Shown here: positions 1-64,000 of the stretch, piece after piece
Layout of the letters: every line of letters begins with the position of its first letter
Position numbering within the stretch: position 1 is the first letter of the stretch
Translations under genes and position numbers: made by a program
Source: Gammaproteobacteria bacterium
GTDB taxonomy: Bacteria; Pseudomonadota; Gammaproteobacteria; Steroidobacterales; GCA-2729495
DNA length: 64,000 bases
Direction of reading: 5' to 3'
Assembly (NCBI GenBank): GCA_030426355.1
Contig: JAUHYQ010000002.1
Location: forward strand, 310,001-374,000
The notes under the pieces: model-generated
Database searches by the model: none
The model's input: only the letters and a program-made list of their open reading frames with translations
What the model was told of the DNA's origin: nothing

Positions 1-28
1 GGAAGCAGGCCACGGTCTTTGGTGCCGT

Positions 29-58
29 TTGACCGCGTTGAGGCCCATTCTGTACTAT
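29..58 (+). promoter_or_regulatory. Candidate sigma-70 promoter of the envelope operon
   Basis: TTGACC at 29-34 and TACTAT at 53-58 are separated by 18 bases, a plausible -35/-10 pair about 90 bases before the first start codon. The call rests on sequence resemblance only. The rest of bases 1-148 shows no gene. Confidence 0.4.
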
Positions 59-148
59 CCCACTCTTAAGAAAGGCTCTCGCGAGCAGCCCTTTCGGGTG
101 CTGTGAGCACATAATTAGAAGCCTGAAATAACTCGGGGGATACGGGGG

Positions 149-1915
149 ATGTCGGAGGCCTCAAATTCGGCCGGCGACGCGGAACAGGTAAACGGGCTGG
201 CCCGCTTGCTGATCACCACGCTGATTGCCATTTTGCTGGGTGCCGGTGAGGAGATATTTGATCCTTTCGGTCTCGACTCGCAGAGTGACCGGCTCTCCGC
301 GAATATATTCAATGCCATTACGTCACCGTTCTATGGCAAAGCTTGGACAGAGACGCTTGATATTGCATCCGGCGATCGAACGGAAGCCAAAGAAGCCACA
401 GAATTTGCGAGTCGCTTCGGGCAATCAAATATCAGGGTAATCCTGATTGATGACTCTTATCTTGAGGCGACCAATAAACAGTGGCCGCTCAATCCGCGGG
501 ACTATCGACGTATATTACGCAAGCTTGTTGATGCGGGTTCAGCAGCCGTGTTTGTCGATATCTATTTTCGCCAGGATAACGAGCAGCGTCGTGCACAAAT
601 CTCGAGTCTGTTCCGCGACTCCACCTGTCTGGCTGCCGAGTCTGCGTGTTCGACCGTAGATGAAAACTGGAGTTGCGGTGCTGGCGACGGCGTGCAGCCG
701 TGCAAAAATCCCTCCTCTGCCGGCGGCACGAAGATTATTTTCGCCGGCACCCTGCAGGACCCGGTGCCGAGCATTGCGGGTCAGCAGCCGCCGGATACGG
801 CGCTTGCAGCCATGTTTAGCGATCAGAATATTTATCAATTGCAGGACACCGCGATCAACGGTGTTACCTACGATACGGCCGCGTGGGCTCTTTACAAAGC
901 CTGGTGCAAACGCTCGCCCGATTGCGACGCCGCCACGCTTGGCGACTTCCCGACCAATTCGATGTACCTGCATTGGGGCTATGCGCCCGGCAGCGTGATG
1001 ACCGATATCGAGGATTTTGGCGGGTCAGCCTGTCGGCCGCAGGCAGCGAGCCTGCCTGGTCGCTTCCTACAGAGCCTGCGTATCTTTGGGTGGAACCTTG
1101 TGCGGGGATTCAATGACGCACGTATTGCACCCTGCCCGTACCATACGCAAATCAAGTTACAGCTGTTCAATAATCTTTCGCAGGCTGAACTTAAGCAACT
1201 GTTTGGCGGCAAGGTTGTTTTGCTAGGTGCTTCGCTGCAGAATTTTCCGGACTACCAGTGGTCACCCATTCATGACTATATTCCGGGGGTTTTCTGGCAT
1301 GCGATGGCAACCGACAATCTTATGGAATTTGGTCAGCGGTATCGCAAGGATCCGGATGAGTTTGCAAGCAACAACTTCGAAGCTCTCGGTATTGCCTTCA
1401 TTCTGAGTTTGCATGCTTTTATTACCTGGATTATTCAGCGTAAGAGCTGGGTCAGTGACACTTCTCAACTAACCGACGCCGAGCGCGAGCAGCAGGAATG
1501 GTCGGAGATCAAGCTGGATCTCATGCACGGATTGCTAACGATTTCAGTGATCGCTGCCGTTGTGCTGTGGTTTACCGGCCTGCGCAACTGGTCGCCGGCA
1601 AACTGGATTGGTTTCGCGATGCTGATGTTGTTGATCGATTACAAGCCGGTGAGTTCGCTCGGCAAGTTTTGCTGGCGGATTTATCCGACGGCGCGACTCA
1701 GTAGTCGCATGTTCAGTTTCTGGGTATTTAAGGTGCTTGCCGGCTTCACGGTACTGCTGGCCATGATCCCGGCCTTTTTGTTGTTCATTGCGCCACATGC
1801 CCTGCTGCTGGGGCGTATCGTGGACGATGTGACCGGCAGCTATTTGTTCATGGCCATTTATGTGGTCATCATCGCAACATGTTTCACAGTCATAGTGAGG
1901 GAGACATCATCATGA
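149..1915 (+). CDS. CHASE2-domain membrane protein without an output domain
   Basis: A 588-residue membrane protein. The N-terminal half (after a possible signal anchor at about residues 20-35) resembles the extracytoplasmic CHASE2 sensory domain: an IRVILIDD strand, then WPLNPRDYRRIL, and later VVLLGAS. The C-terminal half carries several hydrophobic helices (about residues 415-435, 455-480, 485-505, 525-560, 570-588). CHASE2 proteins normally end in a kinase, cyclase or GGDEF domain. Here the chain stops after the membrane helices, so it can sense but has no visible catalytic output. The ATG follows a GGGGGAT ribosome-binding site. Its stop overlaps the next start (ATGA), so the two genes are translationally coupled. 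The ligand is unknown. Confidence 0.75.
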   Translation: MSEASNSAGDAEQVNGLARLLITTLIAILLGAGEEIFDPFGLDSQSDRLSANIFNAITSPFYGKAWTETLDIASGDRTEAKEATEFASRFGQSNIRVILIDDSYLEATNKQWPLNPRDYRRILRKLVDAGSAAVFVDIYFRQDNEQRRAQISSLFRDSTCLAAESACSTVDENWSCGAGDGVQPCKNPSSAGGTKIIFAGTLQDPVPSIAGQQPPDTALAAMFSDQNIYQLQDTAINGVTYDTAAWALYKAWCKRSPDCDAATLGDFPTNSMYLHWGYAPGSVMTDIEDFGGSACRPQAASLPGRFLQSLRIFGWNLVRGFNDARIAPCPYHTQIKLQLFNNLSQAELKQLFGGKVVLLGASLQNFPDYQWSPIHDYIPGVFWHAMATDNLMEFGQRYRKDPDEFASNNFEALGIAFILSLHAFITWIIQRKSWVSDTSQLTDAEREQQEWSEIKLDLMHGLLTISVIAAVVLWFTGLRNWSPANWIGFAMLMLLIDYKPVSSLGKFCWRIYPTARLSSRMFSFWVFKVLAGFTVLLAMIPAFLLFIAPHALLLGRIVDDVTGSYLFMAIYVVIIATCFTVIVRETSS

Positions 1916-2313
1916 GGAAGTTCATTCTGAGTATCGCTTTGCTGGCTGCTCCGGCGGTGTTTGCCGACACCGGCCGTTTTATTGTCGATATTACCGCCAA
2001 GCCGCTTTACGTTTATAACGCTGCGGGTGACGAGATCGGCACGCTTAAGCCAGCCGACGTAAAGAAAAATTTCACGGCTATTCCGGGCAGCGACAGTTCC
2101 GGACTCGCTATTGTAGAGGAGAATTCCGACGAGGGTTTGTTGCAAGTCAACCTGAACGAATACCCCGAACCGGTCTGGCTTGAAACGATGTCGGTCAAGA
2201 TCTGGCCGAGTGCACGCCTTAAGTGCCCTGAAGCGACAACCGGTCGCGCGGAGGTTGAGCAGGCAGGCATGACCATAGGTTTTGGCGACCGTTGCGAACC
2301 TGAATCAGAGTAA
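1912..2313 (+). CDS. Small exported protein of unknown function
   Basis: A 133-residue protein with a clear Sec signal peptide (MRKFILSIALLAAPAVFA, cleavage before DTGRF). The mature part is about 115 residues and contains two cysteines near the C-terminus (LKCPE, DRCEP) that could form a disulfide. No family is recognised. The start at 1912 is chosen over an in-frame upstream one because it begins the signal peptide and overlaps the preceding stop codon by four bases. It sits between a CHASE2-like membrane protein and an M48 protease, which suggests a shared periplasmic role. Confidence 0.7.
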   Translation: MRKFILSIALLAAPAVFADTGRFIVDITAKPLYVYNAAGDEIGTLKPADVKKNFTAIPGSDSSGLAIVEENSDEGLLQVNLNEYPEPVWLETMSVKIWPSARLKCPEATTGRAEVEQAGMTIGFGDRCEPESE

Positions 2314-2357
2314 TGGCATCTGGTTGGCGCCGTTTGCGCGCCATCGGGAGTACAACA

Positions 2358-4016
2358 ATGAATAAGAAACTCTCATTAGTTCTTCTGGGCGCATTGCTCG
2401 TGACGCAGGTGCAGGCTAAAGGGCTTTACATCAAAGATAAAGCTGTTCAGAAGAGTGTCTATTACACGGGCACGACGGGTGCCGCGAAGCTTGCGCCGGT
2501 CAAGAGCCGGGAGTGGATTCAGCGTTATCAGGGGGACATGGCCGACCTCGCGATCCGGGATTACGGCTTTGTGATCGAGCATGATGAACTGAACAGCCTT
2601 ATCTATGGCATTGCCAACCGGCTGCTCGAACACTGGCCGGGCACCGTTCCGCCGGTGGCGCTGTTTGTGCAAGGTGATGGTTCGCCGCTGTTGTACGGAG
2701 CTGCGACCACGTACTCCAAGGAAATATTTATCCGTTATGGCGTATTGCTGCATGCCTCATCGGAAGATGAGCTTGCGGCAGTAATCGCGCATGAGCTCGC
2801 GCATGTGCTCCTCGAACATGGCAAAGCACTCGACTATAAGAAGAGTATGAATTCGATGCTGGCGCTGGCCGAGGATGCCAGTCAGCTTTATGCGACCGCT
2901 GATGCGCTGCGCATGGACAGCGAGACGCGAAAAATTTCACTTGATCCGTCCATTGAGAAAAACCTGAAGCGAACGGCAGAGCAAAAGGTTGTCGCGGATC
3001 AGCTCTACAGCAGTGTGCACGCGACGATCTACAGTCGCGGCAATGAACAGGATGCTGACAAACTTGCTCTCGATTTGCTAATCGCTGCGGGTTACGCGCC
3101 GCTTGGGCTGAAGACCAGTCTCGAGCGGATGGCGGCATCGCACGATCTGTCGACCGAGGTCTCGTCATTCTTCGAGACCAGCAGTAAGCAGTTCCTGCTC
3201 GATTCCACAGCCGCGATTCAGCAATACACCGATGAAAATGGTATTCAAAGCGATCAGCTGAAAGACTTCATGAGTCAATCCAAGGAATCGCTCAAGGATT
3301 CAGTCGTGGCGTTTGGCAAGAACGCACTGGTGAAATTCACGGCCAAGTCGCATCCGGTTCCGGAGAAGCGCGTACAAAAGATGACGAATTATCTGTACGA
3401 CGAATATCCGCGAAAGGTAAGGAGCCGTAAGCCGGATGAAATGTCGGCTGATGCATTCCGCGCCGGTGCTATCGGCAAACTCATCGCGGACTATAGCGAG
3501 GCGAATCAGGCTATTGAGCTTGTCGGTATCGGTGATTTGCCGGCCGCACAGGAGCAACTGTCGGCGGCATTGACCGTGGCCACGAACGCTGAACCTTATC
3601 CCGCTTATGCGGCGTTTATGGTGGGACGTGCCACGAACGATGTGGCAGGCGCGCTGAAGCCGGTAAAGAGTGTCAATCCTGACGGGCTGATTCCCGTGTT
3701 TGCCGGCGTTGAGATAGCGGATGTGCTGGCCCGCAGTGGTGAGATGACTCGGCTCGACAACCTGGTCACGCGTCATGAATCCGTGTACGGGCCGATCAAC
3801 GATTACCTGCCGGCCAAAATCAGCCTCGCAAAAGCGGCGGATGATGCCGCGCGGGTACAGCAGCTGGCATTGGAGTGCTACGGTGCTGCGCGTGCCGACA
3901 GCCCGCTCGCCAATCGTTGTGCCGAAGTGTCAGGTGTTGAACGACCCGAAAAGGCGGCGGGGAACGCGGCGGGGAACCCGCTAAGCGGTGTGACCAATAT
4001 GTTTAAGCCTAAGTAG
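2358..4016 (+). CDS. Periplasmic M48-family zinc metalloprotease
   Basis: A 552-residue exported peptidase. The signal peptide is MNKKLSLVLLGALLVTQVQA. The catalytic motif VIAHELAHVLLEHG has its first zinc-binding histidine at about residue 145, and the third ligand is probably the Glu in RGNEQDADKLA near residue 230, which is the M48 arrangement. The long helical C-terminal half resembles BepA/YfgC-like proteins that maintain outer-membrane protein quality, but there is no clear TPR signature, so the exact role is open. The start at 2358 is preferred over 2313 because it opens the signal peptide and has a CGGGAG ribosome-binding site. It is the third gene of the operon. Confidence 0.85.
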   Translation: MNKKLSLVLLGALLVTQVQAKGLYIKDKAVQKSVYYTGTTGAAKLAPVKSREWIQRYQGDMADLAIRDYGFVIEHDELNSLIYGIANRLLEHWPGTVPPVALFVQGDGSPLLYGAATTYSKEIFIRYGVLLHASSEDELAAVIAHELAHVLLEHGKALDYKKSMNSMLALAEDASQLYATADALRMDSETRKISLDPSIEKNLKRTAEQKVVADQLYSSVHATIYSRGNEQDADKLALDLLIAAGYAPLGLKTSLERMAASHDLSTEVSSFFETSSKQFLLDSTAAIQQYTDENGIQSDQLKDFMSQSKESLKDSVVAFGKNALVKFTAKSHPVPEKRVQKMTNYLYDEYPRKVRSRKPDEMSADAFRAGAIGKLIADYSEANQAIELVGIGDLPAAQEQLSAALTVATNAEPYPAYAAFMVGRATNDVAGALKPVKSVNPDGLIPVFAGVEIADVLARSGEMTRLDNLVTRHESVYGPINDYLPAKISLAKAADDAARVQQLALECYGAARADSPLANRCAEVSGVERPEKAAGNAAGNPLSGVTNMFKPK

Positions 4017-4022
4017 CTGCCC

Positions 4023-4724
4023 ATGGCCTGGCAAGACGTATTAAACAAGCCGGAAACATCCGGTGGCCGCATTTTTGCGCTGTTTATACAAGCGTTGATC
4101 GTGTTGTCGCTCGTCGCGTTTTCGGTTGAGACGTTGCCGGACATTGCGTCGTCAACCCGACGCTGGCTGCGTTATTTCGAGGTTGCAACTGTCGCCATCT
4201 TTACGGTTGAGTATCTGTTGCGGATTCTTGCGGCTGAGCGGCCGATGCGCTTTATTTTCAGCTTTTTCGGATTTATCGATCTGGCAGCCATATTGCCGTT
4301 CTACTTCGCAACGGGCCTCGATTTGCGTGCCATACGCGGCTTTCGTCTGTTGCGCCTGTTTCGTATTTTTAAACTCGTACGCTACAGCGAGGCCGTCGCA
4401 CGCTATCATCGTGCGTTTGTTTTGAGTCGTGAAGAGCTCGTGTTGTTCGGCAGCGCATCAGCCATTATTGTGTTCATTGCTGCAGTGGGCATCTACTACT
4501 TTGAAAATCCGGTTCAGCCGGACGTGTTTTCGTCCGTGTTCAGCAGCCTGTGGTGGGCAGTGGTAACACTTACAACAGTTGGTTATGGCGACATGGTGCC
4601 GCAGACGCTAGGCGGACGGCTGTTTACCCTGGTGATTCTGATTGTGGGTATTGGTCTCGTGGCAGTGCCGACAGCGGTGCTTTCAGGCGCTTTGGCGAAA
4701 GCGCGCGACGAGGAAAGTCTGTGA
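4023..4724 (+). CDS. Voltage-gated-like potassium channel
   Basis: A 233-residue channel subunit with the six-helix plan of bacterial Kv-type channels. S1-S3 lie in roughly residues 15-105. An S4-like helix follows with basic residues every third position (RAIRGFRLLRLFRIFKLVR). The pore helix and selectivity filter are TTVGYGDMVP at about residues 182-191, then S6. There is no C-terminal regulatory domain. It forms tetramers in the inner membrane in this family. It follows the M48 gene by six bases and precedes a Kef-type antiporter, making a potassium-handling pair. Confidence 0.9.
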   Translation: MAWQDVLNKPETSGGRIFALFIQALIVLSLVAFSVETLPDIASSTRRWLRYFEVATVAIFTVEYLLRILAAERPMRFIFSFFGFIDLAAILPFYFATGLDLRAIRGFRLLRLFRIFKLVRYSEAVARYHRAFVLSREELVLFGSASAIIVFIAAVGIYYFENPVQPDVFSSVFSSLWWAVVTLTTVGYGDMVPQTLGGRLFTLVILIVGIGLVAVPTAVLSGALAKARDEESL

Positions 4725-4785
4725 CCCATGCTCAAAGAGCTGTTACCAGCTCTGCTTGTTGTTTTGATCCGCTGCCGAGGGTGTC

Positions 4786-6375
4786 ATGGATTCAGTCTGG
4801 CTACTGATTGCGCTGGCTTTCGGGCTGGTTGCGCAGCAACTGCGTTTGCCGCCGCTGGTGGGCTTTTTGCTCGCTGGCTTCGTGCTTAACGCGTTCGGTG
4901 AGGAGGGCGGTGAACTGCTCGAGTTGGCCAGTCGGTACGGTGTGTACCTGCTGTTGTTCACTATCGGCCTCAAGCTGCGGCTAAAAGATTTATTAGAGCC
5001 CGCAATCGGCGGCGGCGCGCTGTCGCACATGGCCATCATTGTGGCATTGCTTACCGGTAGCTTTTTGCTGCTGGGCGCAGCCGGCCTGGCATTTTTTGCC
5101 GGTGACAGCTGGCTGAGCGCAGCAATTGCCGCTTTTGCCCTCAGTTTTAGCAGTACCGTATTTGCAGTCAAAATCTTCGAAGAGCGCGGGGAGACGCGAA
5201 CCCGGCACGCCGTGATTGCGATTGGTATTCTGATCGTGCAGGACATCCTCGCGGTCGTATTCTTATTGTTCGCGGCACAGCAGATGCCGACACTCTGGGC
5301 CTTACTGCTGCTCGCTTTGCCGTTGGCGCGACCCCTTGTGAATCCAATACTCAAGCTCGCCGGCCATGGCGAAGTGCTGGTGCTTTTCGGTCTGGCTATG
5401 GCGGCGTTGGGCGCTGAGCTGTTTGGCGCGGTCGGGGTTAAGCCGGATATCGGCGTGCTGGTGTTCGGCTTGCTGCTCGCCGGACATGAGAAATCTGTCG
5501 AGCTGTCGAAAGCTCTGCTGGGTTTCAAGGATTTCTTTTTGCTGGGGTTTTTCCTGTCAATAGGATTTATTGGTCTGCCTGATTGGCAGGACGTGGCACT
5601 CATGACCGCGCTGGTCGTAGTTCTGCTACCCGTCAAGACACTGCTTTTTTTCTGGTTACTCACGCGATTCAATATTGGCGCCCGCACGTCCATGCTGGCA
5701 GCGATAAGCCTGGGGTGTTTCAGCGAATTTGGTCTGATTGTGGCCAACGAAGGTTATCGGCTGAATCTGCTCAGCGGTGACTGGCTGGTGTTGCTTGCGG
5801 TTTCCACGGCAGTGAGTTTTGCGCTGGCATCCGTCGTGAATGCACGCGCGCACGAATTGTATGAGCGTTTTGAAAAGGTATTGTGCGGCTTTGAGACCAA
5901 ACGCTTCCGCGACAACGCCGTTCCACCGGAGTTTGGTGACGCGGAGGTGCTGATTGCGGGCATGGGCCGTGTTGGTCGCGGCGCATATCGGACGATGCGC
6001 GACAGTTACCGGATGAAGGTTTGCGGCATTGATACCGACGCGAACAAGCGCGAAATCTTAAAGGGGATGGGTTTCGATGTGCTGCGCGGTGACGCGGAAG
6101 ACGTCGATTTCTGGCGGCAGGTTATCGATTCAAGGGTACGACTCGTGCTGCTGGCCCTGCCGACTCATCAGGACATGCTCAAGGCCACCCGATTGTTGCG
6201 AAAATACGGATTCAACGGCCGGATCGGCGCCGTCAGTCGTTACGAAGATGATCGGGTAGAGTTAGAACAAGCCGGCGTTGACGCCGCCTACAATTACTAT
6301 CAGGAGGTCGGTACCGGTTTCGCCGATCATATGCAGCGCGAAATCCGGGACGAAGAGCCTGCTGCTATGTCGTGA
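4786..6375 (+). CDS. Kef-type K+/H+ antiporter (CPA2) with TrkA-N domain
   Basis: A 529-residue monovalent cation:proton antiporter of the CPA2 family. About twelve hydrophobic helices fill residues 1-365. A cytoplasmic Rossmann TrkA-N/RCK domain follows from about residue 387 with the nucleotide-binding motif GMGRVGRGAYR. KefB/KefC-like proteins extrude K+ and are gated through this domain. The protein is shorter than KefC (about 620 residues) and no KefF/KefG partner is next to it, so ligand gating cannot be predicted. It lies downstream of the K+ channel in the same direction. Confidence 0.88.
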   Translation: MDSVWLLIALAFGLVAQQLRLPPLVGFLLAGFVLNAFGEEGGELLELASRYGVYLLLFTIGLKLRLKDLLEPAIGGGALSHMAIIVALLTGSFLLLGAAGLAFFAGDSWLSAAIAAFALSFSSTVFAVKIFEERGETRTRHAVIAIGILIVQDILAVVFLLFAAQQMPTLWALLLLALPLARPLVNPILKLAGHGEVLVLFGLAMAALGAELFGAVGVKPDIGVLVFGLLLAGHEKSVELSKALLGFKDFFLLGFFLSIGFIGLPDWQDVALMTALVVVLLPVKTLLFFWLLTRFNIGARTSMLAAISLGCFSEFGLIVANEGYRLNLLSGDWLVLLAVSTAVSFALASVVNARAHELYERFEKVLCGFETKRFRDNAVPPEFGDAEVLIAGMGRVGRGAYRTMRDSYRMKVCGIDTDANKREILKGMGFDVLRGDAEDVDFWRQVIDSRVRLVLLALPTHQDMLKATRLLRKYGFNGRIGAVSRYEDDRVELEQAGVDAAYNYYQEVGTGFADHMQREIRDEEPAAMS

Positions 6376-6408
6376 TCGGTCTCGGTACTGGTCAGTATGA
6401 CTGACTGT

Positions 6409-6978
6409 CTAGTAAATGTGATCGCGCGCCTGGTCTGCACTGTGGTTTCCGCTCACCACCGCATCCATCTCTGCGACGATCAGCTGCAACTTTTCGGCGC
6501 TGAGTTCGCCTGGCCAGAAGGTAAGAATTTCGCCATCGGGTAAAACGAATACCGTGAACGGCAGAGCAATGAAATCCTCGGCGAAAGATTCAGCAATGAT
6601 CGAGGCTTCATATTCGCCATACAGGTTCGGGTAGGTGATGCCGGTCTGCGAGATGAATCGTTTGACATCAATCAGGTTGTCCATAGCAACGCCAATTACC
6701 TGGAGGCTGCCGTCGCTGCGCTGATCCTGCAATTGCTGTAGCAAAGGCATCTCGTGCCGGCATGGCGGGCACCACGTGGCCCAGAAGTTGATGACCAATG
6801 ATTTGCCTGACCACTCCATGATCGATCTTGGCTTGTTATCAAGATCAGGCAGGCTAAAGTCGAACAGGTATTCAGCCGTCGCGGGTGATTCGGGCCTGTT
6901 CTGCTGGTAGGACTGCCAGCCCCACCATCCGGCCAGCCCACAGCTCAGTAAGATCACAAGTAGGAGTAATGTACGCAT
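6409..6978 (-). CDS. TlpA/ResA-like thioredoxin-fold protein
   Basis: A 189-residue membrane-anchored thioredoxin-like protein. An N-terminal hydrophobic anchor (residues 2-20) is followed by a redoxin domain with the motif WATWCPPCRHEM (cysteines 70 and 73). The family reduces periplasmic disulfides, for example in cytochrome c maturation or as a general redox partner. It ends convergently about 33 bases from the antiporter stop and is divergent from the following lipoprotein. No cytochrome genes are nearby, so its partner is unknown. Confidence 0.88.
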   Translation of the reverse strand: MRTLLLLVILLSCGLAGWWGWQSYQQNRPESPATAEYLFDFSLPDLDNKPRSIMEWSGKSLVINFWATWCPPCRHEMPLLQQLQDQRSDGSLQVIGVAMDNLIDVKRFISQTGITYPNLYGEYEASIIAESFAEDFIALPFTVFVLPDGEILTFWPGELSAEKLQLIVAEMDAVVSGNHSADQARDHIY

Positions 6979-7058
6979 TATTAAGAACTACTCGCCGGTG
7001 TGTGCGGCTAAGATACATAGACGCGCGTAATATTGTCCATCATTAGGAGTTTATTGAA

Positions 7059-8327
7059 TTGAATCAACCCAAATTAATAACAGGCTTGATTTATGTGGGC
7101 GTTATTGCCGTGTTGCTCAGCGCTTGCAGTTCTGAGCAGGGAACGACTGCTGCGACCACGTTTACCGGGCTGACTTCACCGACCGCACCCGGCAGTCTCG
7201 GGCCGCATCTTGCGGTAACAACGGATGATACGGTCGTGATGAGCTGGCTGGAACCTGCCGACAACAGTGGCTACGCCCTCAGGTATTCGCTTTTGCAGGC
7301 TGATGAATGGTCTGCACCGACGACCGTTGCAACCGGTGACGACTGGTTCGTGAACGCTTCTGATTTTCCGTCAGTTGTGCCGATCTCTGCACAACAGTGG
7401 GCTGCGCATTGGTTGGTAAAGCGCCCGGGCGGCAACTATGCATATGACGTTGCTCTGGCGATCTCGGCTGACGGTGGTAAGAGCTGGACGGCGCCGATCA
7501 CGCCCCACACGGACAATACGGCTACGGAGCACGGCTTTGTTACATTGTTTCCCTGGTTGGATGCCCTCGGAGCTGTCTGGCTCGACGGGCGGTACATGAC
7601 TCCGGATGCTGGTGATGTATCGGATTCGGACGGTCAGGGTGATGGACACGGGGATGGCAATGACAAGGGTGCCATGACCCTGCGATTCGCCCGGCTCGGG
7701 TACGACGGTAAGGCGCTGGACGACGGCGAGATTGACAATCTTGTGTGTGATTGCTGTCAGACGGATGTTGCGATGACAGCCGAAGGCCCTGTCGTTGTCT
7801 ACAGGGATCGAACCGTCGATGAAATCAGGGACATTTCAGTTGCCCGCTATGTAAACGGCGGTTGGACCGCGCCGGTCACGGTGTCCGATGATCAATGGCG
7901 CATTCCCGCATGCCCCGTTAACGGTCCGACAATTACGGCGAACGGCGAGAACGTGGTCGTCGCGTGGTACGGCGCCCCCAATCGGGAATCTCGTATCAAG
8001 CTCGCCTGGTCGCGTGATAGCGGCCAGACATTTACCACGCCGGTTGTGATTGATGACAGCAGTGTAAGAGGGCGCGTGGATGTGGCGCTGCTGTCCGACG
8101 GTTCAGCCGCTATTAGCTGGGTTGCCAAGACCGACGGCGACAACGGTCAATTGCGCATGCGCACGGTGACGAGCGCTGGTGACATGGGCTCGATCGAGGT
8201 CGTCACCGAAGGCACCTACTCGCGCAGCGCAGGGTTTCCACAAATGGTCAGAGCGGGCAATCGCCTGGTGTTTGCATGGCCGGAGCACGGTGAAACCCGG
8301 CAAGTGAAAACCGCTTTCAGACAATAG
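7059..8327 (+). CDS. Sialidase-fold (BNR-repeat) lipoprotein
   Basis: A 422-residue lipoprotein with a lipobox ending LLSAC at about residue 23. At least two BNR/Asp-box-like segments (SADGGKSWTAP, SRDSGQTFTTP) indicate a sialidase-type beta-propeller. No sialic-acid arginine triad could be confirmed by eye, so enzymatic activity is not claimed. Two oddities: an Asp/Gly-rich loop (SDSDGQGDGHGDGND) that could bind calcium, and a CDCC cysteine cluster. Translation appears to start at TTG 7059, nine bases after an AGGAG ribosome-binding site; no better ATG exists before the lipobox. Its stop overlaps the next start. Confidence 0.75.
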   Translation: MNQPKLITGLIYVGVIAVLLSACSSEQGTTAATTFTGLTSPTAPGSLGPHLAVTTDDTVVMSWLEPADNSGYALRYSLLQADEWSAPTTVATGDDWFVNASDFPSVVPISAQQWAAHWLVKRPGGNYAYDVALAISADGGKSWTAPITPHTDNTATEHGFVTLFPWLDALGAVWLDGRYMTPDAGDVSDSDGQGDGHGDGNDKGAMTLRFARLGYDGKALDDGEIDNLVCDCCQTDVAMTAEGPVVVYRDRTVDEIRDISVARYVNGGWTAPVTVSDDQWRIPACPVNGPTITANGENVVVAWYGAPNRESRIKLAWSRDSGQTFTTPVVIDDSSVRGRVDVALLSDGSAAISWVAKTDGDNGQLRMRTVTSAGDMGSIEVVTEGTYSRSAGFPQMVRAGNRLVFAWPEHGETRQVKTAFRQ

Positions 8328-8989
8328 TGTCTTTAATGTTCTTATTGGTTGCGCACATTGCCGTACTTGGCTATTGGCTCGGTTCCGAGTTTGTCATTAA
8401 TTCCACGTATCGCTTTGTTTGCTACCGTGTTGATCTGGACCTTAAGGCCCGTTCGCGATTGATGGAACACGTTATGGATGTCGACCAGCATGTGCGTTAC
8501 GCGCTGGTGCTGCAAACCTGCCTCGGAATCGCACTGGCGGCATTATTCGGTTATGTGCCCGGTGCGAATGCTACGGCTATCGGGGTTGGAATTGCAGGGT
8601 TGCTCTGGCTGGGTTACGTCGAGTTGGTCCACCAACTACGCCATCACAGGTGCGGGAAGTTACTGGCGCAAGTCGATCGCGCAATGCGCTATGTACTAAT
8701 CGTCGTGCTGCTAATTTTGGCAGTTGGGGGGTTCTCCGCGGCATTGTCTATTCCTGACTGGTTGCGCTGGAAACTGGCTTTGTTTGCGGGGGTCATGTTG
8801 TGCGGTGTCGCCATCCGATTCGCATTGATGGCGCATTTTTCGACATGGGCAAAGATGCAAAAGGACGGCGCAACGGCGGAACACAATGCGGTTATTCAAC
8901 GAACTTATGTGCGTGCCACCGGCATCTTGCTGTTGTTGTGGTTATTCATCGCTGGCATTGTTGTATTGAGTATCATTAAGCCCCTATGA
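8327..8989 (+). CDS. Multi-pass membrane protein of unknown function
   Basis: A 220-residue integral membrane protein with about five or six hydrophobic helices (near residues 3-20, 60-80, 83-100, 122-142, 148-168, 198-216). I do not recognise a family with confidence. It starts at GTG 8327 inside the stop of the lipoprotein gene, or at ATG 8336. Its stop overlaps the FAD oxidase start (ATGA). This tight coupling on both sides suggests a lipoprotein, membrane protein and oxidase acting together, possibly with the membrane protein as electron acceptor; that role is inference. Confidence 0.65.
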   Translation: MSLMFLLVAHIAVLGYWLGSEFVINSTYRFVCYRVDLDLKARSRLMEHVMDVDQHVRYALVLQTCLGIALAALFGYVPGANATAIGVGIAGLLWLGYVELVHQLRHHRCGKLLAQVDRAMRYVLIVVLLILAVGGFSAALSIPDWLRWKLALFAGVMLCGVAIRFALMAHFSTWAKMQKDGATAEHNAVIQRTYVRATGILLLLWLFIAGIVVLSIIKPL

Positions 8990-10551
8990 CTCCTGCTGCG
9001 CTTATCTCTGAACTTCGTAACATTGCTGGTGAAGCAGCGGTTGCCGACGATACCGACACGCTGGCTTTAATGGGTGCCGATGCGCACACAGCAGGCTGTT
9101 TACCGGTCGTTGTGATCAGACCGGACAGTCCGGCAGCTCTGTCGAAGTGCGTGGCATTAGCAACCGGTAACGGTTACTCCGTCGCCCCGCGCGGCGGCGG
9201 GCTGAGTTATACCGGCGGATATATCCCTCAAAACGACAGCACGATGGTAGTGGATACATCCGGACTGAATCGCATTCTTGCTATCAATGAGCAGGACATG
9301 ACGATAACCGTCGAGTGTGGCGTAACGTGGGCGCAAATATATGCAGCGTTGGAACCGCTCGGGTTGCGCTTGCCGTTCTTTGGGACTTTTTCCGGTGCGG
9401 GTGCAACGGTTGGCGGCGGGCTGAGTCACGGTGCCTTGTTCTTTGGTTCGGCCCGCTATGGCGCGGCTGCCGACATCGTTGTGAGCCTGGACGTCGTGTT
9501 GGCCAATGGCCAGATATTGAAAACCGGGCAGGCCTCATTGGAGGCACCCAATATACCGGTATTTCGTTCATTCGGCCCCGATCTGACCGGCTTATTTGTG
9601 CATGACGGCGGTACGCTTGGAATCAAGTCATCGGCGACGTTGCGGCTTATCGTAAAGCCCACTCACACCGAGTTCGCGAGTTTCGCATTTAAAGATGTGG
9701 TATCAGCCAGTCAGGCATTGAGCGAGATTGCCAGGCACGATCTTCCCGAAGAGATATTTGTGCTTGACCCTGCCGAGACAGACGATCTGCAAATTGATTT
9801 TGAATCGATGGCTCGTTCGGCGACCGCGGTGGGTAAAGCGGCGGCCGGGCCGCTGCAATCGTTGCGCCGGCTCCTTTCGTTGGCCAAAGCAGGTACGCAT
9901 GTCATACCGAAAGGCCATTACTCGCTGCATATGACGATGGGTGGTCGACAAGCAGCTGCGGTGATGGATGACTTACGACGCGCACGCAAGATCGCCGAAC
10001 AATTCGGGGGGGTCAGAGTAACGCCCAGTATCCCCATGGTCGCGCGCGCAGATTTGTTTGCCAATCTCAACGGTATTGTGAAACCCAGTGGTTCGCGCTG
10101 GGCTGCGGTGAACGCCAAGCTGGCGCATTCGCGATCCGTGCCATTGATCAAGGCCGCGGAGGCCATGCTGGATTCCTTTGCTGCACGGATGGCCGAACAC
10201 GGCGTTACTTGTACCCGGCTGGTATCGGCAGTTTTTAATCATTGTTTCAGCTATGAACTGGTGTTTCATTGGCATGACGAGTGGTTGCCGATTCATCGGG
10301 CCGCTGCAGACCCTGACTATTTGCAGAAGATTATTGAACCGGCGGCAAACCATGAAGCGCGCGCATTGGTCGACGAGCTGCGGCAGGCGACCGTGCAGTT
10401 GTTCGCTGAATTCGGGGCTGCGTCTAACCAAATCGGCAGAACCTACCCGTACCTTTCGGTTATGCGACCGGTGCCGGTGGCGTTGTTAAAAACAATCAAA
10501 CAGCACCTTGATCCGGATAACCTGATGAACCCAGGTGTCTTGGAATTTTAG
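8986..10551 (+). CDS. FAD-binding oxidoreductase (VAO/GlcD family)
   Basis: A 521-residue flavoenzyme of the vanillyl-alcohol-oxidase/PCMH family. The N-terminal FAD domain has the motifs PRGGGLSYTGGYIPQ (about residue 67) and GAGATVGGGLSHGALFFGS (about residue 137). The cap domain follows, and the typical C-terminal HLDPDNLMNPGVL closes it. The family includes glycolate and lactate dehydrogenases and aryl-alcohol oxidases; the substrate cannot be read from sequence. It has no signal peptide. Overlapping start/stop codons couple it to the upstream membrane protein. Confidence 0.88.
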   Translation: MTPAALISELRNIAGEAAVADDTDTLALMGADAHTAGCLPVVVIRPDSPAALSKCVALATGNGYSVAPRGGGLSYTGGYIPQNDSTMVVDTSGLNRILAINEQDMTITVECGVTWAQIYAALEPLGLRLPFFGTFSGAGATVGGGLSHGALFFGSARYGAAADIVVSLDVVLANGQILKTGQASLEAPNIPVFRSFGPDLTGLFVHDGGTLGIKSSATLRLIVKPTHTEFASFAFKDVVSASQALSEIARHDLPEEIFVLDPAETDDLQIDFESMARSATAVGKAAAGPLQSLRRLLSLAKAGTHVIPKGHYSLHMTMGGRQAAAVMDDLRRARKIAEQFGGVRVTPSIPMVARADLFANLNGIVKPSGSRWAAVNAKLAHSRSVPLIKAAEAMLDSFAARMAEHGVTCTRLVSAVFNHCFSYELVFHWHDEWLPIHRAAADPDYLQKIIEPAANHEARALVDELRQATVQLFAEFGAASNQIGRTYPYLSVMRPVPVALLKTIKQHLDPDNLMNPGVLEF

Positions 10552-10584
10552 GCGCTGGAACCCATTGCATATTGAGAACTCATC

Positions 10585-10890
10585 ATGGAAAAACTCTATA
10601 CGATTATTTGTCATGACAAACCAGATGTGACACCTGTACGCAAGCAAAAGCTCCTCGAACATCTGGCGCATATCGAAAAAGTGATGAATGAGATTGCAGT
10701 CGCGGGCCCGCTCTATGACGAAGAAGAGAATTTTGTGGGTTCTTTACTCGTCGTAAAGGCCGATACGGCTGCCGCAGCCCGTGAATTTCTGGAGCAAGAC
10801 CCCTACTATCAAGCCGGCATCTGGAAGGGCATAGAGATTCGTCGCCTCAGCAGTGTTGCCGGTGAGTGGGTTGGCGGCAAGACATGGTAA
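10585..10890 (+). CDS. YciI-like (dimeric alpha/beta barrel) protein
   Basis: A 101-residue protein with the YCII-related domain: MEKLYTIICHDKP at the start, RKQKLLEHLAHIEK, a GPL turn, and FLEQDPYYQAGIW near the end. The fold is a dimeric ferredoxin-like barrel found in small putative enzymes. It follows the FAD oxidase by 33 bases in the same direction and is likely co-transcribed. No substrate is known for most members. Confidence 0.85.
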   Translation: MEKLYTIICHDKPDVTPVRKQKLLEHLAHIEKVMNEIAVAGPLYDEEENFVGSLLVVKADTAAAAREFLEQDPYYQAGIWKGIEIRRLSSVAGEWVGGKTW

Positions 10891-10985
10891 GTATCACTTG
10901 GCCATGACGACAGAATGATCGATCGATATTCGGTATTATCGCTTCGAGCCTGAAAATTTAGCCCAATTGCCATGGGGGTGCTGAG

Positions 10986-12038
10986 ATGATCAAGCCTTGG
11001 CGTGCGACCTGTATGCAGGTGTATTGCAATCTCGTCAACAGCGCGAGCGATCGTGCCGAGGCGATGGTGATCATGAACCGCTCGATCGACCGTTGGATTG
11101 AGCTCTTGCGAGGGGTAGCGCGGCAGGGGCCACCGCAACTCGCACTGTTTCCGGAATTTGCACTGACAGGGTTTCCGCTCACCGAAAGCGCCGCCGAGTG
11201 GCTCGACAAGGCGTGTATCGATATCCCGGGCCCGGAAACCGAGCGTCTGCAGCGCGAGGCGCAGAACCTGAAAATCTGGATTGGCGCGAATGCCTACGAG
11301 CGTGATGCAAGCTGGCCGGGCCGTTATTTCAACTGCTGCTTTTTGATCAGCCCTTCCGGTGACATCGTGCTGAAGTACCGTCGCATCAATACTGTTTTTA
11401 CAGCGTCCCCGCACGACTTCATGGAAGAGTACCTGGAGCGTTACGGCATCGAAGGTACGTTTCCGGTCGCCAAAACAGAACTCGGCAATATCGCCATGAT
11501 GCCTTGCGGCGAGATCATGTACCCCGAAGCCGCGCGCATGTTCATGCTGCGCGGTGCCGAAGTACTGCTGCACCCGACCTCGGATCACGGTGCATCGGAC
11601 ATGTGGAGTTGGGAATCTGCGAAGAAGACCCGCGCGTCGGAAAACATGATGTACCTGATCTCGGCCAACCAGACCGGGCTGATCGGCGGCCAGTTGCCGC
11701 AGGGCCAGACCGCGGGCCATTCGAAAATCTACGATTGGGACGGGCGCATACTCTCTAATACCGGCAGCCCGGGCGAGTCCACCGTGTGCTCCGACTGGAT
11801 TGACGTTGAGGCACTGCGCCGCGTGCGTTCGCTGCCCGGATCCGGCAACCGGCTGCTGCGTCAGCGTCTGGACATCTACCGGCCGTTGTACAACCAGACG
11901 ACGCTCTACCCGCCGAACAGTTTTGCCGATGTACCGATGGATTCGCGCGAGCGCATTCTGGAAGTGCAGCGGCAGGCTTTCGACAACCTGGTAAGAGCAG
12001 GCGTGATTACACCGCCGGCAGATTATTCAGGCGAATAG
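10986..12038 (+). CDS. Nitrilase-superfamily carbon-nitrogen hydrolase
   Basis: A 350-residue hydrolase carrying the full Glu-Lys-Cys triad of the nitrilase superfamily: E57 in LFPEFALTGF, K130 in LKYRRINT and C174 in MMPCGEIMYPE. These enzymes hydrolyse nitriles, amides or N-carbamoyl compounds through a thioimidate or acyl-enzyme on cysteine. A Gly-Glu after the catalytic cysteine and length near 350 are closer to aliphatic amidase/formamidase-like branches than to true nitrilases, but the substrate remains open. It has no signal peptide. The next gene starts one base after its stop. Confidence 0.85.
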   Translation: MIKPWRATCMQVYCNLVNSASDRAEAMVIMNRSIDRWIELLRGVARQGPPQLALFPEFALTGFPLTESAAEWLDKACIDIPGPETERLQREAQNLKIWIGANAYERDASWPGRYFNCCFLISPSGDIVLKYRRINTVFTASPHDFMEEYLERYGIEGTFPVAKTELGNIAMMPCGEIMYPEAARMFMLRGAEVLLHPTSDHGASDMWSWESAKKTRASENMMYLISANQTGLIGGQLPQGQTAGHSKIYDWDGRILSNTGSPGESTVCSDWIDVEALRRVRSLPGSGNRLLRQRLDIYRPLYNQTTLYPPNSFADVPMDSRERILEVQRQAFDNLVRAGVITPPADYSGE

Positions 12039-12039
12039 T

Positions 12040-12720
12040 GTGCTGACCCGGCGCGAACTGCTGTTGTCGGTCGGGGCGATGGCCCTGCCGCTGTCGGTTG
12101 CAGCGCATGGCGCTACGCGTTTGGGTATATTGCAGAGCCGGTCGCCGTTTATGGATGAACACGACCTGCGCGGAGCGCGCGCACGCGCGTTCGCTGCCTA
12201 CCGTGTGCTGCTCCGGCGCAGCGTGGAACAACATGGCCCGCTCGACTGGCTGGCGGGCGGCGCGTTTCCGTTCTCCGGACCGGGGCCGTTTCGGGCTCTT
12301 GAACGCGTGGCACTTACCGAACGAAGCGAAGAAGTGCGATGGCTTGCCTCTTTCGCGCGAAACCATGGCTTGCAGCTGTCTCTTGGAGCCTGGTGGTCAG
12401 AGCCCGGCCAAACAGTCGTGCCGCGACTGCTGATATTTGATCGCGACGGTGGGTATGAGGTACGCCACCTGCATTTGACGGCTGCGATCACAGGGTTGCA
12501 TTTCGAACTGCCGCAACGCCGTGAAGTATCGCCGGGCGACCTGGCCGCGATGTGCCGGCAGCGGCGCAGCTGCGGCGTTCGAATCGAGATGCTGTCCGGG
12601 CCGCCTGCGCCGCCGGGCGCAGCTTCGACCTCAGCCGGAAGTTTCATTGTCGGGCCGGATGGCGTCGTGCTGGCCAAAGCCGACGGACACACCGAGGCTT
12701 GCCTGGTGGCGACGGTGTAG
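12040..12720 (+). CDS. Exported nitrilase-like protein, apparently inactive
   Basis: A 226-residue protein beginning with a twin-arginine-like leader (LTRRELLLSVGAMALPLSVA). The body keeps the rhythm of a nitrilase domain (RLGILQSR, then WLASFARNHGLQLSLGAW, LLIFDRDG, and FIVGPDGVVLAKADG near the end). I cannot find a catalytic Glu-Lys-Cys set at matching positions, and it is shorter than its neighbour. It starts at GTG 12040, right after the nitrilase stop, so the two are coupled. It could be a partner or a degenerate paralogue; similarity is judged by eye only. Confidence 0.55.
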   Translation: MLTRRELLLSVGAMALPLSVAAHGATRLGILQSRSPFMDEHDLRGARARAFAAYRVLLRRSVEQHGPLDWLAGGAFPFSGPGPFRALERVALTERSEEVRWLASFARNHGLQLSLGAWWSEPGQTVVPRLLIFDRDGGYEVRHLHLTAAITGLHFELPQRREVSPGDLAAMCRQRRSCGVRIEMLSGPPAPPGAASTSAGSFIVGPDGVVLAKADGHTEACLVATV

Positions 12721-12783
12721 ACAACTACTAATGGGTCAGGTTGAGTAGATTTCAATCTCCAGCCCATATTTGCGAGCCATCGC

Positions 12784-12990
12784 CTAGGCGCTTTGCTGAT
12801 TGATCCAGTCGACAGCAGCGACCTGAGCGGCCTCGGCCTCTTGCGCAGAGATCTTGTTGCGCATCATAGAGAGATTTTCATTCGCATTGGGTTCGCCCTG
12901 CATGCTCGCTAGCAACCAAAGGCGATAGCGTTCGGCGTTGCCACCTTCTGTTCGAGCGCGCAACGCTTCAAAATTTTCTGTTGTTTTCAT
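12784..12990 (-). CDS. Small protein resembling the tail of Sel1-repeat proteins
   Basis: A 68-residue protein. Its core (RYRLWLLASMQGEPNANEN, then MRNKISAQEAEAAQVAA) matches the last repeat and C-terminal motif that close many Sel1-like repeat proteins, where a phrase like W..LAA.QG..A is followed by MTP.Q.AEAQ.LA. Only that single unit is present. It is either a free-standing mini-protein or the surviving 3' end of a longer gene. No strong ribosome-binding site is visible before the ATG. Confidence 0.5.
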   Translation of the reverse strand: MKTTENFEALRARTEGGNAERYRLWLLASMQGEPNANENLSMMRNKISAQEAEAAQVAAVDWINQQSA

Positions 12991-13025
12991 ATCGGCAGTG
13001 TATGCGCAGCGCCATCAACGTGGGC

Positions 13026-13292
13026 TCAGAAGTCATTGAGCGAACGCTTACTTTTCGCGCGCTTTTTCACAGAGGCCGCCACTGCTTTGGGTCGAGTGTT
13101 CGCGAGCGGCACGCCCGCCTTGACCGCTGTCTTAACGGCTGCAAGACGTTTCTGGCTGTAGGCGATTTTCTGCGTCCTGCTGGCAATGGCTCGATCAACC
13201 CGCTCCAGAGCCGCTTCAGCTGACAAGTCGCCCGCTTCCAGCCGCTCGAGCAGGGCTTCTTTCTGTTCTTCAAGTTGGGCAAGGGTGGGCAT
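13026..13292 (-). CDS. Small coiled-coil, lysine-rich hypothetical protein
   Basis: An 88-residue protein. Residues 1-55 look like a helical coiled coil (LAQLEEQKEALLERLEAG and onward), followed by a basic Ala/Lys-rich tail (VKKRAKSKRSL). The start at 13292 (MPTLAQL) is preferred to an upstream ATG because the extension has no such character. The basic tail could bind nucleic acid, but no family is recognised. Confidence 0.45.
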   Translation of the reverse strand: MPTLAQLEEQKEALLERLEAGDLSAEAALERVDRAIASRTQKIAYSQKRLAAVKTAVKAGVPLANTRPKAVAASVKKRAKSKRSLNDF

Positions 13293-13410
13293 GGCGATAT
13301 TATGAATGAGGCGTCGGCAGAATTGCCAATGAGGAAAGGAGGGTGGTGCAAATTCATTAGGCATTGTGCCTGCCCATATATATGTGCCTTGGTTGAGTTT
13401 CTGATTGACC

Positions 13411-13446
13411 GTTTGCTATGCTGCGCTAGCGCTTTGGGAAAAGTCT
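13411..13446 (+). promoter_or_regulatory. Promoter-like block shared by island units (copy 0)
   Basis: The block contains TATGCT at 13417-13422 and CGCTTTGGGA just downstream, matching the blocks ahead of the genes at 14514 and 19649. TTGAGT at 13393-13398 lies 18 bases before TATGCT and would serve as a -35 box. This copy has no tRNA-Pro fragment upstream of it. Confidence 0.5.
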
Positions 13447-13448
13447 AA

Positions 13449-14201
13449 ATGAGAAAAACAATAGTACTTGCGCTTTTATTGACCTTGTCCTCGGTTAATG
13501 CCGACGATCTTGAATGCGACGGATGCGTTCACGCTGAAGATATCCGCGGTCAGGCCGTTACCACTCAGAAGCTCAGAAAAGGAGCGGTTACCGAGGGCAA
13601 GCTGGCGCCCGAGGTTCAGCGCAAATTAAATGGACTGGTGGTGACCGACGGAGTGGGGCGAAAGCTGCCCATAGAGTTGGGCTATGTCGGTTCGGATATG
13701 GCTCAGGGCTACTACCGACTGGACGATGGCGGCATTGTGCCCATTAGTATTTCACGGTGGTTGCCGGATCAGCCTCATCAGATTTTTGGGGTTCCCTGGC
13801 CAGGTTACTCAGCAATTACGCCTGGTTACCCACCGGGGCCAGCCATATTTTTTACCGGCGCGGGTTGTACCGGCAGACCTTTCATGGCGAGCTACTTTGA
13901 TCAAATCGCACGCCCTCTATTTCCATTGATTTTGATGGTTGATCCGGCGGCTCCTAACCGATCCAGGCTGGTGTTTCGCATTGGCGAACGAGTGAATGAG
14001 CAATTAGACGCGGTGTCGCGTCTGGATAGTTACTACGGGTGTACCGAAATCGATCCTGACAGCCCTTATCCGTATTTGTCGGACAACGATATTGCGCGAA
14101 TTCAGTACGGTAATGGGGCCCTTCTTGAGCCTGAGTTTATTGATATAACTCTGGTAACCTCGTTCGCCTGGATTCCACCACTGACCATCTCGACACAGTA
14201 A
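13449..14201 (+). CDS. Secreted protein with a GAVTxxKLAP motif (paralogue A)
   Basis: A 250-residue exported protein. After a signal peptide (MRKTIVLALLLTLSSVNA) the mature N-terminus has a CDGCVH cysteine pair and the repeat-like phrase QAVTTQKLRKGAVTEGKLAP, a pattern also seen in phage tail-fibre and surface-fibre stalks. The remainder has paired cysteines (GCTG, YGCTEI) and no recognised domain. The gene at 14514 is a full-length paralogue with the same start region and cysteine placement. It is the only gene of what looks like a left-truncated island unit. Confidence 0.7.
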   Translation: MRKTIVLALLLTLSSVNADDLECDGCVHAEDIRGQAVTTQKLRKGAVTEGKLAPEVQRKLNGLVVTDGVGRKLPIELGYVGSDMAQGYYRLDDGGIVPISISRWLPDQPHQIFGVPWPGYSAITPGYPPGPAIFFTGAGCTGRPFMASYFDQIARPLFPLILMVDPAAPNRSRLVFRIGERVNEQLDAVSRLDSYYGCTEIDPDSPYPYLSDNDIARIQYGNGALLEPEFIDITLVTSFAWIPPLTISTQ

Positions 14202-14254
14202 AGCTGTTTGCTCAGGCTCTCTTAGGGAGTTGTCCGGAGATGTCTTGTCGGTCA

Positions 14255-14329
14255 TGTGACCTCACCGTGACCACAGCAATCTGCCAGACACACCAAACCA
14301 GCATTCAAAGCCTAAGTATCTGAACAGAT
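14255..14329 (+). repeat. Unit right-end repeat, copy 1
   Basis: About 75 bases beginning TGTGACCTCACCGTGACCAC and ending CCTAAGTATCTGAA, directly abutting a tRNA-Pro fragment. The same sequence stands at 29155-29229 next to the intact tRNA-Pro, and a shortened copy is at 27776-27830. Confidence 0.8.
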
Positions 14330-14374
14330 TGATCGGGGTGAGAGGATTTGAACCTCCGGCCCCTGCCTCCCGAA
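14330..14374 (-). repeat. tRNA-Pro(CGG) 3'-half fragment (att-like), copy 1
   Basis: It is identical to the tRNA-Pro gene at 29230-29306 from the anticodon loop (TTCGGG) to the discriminator base, except that the CCA end reads TCA. The 5' half is absent, so it cannot be a functional tRNA. A break in the anticodon loop with the 3' half kept is the usual geometry of tyrosine-recombinase attachment sites at tRNA genes. Confidence 0.85.
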
Positions 14375-14512
14375 ACCGTTCAACACCTGAGGAGCCTTAC
14401 CCGAACAGGGTGTCAGAGCCGCTGGATCGATACTTTCCACGCCGGCGAGTGAGCGTGCTGTGACTGGAATATTCCGTTTGGTATGCTATTCAGGCGCTTT
14501 GGGAGGGCGCCT
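14375..14512 (+). promoter_or_regulatory. Shared unit leader and promoter-like block (copy 1)
   Basis: The first ~100 bases after the tRNA fragment match those at 19392-19495, including GAGGAGCCTTACCCGAACAG and a small ACCC..GGGT hairpin. Further on, TTTGGTATGCT (14477-14487) and GGCGCTTTGGGAGGGCGCC (14493-14511) form the block common to all three first genes; the latter is an inverted repeat. The coding start follows at 14514. Confidence 0.65.
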
Positions 14513-14513
14513 A

Positions 14514-15167
14514 ATGAGAACAGCAATATTCTTGATGCTTCTTGCTGCGGCTTCCGCCATTGTCGCCGACGACCTTCAGTGCAACGGCTGTGTGCATACC
14601 GATGATATTCGCAATCAGGCGGTAACGACGCAAAAGATCCAGAAGGGTGCAGTCACCGAGGGCAAGCTTGCGCCCAAAGTTCTTCACAAAATGAAACGGC
14701 CGATAGTGAGAGACGGCGTGGGACGGGAGTTGCCGTTTTATGTGCTTGAAGTGTCCGGCCAGTTCTCTAACTTTGGCGTTGGCGGCTTGTATACCCTTGA
14801 TACTGGAGAAGTATTTCCGCTGATCGTTACGGGCAGTGACTTTTCGTTGCAGAGTCATCTGTCTTGGGTATATTTCGATGGGCCGGATTGCACTGGCAAC
14901 GGGTTCTTCGGTCCTCAAGTTAATGAAAGCACTCTGTATAAGGCAGGTATCATTCGGGACCCTCTGCCGTCACGGCGTTCATTCAGGGTATATCGCCTAG
15001 GGCAGCAAGTGGCGGTTACGCCAACGCTTTTGTCAGTGGTGCAAAACGGCAGTGAATGCGTTGAAATTATTTCGGTGTTATTTCCAGGGTACTGGGTAAA
15101 TGTGTTTGAGGCGGTCAAAGGTGAGCTTATAAAGTGGCAGCCACCCTATAGGGTTGAAGTGCCGTGA
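14514..15167 (+). CDS. Secreted protein with a GAVTxxKLAP motif (paralogue B)
   Basis: A 217-residue exported protein. The signal peptide is about residues 1-18, then DDLQCNGCVH and QAVTTQKIQKGAVTEGKLAP, nearly the same as paralogue A at 13449. C-terminal halves align more loosely but keep a DCTGNGFF-type cysteine turn and a late ECVEI. The start at 14514 is chosen over 14460 because it opens the signal peptide and matches the paralogue. An attC-like site follows its stop, so it is the first cassette-like gene of unit 1. Confidence 0.7.
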   Translation: MRTAIFLMLLAAASAIVADDLQCNGCVHTDDIRNQAVTTQKIQKGAVTEGKLAPKVLHKMKRPIVRDGVGRELPFYVLEVSGQFSNFGVGGLYTLDTGEVFPLIVTGSDFSLQSHLSWVYFDGPDCTGNGFFGPQVNESTLYKAGIIRDPLPSRRSFRVYRLGQQVAVTPTLLSVVQNGSECVEIISVLFPGYWVNVFEAVKGELIKWQPPYRVEVP

Positions 15168-15238
15168 TTGCGCAAACCGCTCCCTTCGGTCTCCGGACGC
15201 CTGGCTTCCCCAGCCACTTGTGCCTAGGGCGTTATATG
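15160..15238 (+). other. attC-like recombination site 1
   Basis: The right half is TGCCTAGGGCGTTAT (15221-15235), the same core as sites 5 and 6. The centre holds the CTGG/CCAG stem typical of this set. The left half is degenerate and lacks the TAACCAGTTGGGGCA consensus. Confidence 0.6.
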
Positions 15239-15967
15239 GCAACCAAATTGTTGGTAATTTCAAGCATTGCGCTGGGCATTCTAGGTTGTACAACCACAAA
15301 ACCCATGGTTCCGCGGGCTGCACCAGAGATCCCATTGGCGACTCAACCAGAAAAGTGCCGCAACTTCCCAAGTCCGTGGTACCCAGACGCTGCCGAGGCT
15401 GTGAGGCAGGAAGGTTGGGTGCACATAGAATATGGGGTAACCGCTAGCGATCGAGTTGTGAACGCAACAATTGTTGACTCAAGCCCGCAAGGAGTTTTTG
15501 AGGCAGCGGTACTTAAAGCTATCGAATTGAGCAACGAGGGCAAGCCAGAGGCTGATGCGATTCCCGTGGTCTCTGGCTGTCAACTAGCTGTCCGATTTCG
15601 GCTTGTAGAGCCTCAATTGAAGTATGCAAGTGATTTGGCTAAGTATGAAGAGTCTCAGAAGAACTGGCGGCCTACCTTCAGGGCCCAGCCATTCTATCCA
15701 CGGCAAGAAATGGAACGAGGACGAGTTGGCTGCGTAATGGTGGGCCGCTATGTAGGTTCAGATGGGCGCGTTATGGATATAGAAGTCATAAAGCAGTGGC
15801 CGAAGTCGACGCACTTTGCCAAGGCTGCAATAAAAGCTGTTGCACAGTTTCATTTTGAACCGATCAATGCAAATAGATCGCCTTCGTGGGATGCTCACAC
15901 TATTACCTTTGGTATAGATGGAATAAAGCCGGCTGGGGAGGATCTCAGTGCGAAGTGCGCCATATAA
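15236..15967 (+). CDS. Cassette lipoprotein with two TonB-C-like domains
   Basis: A 243-residue lipoprotein; the lipobox is LGILGC. Two segments resemble the TonB C-terminal fold: WYPDAAEAVRQEGWVHIEYGV at about residue 46, then PFYPRQEMERGRVGCVMVGRY near residue 155, each followed by a strand and helix pattern ending in an F..P phrase. TonB-C domains contact outer-membrane proteins; without a transmembrane helix this is not a TonB energiser. The start sits three bases into the end of attC site 1. The stop TAA is supplied by the left end of attC site 2. Confidence 0.65.
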   Translation: MATKLLVISSIALGILGCTTTKPMVPRAAPEIPLATQPEKCRNFPSPWYPDAAEAVRQEGWVHIEYGVTASDRVVNATIVDSSPQGVFEAAVLKAIELSNEGKPEADAIPVVSGCQLAVRFRLVEPQLKYASDLAKYEESQKNWRPTFRAQPFYPRQEMERGRVGCVMVGRYVGSDGRVMDIEVIKQWPKSTHFAKAAIKAVAQFHFEPINANRSPSWDAHTITFGIDGIKPAGEDLSAKCAI

Positions 15968-16042
15968 CCAGTTGGGGCAAAGGGCTCGCTTCGCGAGCGA
16001 GACGTCTGGCTTCGCTAGCCGTCCCAGCTCAAGGCGTTAGAT
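15962..16042 (+). other. attC-like recombination site 2
   Basis: The left half is TAACCAGTTGGGGCA (15965-15979) and the right core is GGCGTTAGAT, in which GTTAGAT fits GTTRRRY exactly. The centre has GCTCGCTTCGCGAGC and CTGGCTTCGCTAG hairpins. The preceding gene's stop codon is the first TAA of this site. Confidence 0.8.
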
Positions 16043-16048
16043 GGCATT

Positions 16049-16423
16049 ATGAAGCGACCAGGTGGATTCACGTTTCTGTCCCTTGTTATGGGCTGGCTGG
16101 CGATCGCCGGTCTCGCAAACGGGGGCTTGATGGTCAGCGGCTCTTTTGGCCAACTTCCCATTGTTTTAGGAATTCTAGCTGTCGGCTATGGTATCGCAGC
16201 GGGGTTCAGTGCGATTTTCCTTTGGCGCTTTATGGAATCTGCCATTGCTGCGCTTCGTAGTTGGATGGCAATATGTCTTCTCTTCATGATTACATTCGCA
16301 TATAGCTTCAGCAGCATGTTCATGGGTGCCGAAATCGGTTTGGCTGGTTTCCTACTAGTTACAGGTATTCTTTTCTTCCTTTTGGATAGATATGTGCGCG
16401 GGAAGTTTGATGTTGCCCCCTAA
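16049..16423 (+). CDS. Cassette-encoded small membrane protein
   Basis: A 124-residue protein with about four hydrophobic helices (residues 8-27, 34-57, 70-92, 97-113) and short loops. No family is recognised. It begins seven bases after attC site 2, and its stop codon lies in attC site 3, so the reading frame fills the whole cassette. Confidence 0.65.
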   Translation: MKRPGGFTFLSLVMGWLAIAGLANGGLMVSGSFGQLPIVLGILAVGYGIAAGFSAIFLWRFMESAIAALRSWMAICLLFMITFAYSFSSMFMGAEIGLAGFLLVTGILFFLLDRYVRGKFDVAP

Positions 16424-16497
16424 CAAGTTGGGGCAAACCACTCGCTGTGCTCGTTGGACGCCATGCTTCGCGTGCTGCCTGTGCCGGGGGTATTAAG
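16417..16497 (+). other. attC-like recombination site 3
   Basis: The left half TAACAAGTTGGGGCA (16421-16435) differs from the consensus by one base. The right core TATTAAGC is degenerate. The centre again forms hairpins (CATGCTTCGCGTG). Confidence 0.7.
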
Positions 16498-16507
16498 CAG
16501 GCCTATT

Positions 16508-17269
16508 ATGGAAACCCTGCTTCAGCCAGAGACAAAATACCCTCGCCTATACAGCGAGTGGCAGGTTGGGTTCAGCGTAGTGCTTGCCGGACCACTTGCC
16601 GGTGGCTGGCTTCTTCGACGTAACTTTCAGGAGTTGGGCGAAACCACAAGGGCACGAAACGCTCTTATCGCATCTCTGGCAATCACAGTCGCCCTTGCTT
16701 TACTGCCACTGCCGACCGACGTATCGCCAAATATCGTCTCGATACCAATAGCACTCGGCTTTCTGTTCGCATACAAAAAGCTTATGGGCTCTCGTTACGA
16801 GGATGAACTGGAAAGAGGCGGTGTGAAGCAGGGCTTCTGGAAAACGTTCGGGGTCGCGGTCTTCAGTATTCCATTCACAGTCGCGATTGTTATTTTCGTG
16901 ATGCTGCTGATACCGGTTCCGCCTATAAACAATGTTAGGTATGAGAACAATTTTATTTACTACGAGCAAAACGCAAAGCGAGAAGACGCTGAAGCGCTTG
17001 CCAATATGCTACGAAGACTCGATGTCCTCAGCGCCCAATCAGAATGGGCGATTACACTCTCTTTCCCTCGCTTTGCTCCGGACAGAGTGATTATCGAATT
17101 TCCCGTTGCCGAAGCGCCTGAGAAGAACAGCGAGATGGATCAAGCATTCAAATTTCTTCAGGGCAACCTAGCTTCTACGTTATATTCTGACAAGAGCGAA
17201 GTATGGATATCGCTAACAGATCCGTTTGGGTTTCATCTGGTGCGTATACCGAATGACGATTCGGCTTAA
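16508..17269 (+). CDS. Cassette-encoded membrane protein of unknown function
   Basis: A 253-residue protein. Hydrophobic helices lie at about residues 20-37, 55-72, 74-90 and 117-140, followed by a soluble C-terminal domain of about 110 residues. The start at 16508 (METLLQPE) is preferred to 16454, which lies inside attC site 3. No family is recognised. Confidence 0.6.
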   Translation: METLLQPETKYPRLYSEWQVGFSVVLAGPLAGGWLLRRNFQELGETTRARNALIASLAITVALALLPLPTDVSPNIVSIPIALGFLFAYKKLMGSRYEDELERGGVKQGFWKTFGVAVFSIPFTVAIVIFVMLLIPVPPINNVRYENNFIYYEQNAKREDAEALANMLRRLDVLSAQSEWAITLSFPRFAPDRVIIEFPVAEAPEKNSEMDQAFKFLQGNLASTLYSDKSEVWISLTDPFGFHLVRIPNDDSA

Positions 17270-17341
17270 TCAGCTCGGGCATTTGCTCGCTGACTTTCGC
17301 CGGATGCCCGACTCACTCTGCCGCCAACTAGGGCATTAGTT
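17265..17341 (+). other. attC-like recombination site 4
   Basis: TTAATCAGCTCGGGCA on the left and CTAGGGCATTAGTT on the right are diverged forms of the conserved halves, at the expected ~75 base spacing between neighbouring genes. Confidence 0.6.
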
Positions 17342-17345
17342 TTTT

Positions 17346-19277
17346 ATGATCCGCTTGCCAGTACTTGTTGCGTTAATGCTCATGGTTGGTCGCAGCTCTG
17401 CTGAGCCGCTGTCTGTAGATTCAGTTCTGCATATTTCGGACCTGCGTCAAGTCACCATTTCAATGGATGGAAGCAAGTTGGCCATGATCCGTCGCGTTGA
17501 TAAAGATGATTATTCTTTGTTGGTGTTGGATGTTGATCAAGATTACAAGGTCCTTCAGTTGTTGCAGGAGAATTCAAGTGATAAGTTGCTCGAAGTAACC
17601 TGGCTCAGTGAAGATCGATTTGCATTGGCAATTCAGAAGTCAAAGATGCTGGGCTGGGGCCGTGCCCGCTACAATCGGCTGGCCATTATGAATGCCGATG
17701 GTAGCGGGGCTGTCGGTGCGCTCACAAATCATCCGGGCATTCGCAACAATAACGACCTTACGCAGATCGCAAGTGTGCTTTGGGGCAAGCCGGACTCTAT
17801 ATTGCTATTTGCCAACGATCCGTATCTGAGTTTGTATAAAGTCGATATTGAATCGGGCGATGCGGAGAGGGTTGTAGAGGGCAGAAGAAATACAGTTTAT
17901 TGGTCCGTTGATGACAACGGTAACCCAATACTTCGTTTTGATTACGATACCGCCTCGGGAGACATTCAGGTTTTCGCGCAGGAGGCGGGTGCTAGTGAGT
18001 GGAAAAAAATTGTTGATCGAAACTCCACTGATGAGGAAATCGAAGCTGCACTATTGGGCGGATCCGGCGAAGATGAAGAAATACTAATGCTGCATAGAAA
18101 GGACGATGATGATTATTATTCTCTTTATCAGTATGACCCGGTAAACGATAGTTTTGGCGAGAAAATATTTGCGGTAGACGGTCTGGATCTTGTTGAGGTA
18201 ATAAAAACGGGTGTAACCGGCACTGTAATAGGGGTCAAGTATGTCGACGACTATGTTCGTTACCATTACTTTTCCGAAGGCCTGCAGGCGGTGCAAGCGC
18301 AGCTAGAGAATATTTTCCCGATGTCGGAGGTGGCTCTGCTCGATGCATCGGAATGGTTGGATCGTTTTCTGGTATTGGTGAGTAATTCGAAGCATCCGGG
18401 GGTCTACTATTTGTATGACCGCTGGACAGAGAAAGCGACAAGATTAGGTGAGCTCATCCCCGGTTTGGAGGAGGCGACGACTACCGTTACCGAGAGGATT
18501 TCCTATGAATCTATAGACGGATTGACGATTCATGGCTACCTGACATACCCCAATCAAGCGGATGTGTCGTCACTACCATTAATTGTTCATCCTCATGATG
18601 GGCCTGCAAGAAGGGACTCAGCCGATTTCGATCCGTTTGTTCAGTTCTGGGCGAGCCGAGGCTATGTGGTTTTTCAACCAAATTTTCGCGGTTCGGTTGG
18701 CTATGGAAAAAGTTTTCGCGAGGCCGGTCGCCGGCAGTGGGGGCTGGGCATGGTGTCTGACATAGCCGCAGGTGTTCACGCAATAGGCACCGCCAGAAAG
18801 GCAGATATCTCGCGTGTGTGTGCCGTTGGGGTTGGATTTGGCGGCTATATATCATTAATGCTGGAGGCCTCGACCAACCTTCTGGATTGCGTTGTAAGTA
18901 TTGATGCCTATACCGATTTGCCTGGCTGGTTAGAGAGTCGCATTAGCAACGCTAGTCAAGAGAACATTGATCGAATTCGTGAGAGTACAGCCGAGTTGGT
19001 TGGCGACTACGAGAGAGACCGGGATTTTTTGCGCAGCCAGTCCCCCATCTATCTTGTCGATAAGTTCTCGGCCCCGGTGCTGCTTATGCATAGGGATTCA
19101 AATACCTATGTTCCGGAACGTCATAGTAAGCAGCTGCATAAAGCCCTCAGGAAGGCGGGTGTCGATAGCGAATATCAGAAAATCAAAACCAGCAGGTTAA
19201 AGAATCGACCGCTGAAGCCCGCGGAAATCGTATTGAAGAAAACCGAAAAGTTTTTTGCTCGACATTTGACGAAATAG
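17346..19277 (+). CDS. S9 prolyl-oligopeptidase-family protein lacking the catalytic triad
   Basis: A 643-residue exported protein (signal peptide about residues 1-19). Residues 20-390 form a propeller-like region and residues 400-640 an alpha/beta-hydrolase domain with S9 signatures (HPHDGPARRDS, FQPNFRGSVGYGKSF). The nucleophile elbow reads GVGFGG, with glycine 497 where serine belongs. The acid position in HRDSNTYVP is asparagine 586, and no GH(G) histidine motif occurs in the C-terminal stretch. It should therefore not be a peptidase, though it may bind peptides. It is the last gene of unit 1 and starts just after attC site 4. Confidence 0.8.
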   Translation: MIRLPVLVALMLMVGRSSAEPLSVDSVLHISDLRQVTISMDGSKLAMIRRVDKDDYSLLVLDVDQDYKVLQLLQENSSDKLLEVTWLSEDRFALAIQKSKMLGWGRARYNRLAIMNADGSGAVGALTNHPGIRNNNDLTQIASVLWGKPDSILLFANDPYLSLYKVDIESGDAERVVEGRRNTVYWSVDDNGNPILRFDYDTASGDIQVFAQEAGASEWKKIVDRNSTDEEIEAALLGGSGEDEEILMLHRKDDDDYYSLYQYDPVNDSFGEKIFAVDGLDLVEVIKTGVTGTVIGVKYVDDYVRYHYFSEGLQAVQAQLENIFPMSEVALLDASEWLDRFLVLVSNSKHPGVYYLYDRWTEKATRLGELIPGLEEATTTVTERISYESIDGLTIHGYLTYPNQADVSSLPLIVHPHDGPARRDSADFDPFVQFWASRGYVVFQPNFRGSVGYGKSFREAGRRQWGLGMVSDIAAGVHAIGTARKADISRVCAVGVGFGGYISLMLEASTNLLDCVVSIDAYTDLPGWLESRISNASQENIDRIRESTAELVGDYERDRDFLRSQSPIYLVDKFSAPVLLMHRDSNTYVPERHSKQLHKALRKAGVDSEYQKIKTSRLKNRPLKPAEIVLKKTEKFFARHLTK

Positions 19278-19325
19278 CGGGCTCAAGGAAAGAAAAATCA
19301 TCGAAGCCATGAACCCGACATGCAC

Positions 19326-19346
19326 GCCCTAAGCATTTGAAAATAT
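19326..19346 (+). repeat. Short remnant of the unit right-end repeat
   Basis: CCCTAAGCATTTGAAAATAT precedes the tRNA fragment and matches the last ~20 bases of the repeats ending at 14329 and 29229. The first 50 bases of that repeat are missing or unrecognisable here. Confidence 0.55.
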
Positions 19347-19391
19347 TGGTCGGGGTGAGAGGATTTGAACCTCCGGCCCCTGCCTCCCGAA
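19347..19391 (-). repeat. tRNA-Pro(CGG) 3'-half fragment (att-like), copy 2
   Basis: It is identical to the intact tRNA-Pro over about 45 bases, from the anticodon loop through the encoded CCA. The 5' half is replaced by the unit leader. Copy 1 and this copy share the sequence that replaces the 5' half, which argues for a repeated insertion product and against chance decay of a tRNA. Confidence 0.88.
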
Positions 19392-19609
19392 ACCGTTTAA
19401 CACCGGAGGAGCCTTACCCGAACAGGGTGTCAGGGTTGCGGGGTCGATGATTTGCTCTCCGGTGAGTGACCGTGCCGCGACCGGAGTCCTAGAGAAATAC
19501 GTGTTCCGTGATGGGGGTTGGTGCCAATAGTTTTTGGCGGGAGAAAAGCCCTTATGTGTAAACAGAAAGGGCTGTTTGGTATGCTGATCGGGCGTTTTGG
19601 GGGGGCGTC
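19392..19609 (+). promoter_or_regulatory. Shared unit leader and promoter-like block (copy 2)
   Basis: The sequence after the tRNA fragment matches the leader at 14375, including GAGGAGCCTTACCCGAACAG. Further on, TGTTTGGTATGCT (19573-19585) and GGGCGTTTTGGGGGGGCGTC reproduce the promoter-like block. The first gene starts 39 bases later, further away than in the other copies, behind an AAGGGGGG ribosome-binding site. Confidence 0.6.
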
Positions 19610-19648
19610 ATAAAGAAGTGTGACGCTAGGCTTTGTAAGGGGGGTGTT

Positions 19649-20548
19649 ATGGGTAGAGTGCTGAAAGCGTGCGCGCTTTTCTTGACGCGTTTTGTCTGCG
19701 CAATTTTCCTGTCGGTCGCGGTTGTTTTGGCCGCTATGAGTGCAGCGACTGTCATGGGTCTTGCGGGCGGGCTTGGTGTTTTTAAACTTTCGGCTTTGGG
19801 CGGAAGCATAATGCTTGTTATTTTCCTCGTCTGCTTTGCGTCAAAAAACACAAAGCGCACACGAGCGTTGGTGGCGCTGAAAACTATAGGGGTTTGTGTC
19901 GCTCTTGTTGTTGTTTGGTGGATTCTCGATCCGCCCCGTGCCTTACCCAATGATCCCGAGCAAGCAGCAGCCCTAATGGTTGGCGAATTTGGTGGTTCGA
20001 GCATGCTTGCTTCTATGCTGATCTATTCGGCTGCTCTGATCCTGCCTATCTTGTGGTTGCCGTCTCTGTCAATCAGAGGCAAGACCCCGGTGCCGAACGG
20101 GCTTTATAGATTCGAGAAGTTCATGATTGGTTATGGTGTCTTTATGATGGCATTTGGATATTTTACTTTTGACACCATAATGCAGGGGTTTTTTCGAGGC
20201 TCACCTCTAATGACAGAAGAGATGCTCATGCGAATGCCTGTCTCGCCTCTATATAGCTTTGTCTTTAGTGCTATATTTTTCGTGGTGTCAGTTGCGGCTC
20301 TCACACGCATTCGTTTAATAATCATGCGTCCGTTTTTCTTGATTTGGGCGATCCTTATGGTTCCCGGAACACTTATAAATTTTGTCGTCTTGGCCATTCC
20401 AGCATGGATGGTTGTGGTGAATATATTGAGCGTCGCTTTCTTGATCTACTGCGTATATCTGCTCTACCGTCCGGAAATAGGAACGTGGGTAAGAGAGGCG
20501 AAGGCAGAGTTTGAGGCTAATCGTATCAGCGCTACGCCGGTGTCTTGA
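19649..20548 (+). CDS. Multi-pass membrane protein, first gene of unit 2
   Basis: A 299-residue protein with seven or eight hydrophobic helices (about residues 10-38, 46-63, 72-90, 117-135, 157-180, 200-222, 228-250, 252-272) and a charged C-terminal tail. I do not recognise a family. The ATG follows a strong AAGGGGGGTGTT ribosome-binding site. Its upstream leader is homologous to those of the paralogue A and B genes although the protein is unrelated, so first genes appear to have been exchanged behind a constant leader. Confidence 0.65.
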   Translation: MGRVLKACALFLTRFVCAIFLSVAVVLAAMSAATVMGLAGGLGVFKLSALGGSIMLVIFLVCFASKNTKRTRALVALKTIGVCVALVVVWWILDPPRALPNDPEQAAALMVGEFGGSSMLASMLIYSAALILPILWLPSLSIRGKTPVPNGLYRFEKFMIGYGVFMMAFGYFTFDTIMQGFFRGSPLMTEEMLMRMPVSPLYSFVFSAIFFVVSVAALTRIRLIIMRPFFLIWAILMVPGTLINFVVLAIPAWMVVVNILSVAFLIYCVYLLYRPEIGTWVREAKAEFEANRISATPVS

Positions 20549-20549
20549 G

Positions 20550-20628
20550 TTGATGTGGAAGGCCTATGCTAGGCGTGCTGGGCGCAGATACTCGATTTCG
20601 CGTTCCGCCTGTGCCTAGGGCGTTAAAC
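20550..20628 (+). other. attC-like recombination site 5
   Basis: The right half TGCCTAGGGCGTTAA (20612-20626) is identical to that of site 6, and GTTAAAC fits GTTRRRY. The left half is diverged and has no AAC core. Confidence 0.65.
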
Positions 20629-20632
20629 AGTC

Positions 20633-21304
20633 ATGCGCCAACCCGTATTTGCTCTTAGTCTGGGACTTGGCCTTCTCGGCTGTACTGCGCCAGCTAATAT
20701 GGAATTGTTGGGAGAACCCATCTATACCGTGGGCGACTCGGAAGTAAGGCGAGAAGACTTCGTGGTGTATGGAAGGCTACTGAAGGAAGTTCTTGTTGCG
20801 CCAACCGATGTTTATGCCAGTTCGTTCGGTCACGCATACTGCATGGCTGAAGAAGTAACTTATGAGATCAAACACTATATTCAAGGTAGCGGCCCGCCGA
20901 TTATCGAGTTTACCCAGAACCTGGTTGATTACTGCACGCCTTTGGCTGAGGAGATCGGATTTGAGGAGTCAATCCTGTTCTTCTCGAAAAATAAGTGGCG
21001 AGGTATATGGTCGACTGGGACGGCAAGGATTTTTAAAGACGATGGTCAACGGCGTATAGTTTTGCCAGCTGATATTGAGAGGTTTTCCAGCCTCGATAAC
21101 TTTAAGCTATTACTAAGTGACTATGACGAACCGGTAGAAATAGCCTTTTCGAGACAACTTGAGGCATGGAAATTTAGTGAATCCCTTAAGGAGCTCGGCG
21201 TGATTAGTGAAAGGCCCAGCCAGAATGAGGAAGACAAAGACTTTCTATTGTTGAACCTGCATAAGTATATTGATCTTGAAGATCTGCTACGAAATAACTT
21301 CTAA
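20633..21304 (+). CDS. Cassette lipoprotein of unknown function
   Basis: A 223-residue protein with a lipobox (GLGLLGC) at about residue 17. The mature part is acidic, with four scattered cysteines, and matches no family I know. It starts a few bases after attC site 5. Its TAA stop is part of attC site 6. Confidence 0.6.
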   Translation: MRQPVFALSLGLGLLGCTAPANMELLGEPIYTVGDSEVRREDFVVYGRLLKEVLVAPTDVYASSFGHAYCMAEEVTYEIKHYIQGSGPPIIEFTQNLVDYCTPLAEEIGFEESILFFSKNKWRGIWSTGTARIFKDDGQRRIVLPADIERFSSLDNFKLLLSDYDEPVEIAFSRQLEAWKFSESLKELGVISERPSQNEEDKDFLLLNLHKYIDLEDLLRNNF

Positions 21305-21379
21305 CCAGTTGGGGCATTACGCACGCTTCGCGTGCCGGACGTCTGGATTCGCCAGCCGCCCGTGCCTAGGGCGTTAAGT
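21299..21379 (+). other. attC-like recombination site 6
   Basis: The best-preserved site: left TAACCAGTTGGGGCA (21302-21316), right TGCCTAGGGCGTTAA (21363-21377), GTTAAGT fitting GTTRRRY, and central hairpins GCACGCTTCGCGTGC and CTGGATTCGCCAG. The length of ~80 bases is normal for attC. Confidence 0.85.
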
Positions 21380-21383
21380 GGCA

Positions 21384-21974
21384 ATGCAACTTCAGAACTT
21401 CGGACATCTGCTCTGCCTTATTTTTCTAGTCGGGTGCAATCACGATGGGGGATCCGAGAACTCCGAAGAACCTGCGCCATTTTCCGTGGGTTCTGTGAGA
21501 TCGACTGATCTAACCTATCTGCCGCTCGATGAGAAGTTCAATAGCTGGCTCATCTCCACCGTCGGCCAATCGCAGCAAATAATGCTCAAGGTCAAGGAAG
21601 AGCTGAACCCGGGCGGCTTCAATGATCTGGCATTGTGGGCGATGGCCGTTCGCAAAACTATCGACCAAGGCGGGACTGTTTTCTACGATGAGGCTGAAAT
21701 TAAGATTTTCCCCAACTACATCCCACGAGATGATATTTGTTGTGTCAATAGCAGGCCGTTCAGTGACTTCGATAACGCTGATGCCGCATACGTTGCCGTA
21801 GGCGGTTTTATTAACTTTACTGGAAGTAACAAGCAGGCATCCTTTGATCTGGATTTTCAGAAGGAGACCTCTGTTGGAAGCGGGGTTCTCGAAGGGCCAA
21901 TCGTGAAGGTTGAAGGTTGTTGGAGTATAGCCGGCGAAGGGGGCGTATCGGGGTGCGAAATCGGTCAGTTCTAG
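21384..21974 (+). CDS. Cassette lipoprotein of unknown function
   Basis: A 196-residue protein with lipobox LIFLVGC about 18 residues from ATG 21384 (a GTG two codons upstream is possible). The mature region is acidic and contains an ICC pair and a late CWS..GC motif. No family is recognised. It occupies the cassette between attC sites 6 and 7. Confidence 0.6.
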   Translation: MQLQNFGHLLCLIFLVGCNHDGGSENSEEPAPFSVGSVRSTDLTYLPLDEKFNSWLISTVGQSQQIMLKVKEELNPGGFNDLALWAMAVRKTIDQGGTVFYDEAEIKIFPNYIPRDDICCVNSRPFSDFDNADAAYVAVGGFINFTGSNKQASFDLDFQKETSVGSGVLEGPIVKVEGCWSIAGEGGVSGCEIGQF

Positions 21975-21978
21975 AGCC

Positions 21979-22060
21979 ACCTAACCAGTTGGGGCATTTC
22001 GCTTGCTCCGTTCGCCGGATGTCTGACTTCGCTGGTTGGCTGCGCCTAGCACGCGTCTTG
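21979..22060 (+). other. attC-like recombination site 7
   Basis: The left half TAACCAGTTGGGGCA (21982-21996) is perfect and is preceded by ACC, giving the core ACCTAAC. The right half TGCGCCTAGCACGCGTCTTG is degenerate and may no longer recombine. Confidence 0.7.
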
Positions 22061-22735
22061 ATGCGTCTGCTGTTCGGGGCGATGGCACTGTTGCTGTTTT
22101 CGCCCGCGAACGTTCTCGCTGCGGAAGTGGATGTTTACCGTTGGACAGACGAGTCCGGGCAGGTTCATTTCAGCGATCAAAAGCCCGCTGACACTGAAGC
22201 CAACAAGGTCGTGGTTGAATCAAAACAGCGATTCACCGAAGACATCAATGCCCAGCTTGATAGAACGGCGAAGTCCGAGTTTTACGCTGAACGGCGTGCC
22301 GACCGTCGGCGGTTAAAGAAAGAATCACGAGAAAGGGCGGAGCGGCTCGAGTGGCAGAGCAAAGAATCCGATTGCATGCGATCGCGACGCCGATACTACG
22401 TTGTTACTGAGCAAATGCCGATATACGTCGATGAGGTGGGAGAGTATCGCGTAGGGTGGGGAAATGATCCGTATACGGGCGCACGTAAATGGGTACCCGA
22501 CAGAGACAGAGATGCTGTTGCCGAAAGCGTGTGGAAGGAGATCGAACAGTTTTGCCGGGAGCCGGACGATCCTGAGGCGCAAGAGGAAGCGATTTGGCGT
22601 CAGGACGTGGATGAAACTTGCGATATTGAAACCGCATTTCTAAAAGAATTGAGCCAAGAGAGTGCCAAGAACACAGAGGAAAGGATAGAGCGTCAACGCC
22701 TGCTTGCAGAGTCTGTTTGCGCGTTGAAGCCGTAA
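22061..22735 (+). CDS. DUF4124-domain exported protein
   Basis: A 224-residue protein. A signal peptide of about 20 residues (MRLLFGAMALLLFSPANVLA) is followed by a DUF4124 domain (VYRWTDESGQVHFSDQKP), common in gammaproteobacterial envelope proteins. The remainder is a charged helical region (residues 60-105) and an acidic tail with four cysteines. The start at 22061 is preferred to 21917 because it opens the signal peptide directly after attC site 7. No attC site is recognisable after its stop, so it appears to end the cassette array. Confidence 0.75.
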   Translation: MRLLFGAMALLLFSPANVLAAEVDVYRWTDESGQVHFSDQKPADTEANKVVVESKQRFTEDINAQLDRTAKSEFYAERRADRRRLKKESRERAERLEWQSKESDCMRSRRRYYVVTEQMPIYVDEVGEYRVGWGNDPYTGARKWVPDRDRDAVAESVWKEIEQFCREPDDPEAQEEAIWRQDVDETCDIETAFLKELSQESAKNTEERIERQRLLAESVCALKP

Positions 22736-23209
22736 GTCATGTTGAAACGAAGATCGCGAATTGATTGAATGCAGCAAAATGATAGAAGATGCTTTATGCG
22801 TGATCTGTCTGAGGCGACACAGACCTTCGTAGGTGACACGTCCCGCCCATAGCGCACACAAACTGCACCTGCCAATACTTCCCACGCTTCCTATAAGACG
22901 CCACTACGATCTCCGAACGAGCCTAAGTCTCCGGATGAGATTAATCCGCTCAGTATTTTGGAGCAGCTTGCGTTTCATTGGCGTGCCGGCGAATGTGATG
23001 CAGGGCAATGCTGGGACGACTAAGAAAATGGGCGTTTTTAACCCTTAGTGAACAATCCGCAGGGATAGCAGTTTTACATAAACTTGCCATTGCCTATAGG
23101 GCGATATCCAGTCTGCTATATTCCCACTATTGGAATAGAACTCTTCAGAGCCTTAGGTGAGGTGGGGTAAATCCTACCGAGGATATATCGTGCATTAGGG
23201 GAAAGCGAT
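22736..23209. other. Non-coding or decayed stretch
   Basis: No convincing gene is present. One frame near 22890-23020 reads like a protein tail (SPNEPKSPDEINPLS...) but has no start, and I treat it as decayed or chance sequence. No attC, tRNA fragment or unit leader was found. Confidence 0.5.
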
Positions 23210-23290
23210 ATGAAAACACATACTGCAGCTTGGTTTTTCGGTTCAGCTTTAGCTGGTCTCGGTTGGATGCGACGTTGCAATACATCCTGA
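23210..23290 (+). pseudogene. Orphan PEP-CTERM sorting-signal fragment
   Basis: A 26-codon reading frame, ATG to TGA, that encodes almost only a PEP-CTERM-like tail: AAWFFGSALAGLGWMRR. The same tail ends the proteins at 27065 and 28003 (YLFGSALLGLxWMRR). A GGGGAAAG sequence precedes the ATG. It is most likely the 3' end of a deleted exosortase-target gene, though a translated mini-peptide cannot be excluded. Confidence 0.6.
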
Positions 23291-23350
23291 TCTAACCCCG
23301 CAAGAATAAACCTCGCCAAGTGCGATTCCGATAACAGGGAGATTAATGAG

Positions 23351-26300
23351 ATGCGCCATACAGGGTCGCGACACCAAATCTTAAAGCCACATTTTTTGGC
23401 GCTAATTGGTTGTGTATTATTTCTGCAGTCCCCAATGGGGTTTTCCGCATCTGATCAGCAAGTCGGTGCCGAAGGTACTTTCGGCGCGAACGGAATCGCT
23501 GGTGATCCCGGAACATCTGGCCTCGACGGCGGCAGTGGCGGTGATGCCAGTGCATCATCAAGCACGGTCAATACAGACGCCAACAACACCGCTGATGCTG
23601 ATGGTGGCGATGGCGGCTTCGGCGGCAATGGCGGAATCGGCAGTCCGGCCGGCGCTGACGGTGGCGACGGCGGCGATGCGGGTAACGGTGGTGATGCGAC
23701 AGCGACGGCTAGCACCGAGGTGTTAGCTGGCAGTGCTGTCAGCAACGCGAGTGCCAACGGTGGCAACGGTGGCTTCGGAGGCACGGGTGGTAGTGCAATC
23801 GGTGGGGGGGTCAGCGGTACTGGTGGCACTGGTGGAAAGGGCGGTGATGGAACTGCGCTCAGCACAACTATTTCTAACACTTTGGGCGGCGAAGCTGCTG
23901 TCGCCTATGCGGGCGGTCGTGGGGGAACTGGCGGCCGTTCCAATTTTGGCACTAGCGGTGCCGGCGGCGACGCGTCTGCAACTGCTACCGCAGATGCAAT
24001 CGATAACTCGGTGGTTGGCGCCCAGGCAACGGCCTATGGGGGCAACGGGGGGTATTCGAGCGTTGCTAACGGTGCTGCGGGTGGCAGTGCCGTGGCCGTC
24101 GCGACCGGATCTAATAACGGTACCAAGCAAGTCAACATTGATGCGCATGCTTACGGCGGCAATGGCGGTACAGCGACCGGCGCAGGCTTTCGAGGTGGCG
24201 ACGGCGGGTTGGCGACGGCCACCGCCTCAGGCAGTTCAGCGTTGTCATACGAACTTGATGTATTTGCGTCGATAACCGGCGGCAATGGTGGCTACGGTAG
24301 CGCCGGTGCAAATGGCGGCGACGGCGCGAACGCAATTATGAACAACGCCGTATCCGCTACCGGGAACAGTTATCGCCTTGTCCAGCAGGCCAGCGCCGGC
24401 GACGGCGGAAGTAGCCAGGGTGGTATTGCAGGCGTCGGTGGTTCTGCGTCGTCCATCCTTAACGTCAATAGTCAGGATAGTTTTGTTGATATTTACCTCG
24501 GCGCCTATGGCGGTGACGGCGGCACCAGTTTTAACTCGGGCAACGACGGGCAAGATGGCGCCGCAGGTTTTGTATCCGGAACGGTCGTCGCCAGCGACAG
24601 GGCAGATCTGGATGCCACCGTCCAAGGCGGAAGAGGCGGCGCCAGTTCGGACGGTAATGCTGGTAATGGCGGTGCAGCACAGACCGGTGTGCTAAGCGCA
24701 AGTGCAGAAAATATATATATGGAGTTGCGGTCGCTCGGCGGCCACGGCGGAGATGCGGGAGGAATTGGTGATGGCGGTAACGGTGCAGATGTGCTGCTCG
24801 ATAACGCTATTACAGGTAGCGCAACCGACACTCTCTTCTTGACGCAGTCTGCTGAGGCCGGCGACGGAGGTGATACAGAGGCAGGTGTTGCCGGGAGGGG
24901 CGGTAATGGGTTCAGTCGACTCGCTGTCACAGGTAGTTTCTCCCAACTTCGTCTGAATACAGATGCACACGGTGGCCATGGCGGTGACGCCAGGGGCGCT
25001 GGTGCAAAAGCATCTGTGGGAGGCACTGCCAGTGCGGTTAGTGATGCGGAGAATTCCGCAGGCGGTGCGTTTGCTTTTGCAGACGCCTGGGCCAGCGGCG
25101 CTAGCGGGGTCAACACTGGGGCCAATGGGATTGCCGGCAGTGACGCAAGCACTGACGCTCGAGCAGAAGCATCTGGCGGAACAGGTCCGGCGAGGGCCGG
25201 CGCGAGGGCCTATGGCGGTTACGGTGGCGGCGGGCAGGTTACTGGAGGTATGGGCGGTAATGGCACTGCCAGTGCAATTGCACTGGGATCCGGTGCAGAC
25301 TTTGCCGAAGCCAACGCGTTCGCCATCGGCGGCGGCGGCGGCGAAACTTATACGGGAACAGGTGGGGTCGGCGGCAACGGCGTTGCATACGCACGCGCTG
25401 AAAACAGTGGCAGCGCGGCAGTTACAGCAATAGCCGAAGCACGCGGTGGTGAGGATATACATGCAACTGCTGCTATACCAACAACCGGCGGTAACGCGGC
25501 CGCTTCGGCTGAGGGGATATCGACAGGTGACGGGCATGTTCAGGTAACCGCAATTCAGATCGGCGGTTCAGCGGGCGAGGATCGTTACGGCATTCCTAGC
25601 TCCGTGGCCGGCACATCCACAACAATTAGTGATGCTGTCACCGGCTCGACGTCCGGTTTGCTTGAATTAACGCAATCTGCAGTCGGTGGCAACGGTTCGG
25701 AGACTTCCGATGCGCAGGCTGGGGCTGGTGGTATAGCAACCTCAAGCCTGACTCACACTGATGCTGGCGCCAGCGAGGTTCGCGCAGTGACTAACGCGAC
25801 AGGTGGTGCCGGAGGCGATTCATTCAGTGGGGTGCCAAGTTCCATTGGCGGTGTCGGTGGCAATGCCTACGCTACGACGAGTCTTGTGACCAGTGGAATC
25901 GCGGTGGCCAGAGGCAACGCAATTGGTGGCGATGGCGGGGCATATACAAATAATCCTGGTGTCGGTGGGGATGGCGGCGACGCCAGCTCAAATGTTGTCT
26001 CAACGAGCACCGGGGGAATCGCACGTGCTTATAGCAGCGCGATTGGCGGTGATGGTTATTCGTCGGCACTGGACGGCGCGGCTACTTCGTCGGCTAGTGC
26101 TTTCGCCGAGAATAGTAATCAGGCTTATGCCAATGCGACGGCTAGAGGTTTAAGCGGATCTGCCACCGCACAGGCAACCACGAACGGTGGTGTTGTTCGA
26201 AGCGTTTCCGCGAGGGCAAGCGCGTCGATTCCTGCGGGCGTTGCTAACATGCCTACTGCTAACGCTACGGCGCAGGCTGTTGTTGATGGTTTCGTGACCC

Positions 26301-26875
26301 AGAATTTTCAAGGCAGCCAAGCGCTTGCCAGTGCCTCGCCGCCCGATGGGTTGTTAGATTTTGTAGCGGGCCAAAACTCTGGTTTCGCTGCAACACGAGA
26401 ACAAATTGGCGAGTCCATATTGCACGGATTTCTTGGCGCGTCGCAGCCCAATCAGGGTTTAGGTGCAAGTGAAATTTTCTTCGGTGAAGTGAACCTGAGT
26501 ATAGAGCGAATTAGCGCGGCAGATGAGCTTTTGCTACTTAGTTTGTATGACCCCCGCCTATTTGGCAGCGGTTTTGAAAGCATGGAGTTCTCGGTATTTC
26601 AGGAAGGTGTCGAAATTCTTGATCTACAGTTTAGTGATGCCAGCACAGCCTTCGCCTTTTTCGACGACAATACACTGGAGCTTGGGATGCTAAATACCGG
26701 GCTCGATGATGTGCTCGATCTGCGAATTGAAATGCAGACGAAGATTTTGGGCGCGAATGATGGCTTCTTCAGTAATTTCATAGTTAGCACGACAGTTGTG
26801 CCATTGCCGCCCGCGATATGGATGATGTTTTCAGCTCTGGCAATGCTGGGGGCTTTTCGTCCCAGACCTTCATAG
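23351..26875 (+). CDS. Giant Gly-rich PEP-CTERM surface protein
   Basis: A 1174-residue exported protein. The signal peptide is about residues 1-34. Residues 40 to about 950 are Gly/Ala/Ser-rich with GGxGG units every 15-30 residues (GGDGGFGGNGG and similar), superficially like mycobacterial PE-PGRS. A longer motif recurs at about residues 332, 484 and 761 (NAVSATG.., NAITGSATDTLFLTQSA, DAVTGSTSGLLELTQSA). A compact non-repetitive domain occupies about 985-1145. The C-terminus VPLPPAIWMMFSALAML plus basic tail is a PEP-CTERM sorting signal, so anchoring or release by an exosortase is expected. A CAGGGAG ribosome-binding site lies ten bases before the ATG. Confidence 0.8.
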   Translation: MRHTGSRHQILKPHFLALIGCVLFLQSPMGFSASDQQVGAEGTFGANGIAGDPGTSGLDGGSGGDASASSSTVNTDANNTADADGGDGGFGGNGGIGSPAGADGGDGGDAGNGGDATATASTEVLAGSAVSNASANGGNGGFGGTGGSAIGGGVSGTGGTGGKGGDGTALSTTISNTLGGEAAVAYAGGRGGTGGRSNFGTSGAGGDASATATADAIDNSVVGAQATAYGGNGGYSSVANGAAGGSAVAVATGSNNGTKQVNIDAHAYGGNGGTATGAGFRGGDGGLATATASGSSALSYELDVFASITGGNGGYGSAGANGGDGANAIMNNAVSATGNSYRLVQQASAGDGGSSQGGIAGVGGSASSILNVNSQDSFVDIYLGAYGGDGGTSFNSGNDGQDGAAGFVSGTVVASDRADLDATVQGGRGGASSDGNAGNGGAAQTGVLSASAENIYMELRSLGGHGGDAGGIGDGGNGADVLLDNAITGSATDTLFLTQSAEAGDGGDTEAGVAGRGGNGFSRLAVTGSFSQLRLNTDAHGGHGGDARGAGAKASVGGTASAVSDAENSAGGAFAFADAWASGASGVNTGANGIAGSDASTDARAEASGGTGPARAGARAYGGYGGGGQVTGGMGGNGTASAIALGSGADFAEANAFAIGGGGGETYTGTGGVGGNGVAYARAENSGSAAVTAIAEARGGEDIHATAAIPTTGGNAAASAEGISTGDGHVQVTAIQIGGSAGEDRYGIPSSVAGTSTTISDAVTGSTSGLLELTQSAVGGNGSETSDAQAGAGGIATSSLTHTDAGASEVRAVTNATGGAGGDSFSGVPSSIGGVGGNAYATTSLVTSGIAVARGNAIGGDGGAYTNNPGVGGDGGDASSNVVSTSTGGIARAYSSAIGGDGYSSALDGAATSSASAFAENSNQAYANATARGLSGSATAQATTNGGVVRSVSARASASIPAGVANMPTANATAQAVVDGFVTQNFQGSQALASASPPDGLLDFVAGQNSGFAATREQIGESILHGFLGASQPNQGLGASEIFFGEVNLSIERISAADELLLLSLYDPRLFGSGFESMEFSVFQEGVEILDLQFSDASTAFAFFDDNTLELGMLNTGLDDVLDLRIEMQTKILGANDGFFSNFIVSTTVVPLPPAIWMMFSALAMLGAFRPRPS

Positions 26876-27064
26876 GAGCAAACAGGTCCGTCTAAGCATC
26901 GTTCTAAACTAATAAAACTGTCGTCTAACGGTAGGACCTCATTCAAATTACTGAGGCTTCAATTTATGTCGACTAGCAATTTGTCCGATTACGACAAGCC
27001 TAGATTGAGCCTATGGAATTCAACTGCTACGGTGGGCTTGCGCAACAATAGGGAGGCACAGATT

Positions 27065-27717
27065 GTGCGAATTTCAGCGACGGTGAGTTTTTGTAGTCTT
27101 ATTCTCATCGTCCAATGCAGCGACTATTGACTTTGAGTCATTACAGACGCAATCAGTCGGCATCATTTATAACGGTGTCGCCTATAGCGAGGATGGCATA
27201 GTTGTGTCATCTTCTGGAGGTGTTTGGGCAGCGGAGGAAGGCTGGCAATCAGGGAGAGGCAGTAGCAACGGTACGACCACTGCGATCTTCTTGAACAATC
27301 GAAATGATGCAACGCCCGCCGTTTTTGATGCCAATCTAGTCAGTGGAGAAAACTTCTCTTTGGAGGCTGTTGATTTAGGGGAGACTTTGCAAAATGGGGG
27401 ACTTTGCGTTTGCGGTTGCAGCACAGCAGATTGATGTGACCGGGTTTTTAGCCGGTGGCGGAATAGTCTCCACTACGTTGTATCTGGATTTACTTGCAGA
27501 TGGTCAGGGTGGCGTTGATGATTTCCAAACATTTGTTTTTGGCTCTGAGTGGACCTATCTCGAGTCGGTGGAATTCGTAGCTACAGGGCCGGCCAATATC
27601 TACGGCACTCGATTCGCTGTCGACAATTTGGTGTTGAACGTTGTGCCAATACCAGCAGCGGTCTATCTATTTGGTTCCGCTCTTCTAGGCCTCAGCTGGA
27701 TGCGAAGGAAAGCGTAG
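27065..27717 (+). pseudogene. PEP-CTERM protein gene with two frameshifts
   Basis: The start GTG has a GGGAGG ribosome-binding site eight bases upstream and opens a signal peptide (VRISATVSFCSLILI) that runs into a stop at 27128. A one-base frame change near 27108 restores SSSNAATIDFESLQ, the usual mature start of these proteins. A second change in a G-run near 27405 joins ETLQNG to GDFAFAVAAQQIDVTG. The gene ends with the sorting signal PAAVYLFGSALLGLSWMRR. Either it is a recent pseudogene or the assembly contains two errors. Confidence 0.75.
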
Positions 27718-27740
27718 CTTCGTCAGAAACGATTCAAGAG

Positions 27741-27766
27741 ACCCCGCTCCGAGCGGTGTTTTCTTT
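27741..27766 (+). terminator. Rho-independent terminator
   Basis: Stem CCGCT/AGCGG with loop CCG, followed by GTTTTCTTT, 24 bases after the frameshifted PEP-CTERM gene. Confidence 0.65.
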
Positions 27767-27775
27767 ATCCGATAC

Positions 27776-27830
27776 TGTGACCTCACCGTGACCACAGCAA
27801 TCTGCCAGACACACCAAACCAGCATTTGAA
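27776..27830 (+). repeat. Unit right-end repeat, truncated copy
   Basis: It starts TGTGACCTCACCGTGACCAC and matches the copy at 14255 almost exactly for about 52 bases, then diverges after AGCATTTGAAG. It lacks the final bases and the tRNA fragment, so it marks a possible former unit boundary inside unit 2. Confidence 0.75.
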
Positions 27831-28002
27831 GATCGCTGAGGTTCTAAACGACAGGCGCATACCAACGCCCTGGGAGGTCGATGGCATATGAGTCAGGTGA
27901 GACGAGTCCAAGAACGACCAACGGTATTATGACAAGGCCGAATTGAGGCCCCTAGTCTGGATTTGCTACGCTGTATTTGACCGTTCACCCGGGAGGTTTT
28001 TC
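27831..28002 (+). other. Upstream region of the HAF-repeat gene
   Basis: No gene is present. TTTGCTACGCTG at 27962-27973 resembles the TTTGCTATGCTG block of unit leader copy 0, so a weak version of the shared promoter may be present. The GGGAGG ribosome-binding site for the next gene is at 27991-27996. Confidence 0.35.
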
Positions 28003-29046
28003 GTGCATAAATTGCTGTCTTTGATTTTCCTTATCGGGTATTCGATCAGCGCCTATTCTGCGGGCATCACTGCCATCGGGTTTGTTATGAGTGATGGCTC
28101 AACCGTAAGTAGTGCAAGGCCGGTCGCTGTCTCAAATGGAGGCGTAGTAGCCGTTCGGACTGCGGATAATGTTGTCGGCTACAACTCGGCAATGTGGACG
28201 CAGTCGGGCGGATTGGAGATATTTCTGACGCCCAGTTATACCAACTACGGTCCCAATGACATCTCAAGCGACGGGTCTACGATTGTTGGGCGTGGAAGAT
28301 ACCCAAACACGCAAGGATACAGTTGGAGAAACGGTTCCGGGACGACGATATTGACCGGCCTTAGAAGCTCTCCACACGCTGTTTCGGCTGACGGAAGCGT
28401 AGTAGCAGGAACTGTCGGGGGCGAGGCAGCGATCTGGGTAAATGGTGTCGAGCAAACTATCGGCTTCCTTCCTGGAGGTGATCAAAGTCATGGGCATCTT
28501 ATTTCTGCAGATGGGTCAGTCGTTGCTGGAACGGGCAGAGCCGCTGGAGGCGTATTTACCACATTCGTGTGGACAGCCGCTAACGGAATGATCGACTTGA
28601 ATCTTGGGCCGGGTATTGGGAGTCACACTGTTTCCGGCATGTCTTCCGACGGGTCAATGATTGTTGGGGGAGTGGGTAACATCCCGTATCTCTGGACAAA
28701 CGGAGTGTCTGCTCCGTTGGGTTTCCAAGGTGGAGTGGACGGCATGTCTGGAGACGGCTCAATGATCGTGGGGAAGACTAACGACGGGGTAATCCTGTGG
28801 ACACAGGAAGATGGAGCTGTTTTGTTAGCAGACTACCTAACTGCCAACGGTGCCGACTTGACGGGTTGGAATCTCATGAACATCTACGACATTTCTGAAA
28901 ACGGTCAGTGGGTCGTGGGTGATGGGAACTATAACGGCATCAGGCAGGGGTTCATTGCCAGTTTGACAGTAGTGCCAGTTCCCGCAGCCGTCTACCTATT
29001 CGGCTCAGCTCTCCTCGGACTTGGCTGGATGCGTCGAAGAGCTTGA
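28003..29046 (+). CDS. HAF-repeat PEP-CTERM exported protein
   Basis: A 347-residue secreted protein. GTG 28003 is chosen because it lies six bases after GGGAGG and opens a signal peptide (VHKLLSLIFLIGYSISAYSA). The body is a series of about six HAF-type repeats with the phrase (I/M)S(A/S)DGSxIVG followed by a tryptophan strand (AIWVNG, FVWTAANG, YLWTNG), predicted to form a beta-propeller. It ends PAAVYLFGSALLGLGWMRRR, a PEP-CTERM sorting signal. A terminator follows. Confidence 0.85.
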   Translation: MHKLLSLIFLIGYSISAYSAGITAIGFVMSDGSTVSSARPVAVSNGGVVAVRTADNVVGYNSAMWTQSGGLEIFLTPSYTNYGPNDISSDGSTIVGRGRYPNTQGYSWRNGSGTTILTGLRSSPHAVSADGSVVAGTVGGEAAIWVNGVEQTIGFLPGGDQSHGHLISADGSVVAGTGRAAGGVFTTFVWTAANGMIDLNLGPGIGSHTVSGMSSDGSMIVGGVGNIPYLWTNGVSAPLGFQGGVDGMSGDGSMIVGKTNDGVILWTQEDGAVLLADYLTANGADLTGWNLMNIYDISENGQWVVGDGNYNGIRQGFIASLTVVPVPAAVYLFGSALLGLGWMRRRA

Positions 29047-29074
29047 CCCGCCCGAACTCACAGTAGGAAACAGA

Positions 29075-29097
29075 CCCTGCTCCGGCAGGGTTTTCTA
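29075..29097 (+). terminator. Rho-independent terminator
   Basis: Perfect stem CCCTGC/GCAGGG with TCCG loop, then TTTTCTATT, just after the HAF-repeat gene. Confidence 0.8.
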
Positions 29098-29154
29098 TTA
29101 GTGCCCCCCATGGAAGGGAAGAGACCATCTCCCTCTCCAGAATCGGCCTGTGGA

Positions 29155-29229
29155 TGTGACCTCACCGTGACCACACCATCCTGCCAGACGCACCAAACCT
29201 GCATTCGAAGCCTAAGTATCTGAAAATAA
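29155..29229 (+). repeat. Unit right-end repeat, copy at the intact tRNA
   Basis: It begins TGTGACCTCACCGTGACCAC and ends CCTAAGTATCTGAAAATAA, abutting the CCA end of tRNA-Pro. It differs from the copy at 14255 at only a few positions. Being next to the intact tRNA it may be the original 3' flank that was duplicated with each insertion. Confidence 0.8.
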
Positions 29230-29306
29230 TGGTCGGGGTGAGAGGATTTGAACCTCCGGCCCCTGCCTCCCGAAGACAGTGCTCTACCAGGCTGAGCTAC
29301 ACCCCG
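29230..29306 (-). tRNA. tRNA-Pro (anticodon CGG)
   Basis: A complete 77-base cloverleaf with encoded CCA. Acceptor CGGGGTG pairs with CACCCCG, the D arm is TAGCTCAGCCTGGTAGAGCA, the anticodon stem CTGTC/GGCAG holds loop TTCGGGA, and the T arm has loop TTCAAAT. The anticodon CGG reads CCG. Its 3' half is duplicated twice to the left and appears to be the insertion target of the island. Confidence 0.97.
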
Positions 29307-29389
29307 ACTTTTCCTGAAATGCCGCCGGACGGGACGCCGGCGGGGGCGTAACTTTAGCCCAAGCGCCAGGGGCTGTCGAGGCTGCAAGG

Positions 29390-29419
29390 CTTGAAACTTT
29401 AGGCTCTGGACCCCATCTA
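29390..29419 (+). promoter_or_regulatory. Heat-shock sigma-32 promoter of htpX
   Basis: CTTGAAA and CCCCATCTA are separated by 14 bases, matching the RpoH consensus (CTTGAAA, 11-16 bases, CCCCATNT). The start codon of htpX lies about 60 bases downstream, consistent with heat-shock control known for this gene. Confidence 0.88.
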
Positions 29420-29481
29420 AAGACCGTGTATTCTGGTATTTCCCGCCGGTTAGGGCGGCTTGAGAAACGGGCTCTAAAACT

Positions 29482-30375
29482 ATGCTGAGAATTCTGCTTT
29501 TCCTGGCGACCAACGTCGCCATTATGGTTGTCATCGCGGTGATGTTCCAGCTGCTGGGTATCGAGGGCGTGCTGGAATCCAACGGTGTGGATCTCAACCT
29601 GCAGGCCCTGCTGGTGATGTCCGCAATAATCGGCTTCAGCGGTTCAATCATTTCTCTGCTGATATCGAAATGGATGGCCAAGCGCAGCATGGGTGTGCGG
29701 GTTATCGATCCGCAGAATCCCGGTGGTGAAACCGAGCGCTGGCTGTATTCAGTTGTGCAATTGCAGGCGCAGCGCGCCAACATCGGCATGCCCGAGGTCG
29801 GTATATTCGATTCGCCCGACCCGAACGCTTTTGCGACCGGTGCGAACAAGAACAACGCGCTGGTTGCCGTCAGTACCGGCTTGCTGAGTTCGATGCAGAA
29901 AGGCGAGGTGGAAGCCGTTCTCGCGCATGAAGTCAGTCACGTCGCCAACGGCGACATGATCACGATGGCATTGGTGCAGGGCGTGGTGAACACCTTCGTT
30001 GTGTTCCTGTCTCGGCTGGTGGGCTTTTTTGTTGATCGCGTCATCCTTAAGAATGAGCGCGGTCTCGGCATCGGTTATTTCATCAGTTCGATTGTCGCGC
30101 AGATTGTGCTGGGCTTTCTTGCCAGCGCGATTGTCATGTGGTTTTCGCGGCGTCGCGAATACCGCGCCGATGCAGGCGGTGCAAGCCTCGCCGGGCGTGG
30201 CAACATGATCGGCGCGTTGCGGGCCTTGCAGCGCGGTGCCGGCGAGTCGGTGTTGCCGGAACAGATGGCGGCTTTCGGTATACACGGCAGCAAAGGCGGG
30301 TTGCGTGCTCTGTTTATGAGCCATCCGCCGCTGGAAGAGCGCATTGCTGCGCTTGAAGCTGCGCGTATCGGTTAA
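29482..30375 (+). CDS. htpX: Inner-membrane zinc protease HtpX
   Basis: A 297-residue M48B metalloprotease that degrades misfolded membrane proteins alongside FtsH. Two N-terminal membrane helices (residues 1-25, 33-55) precede the zinc motif [10 protein letters not shown] at about residue 152, then two more hydrophobic segments (about 160-180, 195-220) and the downstream Glu in [10 protein letters not shown]. Length and architecture match E. coli HtpX (293). It is expressed from the sigma-32 promoter upstream. Confidence 0.96.
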
Positions 30376-30382
30376 TTAGTTT

Positions 30383-30402
30383 GCCGGGTGGCACCGCCCG
30401 GC
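30383..30402. terminator. Possible hairpin between convergent genes
   Basis: A six-pair GCCGGG/CCCGGC stem lies between the stops of htpX and the convergent secreted-protein gene. There is no T-run, so termination is uncertain. Confidence 0.35.
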
Positions 30403-30413
30403 CTTGAGCAGGC

Positions 30414-32579
30414 TCATCGCCGTCTCCTTGCCGGCACGCGCGTATTCTGGGGCCGAGCTGACTGACGGCTGGCCCCCGCGTTTCGCGCGCGGCTCGCGCG
30501 GTTGAGGCTCGAGCGGTCGAGATTGCGGCTTGCCGCTGCCTGCCGCGCGTTATCTCGGTCACCCGGCGACGCGCGGTCCTGCGCGGCCGAGGCTGGCTGC
30601 TCCCGATTCCACTGCCCGTTCTGCCGCGTCTCCCACTGGTTGTCGACCTGGCGCGCCACGTTGCCGTTGCGGTCAGCAAACACGTTGTTTTCGCGACTTG
30701 CTGCCGGGCGCGCTTGCTTCAGATCTCTGGCAGCCGTTGCCCGGTCCGCATTGCGACTGCGGTTTTCCGGACGGTTGTAGAGATTCGAGCGGGACCGGTC
30801 GAGGTTGATATTCGAGTCGCGGTCGATGCGGTTCTTCACCTTGGTGCGGTTGCCAATATTCACGTTGTTGCCGATGTTGATGTCGCCTGTGTTAATGACG
30901 ACCGGGCCGCGATAACCGCCGCCGTACCAGCCACCGCAGCAACCCCAGGGACGGTATGCGCCTCCATAGCCGCCGCCCCAGCTGATGCCGAAGGAAAAGA
31001 AGCCGTTCGACCAGCTCATGCCGAAATTCCAGCCTGTCCAGGGGTTATAGCCGACATGTAAACCCCATGTAGGCGGGCGCGGATAGTAATACCGGCCGTA
31101 GTACGGGGGGTAATACCAGCCGGTGCCGTAGACCGGCACGCCGTAGTAGGGGAACGACCACAGGTAGCCGGGTGTATAGCCGACATAGACAACTTCCGGC
31201 GTTGATTCGTAAATGTGGACGTACGTAGTGTTGTAGACGGGCGAGCTCGGCGGGATTTTCCCGATCTCCTCGGCAGGGATCGAGTCGGCCACCGCCCAGG
31301 GTCCCGTCGCTGCGGTCGATGTGAACCACACGCCATTGTCCACGGCATAGAAACGATCGTCGATCTCCAGTACCTGCGCGCCTGTATTCACGGCATAGGC
31401 CACCTTCGTACCTGGAATGTCTTCGAATTTCGGCGCGCCGTCATACTCGACGGTCAGTGTGGCTTCATCCCGCCTGATTGCTGTGGTCTGAGGAATCTGC
31501 GCGTCAAGCATTGCCTCCTCTGCTTCTTCCGTGCCGGCTACCGAAGCGCGCAGGCCGCCAATATCGGACTCAGGCGGTATGTTGGCAAAACTCGCCGGCA
31601 ACTCATCGGCGCGCACGAAAGTCCATGGACCGTCCTGCGACTTTGACCGATACCAGCGCCCCGACAACAAAATGTACATGTTGTTTGTCGCGAGCTCCCT
31701 GAGCCATGGCGTTTCAGTGTTCTGCACATAGAGCAAGTCACCACCCGCCAAGGACTGCCAGTCGGGCCGGCCCTGGGTAACGACCAGTTCAGTTGGCTTG
31801 TTCACCGCGACGATTGCCGGCGGGGCATCGGGCTGGGGCTCGCTGCTCTCTGCAGCTTTGACCATTTCCGCCAGGTCGCGAGGTGGCAAGTTCGTCGGTG
31901 TCCAAGGGCCAAGCGGGTCATTTGCCTGGTACCAGAATTTGCCACTCGACAGCCAGTGCTCACTGCTGCGCTGCTTGCGCACGATGACAAACGGCGTGTT
32001 CAGGACGCGCTCGTAGTCGCTGCCCTCAACTTCTGAGTAGCGGGGCTCGCCGTCATAGAAGAGCAGAACAGCGAGGACGTCGCGAAACAAAATGTCGGGC
32101 GGGTCGCTCTTCAGATCTTCGAGGCTCTTTTGCTCGGTCTGGGCCGATTCCAGACTCGCGGTGAGCCGTTCCATCGAGATCTCGAAACCGTTGCCCGGCA
32201 TGGCGGCTTCGACCATCACCGTGAAACGTTGCTCATCGGCATCACGCGACTCCGGCCAGCGCACGTTGGTTACTTTCAGGTCCCGAATCAGTGCGACGCC
32301 CGTGTCGCGATCTGTATCGATCCTCGACTCGAACCACAATGCGCCGAAGATGGGTTCTTCGCGACCCTTGAGCTCGAGTGACATGGCAGCACGACCTTTC
32401 AGTACGTTGCCGTCCAGGCTCTCAGGCTGCGGTTGGTATACGATGATCGTGCCTTCGTCGGCCGTCACTTCCTGCGGCCAGTCGATCGCATGGGCGCTGG
32501 CAGTTAATCCGCAAATTGCGAACGTGATGGCTAAACGGGAAAACCAGGACAGTTTTCTGTTTTCAAATTGATGTCGCAT
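30414..32579 (-). CDS. Large secreted protein with Tyr/Gly-rich and Arg/Asn-rich C-terminus
   Basis: A 721-residue exported protein; the signal peptide ends TASAHA near residue 31. The N-terminal ~450 residues contain repeated segments with a W(Y/F)xxxxxxGPW core (GRWYRSKSQDGPW, GVWFTSTAATGPW). The middle has the phrase VYESTPEVVYVGYTPGY-like, followed by Tyr/Pro/Gly-rich low complexity, and the last ~150 residues are Asn/Arg-rich. Related proteins are often labelled carbohydrate-binding family V/XII, but no function is established. The start at 32579 is preferred to 32690 since it opens the signal peptide behind AGAGAG. Confidence 0.7.
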   Translation of the reverse strand: MRHQFENRKLSWFSRLAITFAICGLTASAHAIDWPQEVTADEGTIIVYQPQPESLDGNVLKGRAAMSLELKGREEPIFGALWFESRIDTDRDTGVALIRDLKVTNVRWPESRDADEQRFTVMVEAAMPGNGFEISMERLTASLESAQTEQKSLEDLKSDPPDILFRDVLAVLLFYDGEPRYSEVEGSDYERVLNTPFVIVRKQRSSEHWLSSGKFWYQANDPLGPWTPTNLPPRDLAEMVKAAESSEPQPDAPPAIVAVNKPTELVVTQGRPDWQSLAGGDLLYVQNTETPWLRELATNNMYILLSGRWYRSKSQDGPWTFVRADELPASFANIPPESDIGGLRASVAGTEEAEEAMLDAQIPQTTAIRRDEATLTVEYDGAPKFEDIPGTKVAYAVNTGAQVLEIDDRFYAVDNGVWFTSTAATGPWAVADSIPAEEIGKIPPSSPVYNTTYVHIYESTPEVVYVGYTPGYLWSFPYYGVPVYGTGWYYPPYYGRYYYPRPPTWGLHVGYNPWTGWNFGMSWSNGFFSFGISWGGGYGGAYRPWGCCGGWYGGGYRGPVVINTGDINIGNNVNIGNRTKVKNRIDRDSNINLDRSRSNLYNRPENRSRNADRATAARDLKQARPAASRENNVFADRNGNVARQVDNQWETRQNGQWNREQPASAAQDRASPGDRDNARQAAASRNLDRSSLNRASRARNAGASRQSARPQNTRVPARRRR

Positions 32580-32787
32580 TTTTTTGCTCTCTTGATAACC
32601 AGTGCGCGTTTGGCATTGCAAAATTATAACTCCGGAGCTGAACTGATGTGCCTGTCGATCCACAGATTGGCCAGATTGGGCATTCAGCATAATCGGCTCT
32701 AGAATGGGTTGAAATTGGCAACGCCCGTTTGGTTACCAGCCGGGTGCCCGGGCGTTCAAAGTAGCCAATACATTTAAGGAGTTCGAC

Positions 32788-33360
32788 ATGCGTAATCAAG
32801 TAATGAAAAGCGGCTTGTATGCACTGGTGTTGTCGGCCGTTGCGCTACCTGTCTGGGCAGTACCTACTACGAATACCTGTATGGATACGTTGGAGCGGTT
32901 TCGCAAACTGGAGGAAACCAGCAGTTTTCTGAGTCAGGCAGTTGGCTACGCTATTTTGCCGACCATCGGAAAGGGCGGGATCGTTGTCGGTGGCGCCTAC
33001 GGTGAAGGATGCGTATTTAAGGGCGGTCAGCGCACGGGTGCGGTCAAGATGGGCCAGGCCACCATCGGTTTCCAGTTCGGTGGGCAGGCTTACAGCCAGT
33101 TAATCATTTTCAAGACGCAGGACGCCTATGACTCCTTTACTTCGGGTTCTTTTGAGTTCGGTGCCGATGCGTCGGCGGTGGCCCTCACTTACGGTGCTCA
33201 GGCCGGTGCCGGTACCAAAGGAGCCTCGGCAAGTGCCAACGAAACATCCGGCGGTGCGCAGTGGTATCGCGGCATGGCGGTGTTCACACTGGCGAAAGGC
33301 GGCCTGATGTATGAGGCGTCCATTGGTGGGCAGAAATACGAATTTATGCCGGGCGAGTAG
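32788..33360 (+). CDS. SYLF-domain (Ysc84-like) exported protein
   Basis: A 190-residue protein. A signal peptide (residues 1-24) is followed by a SYLF/Ysc84-like lipid-binding domain: AVGYAILPTIGKGGIVVGGAYGEG, then GQATIGFQFGGQAYSQLIIF and a Gly/Ala-rich stretch. SYLF domains bind phosphoinositides in eukaryotes; bacterial roles are unclear. TAAGGAG lies six bases before the ATG. Both neighbours are on the opposite strand, so it is a single-gene unit. Confidence 0.85.
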   Translation: MRNQVMKSGLYALVLSAVALPVWAVPTTNTCMDTLERFRKLEETSSFLSQAVGYAILPTIGKGGIVVGGAYGEGCVFKGGQRTGAVKMGQATIGFQFGGQAYSQLIIFKTQDAYDSFTSGSFEFGADASAVALTYGAQAGAGTKGASASANETSGGAQWYRGMAVFTLAKGGLMYEASIGGQKYEFMPGE

Positions 33361-33375
33361 CCCCTACAGTGTTCT

Positions 33376-34374
33376 TTAGTAGCTGCGCGCGACGGCGAAG
33401 CGTGCGAGCGCGATCAGCGACTCTTTGTATTCTGAATCCGGCACCGGCTCCAGGGCATCGATAGCACCGCCGGCAAACTCCTGCGCGCGACGTGCCGTGT
33501 AAGCCAGCGCGCCGGTGGACTTGATGGTTGTGACGATACGGTCGATGTTTTCCAGCCCGCCTTCCTCGACAGCCGTTCTGATCATCCGCTGATCTTCTGC
33601 CGGTGCGTGGCGCAGTGCATGAATCAGCGGCAGGGTGGGCTTGCCTTCGGCGAGGTCGTCGCCGATGTTTTTGCCCAGCTGTTCGCTGGTGGAATCGTAG
33701 TCCAGGGCGTCATCAACCAGCTGAAACGCGGTGCCGAGTTTGCGGCCATAGTCGGCCAGCGCATCTTCCACATTGCGTGTCTGGCCGGCCAGGATAGCGC
33801 CTATCAACGTACCGGCTTCGAACAATTTAGCTGTTTTGCGCTGAATCACATCGAGGTACTGCTTTTCGGTGGTATCCGGATCGTTGCAATTCATCAGTTG
33901 CAACACTTCGCCTTCGGCAATGGTGTTGGTTGCATCGGCAAGCACGTCCATGACGCGCATCTGGCCGACCCGCACCATCAGCTGAAATGCCCGCGAATAG
34001 AGAAAGTCGCCAACCAGCACACTGGCCTGATTGCCGAACACGGTGTTGGCCGTGTCCTGACCGCGACGCAGCGCTGAATCGTCTACCACGTCATCGTGCA
34101 GCAGGGTGGCGGTGTGTATGAATTCCACGATCACCGCAGCCAGCACGTGTTTGTCACCTTGATAGCCACAGGCCTTTGCAGCCAGCAACACCAGTAACGG
34201 TCGCAGCCGCTTACCGCCGCTATTAATAATGTAGTGAGCCACGCTGTTTACGAGGGCGACATCGCTGCTCAGGTTGGACATGATCTCGCGATTCACGGCC
34301 GGCCAGTCATCACCGAGCTGGGCACGCACGGTTTCTATATCAAAGCTTGGGCTGGCTGGCTTTACGAGTTCCAT
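33376..34374 (-). CDS. ispB: Octaprenyl diphosphate synthase
   Basis: A 332-residue trans-polyprenyl synthase making the ubiquinone side chain from IPP and FPP. Both Asp-rich motifs are present: LLHDDVVDDS (first DDxxD) and LVDDALDYD (second), plus GKNIGDDLAEGKPTLPL. Alignment by eye to E. coli IspB is close throughout. ATG 34374 is chosen (34383 possible). The position next to rplU-rpmA is the classic arrangement. Its start is head-to-head with the nuclease gene with almost no gap. Confidence 0.95.
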   Translation of the reverse strand: MELVKPASPSFDIETVRAQLGDDWPAVNREIMSNLSSDVALVNSVAHYIINSGGKRLRPLLVLLAAKACGYQGDKHVLAAVIVEFIHTATLLHDDVVDDSALRRGQDTANTVFGNQASVLVGDFLYSRAFQLMVRVGQMRVMDVLADATNTIAEGEVLQLMNCNDPDTTEKQYLDVIQRKTAKLFEAGTLIGAILAGQTRNVEDALADYGRKLGTAFQLVDDALDYDSTSEQLGKNIGDDLAEGKPTLPLIHALRHAPAEDQRMIRTAVEEGGLENIDRIVTTIKSTGALAYTARRAQEFAGGAIDALEPVPDSEYKESLIALARFAVARSY

Positions 34375-34396
34375 GAGCCACATGATAATGCCAATG

Positions 34397-35239
34397 ATGT
34401 GTCTATCGGCAAAAAAAGTTCGGCGTGTGCGTCGCTTTACTATCCTGTTGTGCCTGTTCGCCGGCCCGGTTGCGGCTTTCAACAGCAAACTGCACCAGGT
34501 CGTCGGCTATATCGCCGCAGCGAGCGCCTGTGAGGCCACGCTTGATGCCGTAACAGAGCTCGACGGTGAGCGTGATCTGGCGGCAGCGGGGGTTTGGGCT
34601 GACGAGATTCGTGCTTATGCGCACATGGATTTTGCCAAGCGCTGGCATTACATCAATGTTCCCGACGAGATCACTGTGGCGGAATTTCTGTCGAACAGTC
34701 GCAGGCGTCGCGGTGGCGACGTGCTGTATGCGATCGATCACTTCGCAGGTCTGCTCGGCAACGCATCGGCGGATAAGCTTGACCGCGCTCAGGCCTATCG
34801 TTTTCTGGTGCATTTTGTCGCCGACGTGCATCAGCCGTTGCATGTGGGGCGGTCAAGCGATCAAGGCGGGAACAAGGTGGTCGTTTTTGCGGGCGACCGG
34901 CGCACTAATTTGCACAGCTATTGGGACGGTTTTGAGCTAAGCGGATCCATCGACGATCCCCGCGAATACGCCGATTATTTGGTGCGGCGTTATGAGAACG
35001 GGGAGGGCAATACCGAGTTGGACGTGGGTGGCGATCCGATCGACTGGGCGCAGGAGTCCAAGAATTTGCGGCCCCGGATCTACGCTTTTGGCAGCAAGCG
35101 GTCGTCAGGGCAAGTTACTCTGACCCCAGAATATAGAGAGAAAGCCTTATATATCATGAATTTGCGTGTGTACCAGGCGGGTCGGCGCCTGGCCGATGTG
35201 CTGGACGGTATCTTCTGCACGAAAGGTGTTAACCGTTGA
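34397..35239 (+). CDS. Exported S1/P1-type nuclease
   Basis: A 280-residue zinc-dependent nuclease; these enzymes cleave single-stranded nucleic acids. The signal peptide is MCLSAKKVRRVRRFTILLCL to VAA. The zinc ligands follow the family spacing: H6 in FNSKLHQVVG, D in VWADEIR, H in RWHYINVP, HFVADVHQPLH, and NLHSYWD. The mature N-terminus appears to be Phe where the family has Trp1, whose amino group binds zinc. ATG 34394 or 34397 is used. Its start lies about 20 bases from the divergent ispB start, so the promoters must lie in the opposite gene. Confidence 0.85.
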   Translation: MCLSAKKVRRVRRFTILLCLFAGPVAAFNSKLHQVVGYIAAASACEATLDAVTELDGERDLAAAGVWADEIRAYAHMDFAKRWHYINVPDEITVAEFLSNSRRRRGGDVLYAIDHFAGLLGNASADKLDRAQAYRFLVHFVADVHQPLHVGRSSDQGGNKVVVFAGDRRTNLHSYWDGFELSGSIDDPREYADYLVRRYENGEGNTELDVGGDPIDWAQESKNLRPRIYAFGSKRSSGQVTLTPEYREKALYIMNLRVYQAGRRLADVLDGIFCTKGVNR

Positions 35240-35264
35240 TTTGGTTGCCGTAAATCATTAGAAT
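35236..35264 (+). promoter_or_regulatory. Sigma-70 promoter of rplU-rpmA
   Basis: TTGATT (35236-35241) and TAGAAT (35259-35264) are spaced exactly 17 bases, 60 bases before rplU. The -35 box overlaps the nuclease stop codon. Confidence 0.7.
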
Positions 35265-35323
35265 TCCCGCTCTTTTCCGGGGGCTGAGCCCCTGATCTGA
35301 TTAATTCCATTGCGGAGCAACGC

Positions 35324-35635
35324 ATGTACGCCGTATTTAAGACGGGCGGGAAACAGTACCGTGCCGCCAAGGGCGATAAGCTGAAAATCGAAAAGCTCGA
35401 TGCTGCCGAAGGCGACAGCGTTGCGTTTGACGAAGTGATGCTGGTCGGTGAAGGCGCAGACGTAAAGGTCGGCGCGCCACTGGTTGCCGGCGGTAAAGTT
35501 GAAGCGAAAGTTTTGGCTCAGGCCAAAGACAAGAAAGTTGACGTGATCAAGTTCCGCCGCCGGCAGAACTATCGCCGCACGCGCGGCCACCGTCAGCACT
35601 TTACGCTGGTCGAGATCACCGGTATCTCTGGCTAG
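35324..35635 (+). CDS. rplU: 50S ribosomal protein L21
   Basis: A 103-residue protein with the L21 signature: [20 protein letters not shown] at the start and [16 protein letters not shown] near the end, the same length as E. coli L21. It binds 23S rRNA in the large subunit. The next gene, rpmA, starts 30 bases downstream; the two form the usual operon. Confidence 0.98.
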
Positions 35636-35665
35636 GCGTAACGAGACGATTAAGGATTATCTGAG

Positions 35666-35923
35666 ATGGCACATAAAAAGGCAGCAGGTAGTACGCGTAA
35701 CGGGCGTGATTCAGAATCAAAACGCCTGGGCGTTAAAAAGTTTGGCGGACAGGCCGTATTGGCAGGCAACATTTTAGTGCGCCAGCGCGGTACTAAAATG
35801 CACCCCGGCACCAACGTTGGTTTGGGTCGTGATCACACGTTGTTTGCTAAAGCCAATGGCCGTGTGCAGTTCGAACGCAAGGGTCGTCACAACCGGATGT
35901 TTGTAAACGTGGTTGATGCCTGA
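35666..35923 (+). CDS. rpmA: 50S ribosomal protein L27
   Basis: An 85-residue protein: [19 protein letters not shown], then [15 protein letters not shown] and a basic tail. It is the same length as E. coli L27. Its N-terminus reaches the peptidyl-transferase centre. A strong terminator follows at 36006, so obgE is not co-transcribed from this promoter, unlike in many relatives. Confidence 0.98.
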
Positions 35924-36005
35924 TTAAGGCACAATCCGAACCACCGGATAATAACAACTAAAACGAAAACCAATAAAAACAGCCAGAAGACTAACAAGAA
36001 TCACT

Positions 36006-36042
36006 AAAAAGCCCCGCTCTGCGGGGCTTTTTTTTTTTTTTA
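36006..36042 (+). terminator. Strong Rho-independent terminator after rpmA
   Basis: Stem AAAAAGCCCCGC/GCGGGGCTTTTT with a TCT loop and a 14-base T-run. It also separates the ribosomal operon from the convergent dioxygenase gene. Confidence 0.93.
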
Positions 36043-36077
36043 AATAACGCCTGGGTTTCAGGCAGCGTAGCCAAGGC

Positions 36078-36986
36078 TCAGGCAACCGATTTAAGCGCCA
36101 TCCCCGGGCCCACCGGATACCAGTCACCCTGAATCGCCACCCGATGATTGCAGCGATACTGCGGTTGAAAGTCCGGCAGGATCAGGTGCTGGGTGGAGCG
36201 GTTATCCCATATCACCAGCGTGCCCGTTCTGGGCCAGTGCAGGCGTACCTGAAAGATCGGCTTCTTCAGGTGATTGATCAAAAATTCCAGCAACATCTTG
36301 CCTTCATCCTCGGGTATGCCGTTGATGCGTGTCGTGACCATCTCGTTGACGAAAATAGATTTGCGGCCGGACTCCGGATGCACGCTGATCACCGGGTGCT
36401 CTACCGGCGGATAGTGCTCTTCAATCGTTACGCGCATCTTGTGATCCGGGTTGCCCCAGGAGTTCAGGCCAAAGCGTGCGGCCAGATCGTGCACGGCTGT
36501 CAGTCCGTCGAGCATTTGCTGCAACGGCTTGGACAAGGCTGCGTAAGCGGCCTCGGTGTTGATCCAGATTGTGTCGCCACCGGCGGGTGGCATGTCCACG
36601 CCATACAGCAGTGAACACTTGGACGGGCTTTTCTTAAAGGTGTCATCGGCATGCATGTTGACATCACCACCGACCCTGGCCTGGTTGGTGTATTCCTGCT
36701 TTTTGACTTCCGGCTGCTCTTCAAGGCGTGGAATGGTGCCGCCCATCTGTACGTCGCCGAAAATTTTAGCCACGGCAGTGTGTTGTGCCGGGGTGAGGTT
36801 CAGGTCATGGATAAACAGCACGTGAAAGTGCACCAGTGCTTGCTGCAATTCCCGGGCAGCGACATCGCTGACGGGTTGCGTCAGGTCCAGCCCTTCAATG
36901 GTGGCGCCCAGTGCTGCACCCACCGGGCGGGCCGTAAAACTGGAAAAATCAGGATCCTGACGGACGGCGGAAAATTCGTAGGTCAT
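36078..36986 (-). CDS. TauD/TfdA-family Fe(II)/2-oxoglutarate dioxygenase
   Basis: A 302-residue enzyme. The iron-binding facial triad is visible as HAD in NMHADDTF (about residue 111) and the distal His in NRSTQHLILPDF, with the 2-oxoglutarate arginine in HRVAIQGDW. The family includes taurine and alkylsulfonate dioxygenases. The neighbouring cysteine-dioxygenase-like gene makes a sulfonate or sulfur-compound substrate attractive, but this is inference. It is the second gene of a reverse-strand pair. Confidence 0.85.
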   Translation of the reverse strand: MTYEFSAVRQDPDFSSFTARPVGAALGATIEGLDLTQPVSDVAARELQQALVHFHVLFIHDLNLTPAQHTAVAKIFGDVQMGGTIPRLEEQPEVKKQEYTNQARVGGDVNMHADDTFKKSPSKCSLLYGVDMPPAGGDTIWINTEAAYAALSKPLQQMLDGLTAVHDLAARFGLNSWGNPDHKMRVTIEEHYPPVEHPVISVHPESGRKSIFVNEMVTTRINGIPEDEGKMLLEFLINHLKKPIFQVRLHWPRTGTLVIWDNRSTQHLILPDFQPQYRCNHRVAIQGDWYPVGPGMALKSVA

Positions 36987-37102
36987 GGCGGTGTCCTCTG
37001 ATGCCCGTAACCGGCAATGCCGCCATTCTACGCACCGGCTTAATTAAAGCAAGTGATTTATTTTATTGTTGCACCGCAGCCTGACCTTTGCTGCTCTTTC
37101 GC

Positions 37103-37726
37103 TTACTGGCCGAATACGATGTTCAGGGAACTCGGTTCGGCCACCAGATCACGGCCGTATACGTGGATAGTGATCGCGCGGCGCTGGGTGTCATTACCGA
37201 TGCGGTGAACATCGTCGATGCCGGGCCGCACCGTAGCCAGATCGCCACTTTGCAGGCGCATTTTCATTTTGCTGTGCAAGCCCATCGCGCCGTTGTCGTT
37301 GTAGCTGACATCGTAGTTTTCGCAAAAGGGATTCCCTTCGAAAACGCCAACCGCGCCCCACGCCGTATGGCCGTGTATGGGTGTGACCTGACCCGGAAGC
37401 CAGACCAGCGCAAGTACCGTGCAGTTTCCGTCCGGCGATGCATAGAGCAGATGGCGTTTGTAATTTTCGTTATCACCCTGTTTGTGCACGGGTGCCAGCA
37501 ACGCCGCATCACAAACGTAACCGCGCAGCGCCGCTTTGGCGGCGGCCGCGGCACCGTGTCCGGTGCAAGTGTTCAGCGTATCCTGTAAAGTCGCGGCCAG
37601 TTCCGCGAGCAGCGGAGTGGTGCCGGGTTGCAGGCCGTATTGTGCAACCCCCGAGACCCCGGCAATCTTCGCTGCCGGGTTGCCGGGAAACGGTGTCACG
37701 TTGTCGCGCTGTGTTTTATCCAGCAT
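37103..37726 (-). CDS. Cysteine dioxygenase-family thiol dioxygenase
   Basis: A 207-residue cupin of the cysteine/3-mercaptopropionate dioxygenase family, which oxidises thiols to sulfinic acids. Iron ligands H118 and H120 are in TPIHGHTAWG and H174 in DDVHRIGN. Which thiol is used cannot be decided here. ATG 37726 is chosen over an upstream in-frame start because GAGGG lies eight bases before it and the length then fits the family. It is divergent from an Lrp-type regulator and probably cotranscribed with the TauD-like gene. Confidence 0.8.
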   Translation of the reverse strand: MLDKTQRDNVTPFPGNPAAKIAGVSGVAQYGLQPGTTPLLAELAATLQDTLNTCTGHGAAAAAKAALRGYVCDAALLAPVHKQGDNENYKRHLLYASPDGNCTVLALVWLPGQVTPIHGHTAWGAVGVFEGNPFCENYDVSYNDNGAMGLHSKMKMRLQSGDLATVRPGIDDVHRIGNDTQRRAITIHVYGRDLVAEPSSLNIVFGQ

Positions 37727-37910
37727 GTCGCAGCCCTCGTTGGCTTGACCGGGCGGCGCAGCCTGGGAGCCCACGCCGACGAATCCATTCTGTTGCAGAT
37801 GCAACCATTCTAGGTTCAGGGCGGCGAAAAATGTTCGCGAAGTGGGCTGCAATTCTCGAGCATAATAGAAATATTTGCCAAAAAGACGTTAAAAAGAGCA
37901 AAATTAGCGC

Positions 37911-39674
<1,764 letters not shown>

Positions 39675-39890
39675 GTATTTTCCTCTGCTGATGGCGCCGG
39701 GTCTGGAACCCTTGAAAGGCGCGCATTCTGGTCATTTGGGGCGCGGATGTCAATAGAAACAGGCTGTTGGCGCCCTCGGTCGCATGCACGCCGGGCCCCG
39801 AGCCGTTATTTGGCGCGATTTTGCGGGCAAAGGCGGCTAGACTGTCGCCGCGGTGCGCTATTAACACTTATATAAGGTAATGCAAGGCGG

Positions 39891-41558
39891 GTGAGTAAAG
39901 ACGGCGACGTAACGGAACCGGCTGCGGAGGCAGCGGGAGGGCATTCCGCGCGAGGCTTGCTGCAGTCCACGGCGGTGGTGGCCGCCATGACCCTGTTGTC
40001 GCGGGTGCTGGGGCTGGTGCGCGATGTGGTTTACGCGCGCTTTTTCGGCGCCGGGCTGCTGATGGATGCTTTTTTCGTGGCATTCAAGATTCCCAATATT
40101 TTCCGGCGATTTTTCGCTGAAGGGGCGTTTTCGCAGTCCTTTGTCCCGGTGTTCGCCGAATATGAGCAGCAACGCGAACATGCTGAAGTCAAGGAGCTGG
40201 TAGACAAGGTCGCGGGTACGCTCGGGATCGTGCTGTTTGTGTTTACAGCCATTGGGGTGATTGCCGCACCCGTGCTCATCGGTATGGCGGGCGTCGGTTG
40301 GTTGCTGAACCCTGAGCCGGACTCTGCTGAAAAATATGCCCTGGCCGTGGACATGCTGCGGTTTACGTTCCCTTATCTGTTATTCATTTCGCTAACCGCG
40401 CTGGCCGGCGCAATTCTGAATACCTACCGACGTTTTGCTATCGCTGCGTTTGTGCCCGTGTTGCTCAACGTGGTGCTGATCAGTGTCGCAGCATTTGTGG
40501 CACCCGGATTTCCGAATCCCGGCATCGTGCTGGCTGCCGGCGTATTCGTCGCGGGCGTGTTGCAGCTGTTATTTATGCTGCCTGCGCTTGCTCGTGTGCG
40601 CATGTTACCGAAGCCGAAATGGGGGTGGCGGGATGAGGGCGTTCAGCGTGTTGCAAAATTAATGCTGCCTGCGATCTTCGGTTCATCCGTGGCCCAGATC
40701 AATATTCTATTTGATACCTTGCTGGCTTCATTCCTGGTGACGGGCAGTATCAGCTGGCTGTATTACTCGGATCGTCTAATGGAGTTTCCGCTGGGTGTGT
40801 TTGGCATTGCGTTGGCGACCGTCATTCTGCCGAACCTGTCGCGCGAACATGCGGCGAGTTCTAACGACGGTTTCGCGGCTATGCTGGATTGGGCTCTGCG
40901 CGTGGTCATCGTAATTGCTTTACCCGCTGCGGTTGGGTTGTTCATGCTGGCCAAACCGGCGTTGATCACCATCTTTTATGGTGGCCGGTTTACCGAGGAC
41001 GATGTAGCCATGGCGAGTGTCAGTCTAATGGCTTATTCCTTTGGGTTGCTGGGTTTCATTCTCGTTAAAGTGCTGGCGCCGGGCTTTTTCGCACGGCAGG
41101 ATACCCGCACACCTGTGCGTATCGGTATCACCGCGCTGCTCGCTAACATGGTGTTAAACGTCGTATTCGTGGTGCCGTGGCTGATGACGGGCACGCCAGG
41201 TGCGCATGCCGGGCTGGCGCTCGCCACATCGGTCAGCTCCTTTCTGAACGCGGCGCTGCTATATCGTGCCTTGCGTCGTGACGGCGTTGTCACGCATGCG
41301 CCGGGTTGGGGCAGGTTTTTGTTGCAGGTTGGTCTTGCTGCCACGGTCATGGCGATGTTGCTGAACTATTTCGTACCTGCGCCCGTGCGTTGGCTGGAAG
41401 CCGAACTGCTGACGAGCATTATCTGGTTAAGCACCGCAGTGCTGGGTGGCGGACTTGCTTACGCCGGGGTGCTGTTCGCAACGGGCATGCGTTTTAGCAC
41501 CTTGCAACTTGCGCGCTCGTCCCGTGTGACAACGAACTCCAACGAGGAGGCAGGGTAG
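39891..41558 (+). CDS. murJ: Lipid II flippase MurJ
   Basis: A 555-residue MOP-superfamily transporter that flips lipid II across the inner membrane. About 14 hydrophobic helices are visible, with conserved SRVLGLVRD and AFFVAFKIPNIFRRFFAEG near the N-terminus. The start is GTG 39891, after an AAGGCGG ribosome-binding site. ribF follows after five bases, and the run to lspA is probably one operon. The N-terminal ~20 residues before the first helix are unusually long. Confidence 0.96.
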   Translation: MSKDGDVTEPAAEAAGGHSARGLLQSTAVVAAMTLLSRVLGLVRDVVYARFFGAGLLMDAFFVAFKIPNIFRRFFAEGAFSQSFVPVFAEYEQQREHAEVKELVDKVAGTLGIVLFVFTAIGVIAAPVLIGMAGVGWLLNPEPDSAEKYALAVDMLRFTFPYLLFISLTALAGAILNTYRRFAIAAFVPVLLNVVLISVAAFVAPGFPNPGIVLAAGVFVAGVLQLLFMLPALARVRMLPKPKWGWRDEGVQRVAKLMLPAIFGSSVAQINILFDTLLASFLVTGSISWLYYSDRLMEFPLGVFGIALATVILPNLSREHAASSNDGFAAMLDWALRVVIVIALPAAVGLFMLAKPALITIFYGGRFTEDDVAMASVSLMAYSFGLLGFILVKVLAPGFFARQDTRTPVRIGITALLANMVLNVVFVVPWLMTGTPGAHAGLALATSVSSFLNAALLYRALRRDGVVTHAPGWGRFLLQVGLAATVMAMLLNYFVPAPVRWLEAELLTSIIWLSTAVLGGGLAYAGVLFATGMRFSTLQLARSSRVTTNSNEEAG

Positions 41559-41563
41559 GTCGG

Positions 41564-42493
41564 ATGCGTTTAATTCGTAACCCGCAGGCGGTAATTCCAG
41601 AGCTTCAGCTGGGGTGCGTGGCAACCATCGGTGCGTTTGACGGGCTGCACCTCGGTCACCGGCGCATCCTGCGGCGCGTGCGCGAAATTGCGGCTGAGCG
41701 CGGGTTGCCTGCACTGGCCTTTTCGTTCGACCCCACGCCCAAGGAGTTCTTTAGTCGGGGCGCAAAACCTGCGCGGCTCATGCGCTTTCGCGAAAAGTTT
41801 GAGGCGCTGGATGAGTTGGGCATGGACGTGTTTTTTTGCCCGCGCTTTAATGCGGCGATGGCCCGTATGTCGCCGGATGAATTTATTGAAAAGCTGTTGA
41901 TAGGTATCTTGCGGGTCAAGCACATTGTCGTCGGTGATGACTTTCGTTTTGCGCACCAGCGTGCCGGCTCCGTGGAGAACCTGCGGGCCCGCGCTACGGA
42001 GCTTGGTTATTCGGTTGAGAAGGTCGGCAGCGTTCTGGAGGGTAATCAGCGCGTATCAAGTTCGGCGGTGCGCGAATTACTCGAGGCGGGCCGTTGCGAC
42101 GAGGCCGCTCAGCTGCTGGGTCAGCCCTACCGTATGTCCGGCCAGGTGGTCGAAGGCGAAAAACTCGGGCGCACGCTCGGCATGCCGACCGCCAACGTGA
42201 GGTTGAAGCGCTCGCAAAGCCCGGTGCAAGGTATATTTGCGGTGCGAGTGGGCGGACTGACGGACAGTTGGCTGAATGGCGTGGCGAGTATTGGTACGCG
42301 GCCAACGGTCGGCGGCACCGAGCCACTTCTCGAGGTGCACATTTTCGATTTCGACAGGGATATTTACGGCGCGCATATACAGGTAGAATTCCTCGCCAAA
42401 TTGCGTGATGAAGAACGCTTCCCGGATGTTGATGCCCTGACCCGGCAGATGTTTAAGGATGCCGAGCATGCTCGTGCCATCCTTGGAGCCTGA
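41564..42493 (+). CDS. ribF: Bifunctional riboflavin kinase/FAD synthetase
   Basis: A 309-residue enzyme making FMN and FAD. The N-terminal adenylyltransferase domain has the nucleotidyl-transferase motif GAFDGLHLGHRRI and later VGDDFRFAHQRAG. The C-terminal kinase domain has GRTLGMPTANV and VASIGTRPTVGG. It lies in the conserved order murJ, ribF, ileS. Confidence 0.96.
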   Translation: MRLIRNPQAVIPELQLGCVATIGAFDGLHLGHRRILRRVREIAAERGLPALAFSFDPTPKEFFSRGAKPARLMRFREKFEALDELGMDVFFCPRFNAAMARMSPDEFIEKLLIGILRVKHIVVGDDFRFAHQRAGSVENLRARATELGYSVEKVGSVLEGNQRVSSSAVRELLEAGRCDEAAQLLGQPYRMSGQVVEGEKLGRTLGMPTANVRLKRSQSPVQGIFAVRVGGLTDSWLNGVASIGTRPTVGGTEPLLEVHIFDFDRDIYGAHIQVEFLAKLRDEERFPDVDALTRQMFKDAEHARAILGA

Positions 42494-42590
42494 TTTACCC
42501 GCGATAACCGCGATCCGGTGTCATACATCGCCACTCATTCAAGACTAAAGACGAGCAGTACACTGGCACTAACCCAGCAATGACCCAGCA

Positions 42591-45413
42591 ATGACAGATT
42601 ACAAAGACAGTTTAAACCTTCCGCAAACGGACTTTCCCATGCGCGCCAATCTCGCCCAGCGTGAGCCGCCAATGCTCAAGCGGTGGCTGGATGACGATTT
42701 ATACGGGCGTTTGCGCGAGCGTGCCCGCGGCCGCAAACCTTTTGTGCTGGTGGACGGCCCGCCGTATGCCAACGGCCAGATTCACCTGGGCCACGCAGTC
42801 AACAAGATTCTTAAAGATATTGTCGTCAAGTCGCGGGGATTAATGGGCTATGACGCGCCCTACATACCCGGTTGGGATTGCCATGGCCTGCCGATCGAAC
42901 TGCAGGTGGAAAAGAAAAAAGGCAAAGTTGGCAAGAAGCTCAATGCGCGAGAATTCAGGCAGGCGTGTCGCGAATACGCGCTGCGGCAAGTTGACAGTCA
43001 GCGTGAAGATTTCAAGCGCCTCGGTGTATTGGGTGATTGGGACAACCCTTACCTGACGATGGATCCGGCTTTCGAGGCCGCGCAAATACGCGGCTTTGCC
43101 AAAATCATCGACAACGGGCACTTGCAACGCGGCTACAAGCCGGTGCACTGGTGTCTCGACTGCGGTTCGGCGCTGGCCGAAGCCGAAGTCGAATATCAGG
43201 ACAAATCGTCGTACGCCATCGATGTGCGCTTTGAGGTCATCAATACCGAAGAGTTATTCGAGCGGGTTGGCACTAGTCTGGCAGCGCTGGGCCGCGAAGT
43301 CGGACTGCGCGCCTCGGTGCCGATCTGGACAACCACCGCCTGGACCTTGCCGGCCAATCAGGCCGTGGCGCTGGGCCCCGATATCGCGTATGTCCTGACC
43401 GAAGTTGTGATTAACGAACAGCGTGAACTGCTGGTGCTTGCGGAAGGTCTGGCCGAAGCAGCGCTGACGCGCTACGGGGCAACCGGCAGCGAGGTGCTGG
43501 CCGAGTTTTCCGGCTCGCTGTTGCATGGGCTGTTGTTGCAGCACCCGTTCTACGACCGGCAGGTACCCGTGATTAATGCTGACTTTGTCACGTTGGATGC
43601 AGGTACCGGGGCTGTTCATATTGCGCCCGGACATGGTCAGGATGACTTTGCCGCAGGCGTGGCCAACGACTTGCCCCTGGAGAATCCGGTGGACGCAAAC
43701 GGCGTATACCTGCCGTCAACGGCATTGTTCGCCGGCAAACACATCAACGTCGCCGGCAAGGAAATCGCCGGATTACTGGAAGAAAACGGCATGCTGTTGC
43801 GTTCCGTGGGCTTTAATCACAGTTATCCGCACTGTTGGCGGCACAAAACGCCGCTGATTTTTCGCGCCACGCCGCAGTGGTTTGTGAGCCTTGATCAAAA
43901 CGCTTTGCGTCGCGATGCGATGGAGGCCATCCGCGAAGTAAAGTGGATTCCGGGGTGGGGTCAGCAGCGCATTGAAACGATGGTGGAGGGCAGGCCGGAC
44001 TGGTGTGTGTCACGTCAGCGCACGTGGGGCGTGCCTATTCCACTGCTGGTGCACAAGGAAACCGGTGACCTGCATCCCGATACGCTGCCATTGTTGCAAC
44101 AGGTGGCCGATCGCGTGGCCGAGCAGAGCATTGATGGCTGGTTTGAGCTGGATATCGCCGAGTTAATAAGCGACGCCGACGCATACGACAAAGTGGTCGA
44201 CACCATGGATGTATGGATGGACTCCGGCATGGTGCACCACTATCTGGCTGAGCACCGTGATGAGATTCCGCAACAAGCGGATCTGTATCTGGAAGGTTCC
44301 GACCAGCATCGCGGCTGGTTCCAGAGCTCCCTGCTGACGTCCGTCGCAATGTATGGTGATGCGCCCTACCGGCAATGCATGACGCACGGTTTTACCATTG
44401 ATGAGAAAGGACACAAGATGTCCAAGTCACTTGGGAATACAATTGCGCCTCAACAGGTCGTCAACAATCTGGGTGCTGATATTTTGCGGTTGTGGGTTGC
44501 GGCCACAGATTACAGCGGTGAGATGAGTGCGTCTGACGAGATTCTCAAACGCGTGGCTGATTCATACCGGCGCATGCGCAACACGGCTCGCTTTTTGTTG
44601 GGCAATCTGCACGGCTTTAATCCGGTAACGGACAGCGTACCGCTGGATCAGATGGCCGATCTTGATCGCTGGGCCGTGCAACGTGCGGCAAACCTGCACA
44701 ATAAGCTGCTGAAAGCATACGAGGAATACGCTTTTCATCGTGTTTATCAGGATCTGCACAACTTTTGTGTGGTGGATATGGGTTCTTTTTACCTTGATAT
44801 CCTCAAAGATCGTTTGTACACCACCGGGCGTGATTCGCAGCCACGTCGGTCGGCTCAGACAGCGATGTACCGGATTATTGAGTACATGGTGCGCTGGCTG
44901 GCACCCGTGCTGAGTTTTACTGCCGAAGAAATCTGGCAGGAATTGCCGGGCAAGCGTGACGACTCGGTGTTCTTCGCCTTGTTCGCGGAAGTTGAGTCGG
45001 ACAAGAAGAGCGTTGCGACAGAGATTGACTGGGCCGCACTGACAGAGGTGCGCGAAACGGTGGCGCGTGCTCTGGAAGCGCTGCGCGACGAAGGCACCAT
45101 TGGCTCTGCACTTGAGGCCACCGTAATGGTCTATGCTGGTGGCGCGCTTCAGCAGACGCTGCAGCAGCTTGGTGATGAATTACGCTTTGTGTTTATAACC
45201 TCGGAAGCCGGGGTGGCCCCGTTGGCCGATGCGCCCGCAGACGCCGTTGCTGGTGACGGCTACAAAGTATCGGTGGGCGTCAGCGAACACGAGAAATGCA
45301 TTCGCTGCTGGCATCGCCGCGCCGACGTCGGCAGTTCGCCCGAGCACCCGGAGATTTGCGGGCGTTGCGTGGGCAATGTCACGGGCCCTGGCGAACAGCG
45401 CACTTATGCCTGA
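42591..45413 (+). CDS. ileS: Isoleucyl-tRNA synthetase
   Basis: A 940-residue class I synthetase, the size of E. coli IleRS (938). The HIGH motif is [16 protein letters not shown] is KMSKSLGN, and the C-terminal zinc finger is CIRCWHRR followed by CGRC. The editing domain lies in the long CP1 insertion (about residues 200-400). The last eight bases overlap lspA. Confidence 0.98.
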
Positions 45414-45948
45414 CGCGATGACGACCGAAGCGAAAACACAACGTGCGGGCAGACGGTCACTGCGATGGTTGTGGCTAACCGCACCGTTGATTGTGATTGA
45501 TCAGATCACCAAGTGGATGGTGACGGCTAATCTGAACGAGTATGACCGCATTAATTTGCTGCCCATACTCGATCTGGTGCGATTTCATAACACCGGCGCC
45601 GCCTTCAGCTTGCTGGCCGACGCGGGCGGTTGGCAGCACTGGTTTTTTCTCGGCATCGCGGTCGCAGTCAGTGTCGGTATTCTCTGGTATCAGTGGGTAT
45701 TGCCGGCGCGGGGTTGCAGAACTCTGGCGACCGGGCTGGCGCTGATACTGGCAGGTGCCGTCGGTAATCTGATTGACCGGGTGATGTTCGGTTACGTGGT
45801 TGATTTCATCTTTTTTTACTACGAACAGTGGTCTTGGCCTGCGTTCAATGTGGCCGACAGTGCGATCACAATCGGTGTCGTGCTGGTATTGTTCGACAGC
45901 TTTTTCCTGGAGCGGCGGCGCATAGCGGCGAACCAATCGGCAGCCTGA
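45406..45948 (+). CDS. lspA: Lipoprotein signal peptidase (signal peptidase II)
   Basis: A 180-residue aspartyl protease of the inner membrane that cleaves prolipoproteins. Four membrane helices are visible; the catalytic aspartates are in [15 protein letters not shown] and FNVADSAI. Start ATG 45406 overlaps the ileS end (45418 also possible). In Pseudomonas fkpB and ispH follow; here the next gene is a convergent pilin gene. Confidence 0.96.
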
Positions 45949-45963
45949 ACCGTTGGTGCGTAG

Positions 45964-46470
45964 TCAGCTTTTATCAGGCCGCGTAGCGTACCAATGCGTC
46001 GGCATTGCCGGCGTTTCCACACCCACGCAAGGCGCCGTGCACGTCTCGCGACAAATATAGAAACCCTGACGGTGATGACTGAGCGCCCCGCGGGGGCCGC
46101 GGGCAGTCACGCGAATTTCGTAGTCGATGCGTTCGCCGGGTGTGGGGTCGAGTAACGGACAGTGGGCCGTCGTCACCCGATGATGCAATTCAGCCTGCGC
46201 CGTACCGTCCTGATACTGAACGTCCGGCAGCGTAACGCTGCCACTGCCGGGTAATAAGGCCGGGTTATCTCGCACCGCCTGCAGCGTGTCTGCCGTGGTT
46301 GCAGCAGCAAGCCTAAAGGTGCTTTGCGCGGCAACCAGGGAGGCAAGTAAGCGCGTGTTGGCAACCGACGTGCGTGCCGCCGACACAGCGACAGCCGTGA
46401 GTACTGTCAGCAGGCCGAGCGCAAGCGGCAAAGCGGAGCCTGATTGAGGGCTGCGTTTAACCAGCTGCAT
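45964..46470 (-). CDS. PilX-like minor pilin component
   Basis: A 168-residue protein with a short basic leader and hydrophobic N-terminal helix (SGSALPLALGLLTVLTAVAV), as in PilX-type minor pilins of type IV pili, and four C-terminal cysteines (YICRETCTAPC and one earlier). PilX proteins lack the canonical Glu5 more often than other pilins. It overlaps the PilV-PilW fusion gene by 14 bases and ends the operon; no pilY1 or pilE follows. Confidence 0.75.
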   Translation of the reverse strand: MQLVKRSPQSGSALPLALGLLTVLTAVAVSAARTSVANTRLLASLVAAQSTFRLAAATTADTLQAVRDNPALLPGSGSVTLPDVQYQDGTAQAELHHRVTTAHCPLLDPTPGERIDYEIRVTARGPRGALSHHRQGFYICRETCTAPCVGVETPAMPTHWYATRPDKS

Positions 46471-47425
46471 TGCGCAAATAAAACTGCCGACGCGCGGTCA
46501 CGCGCCGGAACCCGTCATCCCCGACACCGCCCTCACGCAGCGCCGATCGAACCCGTAATTCGATCTGCACCATCAGTACCGGATCAGCGGATATATTTTC
46601 ATTCACCCATGCGTCAACCAGGTGATCAGCATCGCTATCAATGCCCAGTTGAACCTGCATGTTTTCGACACCCGGAATAATTTCGTGGTTCTGTACTGCG
46701 CCGTTGGGCATGAGCGTCTGCCGGCGCAGCGACGGTTGTCCGGGCAGAGAAGACGCGCGATCGACGTACCAGCCATGCATTTGTAGCACCGGCGCATCGC
46801 TGAAAGGGTCGTGATGGCGCACAATCAAGCCGTCGCTGCCGATTTGTGCAGCATTGAATACCGGGCAGGGCAGGCCAGCCAGGTTGTTGACGATTTCTAC
46901 CGGCTGATCAATGGCCAGGGCCCAGCCACTGACGTCTGCGCCGCCGCACTGCGCGGTGACGGGCGTGAACGGTGCGGCAAGCGGGGCGACGCCTGTATAG
47001 CCGGCCAGCAATACGTCGTCGCCAATGGCCTGCATGGCGAAGGCCATGCGTTCTTCCAGGCTGGCGACAGACTCGACCGTGCGCCATGCGCTGATGGCCA
47101 TGGTAAACATGTGTATTGCGCCAGCCGTAATCACGAGCCCGATTGTCATCGCGACCATTAGCTCAATGAGCGTGAAGCCACCACTTTGCGTCGGGGTTCG
47201 CAATTGTGATGCCTGCAGCAGATCGGCTTGTTCCCCGTCGTCGGCGGTCGTGCGCAGCGTGCGAAGTTGTTGCAGGTCGGCGTTCCGGCCCGCGATACTG
47301 CGTGTGAGTAAACTCATGACCGCGAGCATGCTGATCGACACAATCACAAGAGTCACCAGCGCCTCGACCAGCGACACACCGCGTTGCGACGTTGTTTTGA
47401 TGCGGCAATGCATGTTGTCAAACAT
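46457..47425 (-). CDS. Fused PilV-PilW minor pilin
   Basis: A 322-residue reading frame containing two complete class III prepilin motifs. The first, RGVSLVEALVTLVIV, has its cleavage glycine at residue 16 and Glu5 at 21, as in PilV. The second, SGGFTLIELMVAMTIG, has glycine 83 and Glu 88 and continues as a full PilW (about 240 residues). Only ~65 residues of PilV remain between them. Either the two genes are fused, or PilW starts separately at an internal TTG (residue 75). It overlaps the upstream and downstream pilin genes. Confidence 0.8.
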   Translation of the reverse strand: MFDNMHCRIKTTSQRGVSLVEALVTLVIVSISMLAVMSLLTRSIAGRNADLQQLRTLRTTADDGEQADLLQASQLRTPTQSGGFTLIELMVAMTIGLVITAGAIHMFTMAISAWRTVESVASLEERMAFAMQAIGDDVLLAGYTGVAPLAAPFTPVTAQCGGADVSGWALAIDQPVEIVNNLAGLPCPVFNAAQIGSDGLIVRHHDPFSDAPVLQMHGWYVDRASSLPGQPSLRRQTLMPNGAVQNHEIIPGVENMQVQLGIDSDADHLVDAWVNENISADPVLMVQIELRVRSALREGGVGDDGFRRVTARRQFYLRNAAG

Positions 47426-47963
47426 CCCGACAAGTCAGCGGGCGACCGGCACTGTCGAGCTCGCTAACGCGCGGTTTGCCGGTGTAACTGACAATAATGG
47501 CGCGTGCGCCGGTCAACGCCTGCGGATTGCAAAAAACCAGCGTGCCATTGGTTGATCGGCGGCCGAACGGCCGCAATACAAATGTCTGGCGATTGGCTTG
47601 AACCCTGAGTCCGTGCATGGGTTCCGCAGCGCTCACCCGGGCATCCGCCGCGGGCTGCGAAGCACCGGGGCTGTCGGTTCGGAAGGCCAGCCAGCCGGAC
47701 TCCCAGGGCGCTTGTGCATCGCAGCGAATACCGTCTCGGGTCGGGCAGATCAGCACTTCGTCACCCGATATCAGCGCGCGCGAACGTGCGTCATAAATGG
47801 CATGTATGAGGTTATTTATATTGGTATTCATGTCGATGCGCGCACGCAATCGTTGCATGGCGCCGACAGACATCACCGTCAAGATCGCGATAACGGTTAA
47901 GGTCAGTAGAAACTCCAGCAAGGTGTATCCGGATGTAAAAAATCGCTGTGGGAAAGGTGACAT
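47418..47963 (-). CDS. FimT/GspH-family pseudopilin
   Basis: A 181-residue minor pilin with prepilin motif TSGYTLLEFLLTLTVIAI (cleavage after Gly, Glu5 present) and a GspH-like C-terminal domain with a CNPQ..CRDV cysteine pair. ATG 47963 is preferred to GTG 47996. It is the first gene of the operon fimT, pilVW, pilX and primes the type IV pilus in this family. It is divergent from the Fur-family gene. Confidence 0.82.
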   Translation of the reverse strand: MSPFPQRFFTSGYTLLEFLLTLTVIAILTVMSVGAMQRLRARIDMNTNINNLIHAIYDARSRALISGDEVLICPTRDGIRCDAQAPWESGWLAFRTDSPGASQPAADARVSAAEPMHGLRVQANRQTFVLRPFGRRSTNGTLVFCNPQALTGARAIIVSYTGKPRVSELDSAGRPLTCRDV

Positions 47964-48105
47964 GTGGTAATTTTCTAAATATACCGAATTGTTCACCAGT
48001 CGGTTTTATGATCAAAACAGCCTGAAATACTTTCGGGTCAGCAATTGCGTTGCGGAAATTGCAGCGACTAAAATTGTTATACACATACATGCTTGGGGGA
48101 GTGTG

Positions 48106-48513
48106 GTGGAAGAAAAAAATAATATAGAAGAACGCTTGCGTGCCACCGGAGTTAAGCCAACCAGTCAGAGACTCGAGATAGGCGCGCTGCTGCTGGCTCA
48201 CCCGCAGCACATGTCGGCTGATCAGATACTCGGTCAGCTGCAAAAGAATGGCAGCAGGGTTTCCAAGGCGACTGTTTACAACACATTAAAATTATTTACC
48301 GAAAACGGTTTGGTGCGCGAGGTGTCGGTGGATTCGACGCGTCAGTTTTACGATTCCACCACGGGCCATCATCATCATTTTTACAATGTTGATTCCGGCC
48401 AGCTTACGGATATCGACCCGGCGGATCTGCAGTTCAGCCGCCTGCCGCAGTTGCCCGAGGGTACGGAGGCTCAGGACGTGGAAGTTATCGTGCGGGTGCG
48501 CAACAAGGCCTGA
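48106..48513 (+). CDS. Fur-family regulator of the Irr type
   Basis: About 135 residues. Winged helix: ATGVKPTSQRLEIGALLL then SKATVYNTLKLFTENGLV. The regulatory half, GHHHHFYNVDSG..TDID and LPEGTEAQDVEVIVRVR, resembles Irr more than Fur, and the CxxC structural zinc sites are absent. Irr proteins sense iron through haem in alphaproteobacteria. The start is set at GTG 48106 (or 48103) behind GGGGGAG; an upstream frame extension has no Fur-like content. Confidence 0.8.
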   Translation: MEEKNNIEERLRATGVKPTSQRLEIGALLLAHPQHMSADQILGQLQKNGSRVSKATVYNTLKLFTENGLVREVSVDSTRQFYDSTTGHHHHFYNVDSGQLTDIDPADLQFSRLPQLPEGTEAQDVEVIVRVRNKA

Positions 48514-48522
48514 GCGGGGCCG

Positions 48523-48551
48523 TTGCCCGGCGCGAAGTCTGCCCCTATACT
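48523..48551 (+). promoter_or_regulatory. Promoter of tRNA-Thr
   Basis: TTGCCC (48523-48528) and TATACT (48546-48551) are 17 bases apart, followed by a GC-rich GCGCCCCGG discriminator typical of growth-rate-controlled stable-RNA promoters. Confidence 0.7.
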
Positions 48552-48587
48552 GCGCCCCGGTCGTTCTGACCGGTGGCCAAAGCCCGT

Positions 48588-48663
<76 letters not shown>

Positions 48664-48704
48664 TATTCATGGCCTCGAGCGGCTATGTCCCTGGAAGAAG
48701 CTTT

Positions 48705-49247
48705 ATGCATTACACGACTGTTAACCTTGCCGCGAACGGGTCGCAAGAGATTATCAACCTCTATACGAAGGTGTTCTCTGCATCCGAGGGGCCGGATGCG
48801 GGCGTTGCCATTGGCCGGTTGGTGGCCGACCTGATCGACACTACCGGGGATACGGACATCCTGGGTTTTATAGCGGTGCTGGAAGAGAAAATAGTCGGTT
48901 GTATATTTTTTACCCGGCTGACGCTTACAAGTGAGAGAACCGCGTTCATCCTGTCTCCGGTTGCCGTTGCCACCGATCAGCAGGGGAAAGGCATCGGTCA
49001 GGAGCTTATTCGTTTTGGTCTTGAACATCTGAAAGCCTTGCCGGTGGAGCTGGTGTTTACCTATGGTGATCCCGCCTTTTACTCTAAAGTCGGTTTTCAG
49101 CAAATCAGCGAAGACGTTGTCAAAGCACCGCTAACGCTTACTCAGCCGGAAGGCTGGCTTGCGCAGTCGCTGCGAAATGGCATGATCGATATGCATGGCG
49201 AGTCATCCCAATGCGTGGAAGCGTTAAACAAGCAGGAATACTGGTAA
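48705..49247 (+). CDS. GNAT-family N-acetyltransferase (YhbS-like)
   Basis: A 180-residue acetyltransferase. The acetyl-CoA loop is QQGKGIGQELIRFGLEHL, preceded by a strand SPVAVATD and followed by FTYGDPAFYSKVGFQ, as in YhbS-type enzymes. ATG 48705 is chosen because GGAAGAAG lies just upstream; a start at 48669 would nearly abut the tRNA. The acceptor is unknown. Confidence 0.85.
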   Translation: MHYTTVNLAANGSQEIINLYTKVFSASEGPDAGVAIGRLVADLIDTTGDTDILGFIAVLEEKIVGCIFFTRLTLTSERTAFILSPVAVATDQQGKGIGQELIRFGLEHLKALPVELVFTYGDPAFYSKVGFQQISEDVVKAPLTLTQPEGWLAQSLRNGMIDMHGESSQCVEALNKQEYW

Positions 49248-49270
49248 AGCATTCTTAAAGATGAATTCTT

Positions 49271-50500
49271 ATGACTGTAATGCGTAAACCCTTAGTCTGG
49301 GTGCTAATGGGCGGTTTTCTCGTTATATCAGTCGTTTACTGGCAAGACCCTTGGTTGTGGCGCAACTACGTGCGTTTCTTTTCCAGTGGCGACCCCGTTA
49401 ACGTAGAGATTCTGATTCCGGATGAGGGTATTCGCGGTGACGGATCGTTCGTGTTGCCGGTGGCGACACCCGCTGCGCGCACGATTCCTGTGGAAACCTT
49501 TGCAGCGATGCATGATTACGCAGAAGAGTATGGCACCCATGCACTGATCACGGTGCACAACGGCATCATTCAGGATGAGTGGTACGCCGATCACTGGCAG
49601 GCTGATCAACTTACCCAATCGCAATCCATGCACAAGTCGTTGATGGGCGTATTTGTGGGCATCGCGATTGAAGACGGCATGATCGATTCCGTTGATGAGC
49701 CGGTGGGCAAGTGGATCACCGAGTGGGCTAACGATTCGCGTGGTGAAATTACGTTGCGCAATCTCATGGTGATGAGTTCCGGTTTGGGTCAGTACGAGTT
49801 TTCACTGAACCCGTTTGATGACGGCGTAAAATGGCTGAATTCCGGGCGATCCATTGAGGCGATATTGCGCACGCCACTGGCGGACTGGGAGCAGGGCAGC
49901 CAGTGGGACTACAACAACATCAATTCTGAACTGTTGGGCATGGTGCTGGAACGCGCCTACGGCAAACGCTACTCCGAGCTGCTGCGCGACAAGCTCTGGG
50001 CCCCGATGGGCGGTGATCGTGCCAGGGTGCATACGGATTCGCCCGGTGGCCGAGCCTACACATCGTGTTGTCTGGCGGCACCGGCGATGGACTGGGTGCG
50101 GGTGGGCATGATGTTGCTGAACAAAGGCGAGGTGAACGGCCACCGCGTGGTGTCGGAGCAATGGATTGAAGAGATGATCCAGCCGTCACAGGCGGCTTCG
50201 TTTTACGGCTATCAGGTGTGGTTGGGCGCGGGGACTCCGCCGTTGGGCATGGACGGCTATGGCGAGGGGCGCGGCTCCAGCGGGGCGATAGTGACTGAAC
50301 CTTTTGCGGCACAGGATACGTGGATGACCTGGGGGCGTGGCCAGCAGCACGTGTATATCGTGCCCTCGGAAAATCTTATCGTGGTACGTTTAGGGCCGGC
50401 TTTGGGGCGTGAGCCCATTAAACCCGGCTATGATGTGCCCAGGCTGATTAATCTCGCAGTGCGGGGATTGCACAAACAGGAAATGGCAGGAGAACAATAA
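49271..50500 (+). CDS. Membrane-anchored serine hydrolase, beta-lactamase class C fold
   Basis: A 409-residue protein with one N-terminal membrane helix (residues 7-24). The active-site SxxK is QSMHKSLMG at about residue 120, and the YxN motif is WDYNNINSE near 218. This family includes esterases and penicillin-binding-like hydrolases; resistance activity should not be assumed. Its TAATG stop/start couples it to the DUF1838 gene. Confidence 0.85.
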   Translation: MTVMRKPLVWVLMGGFLVISVVYWQDPWLWRNYVRFFSSGDPVNVEILIPDEGIRGDGSFVLPVATPAARTIPVETFAAMHDYAEEYGTHALITVHNGIIQDEWYADHWQADQLTQSQSMHKSLMGVFVGIAIEDGMIDSVDEPVGKWITEWANDSRGEITLRNLMVMSSGLGQYEFSLNPFDDGVKWLNSGRSIEAILRTPLADWEQGSQWDYNNINSELLGMVLERAYGKRYSELLRDKLWAPMGGDRARVHTDSPGGRAYTSCCLAAPAMDWVRVGMMLLNKGEVNGHRVVSEQWIEEMIQPSQAASFYGYQVWLGAGTPPLGMDGYGEGRGSSGAIVTEPFAAQDTWMTWGRGQQHVYIVPSENLIVVRLGPALGREPIKPGYDVPRLINLAVRGLHKQEMAGEQ

Positions 50501-51393
50501 TGCTCAAATTGGGAAAACTATTGCTGCTTGCGAGCAGTGCTCTGATGGCAGTGCCTGCGGCTCAGGCATTCGACCTGAACACACCTGAGGGTCAGGTGCG
50601 GGCATTTCGTCGTATGCAGTGTTCGGAAATTGATGAAAAGCCGATTACTTATGGCTGGCGTGGCAAGGCTTTCAGTCGTGTGGAAGGTGAAGCCGACCGG
50701 GTATTGTTTAAAGTCGAAGGCATGAACATCCGTCACTGCGTGACTGTAAATGACCCCGAAAAAGGCAAGGGTTTCCGGTTGATCACCCGTGAAATTCTGT
50801 TGTATCTCGATCCCGAAACGGGCGAGGTATTGCGCACCTGGAAGAATCCCTGGACGGGGAAAATGAACCAGGTGCTGCATGTGGCGAACGACCCGGTTAA
50901 CAATCGCGAACCCGTGTTTCCCGGGTTTTCCATGCCTTACCAGATCAGCGGTAATAATTGGTGGGTTACATCAACCGTGCCATTGTTCTACAGCAATCCG
51001 TTGGGTGGCGACTATCAGCCCTACATCGGCGGCACTTATCACGCCACGGAGATGTTTAACTTCTTCGGCGACGTGGAAAGCCTGACCAGCGATAAAACCG
51101 ATTCGGCGGAAGTCGCGGTCGGTTGGGCGCGCATGTCCAATTGGTTACCCTGGATGGAAATGGGTAGTCGTCAGGGGCTCATTTATATGCATACCGCCGG
51201 GCGCAAGCTTAGCAGCTATGACGAGTTGCCAGCGGTGATCAAAGACGAGATTGCCAAGAACTATCCCAAGTATCAGACACCGCCACCGGCCGATGACAAT
51301 CGGCGGAACGAGACAAGCTGGACGTACTTTAAGAAGATGGTGGAATCGGGCGAGTTCAAGGGCAGTTCAGAGGCTCCGAAGGGCGGGCATTAA
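50500..51393 (+). CDS. DUF1838-family exported protein
   Basis: A 297-residue protein. A signal peptide (residues 1-23, ending AQAFD) is followed by a DUF1838 domain with its usual phrases FRRMQCSEI, TYGWRGKAF, RTWKNPWTGK and NFFGDV. Function is unknown; members often sit with catabolic genes. Its start overlaps the upstream stop, implying cotranslation with the serine hydrolase. Confidence 0.85.
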   Translation: MLKLGKLLLLASSALMAVPAAQAFDLNTPEGQVRAFRRMQCSEIDEKPITYGWRGKAFSRVEGEADRVLFKVEGMNIRHCVTVNDPEKGKGFRLITREILLYLDPETGEVLRTWKNPWTGKMNQVLHVANDPVNNREPVFPGFSMPYQISGNNWWVTSTVPLFYSNPLGGDYQPYIGGTYHATEMFNFFGDVESLTSDKTDSAEVAVGWARMSNWLPWMEMGSRQGLIYMHTAGRKLSSYDELPAVIKDEIAKNYPKYQTPPPADDNRRNETSWTYFKKMVESGEFKGSSEAPKGGH

Positions 51394-51416
51394 TCGTATC
51401 GCCTGAAACCTCAATA

Positions 51417-51456
51417 AAGCCCGCGCGACGAAGCTAACGACGCGCGGGCTTTTTTT
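51417..51456. terminator. Bidirectional Rho-independent terminator
   Basis: Long GC stem AAGCCCGCGCG/CGCGCGGGCTT with T-run on the + strand, between two convergent genes. The matching A-run on the left is short, so it mainly serves the + strand. Confidence 0.85.
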
Positions 51457-51469
51457 GTGGGTGATGGAC

Positions 51470-52213
51470 CTATTTGTTAATGCTGAACAGCGTGTCCGGT
51501 AACTCGGTGTTCAGGGTGGCCGAAGTCCAGTTAATATCGGTGGTCTTAATGCCATCGTAGTACAGGCGTACCCGGCCGGGTTGCACGAAACCCGACTCCA
51601 GCGCGTAGTGATCGGAATAAACGCGGTGATGCCAGCCACGCGGCGTTTGCCAGCCGACATAGCGCAGCATGTAATCACGCTTGTCGACACCCACCAGCGT
51701 AGTGCCCCCGACCGGATCAATCACCTGCACAAAATAAGTGGCATTGCCTTCCACCTGATCGTCCGGCATTTTGACCAGGTTGAATGCCTCATCAAGCGCG
51801 AACCGTACCGCGCTGAAACCAAAGCTTGAAGCCGCGAGTTTTTCGGCCTGCTCTGCCGCCATGGGGCCATTCTGGTCGTACATGCGTTCGCCGTCGTAGC
51901 TGATTGTGAACATCAGGCGATCTTTAATGTATGCATCGAGTCGGAACTTGCCGGTGTTGGTGTGCGCGTCCGGCAATTCGCGGGGATAAACGCGGCGCAT
52001 CTCATAGCGATCGGCATAGGTGCCGTCACCGGCTCTGTACAGCGTCGCATTGCCCGTCATGATGTTGGTGTCGGCGAAGCGCCATGCGTCACCACCCGCT
52101 GCTGCCGTGGCTCGCTCCATTATTTCATATGCAGTTGGATTGCTATCCTCGGCGGCAACAGCCGAGAAGCAAAATACAAATAACGCTATGCTTGCGGATA
52201 TCAGTCTAGTCAT
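51470..52213 (-). CDS. Exported protein, LolA/LolB-like barrel family (tentative)
   Basis: A 247-residue protein; the signal peptide is about residues 1-21 (MTRLISASIALFVFCFSAVA). The mature protein (YEIMERATAAAGGDAWR, then strand-rich DRLMFTISYDGERMYDQNG and VGVDKRDYMLRYVGW) looks like outer-membrane-lipoprotein-sorting-like barrels. ATG 52213 is chosen because it opens the signal peptide and has AAGGGGC upstream; a longer frame to 52366 has no such feature. Its start is 16 bases from the divergent VOC gene. Confidence 0.65.
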   Translation of the reverse strand: MTRLISASIALFVFCFSAVAAEDSNPTAYEIMERATAAAGGDAWRFADTNIMTGNATLYRAGDGTYADRYEMRRVYPRELPDAHTNTGKFRLDAYIKDRLMFTISYDGERMYDQNGPMAAEQAEKLAASSFGFSAVRFALDEAFNLVKMPDDQVEGNATYFVQVIDPVGGTTLVGVDKRDYMLRYVGWQTPRGWHHRVYSDHYALESGFVQPGRVRLYYDGIKTTDINWTSATLNTELPDTLFSINK

Positions 52214-52229
52214 TGTTGAGCCCCTTGCC

Positions 52230-52805
52230 ATGAAGATCAGTATAACGAATCTGTCGGTTGCCTTTTGCATGATAGCGTTTGTCAGTTCCGTCTCCGCCGC
52301 GCCGGTTGCGGAGGAGGACAGGGTCGATATTGATTTGCGCCGTACCACGCTGATTGTGTCGGACATTGAGAATTCGCTGCGCTTTTATCGCGATGCACTG
52401 GGCATGAAGGTGATCTATGACAACATGATCCGCACGCCGCGCTCGGCCAAAACCGATGCCGAGGCCGATATTTCGCGGCGACTGGTGTTTGTGCGCGCCA
52501 ATGACGATCTCGTGGGTATTGTCGGTTTGCTGGAGTACACCAAACCCAGAAAAAAAGTGCGCGCACCAGAGCCGGAAGCCTTTGCTACCGGCAGCGCGGT
52601 TCTGCTTTTTAACACCAAGAACGTCGAGGCACGCTTTGCGGCTGCCAGCCAGGTGCCCGGTGTCGAAGTGCTGGATCCGCCCACGGACGTTAGCTATCCG
52701 TCGTATGACGGCGAGAGCGTCATCAATGTGCGGGTCAGCACACTGCGTGACCCCGACGGGTTTCTGGTGGAGCTCAACCAGCTGCTGAGTGAACTCGATA
52801 ACTAA
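52230..52805 (+). CDS. Exported VOC (glyoxalase-fold) protein
   Basis: A 191-residue protein with a signal peptide (residues 1-24, ending VSAAP) and one vicinal-oxygen-chelate domain: TTLIVSDIENSLRFYRDALG and a final RDPDGFLVELNQ. A secreted VOC protein is uncommon, as the family is normally cytoplasmic. The metal-binding His of the first strand is not evident (RTTLIV), so it may bind ligands without metal catalysis. Confidence 0.75.
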   Translation: MKISITNLSVAFCMIAFVSSVSAAPVAEEDRVDIDLRRTTLIVSDIENSLRFYRDALGMKVIYDNMIRTPRSAKTDAEADISRRLVFVRANDDLVGIVGLLEYTKPRKKVRAPEPEAFATGSAVLLFNTKNVEARFAAASQVPGVEVLDPPTDVSYPSYDGESVINVRVSTLRDPDGFLVELNQLLSELDN

Positions 52806-52868
52806 TTGCGCTCAGGCGGGCTGCATGCCATCGGGTTTAACTAAACCCGGTTTGTTTTTAGCGACCGC

Positions 52869-53174
52869 TTAGCGGTTGATGAGTGGTGCCTCGACCAGCA
52901 GCACTTCCACGTCGGCCACGCCGTTGCGCAATTGTTTGGCCTCGGCATATTCGGCTGAGTTCCAGAAACCCAGAGCAGCCTCTTTGTTAGGCCATTCCGA
53001 TATAACAACGGATCCGCCATTTTCAAGGCTGCCTTCCAGCAGATCCGCACCCGGCGCACGCAGCACGTATTTGCCACCGTGTTGTTCGACCAACTTGCTG
53101 GCTGCGGGGGCATAACCACTGATGAATTTTTCACGGTCGTGGATGCGGGCGTAAATGATCATATAAGCAGACAT
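52869..53174 (-). CDS. DUF1330-family protein
   Basis: A 101-residue protein with the DUF1330 pattern: YMIIYARIHDREKFISGY, GGKYVLRAPG, ISEWPNKEAALGFWNSAEY. The fold is a dimeric alpha/beta barrel. Function is unknown. It stands alone on the reverse strand between the VOC gene and the efflux operon. Confidence 0.85.
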   Translation of the reverse strand: MSAYMIIYARIHDREKFISGYAPAASKLVEQHGGKYVLRAPGADLLEGSLENGGSVVISEWPNKEAALGFWNSAEYAEAKQLRNGVADVEVLLVEAPLINR

Positions 53175-53210
53175 GCGTGATTCCTTGCATTCATTCGGTG
53201 GGTCGCATTG

Positions 53211-53216
53211 TATAAT
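53211..53216 (+). promoter_or_regulatory. Possible -10 box of the RND efflux operon
   Basis: A perfect TATAAT about 70 bases before the adaptor gene. The best -35 candidate, TTGCAT at 53185-53190, is 20 bases away, longer than ideal, so an activator may be needed. Confidence 0.4.
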
Positions 53217-53287
53217 CTGCCGTTCTGTCCGGTCAGCCTTTATGCTCGTCCGGAGCTATCTGTCGGAGTCATACATTGCTTTGTTAT

Positions 53288-54352
53288 ATGCGCACAGTGC
53301 GGCGTGCAGTCAGTTCATTGGCGTCGGTTCTGGTCCTGATTGTTTCATTGTTGTTAATAAGCGCCTGCGATTCAGCCCCTGAAGAGGGCGGCATGGGCAT
53401 GATGGGCGGTCGCGGGCCGGTGCCGGTGGTGAGCGTGCCGGTTGGATCAGAAACTTTCACGGATAGCTTTTCTGCTTTGGGGAACATCCGCGCCAACGAA
53501 GCCGTAGATATCCGTTCGCGAATTTCGAGTGTGGTCACCGCAATTCACTTTGAGGAAGGCCAGCTGGTTAAGCAGGGTGATCTGTTGGTCGAGTTGGATA
53601 ACCGCGAGGTCAAGGCGGAGTTGGCTGTCGCACAGGCCTCCTACGACAAAGTTAAAAGTCAGTACGAACGCAGCAAGTCATTGCGGGCCACGCAGGTTGT
53701 TTCCGCTGCAGAACTGGATGAATTGGCAGCTGATGTGCGTAAAGCGGAAGCCGATGTTACGGTTGCACGAACGCGGCTTGATCATTGTTCTATTCGTGCA
53801 CCTATCAGTGGTGTGGTGGGGCTGCGGCATATCAGCCTGGGCAGTCTGGTCAGTACCGAGACCATGATTACGACACTGGACGATCTGTCAAAGGTGCGCC
53901 TCGATTTCGGCGTGCCTGAGATGTTTCTCGCGACGATACGCGAGGGCATGACGGTGAGCGCAGTGACCGGCGTCTATCCAGATAATGAATTTATTGGCTC
54001 CGTCGTCAGTATCGATTCGCGGGTGGATGCAGTGACGCGGTCAGTAACGGTGGTCGCAGAGTTGGCGAACGAGGATGGCTTGTTAAAGCCCGGCATGTTC
54101 ATGAACGTCGCCTTGCAACGTTCGCGGGATAACGTGGTGATGATCCCGGAAGAAGCGCTGGCACCGCGTTCGGGTCGGCAATATGTATATGTGGTTGAGG
54201 ACGGTGTGGCCACCGAAAAAGAAGTCAGTCTTGGCGTGCGTACGCCGGGCCGGGTCGAAATCACCACCGGGCTGGTTCCCGGTGAGACGGTGGTTATTGA
54301 GGGTGTGCAGAAACTCCGCAGCGGGAGCCCGGTTGTAGAAGCCGGCCAGTGA
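53288..54352 (+). CDS. RND efflux periplasmic adaptor lipoprotein
   Basis: A 354-residue membrane-fusion protein with lipobox LLLISAC near residue 23. Biotinyl-lipoyl half-motifs flank a coiled coil (about residues 95-140: IHFEEGQLVKQGDLLVELDN, then LDHCSIRAPISGVVG). The beta-barrel and membrane-proximal domains follow. It links the RND transporter to an outer-membrane channel, which is not encoded nearby. ATG 53288 begins the lipoprotein signal. The next gene starts ten bases after its stop. Confidence 0.92.
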   Translation: MRTVRRAVSSLASVLVLIVSLLLISACDSAPEEGGMGMMGGRGPVPVVSVPVGSETFTDSFSALGNIRANEAVDIRSRISSVVTAIHFEEGQLVKQGDLLVELDNREVKAELAVAQASYDKVKSQYERSKSLRATQVVSAAELDELAADVRKAEADVTVARTRLDHCSIRAPISGVVGLRHISLGSLVSTETMITTLDDLSKVRLDFGVPEMFLATIREGMTVSAVTGVYPDNEFIGSVVSIDSRVDAVTRSVTVVAELANEDGLLKPGMFMNVALQRSRDNVVMIPEEALAPRSGRQYVYVVEDGVATEKEVSLGVRTPGRVEITTGLVPGETVVIEGVQKLRSGSPVVEAGQ

Positions 54353-54362
54353 GGGTGTTGTC

Positions 54363-57300
54363 ATGGTAATTTCAGAACTGTCAGTCAAGCGGCCTGTGTT
54401 CGCCATGGTGATGAGCCTTGCGCTTGTCATTCTGGGCTTGCTTGCGCAACGCGGCCTGGCCGTTCGTGAATTTCCGGCAGTCAGTGCGCCCATTGTCTCG
54501 GTGCAAACCGATTACCGCGGGGCCTCTGCAGAGGTGATCGAACGGCGTATAACGCAGATTATTGAAAACGAAATCGCGGGTATTTCAGGGGTCGAGAAAC
54601 TGACATCCACCAGCATGGACGAACGGTCACAAATCACCGTTGAGTTCAGTCTGGATCGCGACCTGGACGGTGCCGTGAATGACGTGCGAGAGCGTGTCGC
54701 CCTGGTGTCCAAACGCATGCCCGAAGAAGCGGATCCACCGCTCATCATGAAGCAGGATGCCGGCATGGACGCCACCATGTATATCGACTTGTCCAGCGAT
54801 AAGCGCTCGCTCATGGAGATAACGGACTTCGTCGAACGCAATATGGTCGACAGGCTGTCGGTGCTTGACGGCGTCTCGACCATACGGGTCAGCGGGTCGC
54901 GGGTATTGTCTGTGCGTATCTGGCTGGACAGGGAAGCGCTCGCGGCGCGGGGCCTTACCGTGCAGGATGTTGAAGACCTGCTCCGACGGGAGAACGTCGA
55001 GTTGCCCGCCGGGCGTATCGAGTCGGTTGAACGCGAGTTCACACTGCGCACCGATGCGGCGCTGCGCACTCCGGAGGATTTCGCCGGGCTGGTACTGCAG
55101 CGGGACAACACCTTTGTAACGCGGCTTGGCGACGTCGCCGATGTGCGCCTTGAGCCGGAAAGCACGCGTTTGCTGGCGCGATCGGATGGCATGCCGGGGC
55201 TCAGCCTGGGTGTGGTGCCGCAATCGCAGGCCAATATTCTGGCGGTCAATCAGGCAGTATTGGCCGAAATCGACAACATGCGCGACAGCGTGCCGTCGGA
55301 CATCAAGATAGATGTCAACGTGGATTTTTCGGTGTTCATCCGCGAGTCCATGGGCGAAGTGGTAAAGGCCCTGGTGTTTGCCCTGTTTATGGTTCTCATT
55401 GTTATTTTTGCGTTTCTCGGTTCGGTGCGGGCGACTGTTATTCCTGCTATCACTATTCCGGTGGCGATTATCTCGACCTTCATCGTTATGGCCGTGATGG
55501 ATTACTCGATAAATACGCTCACTTTATTGGGCCTGGTGCTGGCGATTGGTCTGGTGGTGGATGATGCCATCGTGGTGCTCGAAAACATTGTGCGCCGCAT
55601 GGAGCTCGGTGAGCCACCGCTGATTGCCGCTATTAACGGCAGTCAGGAGATCGGGTTTGCGGTGATAGCGACGACCGTGGTGCTGGTGGCGGTCTTTATT
55701 CCTATTTCGTTCATGCCGGGCAACGTTGGTCGTTTGTTTGCCGAGTTCGGTATTTCGCTGGCCGCAGCGGTGGCTTTTTCCAGTTTTGTTGCGCTGACTC
55801 TGGTGCCGATGATGGCGTCGAAGTTTTTCTCCCATGGCATTGAGCGCAAAAAGGTGGCGATCCTTATTGACCGGTTTTTCAACTGGATCAAAACGCGTTA
55901 CCGCAAGTTATTAGTCCGGGTGGTGGCCACGCCCCTGGTGTCGCTGGTTGTAATCGCCGTGCTCGGGTTGGCAAGTTTCGGCATGTTTAAGGTGTTACCT
56001 GAAGAATATGCGCCGGTCGAAGACCGCGGGATGATGTTTTTGTGGATGCGTGCGCCGGAGGGTTCCAGTCTGGACTACATGGATCGGCAAGTACGAATCA
56101 TGGAGGACATCGCGATTCCCTATGTTGACAAAGGTTACGGCAAGCGTGTGCTGGTGCGTTCAGGTATGGGTGGCGGTGGCGGAGACGTCAACACGGCGTT
56201 TGCTTACATGCCGCTGATGCCCTGGAGCGAGCGCGACAAGAGCGCGCAGGAAATTGCCGACGAATTGCGTGCCAAGGTCAGCCAGATTCCCGGCATGCTG
56301 GCCATGGTCATGCTGCCGCCCAGCCTGAATGTCCGCAGTTCGGGACAACCGCTCATTATTGTGTTGGGCGGCACCAATTACGAGGATCTGGCCGAGTGGT
56401 CCGAGCTGGTTATGAACCGCGCCCGTGAGAACCCGAATATCGTGGGGCTGCGATCAGACTGGTTTGAGCGCAAGCCAAAAATAAAAGTTAAGGTTAATCG
56501 CGAACGTGCCGCCGACCTGGGCGTTTCGCTATCCACCGTTGGTCGTACGCTTGAAACCATGATGGGTTCGCGCGTTGTGACCACGTTCGAGGACCGTGGC
56601 GAAGAATACAACGTGCTGTTGCAGGCGCGCCCCGAGGATCGTGCCACACCGTCTGACCTCGAGAACATTTACGTGCGTGCAGAGAGGACGGGCGAACTGA
56701 TTCCACTGGCCAGCGTAGTGACCTTGACTGAAACGTCAGGTCCGGTAGAGCTGAAGCGCTTTGATCGTCTGCGATCGATCAGCATGACCTCTGCGCTGGC
56801 ACCCGGCTATTCTCTCGGCGAAGCGCTGAAGTACATGGAGAAAATCATCGCAGAAGAAGTACCGGAGGGCGTGCGCATTAATTACGATGGTGAATCGCGC
56901 GAATTCAAGCAGTCGGGTTCGTCAATTTACTTCACGTTCGCGCTTGCGCTGGTGCTCAGCTATCTGGTGTTGGCGGCGCAGTTCGAAAGCTTCCGGCACC
57001 CGCTGATCATTATGATGACCGTGCCCATGGCGCTGTTCGGCGGGCTGATTGGCTTAATCGTCATGGACTCATCGATCAATGTGTATAGCCAGATCGGTGC
57101 CATCATGTTGATTGGGCTTGCTGCCAAGAACGGAATTCTTATCGTCGAATTCGCCAACCAATTGCGTGATCGTGGCGTCGAGTTCTATGAGGCGATTATT
57201 GAGGCTGCCGTGGTTCGGTTGCGGCCGGTAGTGATGACGAGCCTGTGTACCGCGGGGGGCGCAATACCCCTTATTCTGGCTTTCGGCGCTGGCGCCGAGT

Positions 57301-57530
57301 CGCGGCGTACCATCGGGGCGATGGTGTTTTTCGGCGTCACCATTTCCGTTTTTCTGACTCTGTTCCTTATCCCTGCAGTGTATGCCCTGATTGCGCGGGG
57401 CACGCAGTCCCCCGATACAGTTGCTCGCGAAATCGAGGCGCTGCAATCAAACACTGCGCATGCTAAGAGATCGGGTGGCGGGTTGGATGTGGGCGTGGGT
57501 GGTTCAGTCGTGCAAAAACGCGCGGACTAA
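54363..57530 (+). CDS. RND-family efflux transporter (HAE1 type)
   Basis: A 1055-residue inner-membrane pump of the AcrB/MexB class. Proton-relay residues are visible: the Asp pair in GLVVDDAIVVLENI and the Lys in GLAAKNGILIVEFANQ. Two copies of the six-helix plus periplasmic-loop unit are present. Its substrate is unknown. The end overlaps by 27 bases the convergent alpha/beta hydrolase gene. Confidence 0.95.
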   Translation: MVISELSVKRPVFAMVMSLALVILGLLAQRGLAVREFPAVSAPIVSVQTDYRGASAEVIERRITQIIENEIAGISGVEKLTSTSMDERSQITVEFSLDRDLDGAVNDVRERVALVSKRMPEEADPPLIMKQDAGMDATMYIDLSSDKRSLMEITDFVERNMVDRLSVLDGVSTIRVSGSRVLSVRIWLDREALAARGLTVQDVEDLLRRENVELPAGRIESVEREFTLRTDAALRTPEDFAGLVLQRDNTFVTRLGDVADVRLEPESTRLLARSDGMPGLSLGVVPQSQANILAVNQAVLAEIDNMRDSVPSDIKIDVNVDFSVFIRESMGEVVKALVFALFMVLIVIFAFLGSVRATVIPAITIPVAIISTFIVMAVMDYSINTLTLLGLVLAIGLVVDDAIVVLENIVRRMELGEPPLIAAINGSQEIGFAVIATTVVLVAVFIPISFMPGNVGRLFAEFGISLAAAVAFSSFVALTLVPMMASKFFSHGIERKKVAILIDRFFNWIKTRYRKLLVRVVATPLVSLVVIAVLGLASFGMFKVLPEEYAPVEDRGMMFLWMRAPEGSSLDYMDRQVRIMEDIAIPYVDKGYGKRVLVRSGMGGGGGDVNTAFAYMPLMPWSERDKSAQEIADELRAKVSQIPGMLAMVMLPPSLNVRSSGQPLIIVLGGTNYEDLAEWSELVMNRARENPNIVGLRSDWFERKPKIKVKVNRERAADLGVSLSTVGRTLETMMGSRVVTTFEDRGEEYNVLLQARPEDRATPSDLENIYVRAERTGELIPLASVVTLTETSGPVELKRFDRLRSISMTSALAPGYSLGEALKYMEKIIAEEVPEGVRINYDGESREFKQSGSSIYFTFALALVLSYLVLAAQFESFRHPLIIMMTVPMALFGGLIGLIVMDSSINVYSQIGAIMLIGLAAKNGILIVEFANQLRDRGVEFYEAIIEAAVVRLRPVVMTSLCTAGGAIPLILAFGAGAESRRTIGAMVFFGVTISVFLTLFLIPAVYALIARGTQSPDTVAREIEALQSNTAHAKRSGGGLDVGVGGSVVQKRAD

Positions 57531-58193
57531 CCGGGCAAACTGCTCTTTCCCGTTTTCAAGTGCGGGGCGTGTCACCTCGGGACAGTTTTCCAGTTGCGCG
57601 TTGGCTAACACCGCGGCGGCTGCGCGCGTGGGTTCGGCAAGCCTTGACCCGGAGGCGATAACCAGGGCGCGTTGATGCACGTCGGCAAGGCGCGCAGCAC
57701 ACGGGTAGCTGAACGCGGCCGCGAACCCCCAAGTTTCCGGCCGGTCAGTGACGCTCTCGGCATGCTTTTCCTGCTGCGCAATTCCGTTGAAGTAGGGAAC
57801 GTCAATGAGCACAAGATCGCCAATGCGCCCGGGTTGCTGCCGCGCCATCTCGCAGGCCACCAGGCAGCCGGTGTGAAAGCCCAGCAGGTGAAATTTTCCT
57901 GAGCTCAAAAATTTTGGGGTCAGAGTAAGCAGCGCGGCCAACAGCGCGCCCGCGTAATCATCAATAGAAGGTTGCGACTGCGGTGCTGCGGATTCGCCGT
58001 AACCGGGATAATCCGGTGCCCAGATGTTCCGTTCGCCGGTGAATGATGTCGCGAGGCTCGCAAAGTATGAGCCGTCGAATGGTGTTGGGTGCAGGCAAAC
58101 AATGGCTGCCTTTTCGTCGGGCCCCGTCGCCAGATGATGCACCCGCAGGTTGCCGTACGGACCGCTTAAGTCGGTGGTTGCCGTCGTGCTCAT
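57504..58193 (-). CDS. Alpha/beta-hydrolase-fold protein lacking the nucleophile serine
   Basis: A 229-residue protein with hydrolase-fold landmarks: CLHPTPFDGS oxyanion loop, APDYPGYGES, and the elbow LLGFHTGCLVACEMA. In the elbow G-x-Nuc-x-G the nucleophile position is histidine, not serine. Related GxHTG proteins exist, so this is a subfamily feature and probably not decay. It is the last gene of a reverse-strand cluster that includes an MFS transporter and two VOC proteins. Confidence 0.75.
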   Translation of the reverse strand: MSTTATTDLSGPYGNLRVHHLATGPDEKAAIVCLHPTPFDGSYFASLATSFTGERNIWAPDYPGYGESAAPQSQPSIDDYAGALLAALLTLTPKFLSSGKFHLLGFHTGCLVACEMARQQPGRIGDLVLIDVPYFNGIAQQEKHAESVTDRPETWGFAAAFSYPCAARLADVHQRALVIASGSRLAEPTRAAAAVLANAQLENCPEVTRPALENGKEQFARLVRAFLHD

Positions 58194-58213
58194 CCGGTTT
58201 TAATCCGGCAGCT

Positions 58214-59557
58214 TTAGCCGATCACTTCATCAACGCGTCGGCGATAGCGGCGCAGGGTGGCGCGCAATGTGAACATCAGCGGCACGCCATAGATCACCGG
58301 TACCAGCGCCACGGCATAGCGAATGTTCTCGGCACCGAACACGCTGTCGCTCAGAATGCCCACGGTGGTGGGCCCCAGGAACAGGCCGGTCACGCTGATG
58401 GTCAGAAAATACAGCGCGGTCATCTGGCTACGAATTTCGCCGGGTGCGACGTTCATGAGGGCTGCCGAGCCCGCCGCTGTGACGCTGGCCATGCCGATAA
58501 GATTAATAGCGATCATACCGAACGCCAGCGTGCCGTTAGGCATAAGCGGTGCCAGCGCGTGAGTGGAAGTCAATATGATGACACCGGCGATCATCACGCG
58601 CATCGGTGCGTCTTTAAGGCCTTTAGCGAATAGCTTATCGATGTACCAGCCGGTCGCAATGACCGTGGCCGGACCCATGGCCAGATTCATGATCCCGTTG
58701 TACACCGCAAATTGTTTGGCCGGCCAGCCCCACGTGCGTTCGAACATCGCGGCAAAAAAGCCCTGACTGTAGGCAACCGTGGTCATCACACAAACAATGG
58801 CCACAAAGCCGAGGTACATGCGCCAGTCAGACAACACATAGCGGAAGGCATCGAGAATGCCTGTTTTCCCTTCTCCGGCGAGACCCAGCCGTTCCTGACG
58901 CGCCGGTTCGCGCAACATAAACATCAGCAGGCCCAGAATGACGCCCGGGAAACCCACCACCACAAAGGCAAACTGCCACGCTTTCAATGCACCCAACAGG
59001 GGCAGAGTGATGGAACCCGCCGATTCGGTCCAGATCAGCACGCTTGCACCGGCCAGTGATGCTATGCCGCCGCCCAGCGATAAGGCGGCGGAGTACGTGG
59101 CGATAGGCTTACCGCGTTTTTCCGGCGGAAAACTGTCGGCGATCATCGGCAGCGCGCATGGGCTCAGTGAAGCCTCACCCACCCCAACCATGATGCGCGC
59201 GGTAAACAATTGCACAAAATTCCGCGCCAGCCCGCAGCCGATAGTCGCGGCTGACCACAGTGTCACGCCTACACCCACGATCCAGGCGCGGTTGCGGCGG
59301 TCGGCCAGCCAGCCCAGCGGAATGGGAAGCAGCACGTAAAAGAGCCCGAAGGCCGGCCCCATCAGAATACTGATTTCGGTGTCGGTCAGTTGCAGGTCCT
59401 TTTTTATCGGTTCGACCAGCAGGTTCAGGATGGTGCGGTCAATGTAGGAGAATATGTAGACGATCGTCAGCAGAACCGTGGTGTACCAGGCATAACGTCG
59501 ACTGGGCAGCGGTGGCGCTGAGTTTTGGGACACAGTATTAGCGGCAGACTCGTTCAT
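58214..59557 (-). CDS. MFS transporter, spinster-like
   Basis: A 447-residue transporter with 12 hydrophobic helices. The spinster-type signatures are YIDRTILNLLVEPIKKDL near the N-terminus, GWLADRRNR in loop 2-3 and FPPEKRGKPIATYSAALSLG. It probably imports or exports an organic acid or aromatic compound handled by its operon. It starts 20 bases after the VOC gene stop. Confidence 0.9.
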   Translation of the reverse strand: MNESAANTVSQNSAPPLPSRRYAWYTTVLLTIVYIFSYIDRTILNLLVEPIKKDLQLTDTEISILMGPAFGLFYVLLPIPLGWLADRRNRAWIVGVGVTLWSAATIGCGLARNFVQLFTARIMVGVGEASLSPCALPMIADSFPPEKRGKPIATYSAALSLGGGIASLAGASVLIWTESAGSITLPLLGALKAWQFAFVVVGFPGVILGLLMFMLREPARQERLGLAGEGKTGILDAFRYVLSDWRMYLGFVAIVCVMTTVAYSQGFFAAMFERTWGWPAKQFAVYNGIMNLAMGPATVIATGWYIDKLFAKGLKDAPMRVMIAGVIILTSTHALAPLMPNGTLAFGMIAINLIGMASVTAAGSAALMNVAPGEIRSQMTALYFLTISVTGLFLGPTTVGILSDSVFGAENIRYAVALVPVIYGVPLMFTLRATLRRYRRRVDEVIG

Positions 59558-59577
59558 AGATATCTCACGTTTAGTTT

Positions 59578-60024
59578 TCAGGCGCTCGCAATGTGATAAA
59601 TAACGACCAGGTTACCGTCGAAATCCAGTATGCCGAATTCACGGCCGGTGCGTCCGTCATTGGTTTCCAGCAAATCTTCACGGTATACATGCAGGCCTGC
59701 ATCCTGACAGGCTTGCACCACCGAGTCGATATTATCAACGTGCAATACAATCGCCGCCCGGCGCGGCAGGGAGGGTGCCGGGAGATTCGCGTCGCGTATC
59801 TCGGTCAGTGCCATAACACGGGGCTGGGAAGCGGTGCCCAGCACTGCGAAACCCAGCGGTGCCGAGTTGTCGATGCCAAACACTTCGTAGCTGTATGAGT
59901 CGTGCGGCGAATCTTTGGTGAATTCCACATGCATGCCAAGTATGTCGCGGTAGAGTATCAACGACCGTTCGAGATCGCTGACTACAAAATTGGCCCGCTG
60001 AAAGCGCACGTTGGGGTGGTTCAT
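59578..60024 (-). CDS. VOC (glyoxalase/dioxygenase-fold) protein
   Basis: A 148-residue protein with one VOC domain: RFQRANFVVSDLERSLILYRDILG, a central IVLHVDNIDSVVQACQDAGL and the terminal DFDGNLVVIYH. It probably dimerises to form a metal site. Middle gene of the reverse-strand cluster. Confidence 0.85.
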   Translation of the reverse strand: MNHPNVRFQRANFVVSDLERSLILYRDILGMHVEFTKDSPHDSYSYEVFGIDNSAPLGFAVLGTASQPRVMALTEIRDANLPAPSLPRRAAIVLHVDNIDSVVQACQDAGLHVYREDLLETNDGRTGREFGILDFDGNLVVIYHIASA

Positions 60025-60055
60025 GCCAGTTCCTTTCTAAGCTAGACGTCTAAAG

Positions 60056-61120
60056 CTAAGCGGATTGTATGTCGGGTGGCACGGGCTTGCATTCCTCGGG
60101 TTCGCCACGCACCCGACAGATTTGCACCCCGACATTACTGCCATCGTAGAGAGCGGCGAGCGCCTTGGGCATGTGTTCGAAACCCTCGACGACACTTTGC
60201 ACCGGTTTCAGCTTGCCGCTATTGATCCATTCGGCGAGCTGGCGGCCAGCCTGCTCAAATCGATCGGCAAAATTGTAGACAAAAAAGCCGTTCATCGAGG
60301 CGTTTACCGAGCGCAGCCGCGTGTAGTTCGTTAACCCGAACGGCTCCTTGCGCATATATTCAGAAATAGATCCGCACAAAACAATGCGTGAGTCACGCGC
60401 CAGGTTTTCGAGCACGGCGGCGAGCGTTTCGCCGCCGACGTTATCAAAATACACATCGATGCCGTCCGGGCACAGCTCCGCAAAACGTTCAGCGATCGGC
60501 TCATTTTTGTAGTCGATGCAGGCTTCCGCGCCCAGGCTTCGCACCAGAGCGCACTTGTCGGAGCCTCCGGCAATGCCGATCACCCGACAGCCAAGGATAT
60601 GTGCGATTTGTACCACCGTGCTGCCTACGCCGCCGGCCGCTGCCGATACCACCACCGTCTCTCCCGGTTTTGGCTTGCCACACTCCAGCAGCCCGCAATA
60701 GGCACTGAAACCGTTCATCCCGGTGGCGCCGGCGCCGTAGATAAAAGGGGTACCCGTGGCAGGCATTTTAATGAAGCGCTCGGCCGCGGTGCCGCTGGAT
60801 TTTTTCCAAGTTTGCCAGCCTATCTGGCCTTGCACCACATCGCCAGGTGCGTATTGGGGGTGGTTGCTGGCCACCACTTGGGCAACACCGCGACCATGAA
60901 TAACGTCGCCCACGTCAAGCGGCCGTTCGCCGGCCGCCGGCAGACCTTGCATGTACATGCGCATTACCGGACGAACGCCCAGATAAAGCGTACGCAATAG
61001 AAATTCACCGTCCCCGGGCAAGGGCAGCGGAGCGGTGCGCAATTTGAAATCATCCGGACGCACGTTGCCCTGCGGGCGGGCGGCAACGCACCACTGGAGG
61101 TTAACGTCCTCCTGCATCAC
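60056..61120 (-). CDS. NADP-dependent MDR oxidoreductase (CurA-like)
   Basis: A 354-residue zinc-independent medium-chain reductase. The Rossmann motif is SAAAGGVGSTVVQIA and cofactor specificity is suggested by GIAGGSDKC. IYGAGATGMNGFSAYCGLL and IDVYFDNVGGETL match enone/curcumin-reductase types, which reduce alpha,beta-unsaturated ketones. Its start overlaps the upstream VOC stop (ATGA), so the two are coupled. Confidence 0.88.
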   Translation of the reverse strand: MMQEDVNLQWCVAARPQGNVRPDDFKLRTAPLPLPGDGEFLLRTLYLGVRPVMRMYMQGLPAAGERPLDVGDVIHGRGVAQVVASNHPQYAPGDVVQGQIGWQTWKKSSGTAAERFIKMPATGTPFIYGAGATGMNGFSAYCGLLECGKPKPGETVVVSAAAGGVGSTVVQIAHILGCRVIGIAGGSDKCALVRSLGAEACIDYKNEPIAERFAELCPDGIDVYFDNVGGETLAAVLENLARDSRIVLCGSISEYMRKEPFGLTNYTRLRSVNASMNGFFVYNFADRFEQAGRQLAEWINSGKLKPVQSVVEGFEHMPKALAALYDGSNVGVQICRVRGEPEECKPVPPDIQSA

Positions 61121-61593
61121 GCATCGGTTTCCCGCTCGAGTTGGTTAAGCTCATAAAAGTGCCCGTCAGGGTCGAACAGACCGGCGCTGATAAAGTGTTT
61201 CATCTTGCCGTCCGCGCCCTTGATTGACCAACGGTGCGGATCGGCATGAATGTGCGTGCCGAGTTCTTTTGCCGCATCCCAGGCCGCACGTGCGTCGTCT
61301 GAGCGCACCACGAAAGTCGGGTTACCGTAGCCGACCGAGGTCGGAATCTCCGCCGGGGCAGGCAGCGGCGGATCCACCCATTGCAGCAGGCCAATCATGC
61401 CGATTTCGGGATCCTCGGCCTGCATGATGATGAGGTGGGTGCGGTCGCGGGCTTTGCCGGCCGCCATGCCAACGCCGGACAGCACCACCTCGTCATCGTA
61501 GTACACCGTCATGCCCAGAACCTTCTGGTACCAGCGTTTGGCCAAGTCCATATTGCGTACGATGAGGGTGGTGCGTTTAATAATGTTGGTCAT
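61117..61593 (-). CDS. VOC (glyoxalase/dioxygenase-fold) protein
   Basis: A 158-residue protein with VOC landmarks: TTLIVRNMDLAKRWYQKVLG, PTFVVRSDDARAAWDAAKEL and FDPDGHFYELNQ. It is the first gene of the five-gene reverse-strand cluster and overlaps the reductase gene by four bases. It shares the N-terminal and C-terminal phrases with the exported VOC protein at 52230, suggesting relatedness. Confidence 0.85.
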   Translation of the reverse strand: MTNIIKRTTLIVRNMDLAKRWYQKVLGMTVYYDDEVVLSGVGMAAGKARDRTHLIIMQAEDPEIGMIGLLQWVDPPLPAPAEIPTSVGYGNPTFVVRSDDARAAWDAAKELGTHIHADPHRWSIKGADGKMKHFISAGLFDPDGHFYELNQLERETDA

Positions 61594-61911
61594 AGGTCTA
61601 TTTGTTATATCAATGTGTTGGGGATATCACCAATGTGAATGATGTTTCATTTGTAAGCGACTGTTAGCTTATGCATCACGTTGCGGTTGCCGTGTTTTAG
61701 TGGAGTTCTGGCACGGCGCAGACCAGTCTGGGCAGACTGCCCAAGCGAGTCAAGCCAGCAATGAGTACAGCAGGTTAAGAGGCCTGACCGCCGGGGCTTG
61801 TCCCCGGCCCGTGTTTCCTCTTGTGCCCGAAAGCCAGCCGGTTAATCCTCTTTCCGGCCGGCTTGCCGGGCACTTTTTTGTCGGGCGCTGATTGGGGAGC
61901 GTTTGGCGGGG
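61594..61911. other. Intergenic region with hairpins
   Basis: No gene is seen. Two stem-loops, CCGGGG/CCCCGG at about 61793-61809 and AAGCC.GCCGG/CCGGC.GGCTT at about 61828-61863, lie downstream of the cyclopropane-synthase gene and may stop its transcript. Neither has a clear T-run on the reverse strand. Confidence 0.45.
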
Positions 61912-63201
61912 TTACACGGAGGCTTTTTCAAGCCGGCAATACGGTTTGTCGAGCACGATCTGCGCGGTGGCTATGGTGCGCTCACTGAAGCCACCCTCGC
62001 AGTAACACAGATAAAACTCCCACATCCTGATGAACTCTTCCGGATATCCGAGTGCCCGAACGTCCCGCAATTTGTTCATGAAGCGGCTGCGCCAGTCATT
62101 CAGCGTGCGTGCATAGTCCATGGTTATGTCATGGAAGTCTGCGATCTGCAGGTCAGTTGCGCGTTTTATTGACTGTGTGAGCGATGCCATCGAAGGCAGG
62201 GCGCCACCCGGGAAGATGTACTTCTGTATAAAGTCGACCGAACGTATGTAATTGTCAAAGTTGCGGTCACTCATGAGTATGGCCTGAATAAGAGCCCGAC
62301 CCTGTGGTTTGAGGCGTTCGCTGCAGACTTGCAGATAAGTATCGAGATATTCGTGTCCGACGGCTTCAATCATCTCGATTGAAACCAGCTTGTCGTATTG
62401 GCCCTCCAGATCACGATAGTCCTGTTTGAGAACCGTGACCCGGTCTTGCAAACCGTGGGCGCGAACCAGCTCGCTGGCAACCTGAAACTGGTTGTCGGAG
62501 ATGGTGGTGGTAGTGACGCGACAGCCGTATTTAGTCGCTGCATGCATGGCGAGTCCGCCCCAGCCGGTGCCGATTTCCAGTACATGGTCATCGGGCTGAA
62601 GTTTCAGCTTCTGACAGACCACGTCCAGCTTGTGCACAGCCGCCTCTTCAAGGGTAGAGCCCTCGCTGGGGTAGATGGCCGACGAGTAGCTCATGGTCGG
62701 ATCAAGAAACAGCTCGAATAATTCATCGCCCAGATCGTAATGCGCCAGAATATTCTTACGGCTCTGCCGGCGTGAATTCCTGCGCAGCCGGTGCCCGAGC
62801 CGGAGAGCGCCGCAAATAATCTTTGCGCTGCCGTTCTCGAGCGACTCCAGCGCCTGCGGGTTGGCTGCAAAGATTCGCACCAGATCGGTCAGATTGGATA
62901 CGCTCCATTTTCCGGCCATGTAGGATTCCGCAGCGCCAATGGAGCCGCTGGCGGCGATGTCGCTGTACAAGCTTGCATCGTGCACTTCCACCGTAACGCG
63001 CAACGGAAAGTCCGGGCAAGTAGCACCCACGATGATGTTATCTCCGGTTTCGCGAATCTCTATTTCACCACGCGTGATGGTGGCCAGTTTCGCCAACACC
63101 GGCTTTTTGAACCAACTGCTGTTCTTGCGCGCTTTTCGACCCTGCATCAGTGCCTCATTCGAGCGCTCCGTTTTAACCGCGGTGTCCGAACCGTTAGCCA
63201 T
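61912..63201 (-). CDS. Cyclopropane-fatty-acyl-phospholipid synthase
   Basis: A 429-residue SAM-dependent enzyme that adds a methylene bridge to unsaturated acyl chains in membrane lipids. The SAM motif is VLEIGTGWGGLAMHAA at about residue 205, then SIEMIEAVGHEY; catalytic-region phrases HYDLGDELFELFLD and MSYSSAIY are intact. The length is typical of the CfaA/Cfa group. Its ATG overlaps the DUF1365 stop by eight bases. Confidence 0.93.
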   Translation of the reverse strand: MANGSDTAVKTERSNEALMQGRKARKNSSWFKKPVLAKLATITRGEIEIRETGDNIIVGATCPDFPLRVTVEVHDASLYSDIAASGSIGAAESYMAGKWSVSNLTDLVRIFAANPQALESLENGSAKIICGALRLGHRLRRNSRRQSRKNILAHYDLGDELFELFLDPTMSYSSAIYPSEGSTLEEAAVHKLDVVCQKLKLQPDDHVLEIGTGWGGLAMHAATKYGCRVTTTTISDNQFQVASELVRAHGLQDRVTVLKQDYRDLEGQYDKLVSIEMIEAVGHEYLDTYLQVCSERLKPQGRALIQAILMSDRNFDNYIRSVDFIQKYIFPGGALPSMASLTQSIKRATDLQIADFHDITMDYARTLNDWRSRFMNKLRDVRALGYPEEFIRMWEFYLCYCEGGFSERTIATAQIVLDKPYCRLEKASV

Positions 63202-63979
63202 TTTGCAAAAATTCCTTATTGTTTTTTGACGGGTGATTAAAGATCGGGGCTCGCTTTAGCCACAGTTTGGCCGCTTGCCAGTGAATCAATGCCACCACGC
63301 GCAGAGTCATCAGCGGGTCGCGCAGCAGGGCAGCTGCCATATTGGCATGGGTCATTTCACGCCGCCGGAGAGCCAGCCTTGAGCCGAAAACTTTACGGTC
63401 ATCACTATAGTTGTCCAGGCTCACGTAGAGCTGTTCGGCCGGGTCCGTAAAGCGACAGTTGTATTGCATCTCCATGGGCAAGAAGGGCGATACATGAAAG
63501 TCTTTATTGAACCGAAAATGGTGGCTCTTCGTCGCGAGATTGTCGTCGTGACCGAGCACGTAACAGTGCTGCTCTCCCCACGGTGTATTGCTCACTTCAA
63601 GCACAACGTCCTGCAGCCTTTCGTTCCGGTCGTAGCAGTAATAGATACTTAAGGGATTAAAGCAATGTCCGAAATAGCTCAGGTGCGTCAACAACCTTAC
63701 TGACCCCTCCGGTCTTGTGCCTGTGCTCGATGCCACCAGGGTTCTGATAGTTTCAGCCAAAGGCTGCTCGGCATTGCCGTAATGATCGCTGCGACGAAAA
63801 CGCGCTATAGCGGGGCGACGTGCCGACCAGAACCAATAGTCGTCAAATATTGTCTCGACCTCGTCAAGATCAAGCAACACCATGAAAAGCGAATAGCTAA
63901 AAGCATTGGCAGCATGGCCTATCCGCTGATGGCTGATCGTACCCTCGTACAAACAGCTATTTTGATTTTGTTTGTTCAT
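63194..63979 (-). CDS. DUF1365-family protein
   Basis: A 261-residue protein with the DUF1365 signature: GTISHQRIGHAANAFSYSLF, LTHLSYFGHCFNPLSIYYCYD and FHVSPFLPMEMQYNCRF. DUF1365 genes nearly always sit beside a cyclopropane synthase and an FAD-dependent amine-oxidase-like protein; that third gene would lie beyond the window. It is complete here. Confidence 0.92.
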   Translation of the reverse strand: MNKQNQNSCLYEGTISHQRIGHAANAFSYSLFMVLLDLDEVETIFDDYWFWSARRPAIARFRRSDHYGNAEQPLAETIRTLVASSTGTRPEGSVRLLTHLSYFGHCFNPLSIYYCYDRNERLQDVVLEVSNTPWGEQHCYVLGHDDNLATKSHHFRFNKDFHVSPFLPMEMQYNCRFTDPAEQLYVSLDNYSDDRKVFGSRLALRRREMTHANMAAALLRDPLMTLRVVALIHWQAAKLWLKRAPIFNHPSKNNKEFLQNG

Positions 63980-64000
63980 GCTCGCACGGTTAAATATCTT

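Follow-up and report, generated by a model that had tools for sequence, protein, structure and literature searches.

Cassette arrays among tRNA-Pro(CGG) 3′-half repeats: probably two recombination systems at one hot spot

The 64,000-nucleotide stretch of DNA analyzed here (the window; part of contig JAUHYQ010000002.1 of a gammaproteobacterium) looks like a spot shared by two independent recombination systems rather than one new element. We consider it probable that a hot spot at tRNA-Pro(CGG) has kept at least two old tandem scars together with two headless CALIN runs of the genome's own integron family. The first-pass annotation had seen a possible composite system here, and its two structural observations are supported: repeats beginning in the tRNA anticodon loop coexist with integron attC sites (six of the seven proposed were recovered by an independent covariance model), and the order of tRNA half, leader, first gene, and attC-separated cassettes occurs twice in the window. 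Its further suggestion of a defined element class fared poorly, since the layout is restricted to this genome and the leader is found in 2 of the 296 genomes of the order, the second copy being without attC.

Repeats of the tRNA-Pro(CGG) 3′ end and the adjoining leader

The integration target is an intact tRNA-Pro(CGG) gene on the minus strand at positions 29230 to 29306 (ARAGORN; Rfam RF00005, 62.7 bits), which also forms the right boundary of unit 2, beyond the range of 14330 to 22060 covered by the first-pass annotation. To its left and on the same strand, blastn placed two copies of its last 45 nucleotides, one at 19347 to 19391 (45/45 identical) and one at 14330 to 14374 (44/45 identical), both starting in the anticodon loop at tRNA position 33. 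A third copy of the tRNA 3′ flank, lacking the tRNA piece, remains as a scar on the plus strand at 27776 to 27826 (51 bp, 100% identical to 14255 to 14305). The locus thereby has the bounding direct repeat of a tRNA 3′ end that marks a genomic island. An integrase gene of its own was not found by a search for tyrosine recombinases: PF00589 occurs at four loci genome-wide, none of them in the island (323 to 340 kb of contig C5). Repeats of the 3′ end are present at 7 of the 42 tRNA genes examined in the genome, tRNA-Pro included. In the other six, the repeat starts at tRNA positions 29 to 34, except for Leu-CAG (57 to 64), and tRNA-Leu(TAA) carries two repeats at one gene, as does tRNA-Pro.

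This anatomy suggests that an element with a tyrosine recombinase recombined with tRNA-Pro at its anticodon loop and rebuilt the tRNA, and that at least two such events would have left behind the displaced 3′ half and a junction arm, the leader. The repeats are read directly from the DNA, and the recombinase is a putative one that the island does not encode. In relatives, the tRNA-Pro matches lie near ispB, with the left neighbor split between contigs. Eight other genomes carry tRNA-Pro 3′ pieces, in one case (G013) with a tyrosine recombinase near the half, and attC sites were undetected near the pieces of all eight. No empty tRNA-Pro site was found, which, together with a lost enzyme that is only presumed, counts against the hot-spot explanation.

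The leader follows each half directly, at 14375 to 14467 in unit 1 (repeat D2; leader model R2, 94.3 bits) and at 19392 to 19484 in unit 2 (96.7 bits), both on the plus strand. These copies of about 93 nucleotides are equal at 76 of 93 positions without gaps. The second genome matched by R2 is that of the sister species (G003), where the leader adjoins a tRNA-Pro half and no attC was detected. Scanning genome_contigs for the exact pattern gave a single matching record, and the leader was unmatched on phages, plasmids, and viral contigs. Recurrence of the tRNA-Pro half, leader, and attC together in unrelated strains, as a defined element would predict, was thus not found in the order genomes, genome_contigs, viral contigs, phages, or plasmids. 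We infer that the leader is the junction arm of the tRNA island. Its repeated position ahead of a first gene counts against the hot-spot explanation, there being no known reason for an array to start behind a junction arm. Comparison with the 5′ part of the tRNA, on the idea of a diverged 5′ half within a whole pseudo-tRNA, gave window copies no better than shuffles (fractions of 0.68 and 0.53) and a sister-species copy that is suggestive at most (0.0145).

The leader was also considered as an attI site and rejected, as profiles built from three and six attI sites miss both copies (shuffle fractions of 0.14 to 0.73). The same profiles found no match at 13.3, 14.4, or 19.5 kb, so that the window arrays have no attI-like head by this search. 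A noncanonical attI, with the tRNA half or the leader serving as a docking site for IntI, is the least credible account of the locus. It draws on the motif GTTYAAC, which immediately follows the half in both units and which we take to fit the integron core consensus on either strand. However, chance alone would yield a 7-mer of this kind roughly once in every kilobase of each strand; the motif is missing (by eye) from the inner arms of the tRNA-Arg and tRNA-Met halves and from the sister-species copy, and the leaders are without a match to the attI profiles.

The attC sites and cassettes of the two units

Seven attC sites had been proposed in the window, at about 15157, 15962, 16418, 17264, 20545, 21299, and 21979. 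A covariance model (R3) that excludes the window and draws on 21 attC sites from two further contigs of the genome recovered six of them at E values of 9e-23 to 0.003. All lie on the plus strand: 21299 to 21379 (86.3 bits, the best preserved of the window), 15962 to 16042 (84.2 bits, well preserved and 90.1% identical to the nearest main-array attC), 16418 to 16498 (60.5 bits), 15157 to 15237 (44.6 bits, decayed), 21979 to 22062 (31.5 bits, with a broken 3′ core), and 17264 to 17341 (20.5 bits, strongly decayed). The seventh, at 20545 to 20628 on the same strand, was undetected by R3 and is an attC remnant recognized by alignment, its 3′ part resembling its neighbors; with 60.9% identity it marks the lower end of the range between window sites and their nearest main-array attC (60.9 to 90.1%). 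R3 also matched the window at 61425 (E = 0.002) and at 30457 (E = 0.34). We attribute both matches to chance, although the former outscores the weakest site that was accepted (17264, E = 0.003) by a small margin. An earlier model (R1), derived from integron arrays of relatives, gave only two window matches at E ≤ 10, which coincide with proposed sites and have E values of about 0.3 each; its source arrays are too remote from this genus, and R3 replaced it. When the seven sites were folded as single strands, most of them showed no clear hairpin pattern.

The arrangement of reading frames, all on the plus strand, follows that of cassettes. Six of the seven ORFs that reach a site have their stop codon inside the attC and the seventh ends 5 nucleotides before it, and the next ORF starts no more than about 10 nucleotides past each attC end. 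Unit 1 opens with a gene at 14514 to 15167 whose product is predicted by eye to be secreted, has no Pfam match, and is 36.9% identical to the product of 13449 to 14201, outside the island. The cassette genes behind it encode a protein with a TonB C-terminal domain (15236 to 15967; PF03544, E = 4e-22) and, without Pfam matches, a small hydrophobic protein (16049 to 16423) and a further hydrophobic protein (16508 to 17269), and the last gene, of the S9 prolyl-oligopeptidase family (17346 to 19277; PF00326, E = 9e-25), has no attC after it. Unit 2 comprises a first gene for a hydrophobic protein (19649 to 20548) and two cassette genes (20633 to 21304 and 21378 to 21974), all without Pfam matches, and ends with a cassette-like DUF4124 gene (22061 to 22735; PF13511, E = 2e-10), again with no attC after it.

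A short repeat, D6, lies upstream of the unit 1 first gene at 14476 to 14509 on the plus strand, and the repeat search placed more copies at 13411 to 13444 and 19574 to 19607. Together with D2, it speaks for a local tandem duplication of tRNA half, leader, and short repeat after a single integration, with downstream cassettes since diverged or exchanged. Such a history would also suit the flank copy without tRNA at 27776 and the recurrence of D6 with a paralogous first gene at 13411 to 14201, left of the outermost tRNA half. We nevertheless regard it as unlikely, given that blastp between unit 1 and unit 2 proteins found no match at E 1e-3, leaving first genes and cassettes unrelated, that the leader is present in the sister species too, and that tRNA-Leu(TAA) likewise has two repeats.

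Integrase-less arrays and attI-like heads across the genome

The integron integrase model TIGR02249 scored above cutoff on contig C3 only, where an IntI match of 411 bits has attI and attC beside it. Arrays at the ends of contigs of the genome (C3, C6, and C7), including one that begins with intI and attI, share the attC family of the window. With at least two attC in series and no integron integrase beside them, the window arrays qualify as CALINs; the intI and attI head of a complete integron is absent from the locus, and tblastn found no intI fragment in the window. Most likely, IntI acting in trans placed or delivered the cassettes, or they came with the island, behind a head now lost, a step for which the attC family is established and the enzyme presumed. 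With most of their attC degenerate and no detectable attI-like head, both arrays are probably immobile today. On the hot-spot explanation, the two systems would meet here because islands collect cassettes and not because they form one machine.

Three of the five internal integrase-less arrays of the genome (Pro, Arg, and Met) lie in tRNA-half islands, which account for about 3.5% of the genome (post hoc binomial P = 4e-4; without the window, two of four, P = 0.007, also post hoc). With this share of arrays in so little of the genome, tRNA islands and cassettes coincide more than chance alone would explain, a point that also counts against the hot-spot explanation. An array on contig C8 near tRNA-Asn has no tRNA half within 25 kb. 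In a looser sense, the composite layout is partly borne out, as the tRNA-Arg and tRNA-Met islands do contain attC arrays, with cassettes different from those of the window; they depart from it in their junction sequences, in their opposite array orientation, and in the attI-like head that the window lacks.

In 20 integrase-less attC clusters of other family genomes, picked for having no listed intI beside them, none was bounded by tRNA halves, a soft negative because contig ends truncate many of the stretches and the survey took in only the larger clusters. One stretch contains a tRNA gene (Arg CCG), with no half, beside an apparent IS3-type transposase (by eye). We consider it very improbable that tRNA half, leader, first gene, and attC cassettes form a defined element inserted twice by one machinery. 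The order repeated within the window and the arrays in the tRNA-Arg and tRNA-Met islands speak for such an element, but the leader's narrow distribution with an attC-free second copy, the single genome_contigs record, the differences of those two islands, and the absence of tRNA halves from the surveyed clusters weigh against it.

Five arrays without an integrase begin with an attI-like site (on contigs C4, C6, C7, and C8), and the tRNA-Arg and tRNA-Met arrays are among them. In the four headed arrays that could be scored, resemblance to the main array is greatest for the attC closest to the head, and decay increases farther along, a pattern that a single IntI acting in trans on several docking sites would be expected to leave. 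We tentatively propose a decentralized integron, in which the IntI on contig C3 would serve scattered attI docking sites, some of them in the tRNA-Arg and tRNA-Met islands, and the window arrays would be older ones whose head was lost; we hold this to be possible, short of probable. A DNA search for orphan attI sites in 40 family genomes found this genome only; in G001, a weak attI profile match (L143, 7979 to 8026; E = 0.047) precedes an attC by about 390 bp. No paper on orphan attI sites, or on integrons with several attI sites, was found in the open-licence literature, and attI sites are described as poorly characterized outside class 1 (PMC9024848).

Implications and comparison with known systems

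CALINs are reported to match complete integrons roughly in frequency, and it has been proposed that they are degraded integrons (PMC9024848). For some of them, the headed arrays suggest another origin that can be tested, in which a CALIN has its own attI-like head and a distant integrase keeps supplying it. Headed arrays in tRNA islands could travel between strains, and the window may illustrate how such an array looks once its head is lost and its sites have decayed. It also cautions against taking two overlapping recombination systems for one element.

Islands integrated at tRNA genes by tyrosine recombinases have the intact tRNA at one end and its 3′ half as a direct repeat at the other, with crossover in the anticodon loop and, at times, tandem copies. 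The window shares the layout, the anticodon-loop start, and the tandem copies, whereas its island is without an integrase gene in the PF00589 search. Tycheposons and other tRNA-targeting islands have the tRNA target in common with the window, which differs in having no tyrosine recombinase in its island. The attC family is that of the genome's own arrays, as in a sedentary chromosomal integron, but the locus has neither intI nor attI. With CALINs (PMC9024848), the window arrays share at least two serial attC with cassette ORFs and intI out of reach. They differ in lying between tRNA 3′ halves and in the decay of most of their attC, and five integrase-less arrays of the same genome differ from CALINs in carrying an attI-like head.

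Repeated tRNA-Pro ends and attC sites in the window

The window spans positions 310001-374000 of contig C5 in the studied genome (2.82 Mb, 11 contigs). The intact tRNA-Pro(CGG) gene is located at 29230-29306 of the window on the minus strand, and its 3' part recurs at 14330-14374 (45 nt, 44/45 identical) and 19347-19391 (45/45 identical). The first-pass annotation had proposed a composite system at 14330-22060, a range whose start coincides exactly with the first of these copies. Its layout is borne out: both copies are followed by a leader, a short repeat, a first gene, and then genes separated by attC-like sites. A paralogue of the first gene of unit 1 (the first such repeat), with the same upstream repeat, lies at 13411-14201, to the left of both tRNA halves. 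At 27776-27826 the 3' flank of tRNA-Pro recurs with no part of the tRNA itself, probably a further scar. The remainder of the island (23351-29046) is filled by three genes with PEP-CTERM-like ends (translations, by eye); a similar end is found in the island of genome G002.

The two tRNA-Pro halves are nearly identical, whereas their leaders differ at 17 of 93 ungapped positions (76 equal). Exchange with the functional tRNA gene may have preserved the likeness of the halves, or the two elements may already have differed on arrival. The leader occurs in 2/296 genomes of the order, one of them a sister species in which it accompanies a tRNA-Pro half, and a scan of the genome_contigs collection returned one record. 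No attC was found in 16 kb around the sister species locus. The most plausible reading of the leader is a junction arm belonging to a single type of element; a role as attI was considered and rejected with attI profiles. In the sister species G003, a tRNA-Pro half and leader lie close to ispB (stretch L062, 7773-9921), and no full-length high-identity tRNA-Pro(CGG) is among the matches listed, as if the intact gene had been lost.

The attC-like sites of the window are, on sequence grounds, real, given the arrangement of their open reading frames (ORFs), the long arrays of the same attC family on other contigs, and covariance model matches. Six of the seven ORFs stop within the first bases of a site and the seventh 5 nt ahead, and the next ORF begins no more than about 10 nt from each site's end (sequence reading). 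A model trained on 21 attC sites of the same genome, from contigs C6 and C7 only, recovers 6/7 sites (86.3, 84.2, 60.5, 44.6, 31.5, and 20.5 bits) and does not match the site at 20545. Two further matches in the 64 kb (E 0.002 and E 0.34) were taken as chance, the former scoring slightly higher than the weakest accepted site. A model from more distant integrons matches just two of the sites, both at E about 0.3.

The sole integron integrase of the genome (TIGR02249, 411 bits) lies at the end of contig C3, with an attI and one or more attC sites between it and the contig break. Further attC arrays occupy the C6 start, the C7 start, and the C7 end; the contig breaks at the C3, C6, and C7 ends fall within attC arrays. 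Identity of the window sites to the nearest main-array site (C3 end, C6 start, or C7 start) ranges from 60.9 to 90.1%, and the window arrays therefore belong to the main-array family but are mostly decayed.

One element or two systems at a shared hot spot

The first-pass annotation had tied a single composite element to recurrence of its layout elsewhere, and no locus beyond this genome was found to combine half, leader, and attC. Within the reach of the contigs, eight other genomes of the order carry pieces of the tRNA-Pro 3' end, and tRNA-Pro is, from these copies, a common target among relatives. One of the eight, G013, has a tyrosine recombinase near its half; none of the eight loci carries an attC by either model. 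Among 20 integrase-less attC clusters from other genomes of the family, many in stretches cut by contig ends, one has a tRNA gene in its stretch and none has a half. Within the studied genome, no attC match was obtained in 400 kb covering 20 stretches that lie downstream of other tRNA genes. The single-element reading is not supported, and the most likely mechanism is two independent systems sharing one hot spot.

Repeats of the 3' end within 36 kb were found at 7 of 42 tRNA genes examined in this genome: Arg-ACG, Met, Glu-CTC, Leu-TAA (twice), Arg-CCT, Leu-CAG (twice), and Pro-CGG (twice). An integrase was seen near a half only in the tRNA-Glu island, and the whole genome holds four PF00589 loci. 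Five internal attC clusters lack an integrase: one each on C4, C5 (in the window), and C6, and two on C8. Three of these have a tRNA gene on one side and its 3' half on the other, at tRNA-Pro, tRNA-Arg(ACG), and tRNA-Met. The Arg island (C4, stretch L112, 5277-10530) has 3 attC and a half 5.1 kb away (45/45), and the Met island (C6, stretch L139, 8356-18221) has 8 attC and a half 9.8 kb away (93.6% over 47 nt); neither has an integrase. Half-bounded islands total about 97.5 kb, or 3.5% of the genome, giving a binomial P of 4e-4 for 3/5 clusters and 0.007 for 2/4 with the window excluded, in post hoc tests that assume independent clusters. The islands differ in layout: the arrays at Arg and Met point away from the tRNA, those of the window point towards it, and the three islands have unlike junction arms (by eye).

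Orphan attI-like heads outside the window

Each array on C4, C6, C8 (two clusters, C8a and C8b), and the C7 end is headed by a site homologous to the intI-adjacent attI (C3 versus C4, 66.7% over 135 bp, E 1.6e-11). These sites, each heading an attC array without intI, are located at L112 5564-5724, L139 13363-13531, L140 13725-13891, L113 6541-6698, and L142 8813-8972. An attI profile matches at these heads, although the profile itself includes the same sites; tblastn found no intI fragment near any of the five. The heads fall into two apparent subfamilies, one with C4, C6, and C8a and the other with the C7 end and C8b; C6 and C8a also have common sequence further upstream, around a PEP-CTERM gene on C6. 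A DNA search for the attI in 40 genomes of the family gave matches in the studied genome only.

Along the arrays on C4, C6, and C8 (both clusters), attC similarity to the nearest main-array attC drops with distance from the head (net 23/35 pairs decreasing, P 0.0035 by stratified permutation; for the Met array by itself, Spearman -0.74 at P 0.037), and the window arrays show no trend along the array (P 0.50). Repeated insertion in trans at an orphan head would give such a drop, as could joint copying of the heads with their first cassettes. The more interesting lead lies outside the window, in a possible integron that combines a single integrase with several docking sites at scattered positions. 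We found no paper on orphan attI or multiple attI sites in integrons in the open-access literature. A 2026 paper (PMC12901181) describes partial attI sites within cassettes of mobile integrons. According to an archaeal integron paper (PMC9668308), IntI can act in trans to excise or capture the cassettes of CALINs, and a paper on Shewanella (PMC9229058) reports CALINs in genomes both with and without intI.

Follow-up and report, generated by a model that had tools for sequence, protein, structure and literature searches.

A decayed cassette array without adjacent integrase, very probably derived from the attC family of the resident chromosomal integron

The DNA analysed here, a stretch of 64 kb from a gammaproteobacterial genome to which we refer as the window, contains between 15.1 and 22.05 kb what is very probably a CALIN, a cluster of attC sites that lacks an integron-integrase, with seven attC-derived sites that belong to the attC family of the chromosomal integron of the same genome (Table 1). 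The region resembles known CALINs by its possession of two or more attC sites on one strand, cassette-sized genes and the lack of an adjacent intI, and its attC-derived sites mostly follow a single short gene. The array is decayed and split in two by duplicated 3' fragments of a tRNA-Pro gene, and it is this heavy decay and interruption that distinguishes it from other CALINs. The original prediction of a CALIN-like cassette array with no integrase next to it is borne out, as the sites are true attC. Its half-sites were located in the sequence at the proposed positions, with TAACCAGTTGGGGCA at 15965, 21302 and 21982 and TAACAAGTTGGGGCA at 16421 on the left, and TGCCTAGGGCGTTAA at 20612 and 21363 and a variant ending in GTTAT at 15221 on the right, and the positions of the open reading frames confirm that the sites separate genes on the plus strand. 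The encoded products are, as proposed, mostly lipoproteins and membrane proteins, joined by a protein with TonB_C domains and a peptidase of the S9 family. The tRNA-Pro 3' fragments splitting the array were not part of the original prediction.

Table 1. Features of the array and its surroundings (window coordinates).
Feature	Position	Strand	Evidence
3' part of tRNA-Pro(CGG) with 3' flank, copy broken in anticodon loop	14254..14374	-	121 bp matching 29154-29274 at 92%, with all 42 nt of the tRNA part identical
Leader repeat GTTTGGTATGCT... that precedes the opening gene of sub-array A (further copies: 13409, 19574)	14476..14509	+	85% to 19574-19607; attI models at chance
Opening gene of sub-array A, encoding a secreted protein with no family assigned	14514..15167	+	37% identity to its paralogue at 13449-14201
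S1 attC with a decayed left half, retaining TGCCTAGGGCGTTAT on the right	15156..15237	+	50/63 identical to C7:501485 attC; 0/200 shuffles; no R1 match
Cassette gene 1: lipoprotein, two TonB_C domains	15236..15967	+	PF03544 E 4e-22; 63% to C7:1915-2253 cassette
S2 complete attC	15962..16042	+	R1 40.1 bits, E 2e-8; 71/77 identical to C6:123807 attC
Cassette gene 2: small membrane protein	16049..16423	+	
S3 attC, degenerate right core (TATTAAGC)	16418..16498	+	R1 23.8 bits, E 6e-4; 65/75
Cassette gene 3: membrane protein	16508..17269	+	
S4 degenerate attC	17264..17341	+	R1 11.3 bits, E 1.3; 41/49; 0/200 shuffles
Peptidase of the S9 (prolyl oligopeptidase) family, not followed by an attC	17346..19277	+	PF00326 E 9e-25
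Second tRNA-Pro 3' fragment, within attC cluster	19328..19391	-	64 bp matching the tRNA-Pro locus at 95%; 158 bp matching 14311-14468 at 86%
Leader repeat of sub-array B, weakly similar to C8a attI-like leader	19574..19607	+	SW 17, 1/500 shuffles (24 comparisons made); R2 3.4 bits, E 5
Opening gene of sub-array B, encoding a membrane protein	19649..20548	+	
S5 attC with a decayed left half, retaining TGCCTAGGGCGTTAA on the right	20543..20626	+	53/69; 0/200 shuffles; no R1 match
Cassette gene: lipoprotein	20633..21304	+	
S6 complete attC	21299..21379	+	R1 38.2 bits, E 7e-8; 73/80 to C7:695 attC; bottom-strand fold z -2.7
Cassette gene: lipoprotein	21378..21974	+	
S7 attC, right core lost; end of array	21979..22050	+	R1 23.6 bits; 46/54
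DUF4124 gene past last attC (flank, non-cassette)	22061..22735	+	PF13511 E 2e-10
Intact tRNA-Pro(CGG), source of fragments	29230..29306	-	

For the identification of attC sites, we employed a covariance model (R1), built as an equivalent in place of the standard IntegronFinder attC model and trained on 14 attC located beside integron integrases on other contigs and in other genomes, with none of the window sites included. In a scan of both strands of the 64-kb window with filters switched off, R1 clearly matches S2, S6, S3 and S7, with the match at the latter spanning 21979-22085 (E 6.5e-4), whereas the score of S4 remains at the level of noise, and beyond these five places no match exceeds 11.0 bits. 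S1 and S5 went unmatched in the same scan because their left half has decayed, and their relationship to the family is instead manifested in the direct comparison with other attC of the genome, where 50 of 63 and 53 of 69 aligned positions are identical. In their likeness to the resident attC family, all seven sites surpass 200 out of 200 dinucleotide shuffles, with scores ranging from 24 to 66 compared to a maximum of 18 reached by random 82-mers of the window. Combined, the R1 matches and the results of similarity and shuffling thus identify seven attC-derived sites, in line with the predicted number, although the covariance-model check suggested at the time succeeds clearly at only four of the seven places. 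With respect to clustering, four R1 matches with an E-value of 7e-4 or better, all on the plus strand, are located within 6.1 kb, and seven sites are found if counted by similarity.

The sites are preserved to different degrees, with both halves kept in S2, S3 and S6 (although the right core of S3 is degenerate), the left half absent in S1 and S5, the right end lost in S7 and S4 being degenerate. A TAAC...GTTA R''/R' core and an L''/L' pairing with extrahelical base are present, with S2 and S6 aligning end to end with R1 and S1, S5 and S7 displaying only part of these properties. In a combined alignment of 56 sites, the R and L stems covary, as reflected in 75 double-change cells compared to 34 in shuffles (0/500). 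On the bottom strand, S6 is the only site that folds clearly better than its shuffles, and since single-sequence folding free energy does not discriminate, it was dropped as proof of attC identity. A strict scan for RYYYAAC/GTTRRRY did not find the window sites, whose outer bases deviate from this pattern, and the trained model was used instead. Rfam returned no match here. Elsewhere in the genome, we discounted a 48-nt R1 match at C5:120024-120071 (L100), probably a false positive, which lies in what looks like an mraY-like coding region.

The integron to which we relate these sites is found on another contig, C3, where an integrase at position 195226-196152 constitutes the sole match of the entire genome above the cut-off of the TIGR02249 profile (411 versus 265 bits). 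Its frame is intact, encoding 340 amino acids with no visible lesion, and its best match in the PDB is the IntI structure from V. cholerae (2a3v, E 6e-57). On C3, intI and attI head an array and thus form a complete integron, which is not the case in the window, where a listing of all genome matches of the profile contains no intI. An integrase is thus missing from the 64 kb, as proposed, but present in the genome. The search of the genome for intI and sites with the same half-sites, which the original prediction had called for, revealed besides this full-length IntI about 50 further attC of the window's family, distributed over six other clusters on C3, C4, C6, C7 and C8. A cassette of the window (15634-16040) is homologous to C7:1923-2329 through both its gene and its attC (73% over 412 bp), with the counterpart being part of an array at the start of C7, and in a congener (G001) the first cassette beside intI carries an identical left half, CTAACCAGTTGGGGC. 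Since the genome encodes an IntI and the window attC belong to its attC family, the array is best assigned to the resident integron system and not regarded as an orphan of unknown origin, and the shared family and the homologous cassette on C7 therefore point to a CALIN originating from the resident cassette pool. Its cassettes would have been placed in the window by the IntI on C3, or have arrived as a block of such cassettes, and the complete sites S2 and S6 might still serve as IntI substrates in trans by their folded bottom strand, with S1, S3, S4, S5 and S7 decaying. Counting against this assignment, no attC follows the genes at 17346-19277 and 22061-22735, two of the seven sites lack the left half, one lacks the right core and S4 scores at the noise level of the model. 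In addition, the head of the array shows no attI above chance, and relatives did not yield an empty site, with G002 containing both flanks on different contigs.

We found exactly six attI-like leaders in the genome, each located just upstream of the first cassette of an array and only one of the six residing beside intI. The intI-less arrays C4, C6b, C8a, C7end and C8b all contain such a leader with homology to intI-linked attI, which relates to the attI on C3 with E-values of 1e-5 to 1e-11 in C4, C6b and C8a and of 4e-5 over 31 bp in C7end, whereas the leader of C8b is linked mainly via C7end. Conversely, the leader in the window does not show homology to intI-linked attI above chance in either of two attI models (R2, 3.4 bits, E 5; R3, 2.1 bits, E 2.2), as anticipated in the prediction that the window contains no attI. 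A similar layout is repeated in G010, a member of another genus, where intI-less arrays are headed by its own attI of unrelated sequence, with copies recovered only if this attI was used as query, and more weakly in the congener G001 with its own attI. The attI model has no matches in 59 relatives, as expected if attI is species-specific. In the literature, which we covered incompletely, no description was found of orphan, duplicated or additional attI heading such arrays, so that this layout appears to be without published description, which is not a proof of novelty.

We have weighed this assignment against other origins of the array. The near-identity of half-sites located between genes would also be expected for intergenic repeats that have nothing to do with integrons, a view that is in effect refuted by the R1 matches in the window, as a model trained on intI-adjacent attC recognizes these sites, and members of the family are organized in arrays, of which the first lies beside intI, with compensatory changes supporting an attC stem. 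Its decay and the lack of a recognizable head could in turn characterize the array as what is left of a second, once complete integron after deletion of its intI and attI. We regard this as very unlikely, since no trace of intI was detected in the window either by profile or by tblastn (best E 0.42), and other intI-less arrays of the genome are equally devoid of intI remnants, with five of them retaining an attI-like head. It is also rather unlikely that a decayed type of attI survives in the leader repeats (13409, 14476 and 19574), which would turn the window into a former attI-headed platform like C4, C6b and C8a. In favor of this view, a GTTATG is found about 50 nt downstream, as in attI, and the repeat at 19574 resembles the C8a leader with an SW score of 17 reached in 1 of 500 shuffles. 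Against it, this frequency is weak because 24 comparisons were made, and both attI models score at chance.

An appreciable, although less than even, chance is assigned to the array being the cargo of at least one integrative element inserted in the anticodon loop of tRNA-Pro(CGG), whose distal ends would be the 3' fragments of the tRNA that terminate at 14374 and 19391. Both displaced fragments share a break point (...CTCCCGAA) with spacings of 5.0 and 9.9 kb, the two sub-arrays each open with a fragment followed by about 95 nt, a leader, a gene and half an attC, and in the congener G002 a fragment is likewise displaced, by 5.3 kb relative to the intact tRNA-Pro and with other cargo. However, a tyrosine recombinase gene was not seen in the stretch, and a flank of 75 bp common to fragment and intact locus, together with a 51-bp copy at 27776, is equally compatible with local duplication. 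The fragments might mark an integrative island or tRNA-Pro duplications by which the array was carried or split.

Clusters of cassettes without integrase are usually taken as degraded integrons or stray insertions. We tentatively propose, as a reading that may well turn out to be incorrect, a distributed integron where one IntI would serve attI copies scattered on the chromosome, each of which would act as a landing platform and have a promoter and a cassette array of its own. Many 'CALINs' of the family would then be working outposts of the resident integron instead of ruins, and the window an old outpost with a decayed attI. In Xanthomonas, CALINs are found away from intI in genomes that have kept the integrase (PMC12444791). 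The other intI-less arrays described here differ from a CALIN by the copy of the resident attI at their head, which is not part of the CALIN definition, and IntegronFinder seeks attI for class 1 only (PMC9024848). With a sedentary chromosomal integron, the system shares one intact IntI, an attI, a large array, a species-specific attC family and mostly unknown functions, whereas its cassettes are distributed over at least seven places instead of one array and the number of attI-like sites is six, not one. The insertion of cassettes at secondary (attG) sites, as cited in PMC11023631 and PMC12444791, offers a route to loci without attI; attG sites are short and degenerate, while the leaders of the five intI-less arrays are homologues of intI-linked attI or of each other over 31-220 bp. 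In the Delta-attI-type cassettes of class 1 integrons, an attI away from its canonical place is used by IntI (PMC12901181), but these are located behind a gene inside an array, whereas the copies found here head separate chromosomal arrays.

By itself, the window is of modest value, being a decayed example of a kind already known, whereas the attI-headed arrays turn the insertion by IntI at attI copies into a clear question. If these copies were active, the integron would be a network served in trans instead of a single locus, and software that is blind to attI would miss this network.

Between 15.15 and 22.05 kb of the window (G000:C5:310001-374000), seven attC-like places, termed S1 to S7, are located on the + strand between genes of the same orientation. 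For their evaluation, we searched both strands with filters off using R1, a covariance model trained on 14 attC from arrays adjoining integron integrases, which originate from contig C3 of the same genome, its congener G001 and the genomes G027, G030, G045 and G050, with window sites excluded to avoid circularity. R1 matches S2, S6, S3 and S7 at E values not exceeding 6.5e-4 and S4 at E 1.3, with the next-best score in the window at 11.0 bits. In direct comparison with other attC of G000, each of the seven sites exceeds 200 of 200 dinucleotide shuffles, and S2 and S6 are identical to a resident attC at 71 of 77 and 73 of 80 positions, respectively. The attC-like sites on one strand proposed in the original prediction are thus borne out.

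The genome (2.82 Mb in 11 contigs, 99.7% complete) encodes a single integron integrase above the family cut-off, located outside the window at C3:195226-196152 (411 bits), with an intact frame of 340 aa and 2a3v as its best relative of solved structure. About 50 further attC are detected by R1 outside the window. Window sites and the resident attC family have the left half TAACCAGTTGGGGCA in common, as well as the two inner hairpins, and the attC stems covary over 56 sites (75 double-change cells vs 34 in shuffles). A window cassette spanning a TonB_C gene and its attC (15634-16040) resembles C7:1923-2329 (73%), and one cassette is common to two arrays outside the window (C6:6609-6970 and C7:8978-9339, 89%). 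From the shared attC family, the stem covariation and the shared cassette, we infer that the window array is a CALIN, an attC cluster lacking an integron-integrase, out of the resident cassette pool. This agrees with the CALIN-like array originally proposed, its attC being genuine and the array integrase-less, though G000 has an IntI on C3.

Features of the window, of G000 and of the related genus G010 (leaders and the G010 attI copies on C79 and C75 head intI-less arrays)
Feature	Location	Strand	Remarks
S1	15156-15237	+	right part alone kept
S2	15962-16042	+	R1 40.1 bits, E 2e-8
S3	16418-16498	+	R1 23.8 bits, E 6e-4
S4	17264-17341	+	R1 11.3 bits, E 1.3
S5	20543-20626	+	right part alone kept
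S6	21299-21379	+	R1 38.2 bits, E 7e-8
S7	21979-22085	+	R1 23.6 bits, E 6.5e-4
tRNA-Pro(CGG)	29230-29306		intact
tRNA-Pro(CGG)	14254-14374		3' part, cut in anticodon loop
tRNA-Pro(CGG)	19328-19391		3' part, cut in anticodon loop
attC cluster	C3 end		R1
attC cluster	C7 start, 141-9346		R1
attC cluster	C7 end joined to C6 start		R1; contigs overlap by exact 115 bp
attC cluster	C6:120766-124424		R1
attC cluster	C8:107312-109298		R1
attC cluster	C8:182169-183665		R1
attC cluster	C4:166231-168266		R1
Leader C4	C4:165594-165710 (L097)		heads cassette array
Leader C6b	C6:124883-124999 (L092)		heads cassette array
Leader C8a	C8:109743-109859 (L095)		heads cassette array
Leader C7end	C7:500829-500951 (L094)		heads cassette array
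Leader C8b	C8:181560-181676 (L096)		heads cassette array
G010 attI copy	C79:64190-64357 (L136)		80% over 168 bp; heads attC array
G010 attI copy	C75:22548-22617 (L139)		87% over 70 bp; heads attC array
G010 attI copy	C61:427-548 (L137)		77% over 122 bp; broken before core

R1 scores of window sites are below those of most G000 arrays (mostly 40-62 bits), and several sites are missing one half or a core. Two genes have no attC behind them, and tRNA-Pro fragments interrupt the cluster. Both sub-arrays display the same start, with a tRNA fragment followed by a shared stretch of about 95 nt, a leader repeat (at 14476 in A and 19574 in B) and a gene, behind which an attC without left half precedes the cassettes. 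The congener G002 contains a displaced tRNA-Pro(CGG) fragment with other cargo (L085 4532-4586), whose distance of 5.3 kb from its tRNA-Pro differs from the window. All displaced 3' fragments, two in the window and one in G002, break in the anticodon loop. Since such fragments occur in both genomes, tRNA-Pro is a site of repeated rearrangement, perhaps through integrative islands; no integrase was seen in this region. The 34-nt leader repeat GTTTGGTATGCT..., which is confined to the window, precedes three genes (13409, 14476, 19574) whose homology starts at GTT. A 51-bp repeat, GTGACCTCACCGTGACCAC..., is found 50-110 nt past gene ends (27776-27831, 14254-14305, 29154), with two copies being 100% identical.

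The heads of other intI-less arrays of G000 carry leaders similar to the attI adjoining intI on C3. In pairwise BLAST, this C3 leader aligns with C8a (75% over 80 bp, E 1e-11), C6b (81% over 43 bp, E 7e-8), C4 (67% over 128 bp, E 1e-5) and C7end (84% over 31 bp, E 4e-5), C8a with C6b (87% over 198 bp, E 2e-65) and C7end with C8b (72% over 220 bp, E 5e-23). In the whole genome, R3, a profile made from all six leaders, retrieves exactly its sources, with E values between 1e-28 and 4e-12 and the following match at E 0.3. An array's first attC lies no more than about 600 nt downstream of each of these leaders. Because array heads were picked by inspecting arrays, the absence of matches elsewhere is the informative part of this search. 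The leaders end at the core GTT and diverge beyond, as would be predicted for the junction with the first cassette, and types C3, C4, C6b and C8a contain a possible promoter, assigned by eye (TTGACC-N17-TAGTTT or alike). No intI remnant was found near the intI-less leaders, which we regard as putative attI copies. In the window, the attI models R2 (3.4 bits, E 5) and R3 (2.1 bits, E 2.2) remain at chance level and no attI is claimed; the score of the 19574 leader aligned to C8a is reached by 1 of 500 shuffles, among 24 tests, which is suggestive of a relationship.

Genes adjoining several cassette arrays encode C-terminal tails of the VPLPA/PEP-CTERM-like sorting type (VPxPAAxxLFGSALLGLxWMRR(K)), as found at window 27394-27717 and 27943-29046 and at the array heads of L095 and L092. 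In C8b, the final attC is immediately followed by the start of an HsdR-like gene (type I restriction, by reading; L096 4710 onward, C8:183.7 kb). Adjoining the window array, 23351-26875 encodes a secreted, repetitive, glycine/alanine-rich protein of 1174 aa with no Pfam match. The carbon-nitrogen hydrolase at 10986-12038 is 82% identical to G038:C31:14234-15280 (L098), from another family of the order, compared to 35-43% for most relatives, making horizontal transfer possible.

The layout is replicated in G010, of another genus of the same family, where the intI-linked attI is without match in either G000 or G001 but has three further copies within G010. The leader of a second attC locus in G001 (C32) resembles the G001 attI (36 bp, 80.6%, E 8e-6). 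The likeness of attI is far greater within a genome than between genera, which would be explained by copying in each lineage or by co-evolution with IntI.

Genomes bearing intI can contain CALINs away from it, as do about half of Xanthomonas genomes (PMC12444791), and trans mobilisation of their cassettes is possible (PMC9668308; PMC12444791). The window array is of this known kind. In literature of incomplete coverage, we found no report of orphan, second, additional or duplicated attI, and the intI-less arrays headed by putative attI would constitute a variant without description in the literature searched. Such CALINs would escape notice because attI detection by IntegronFinder is confined to class 1 (PMC9024848).
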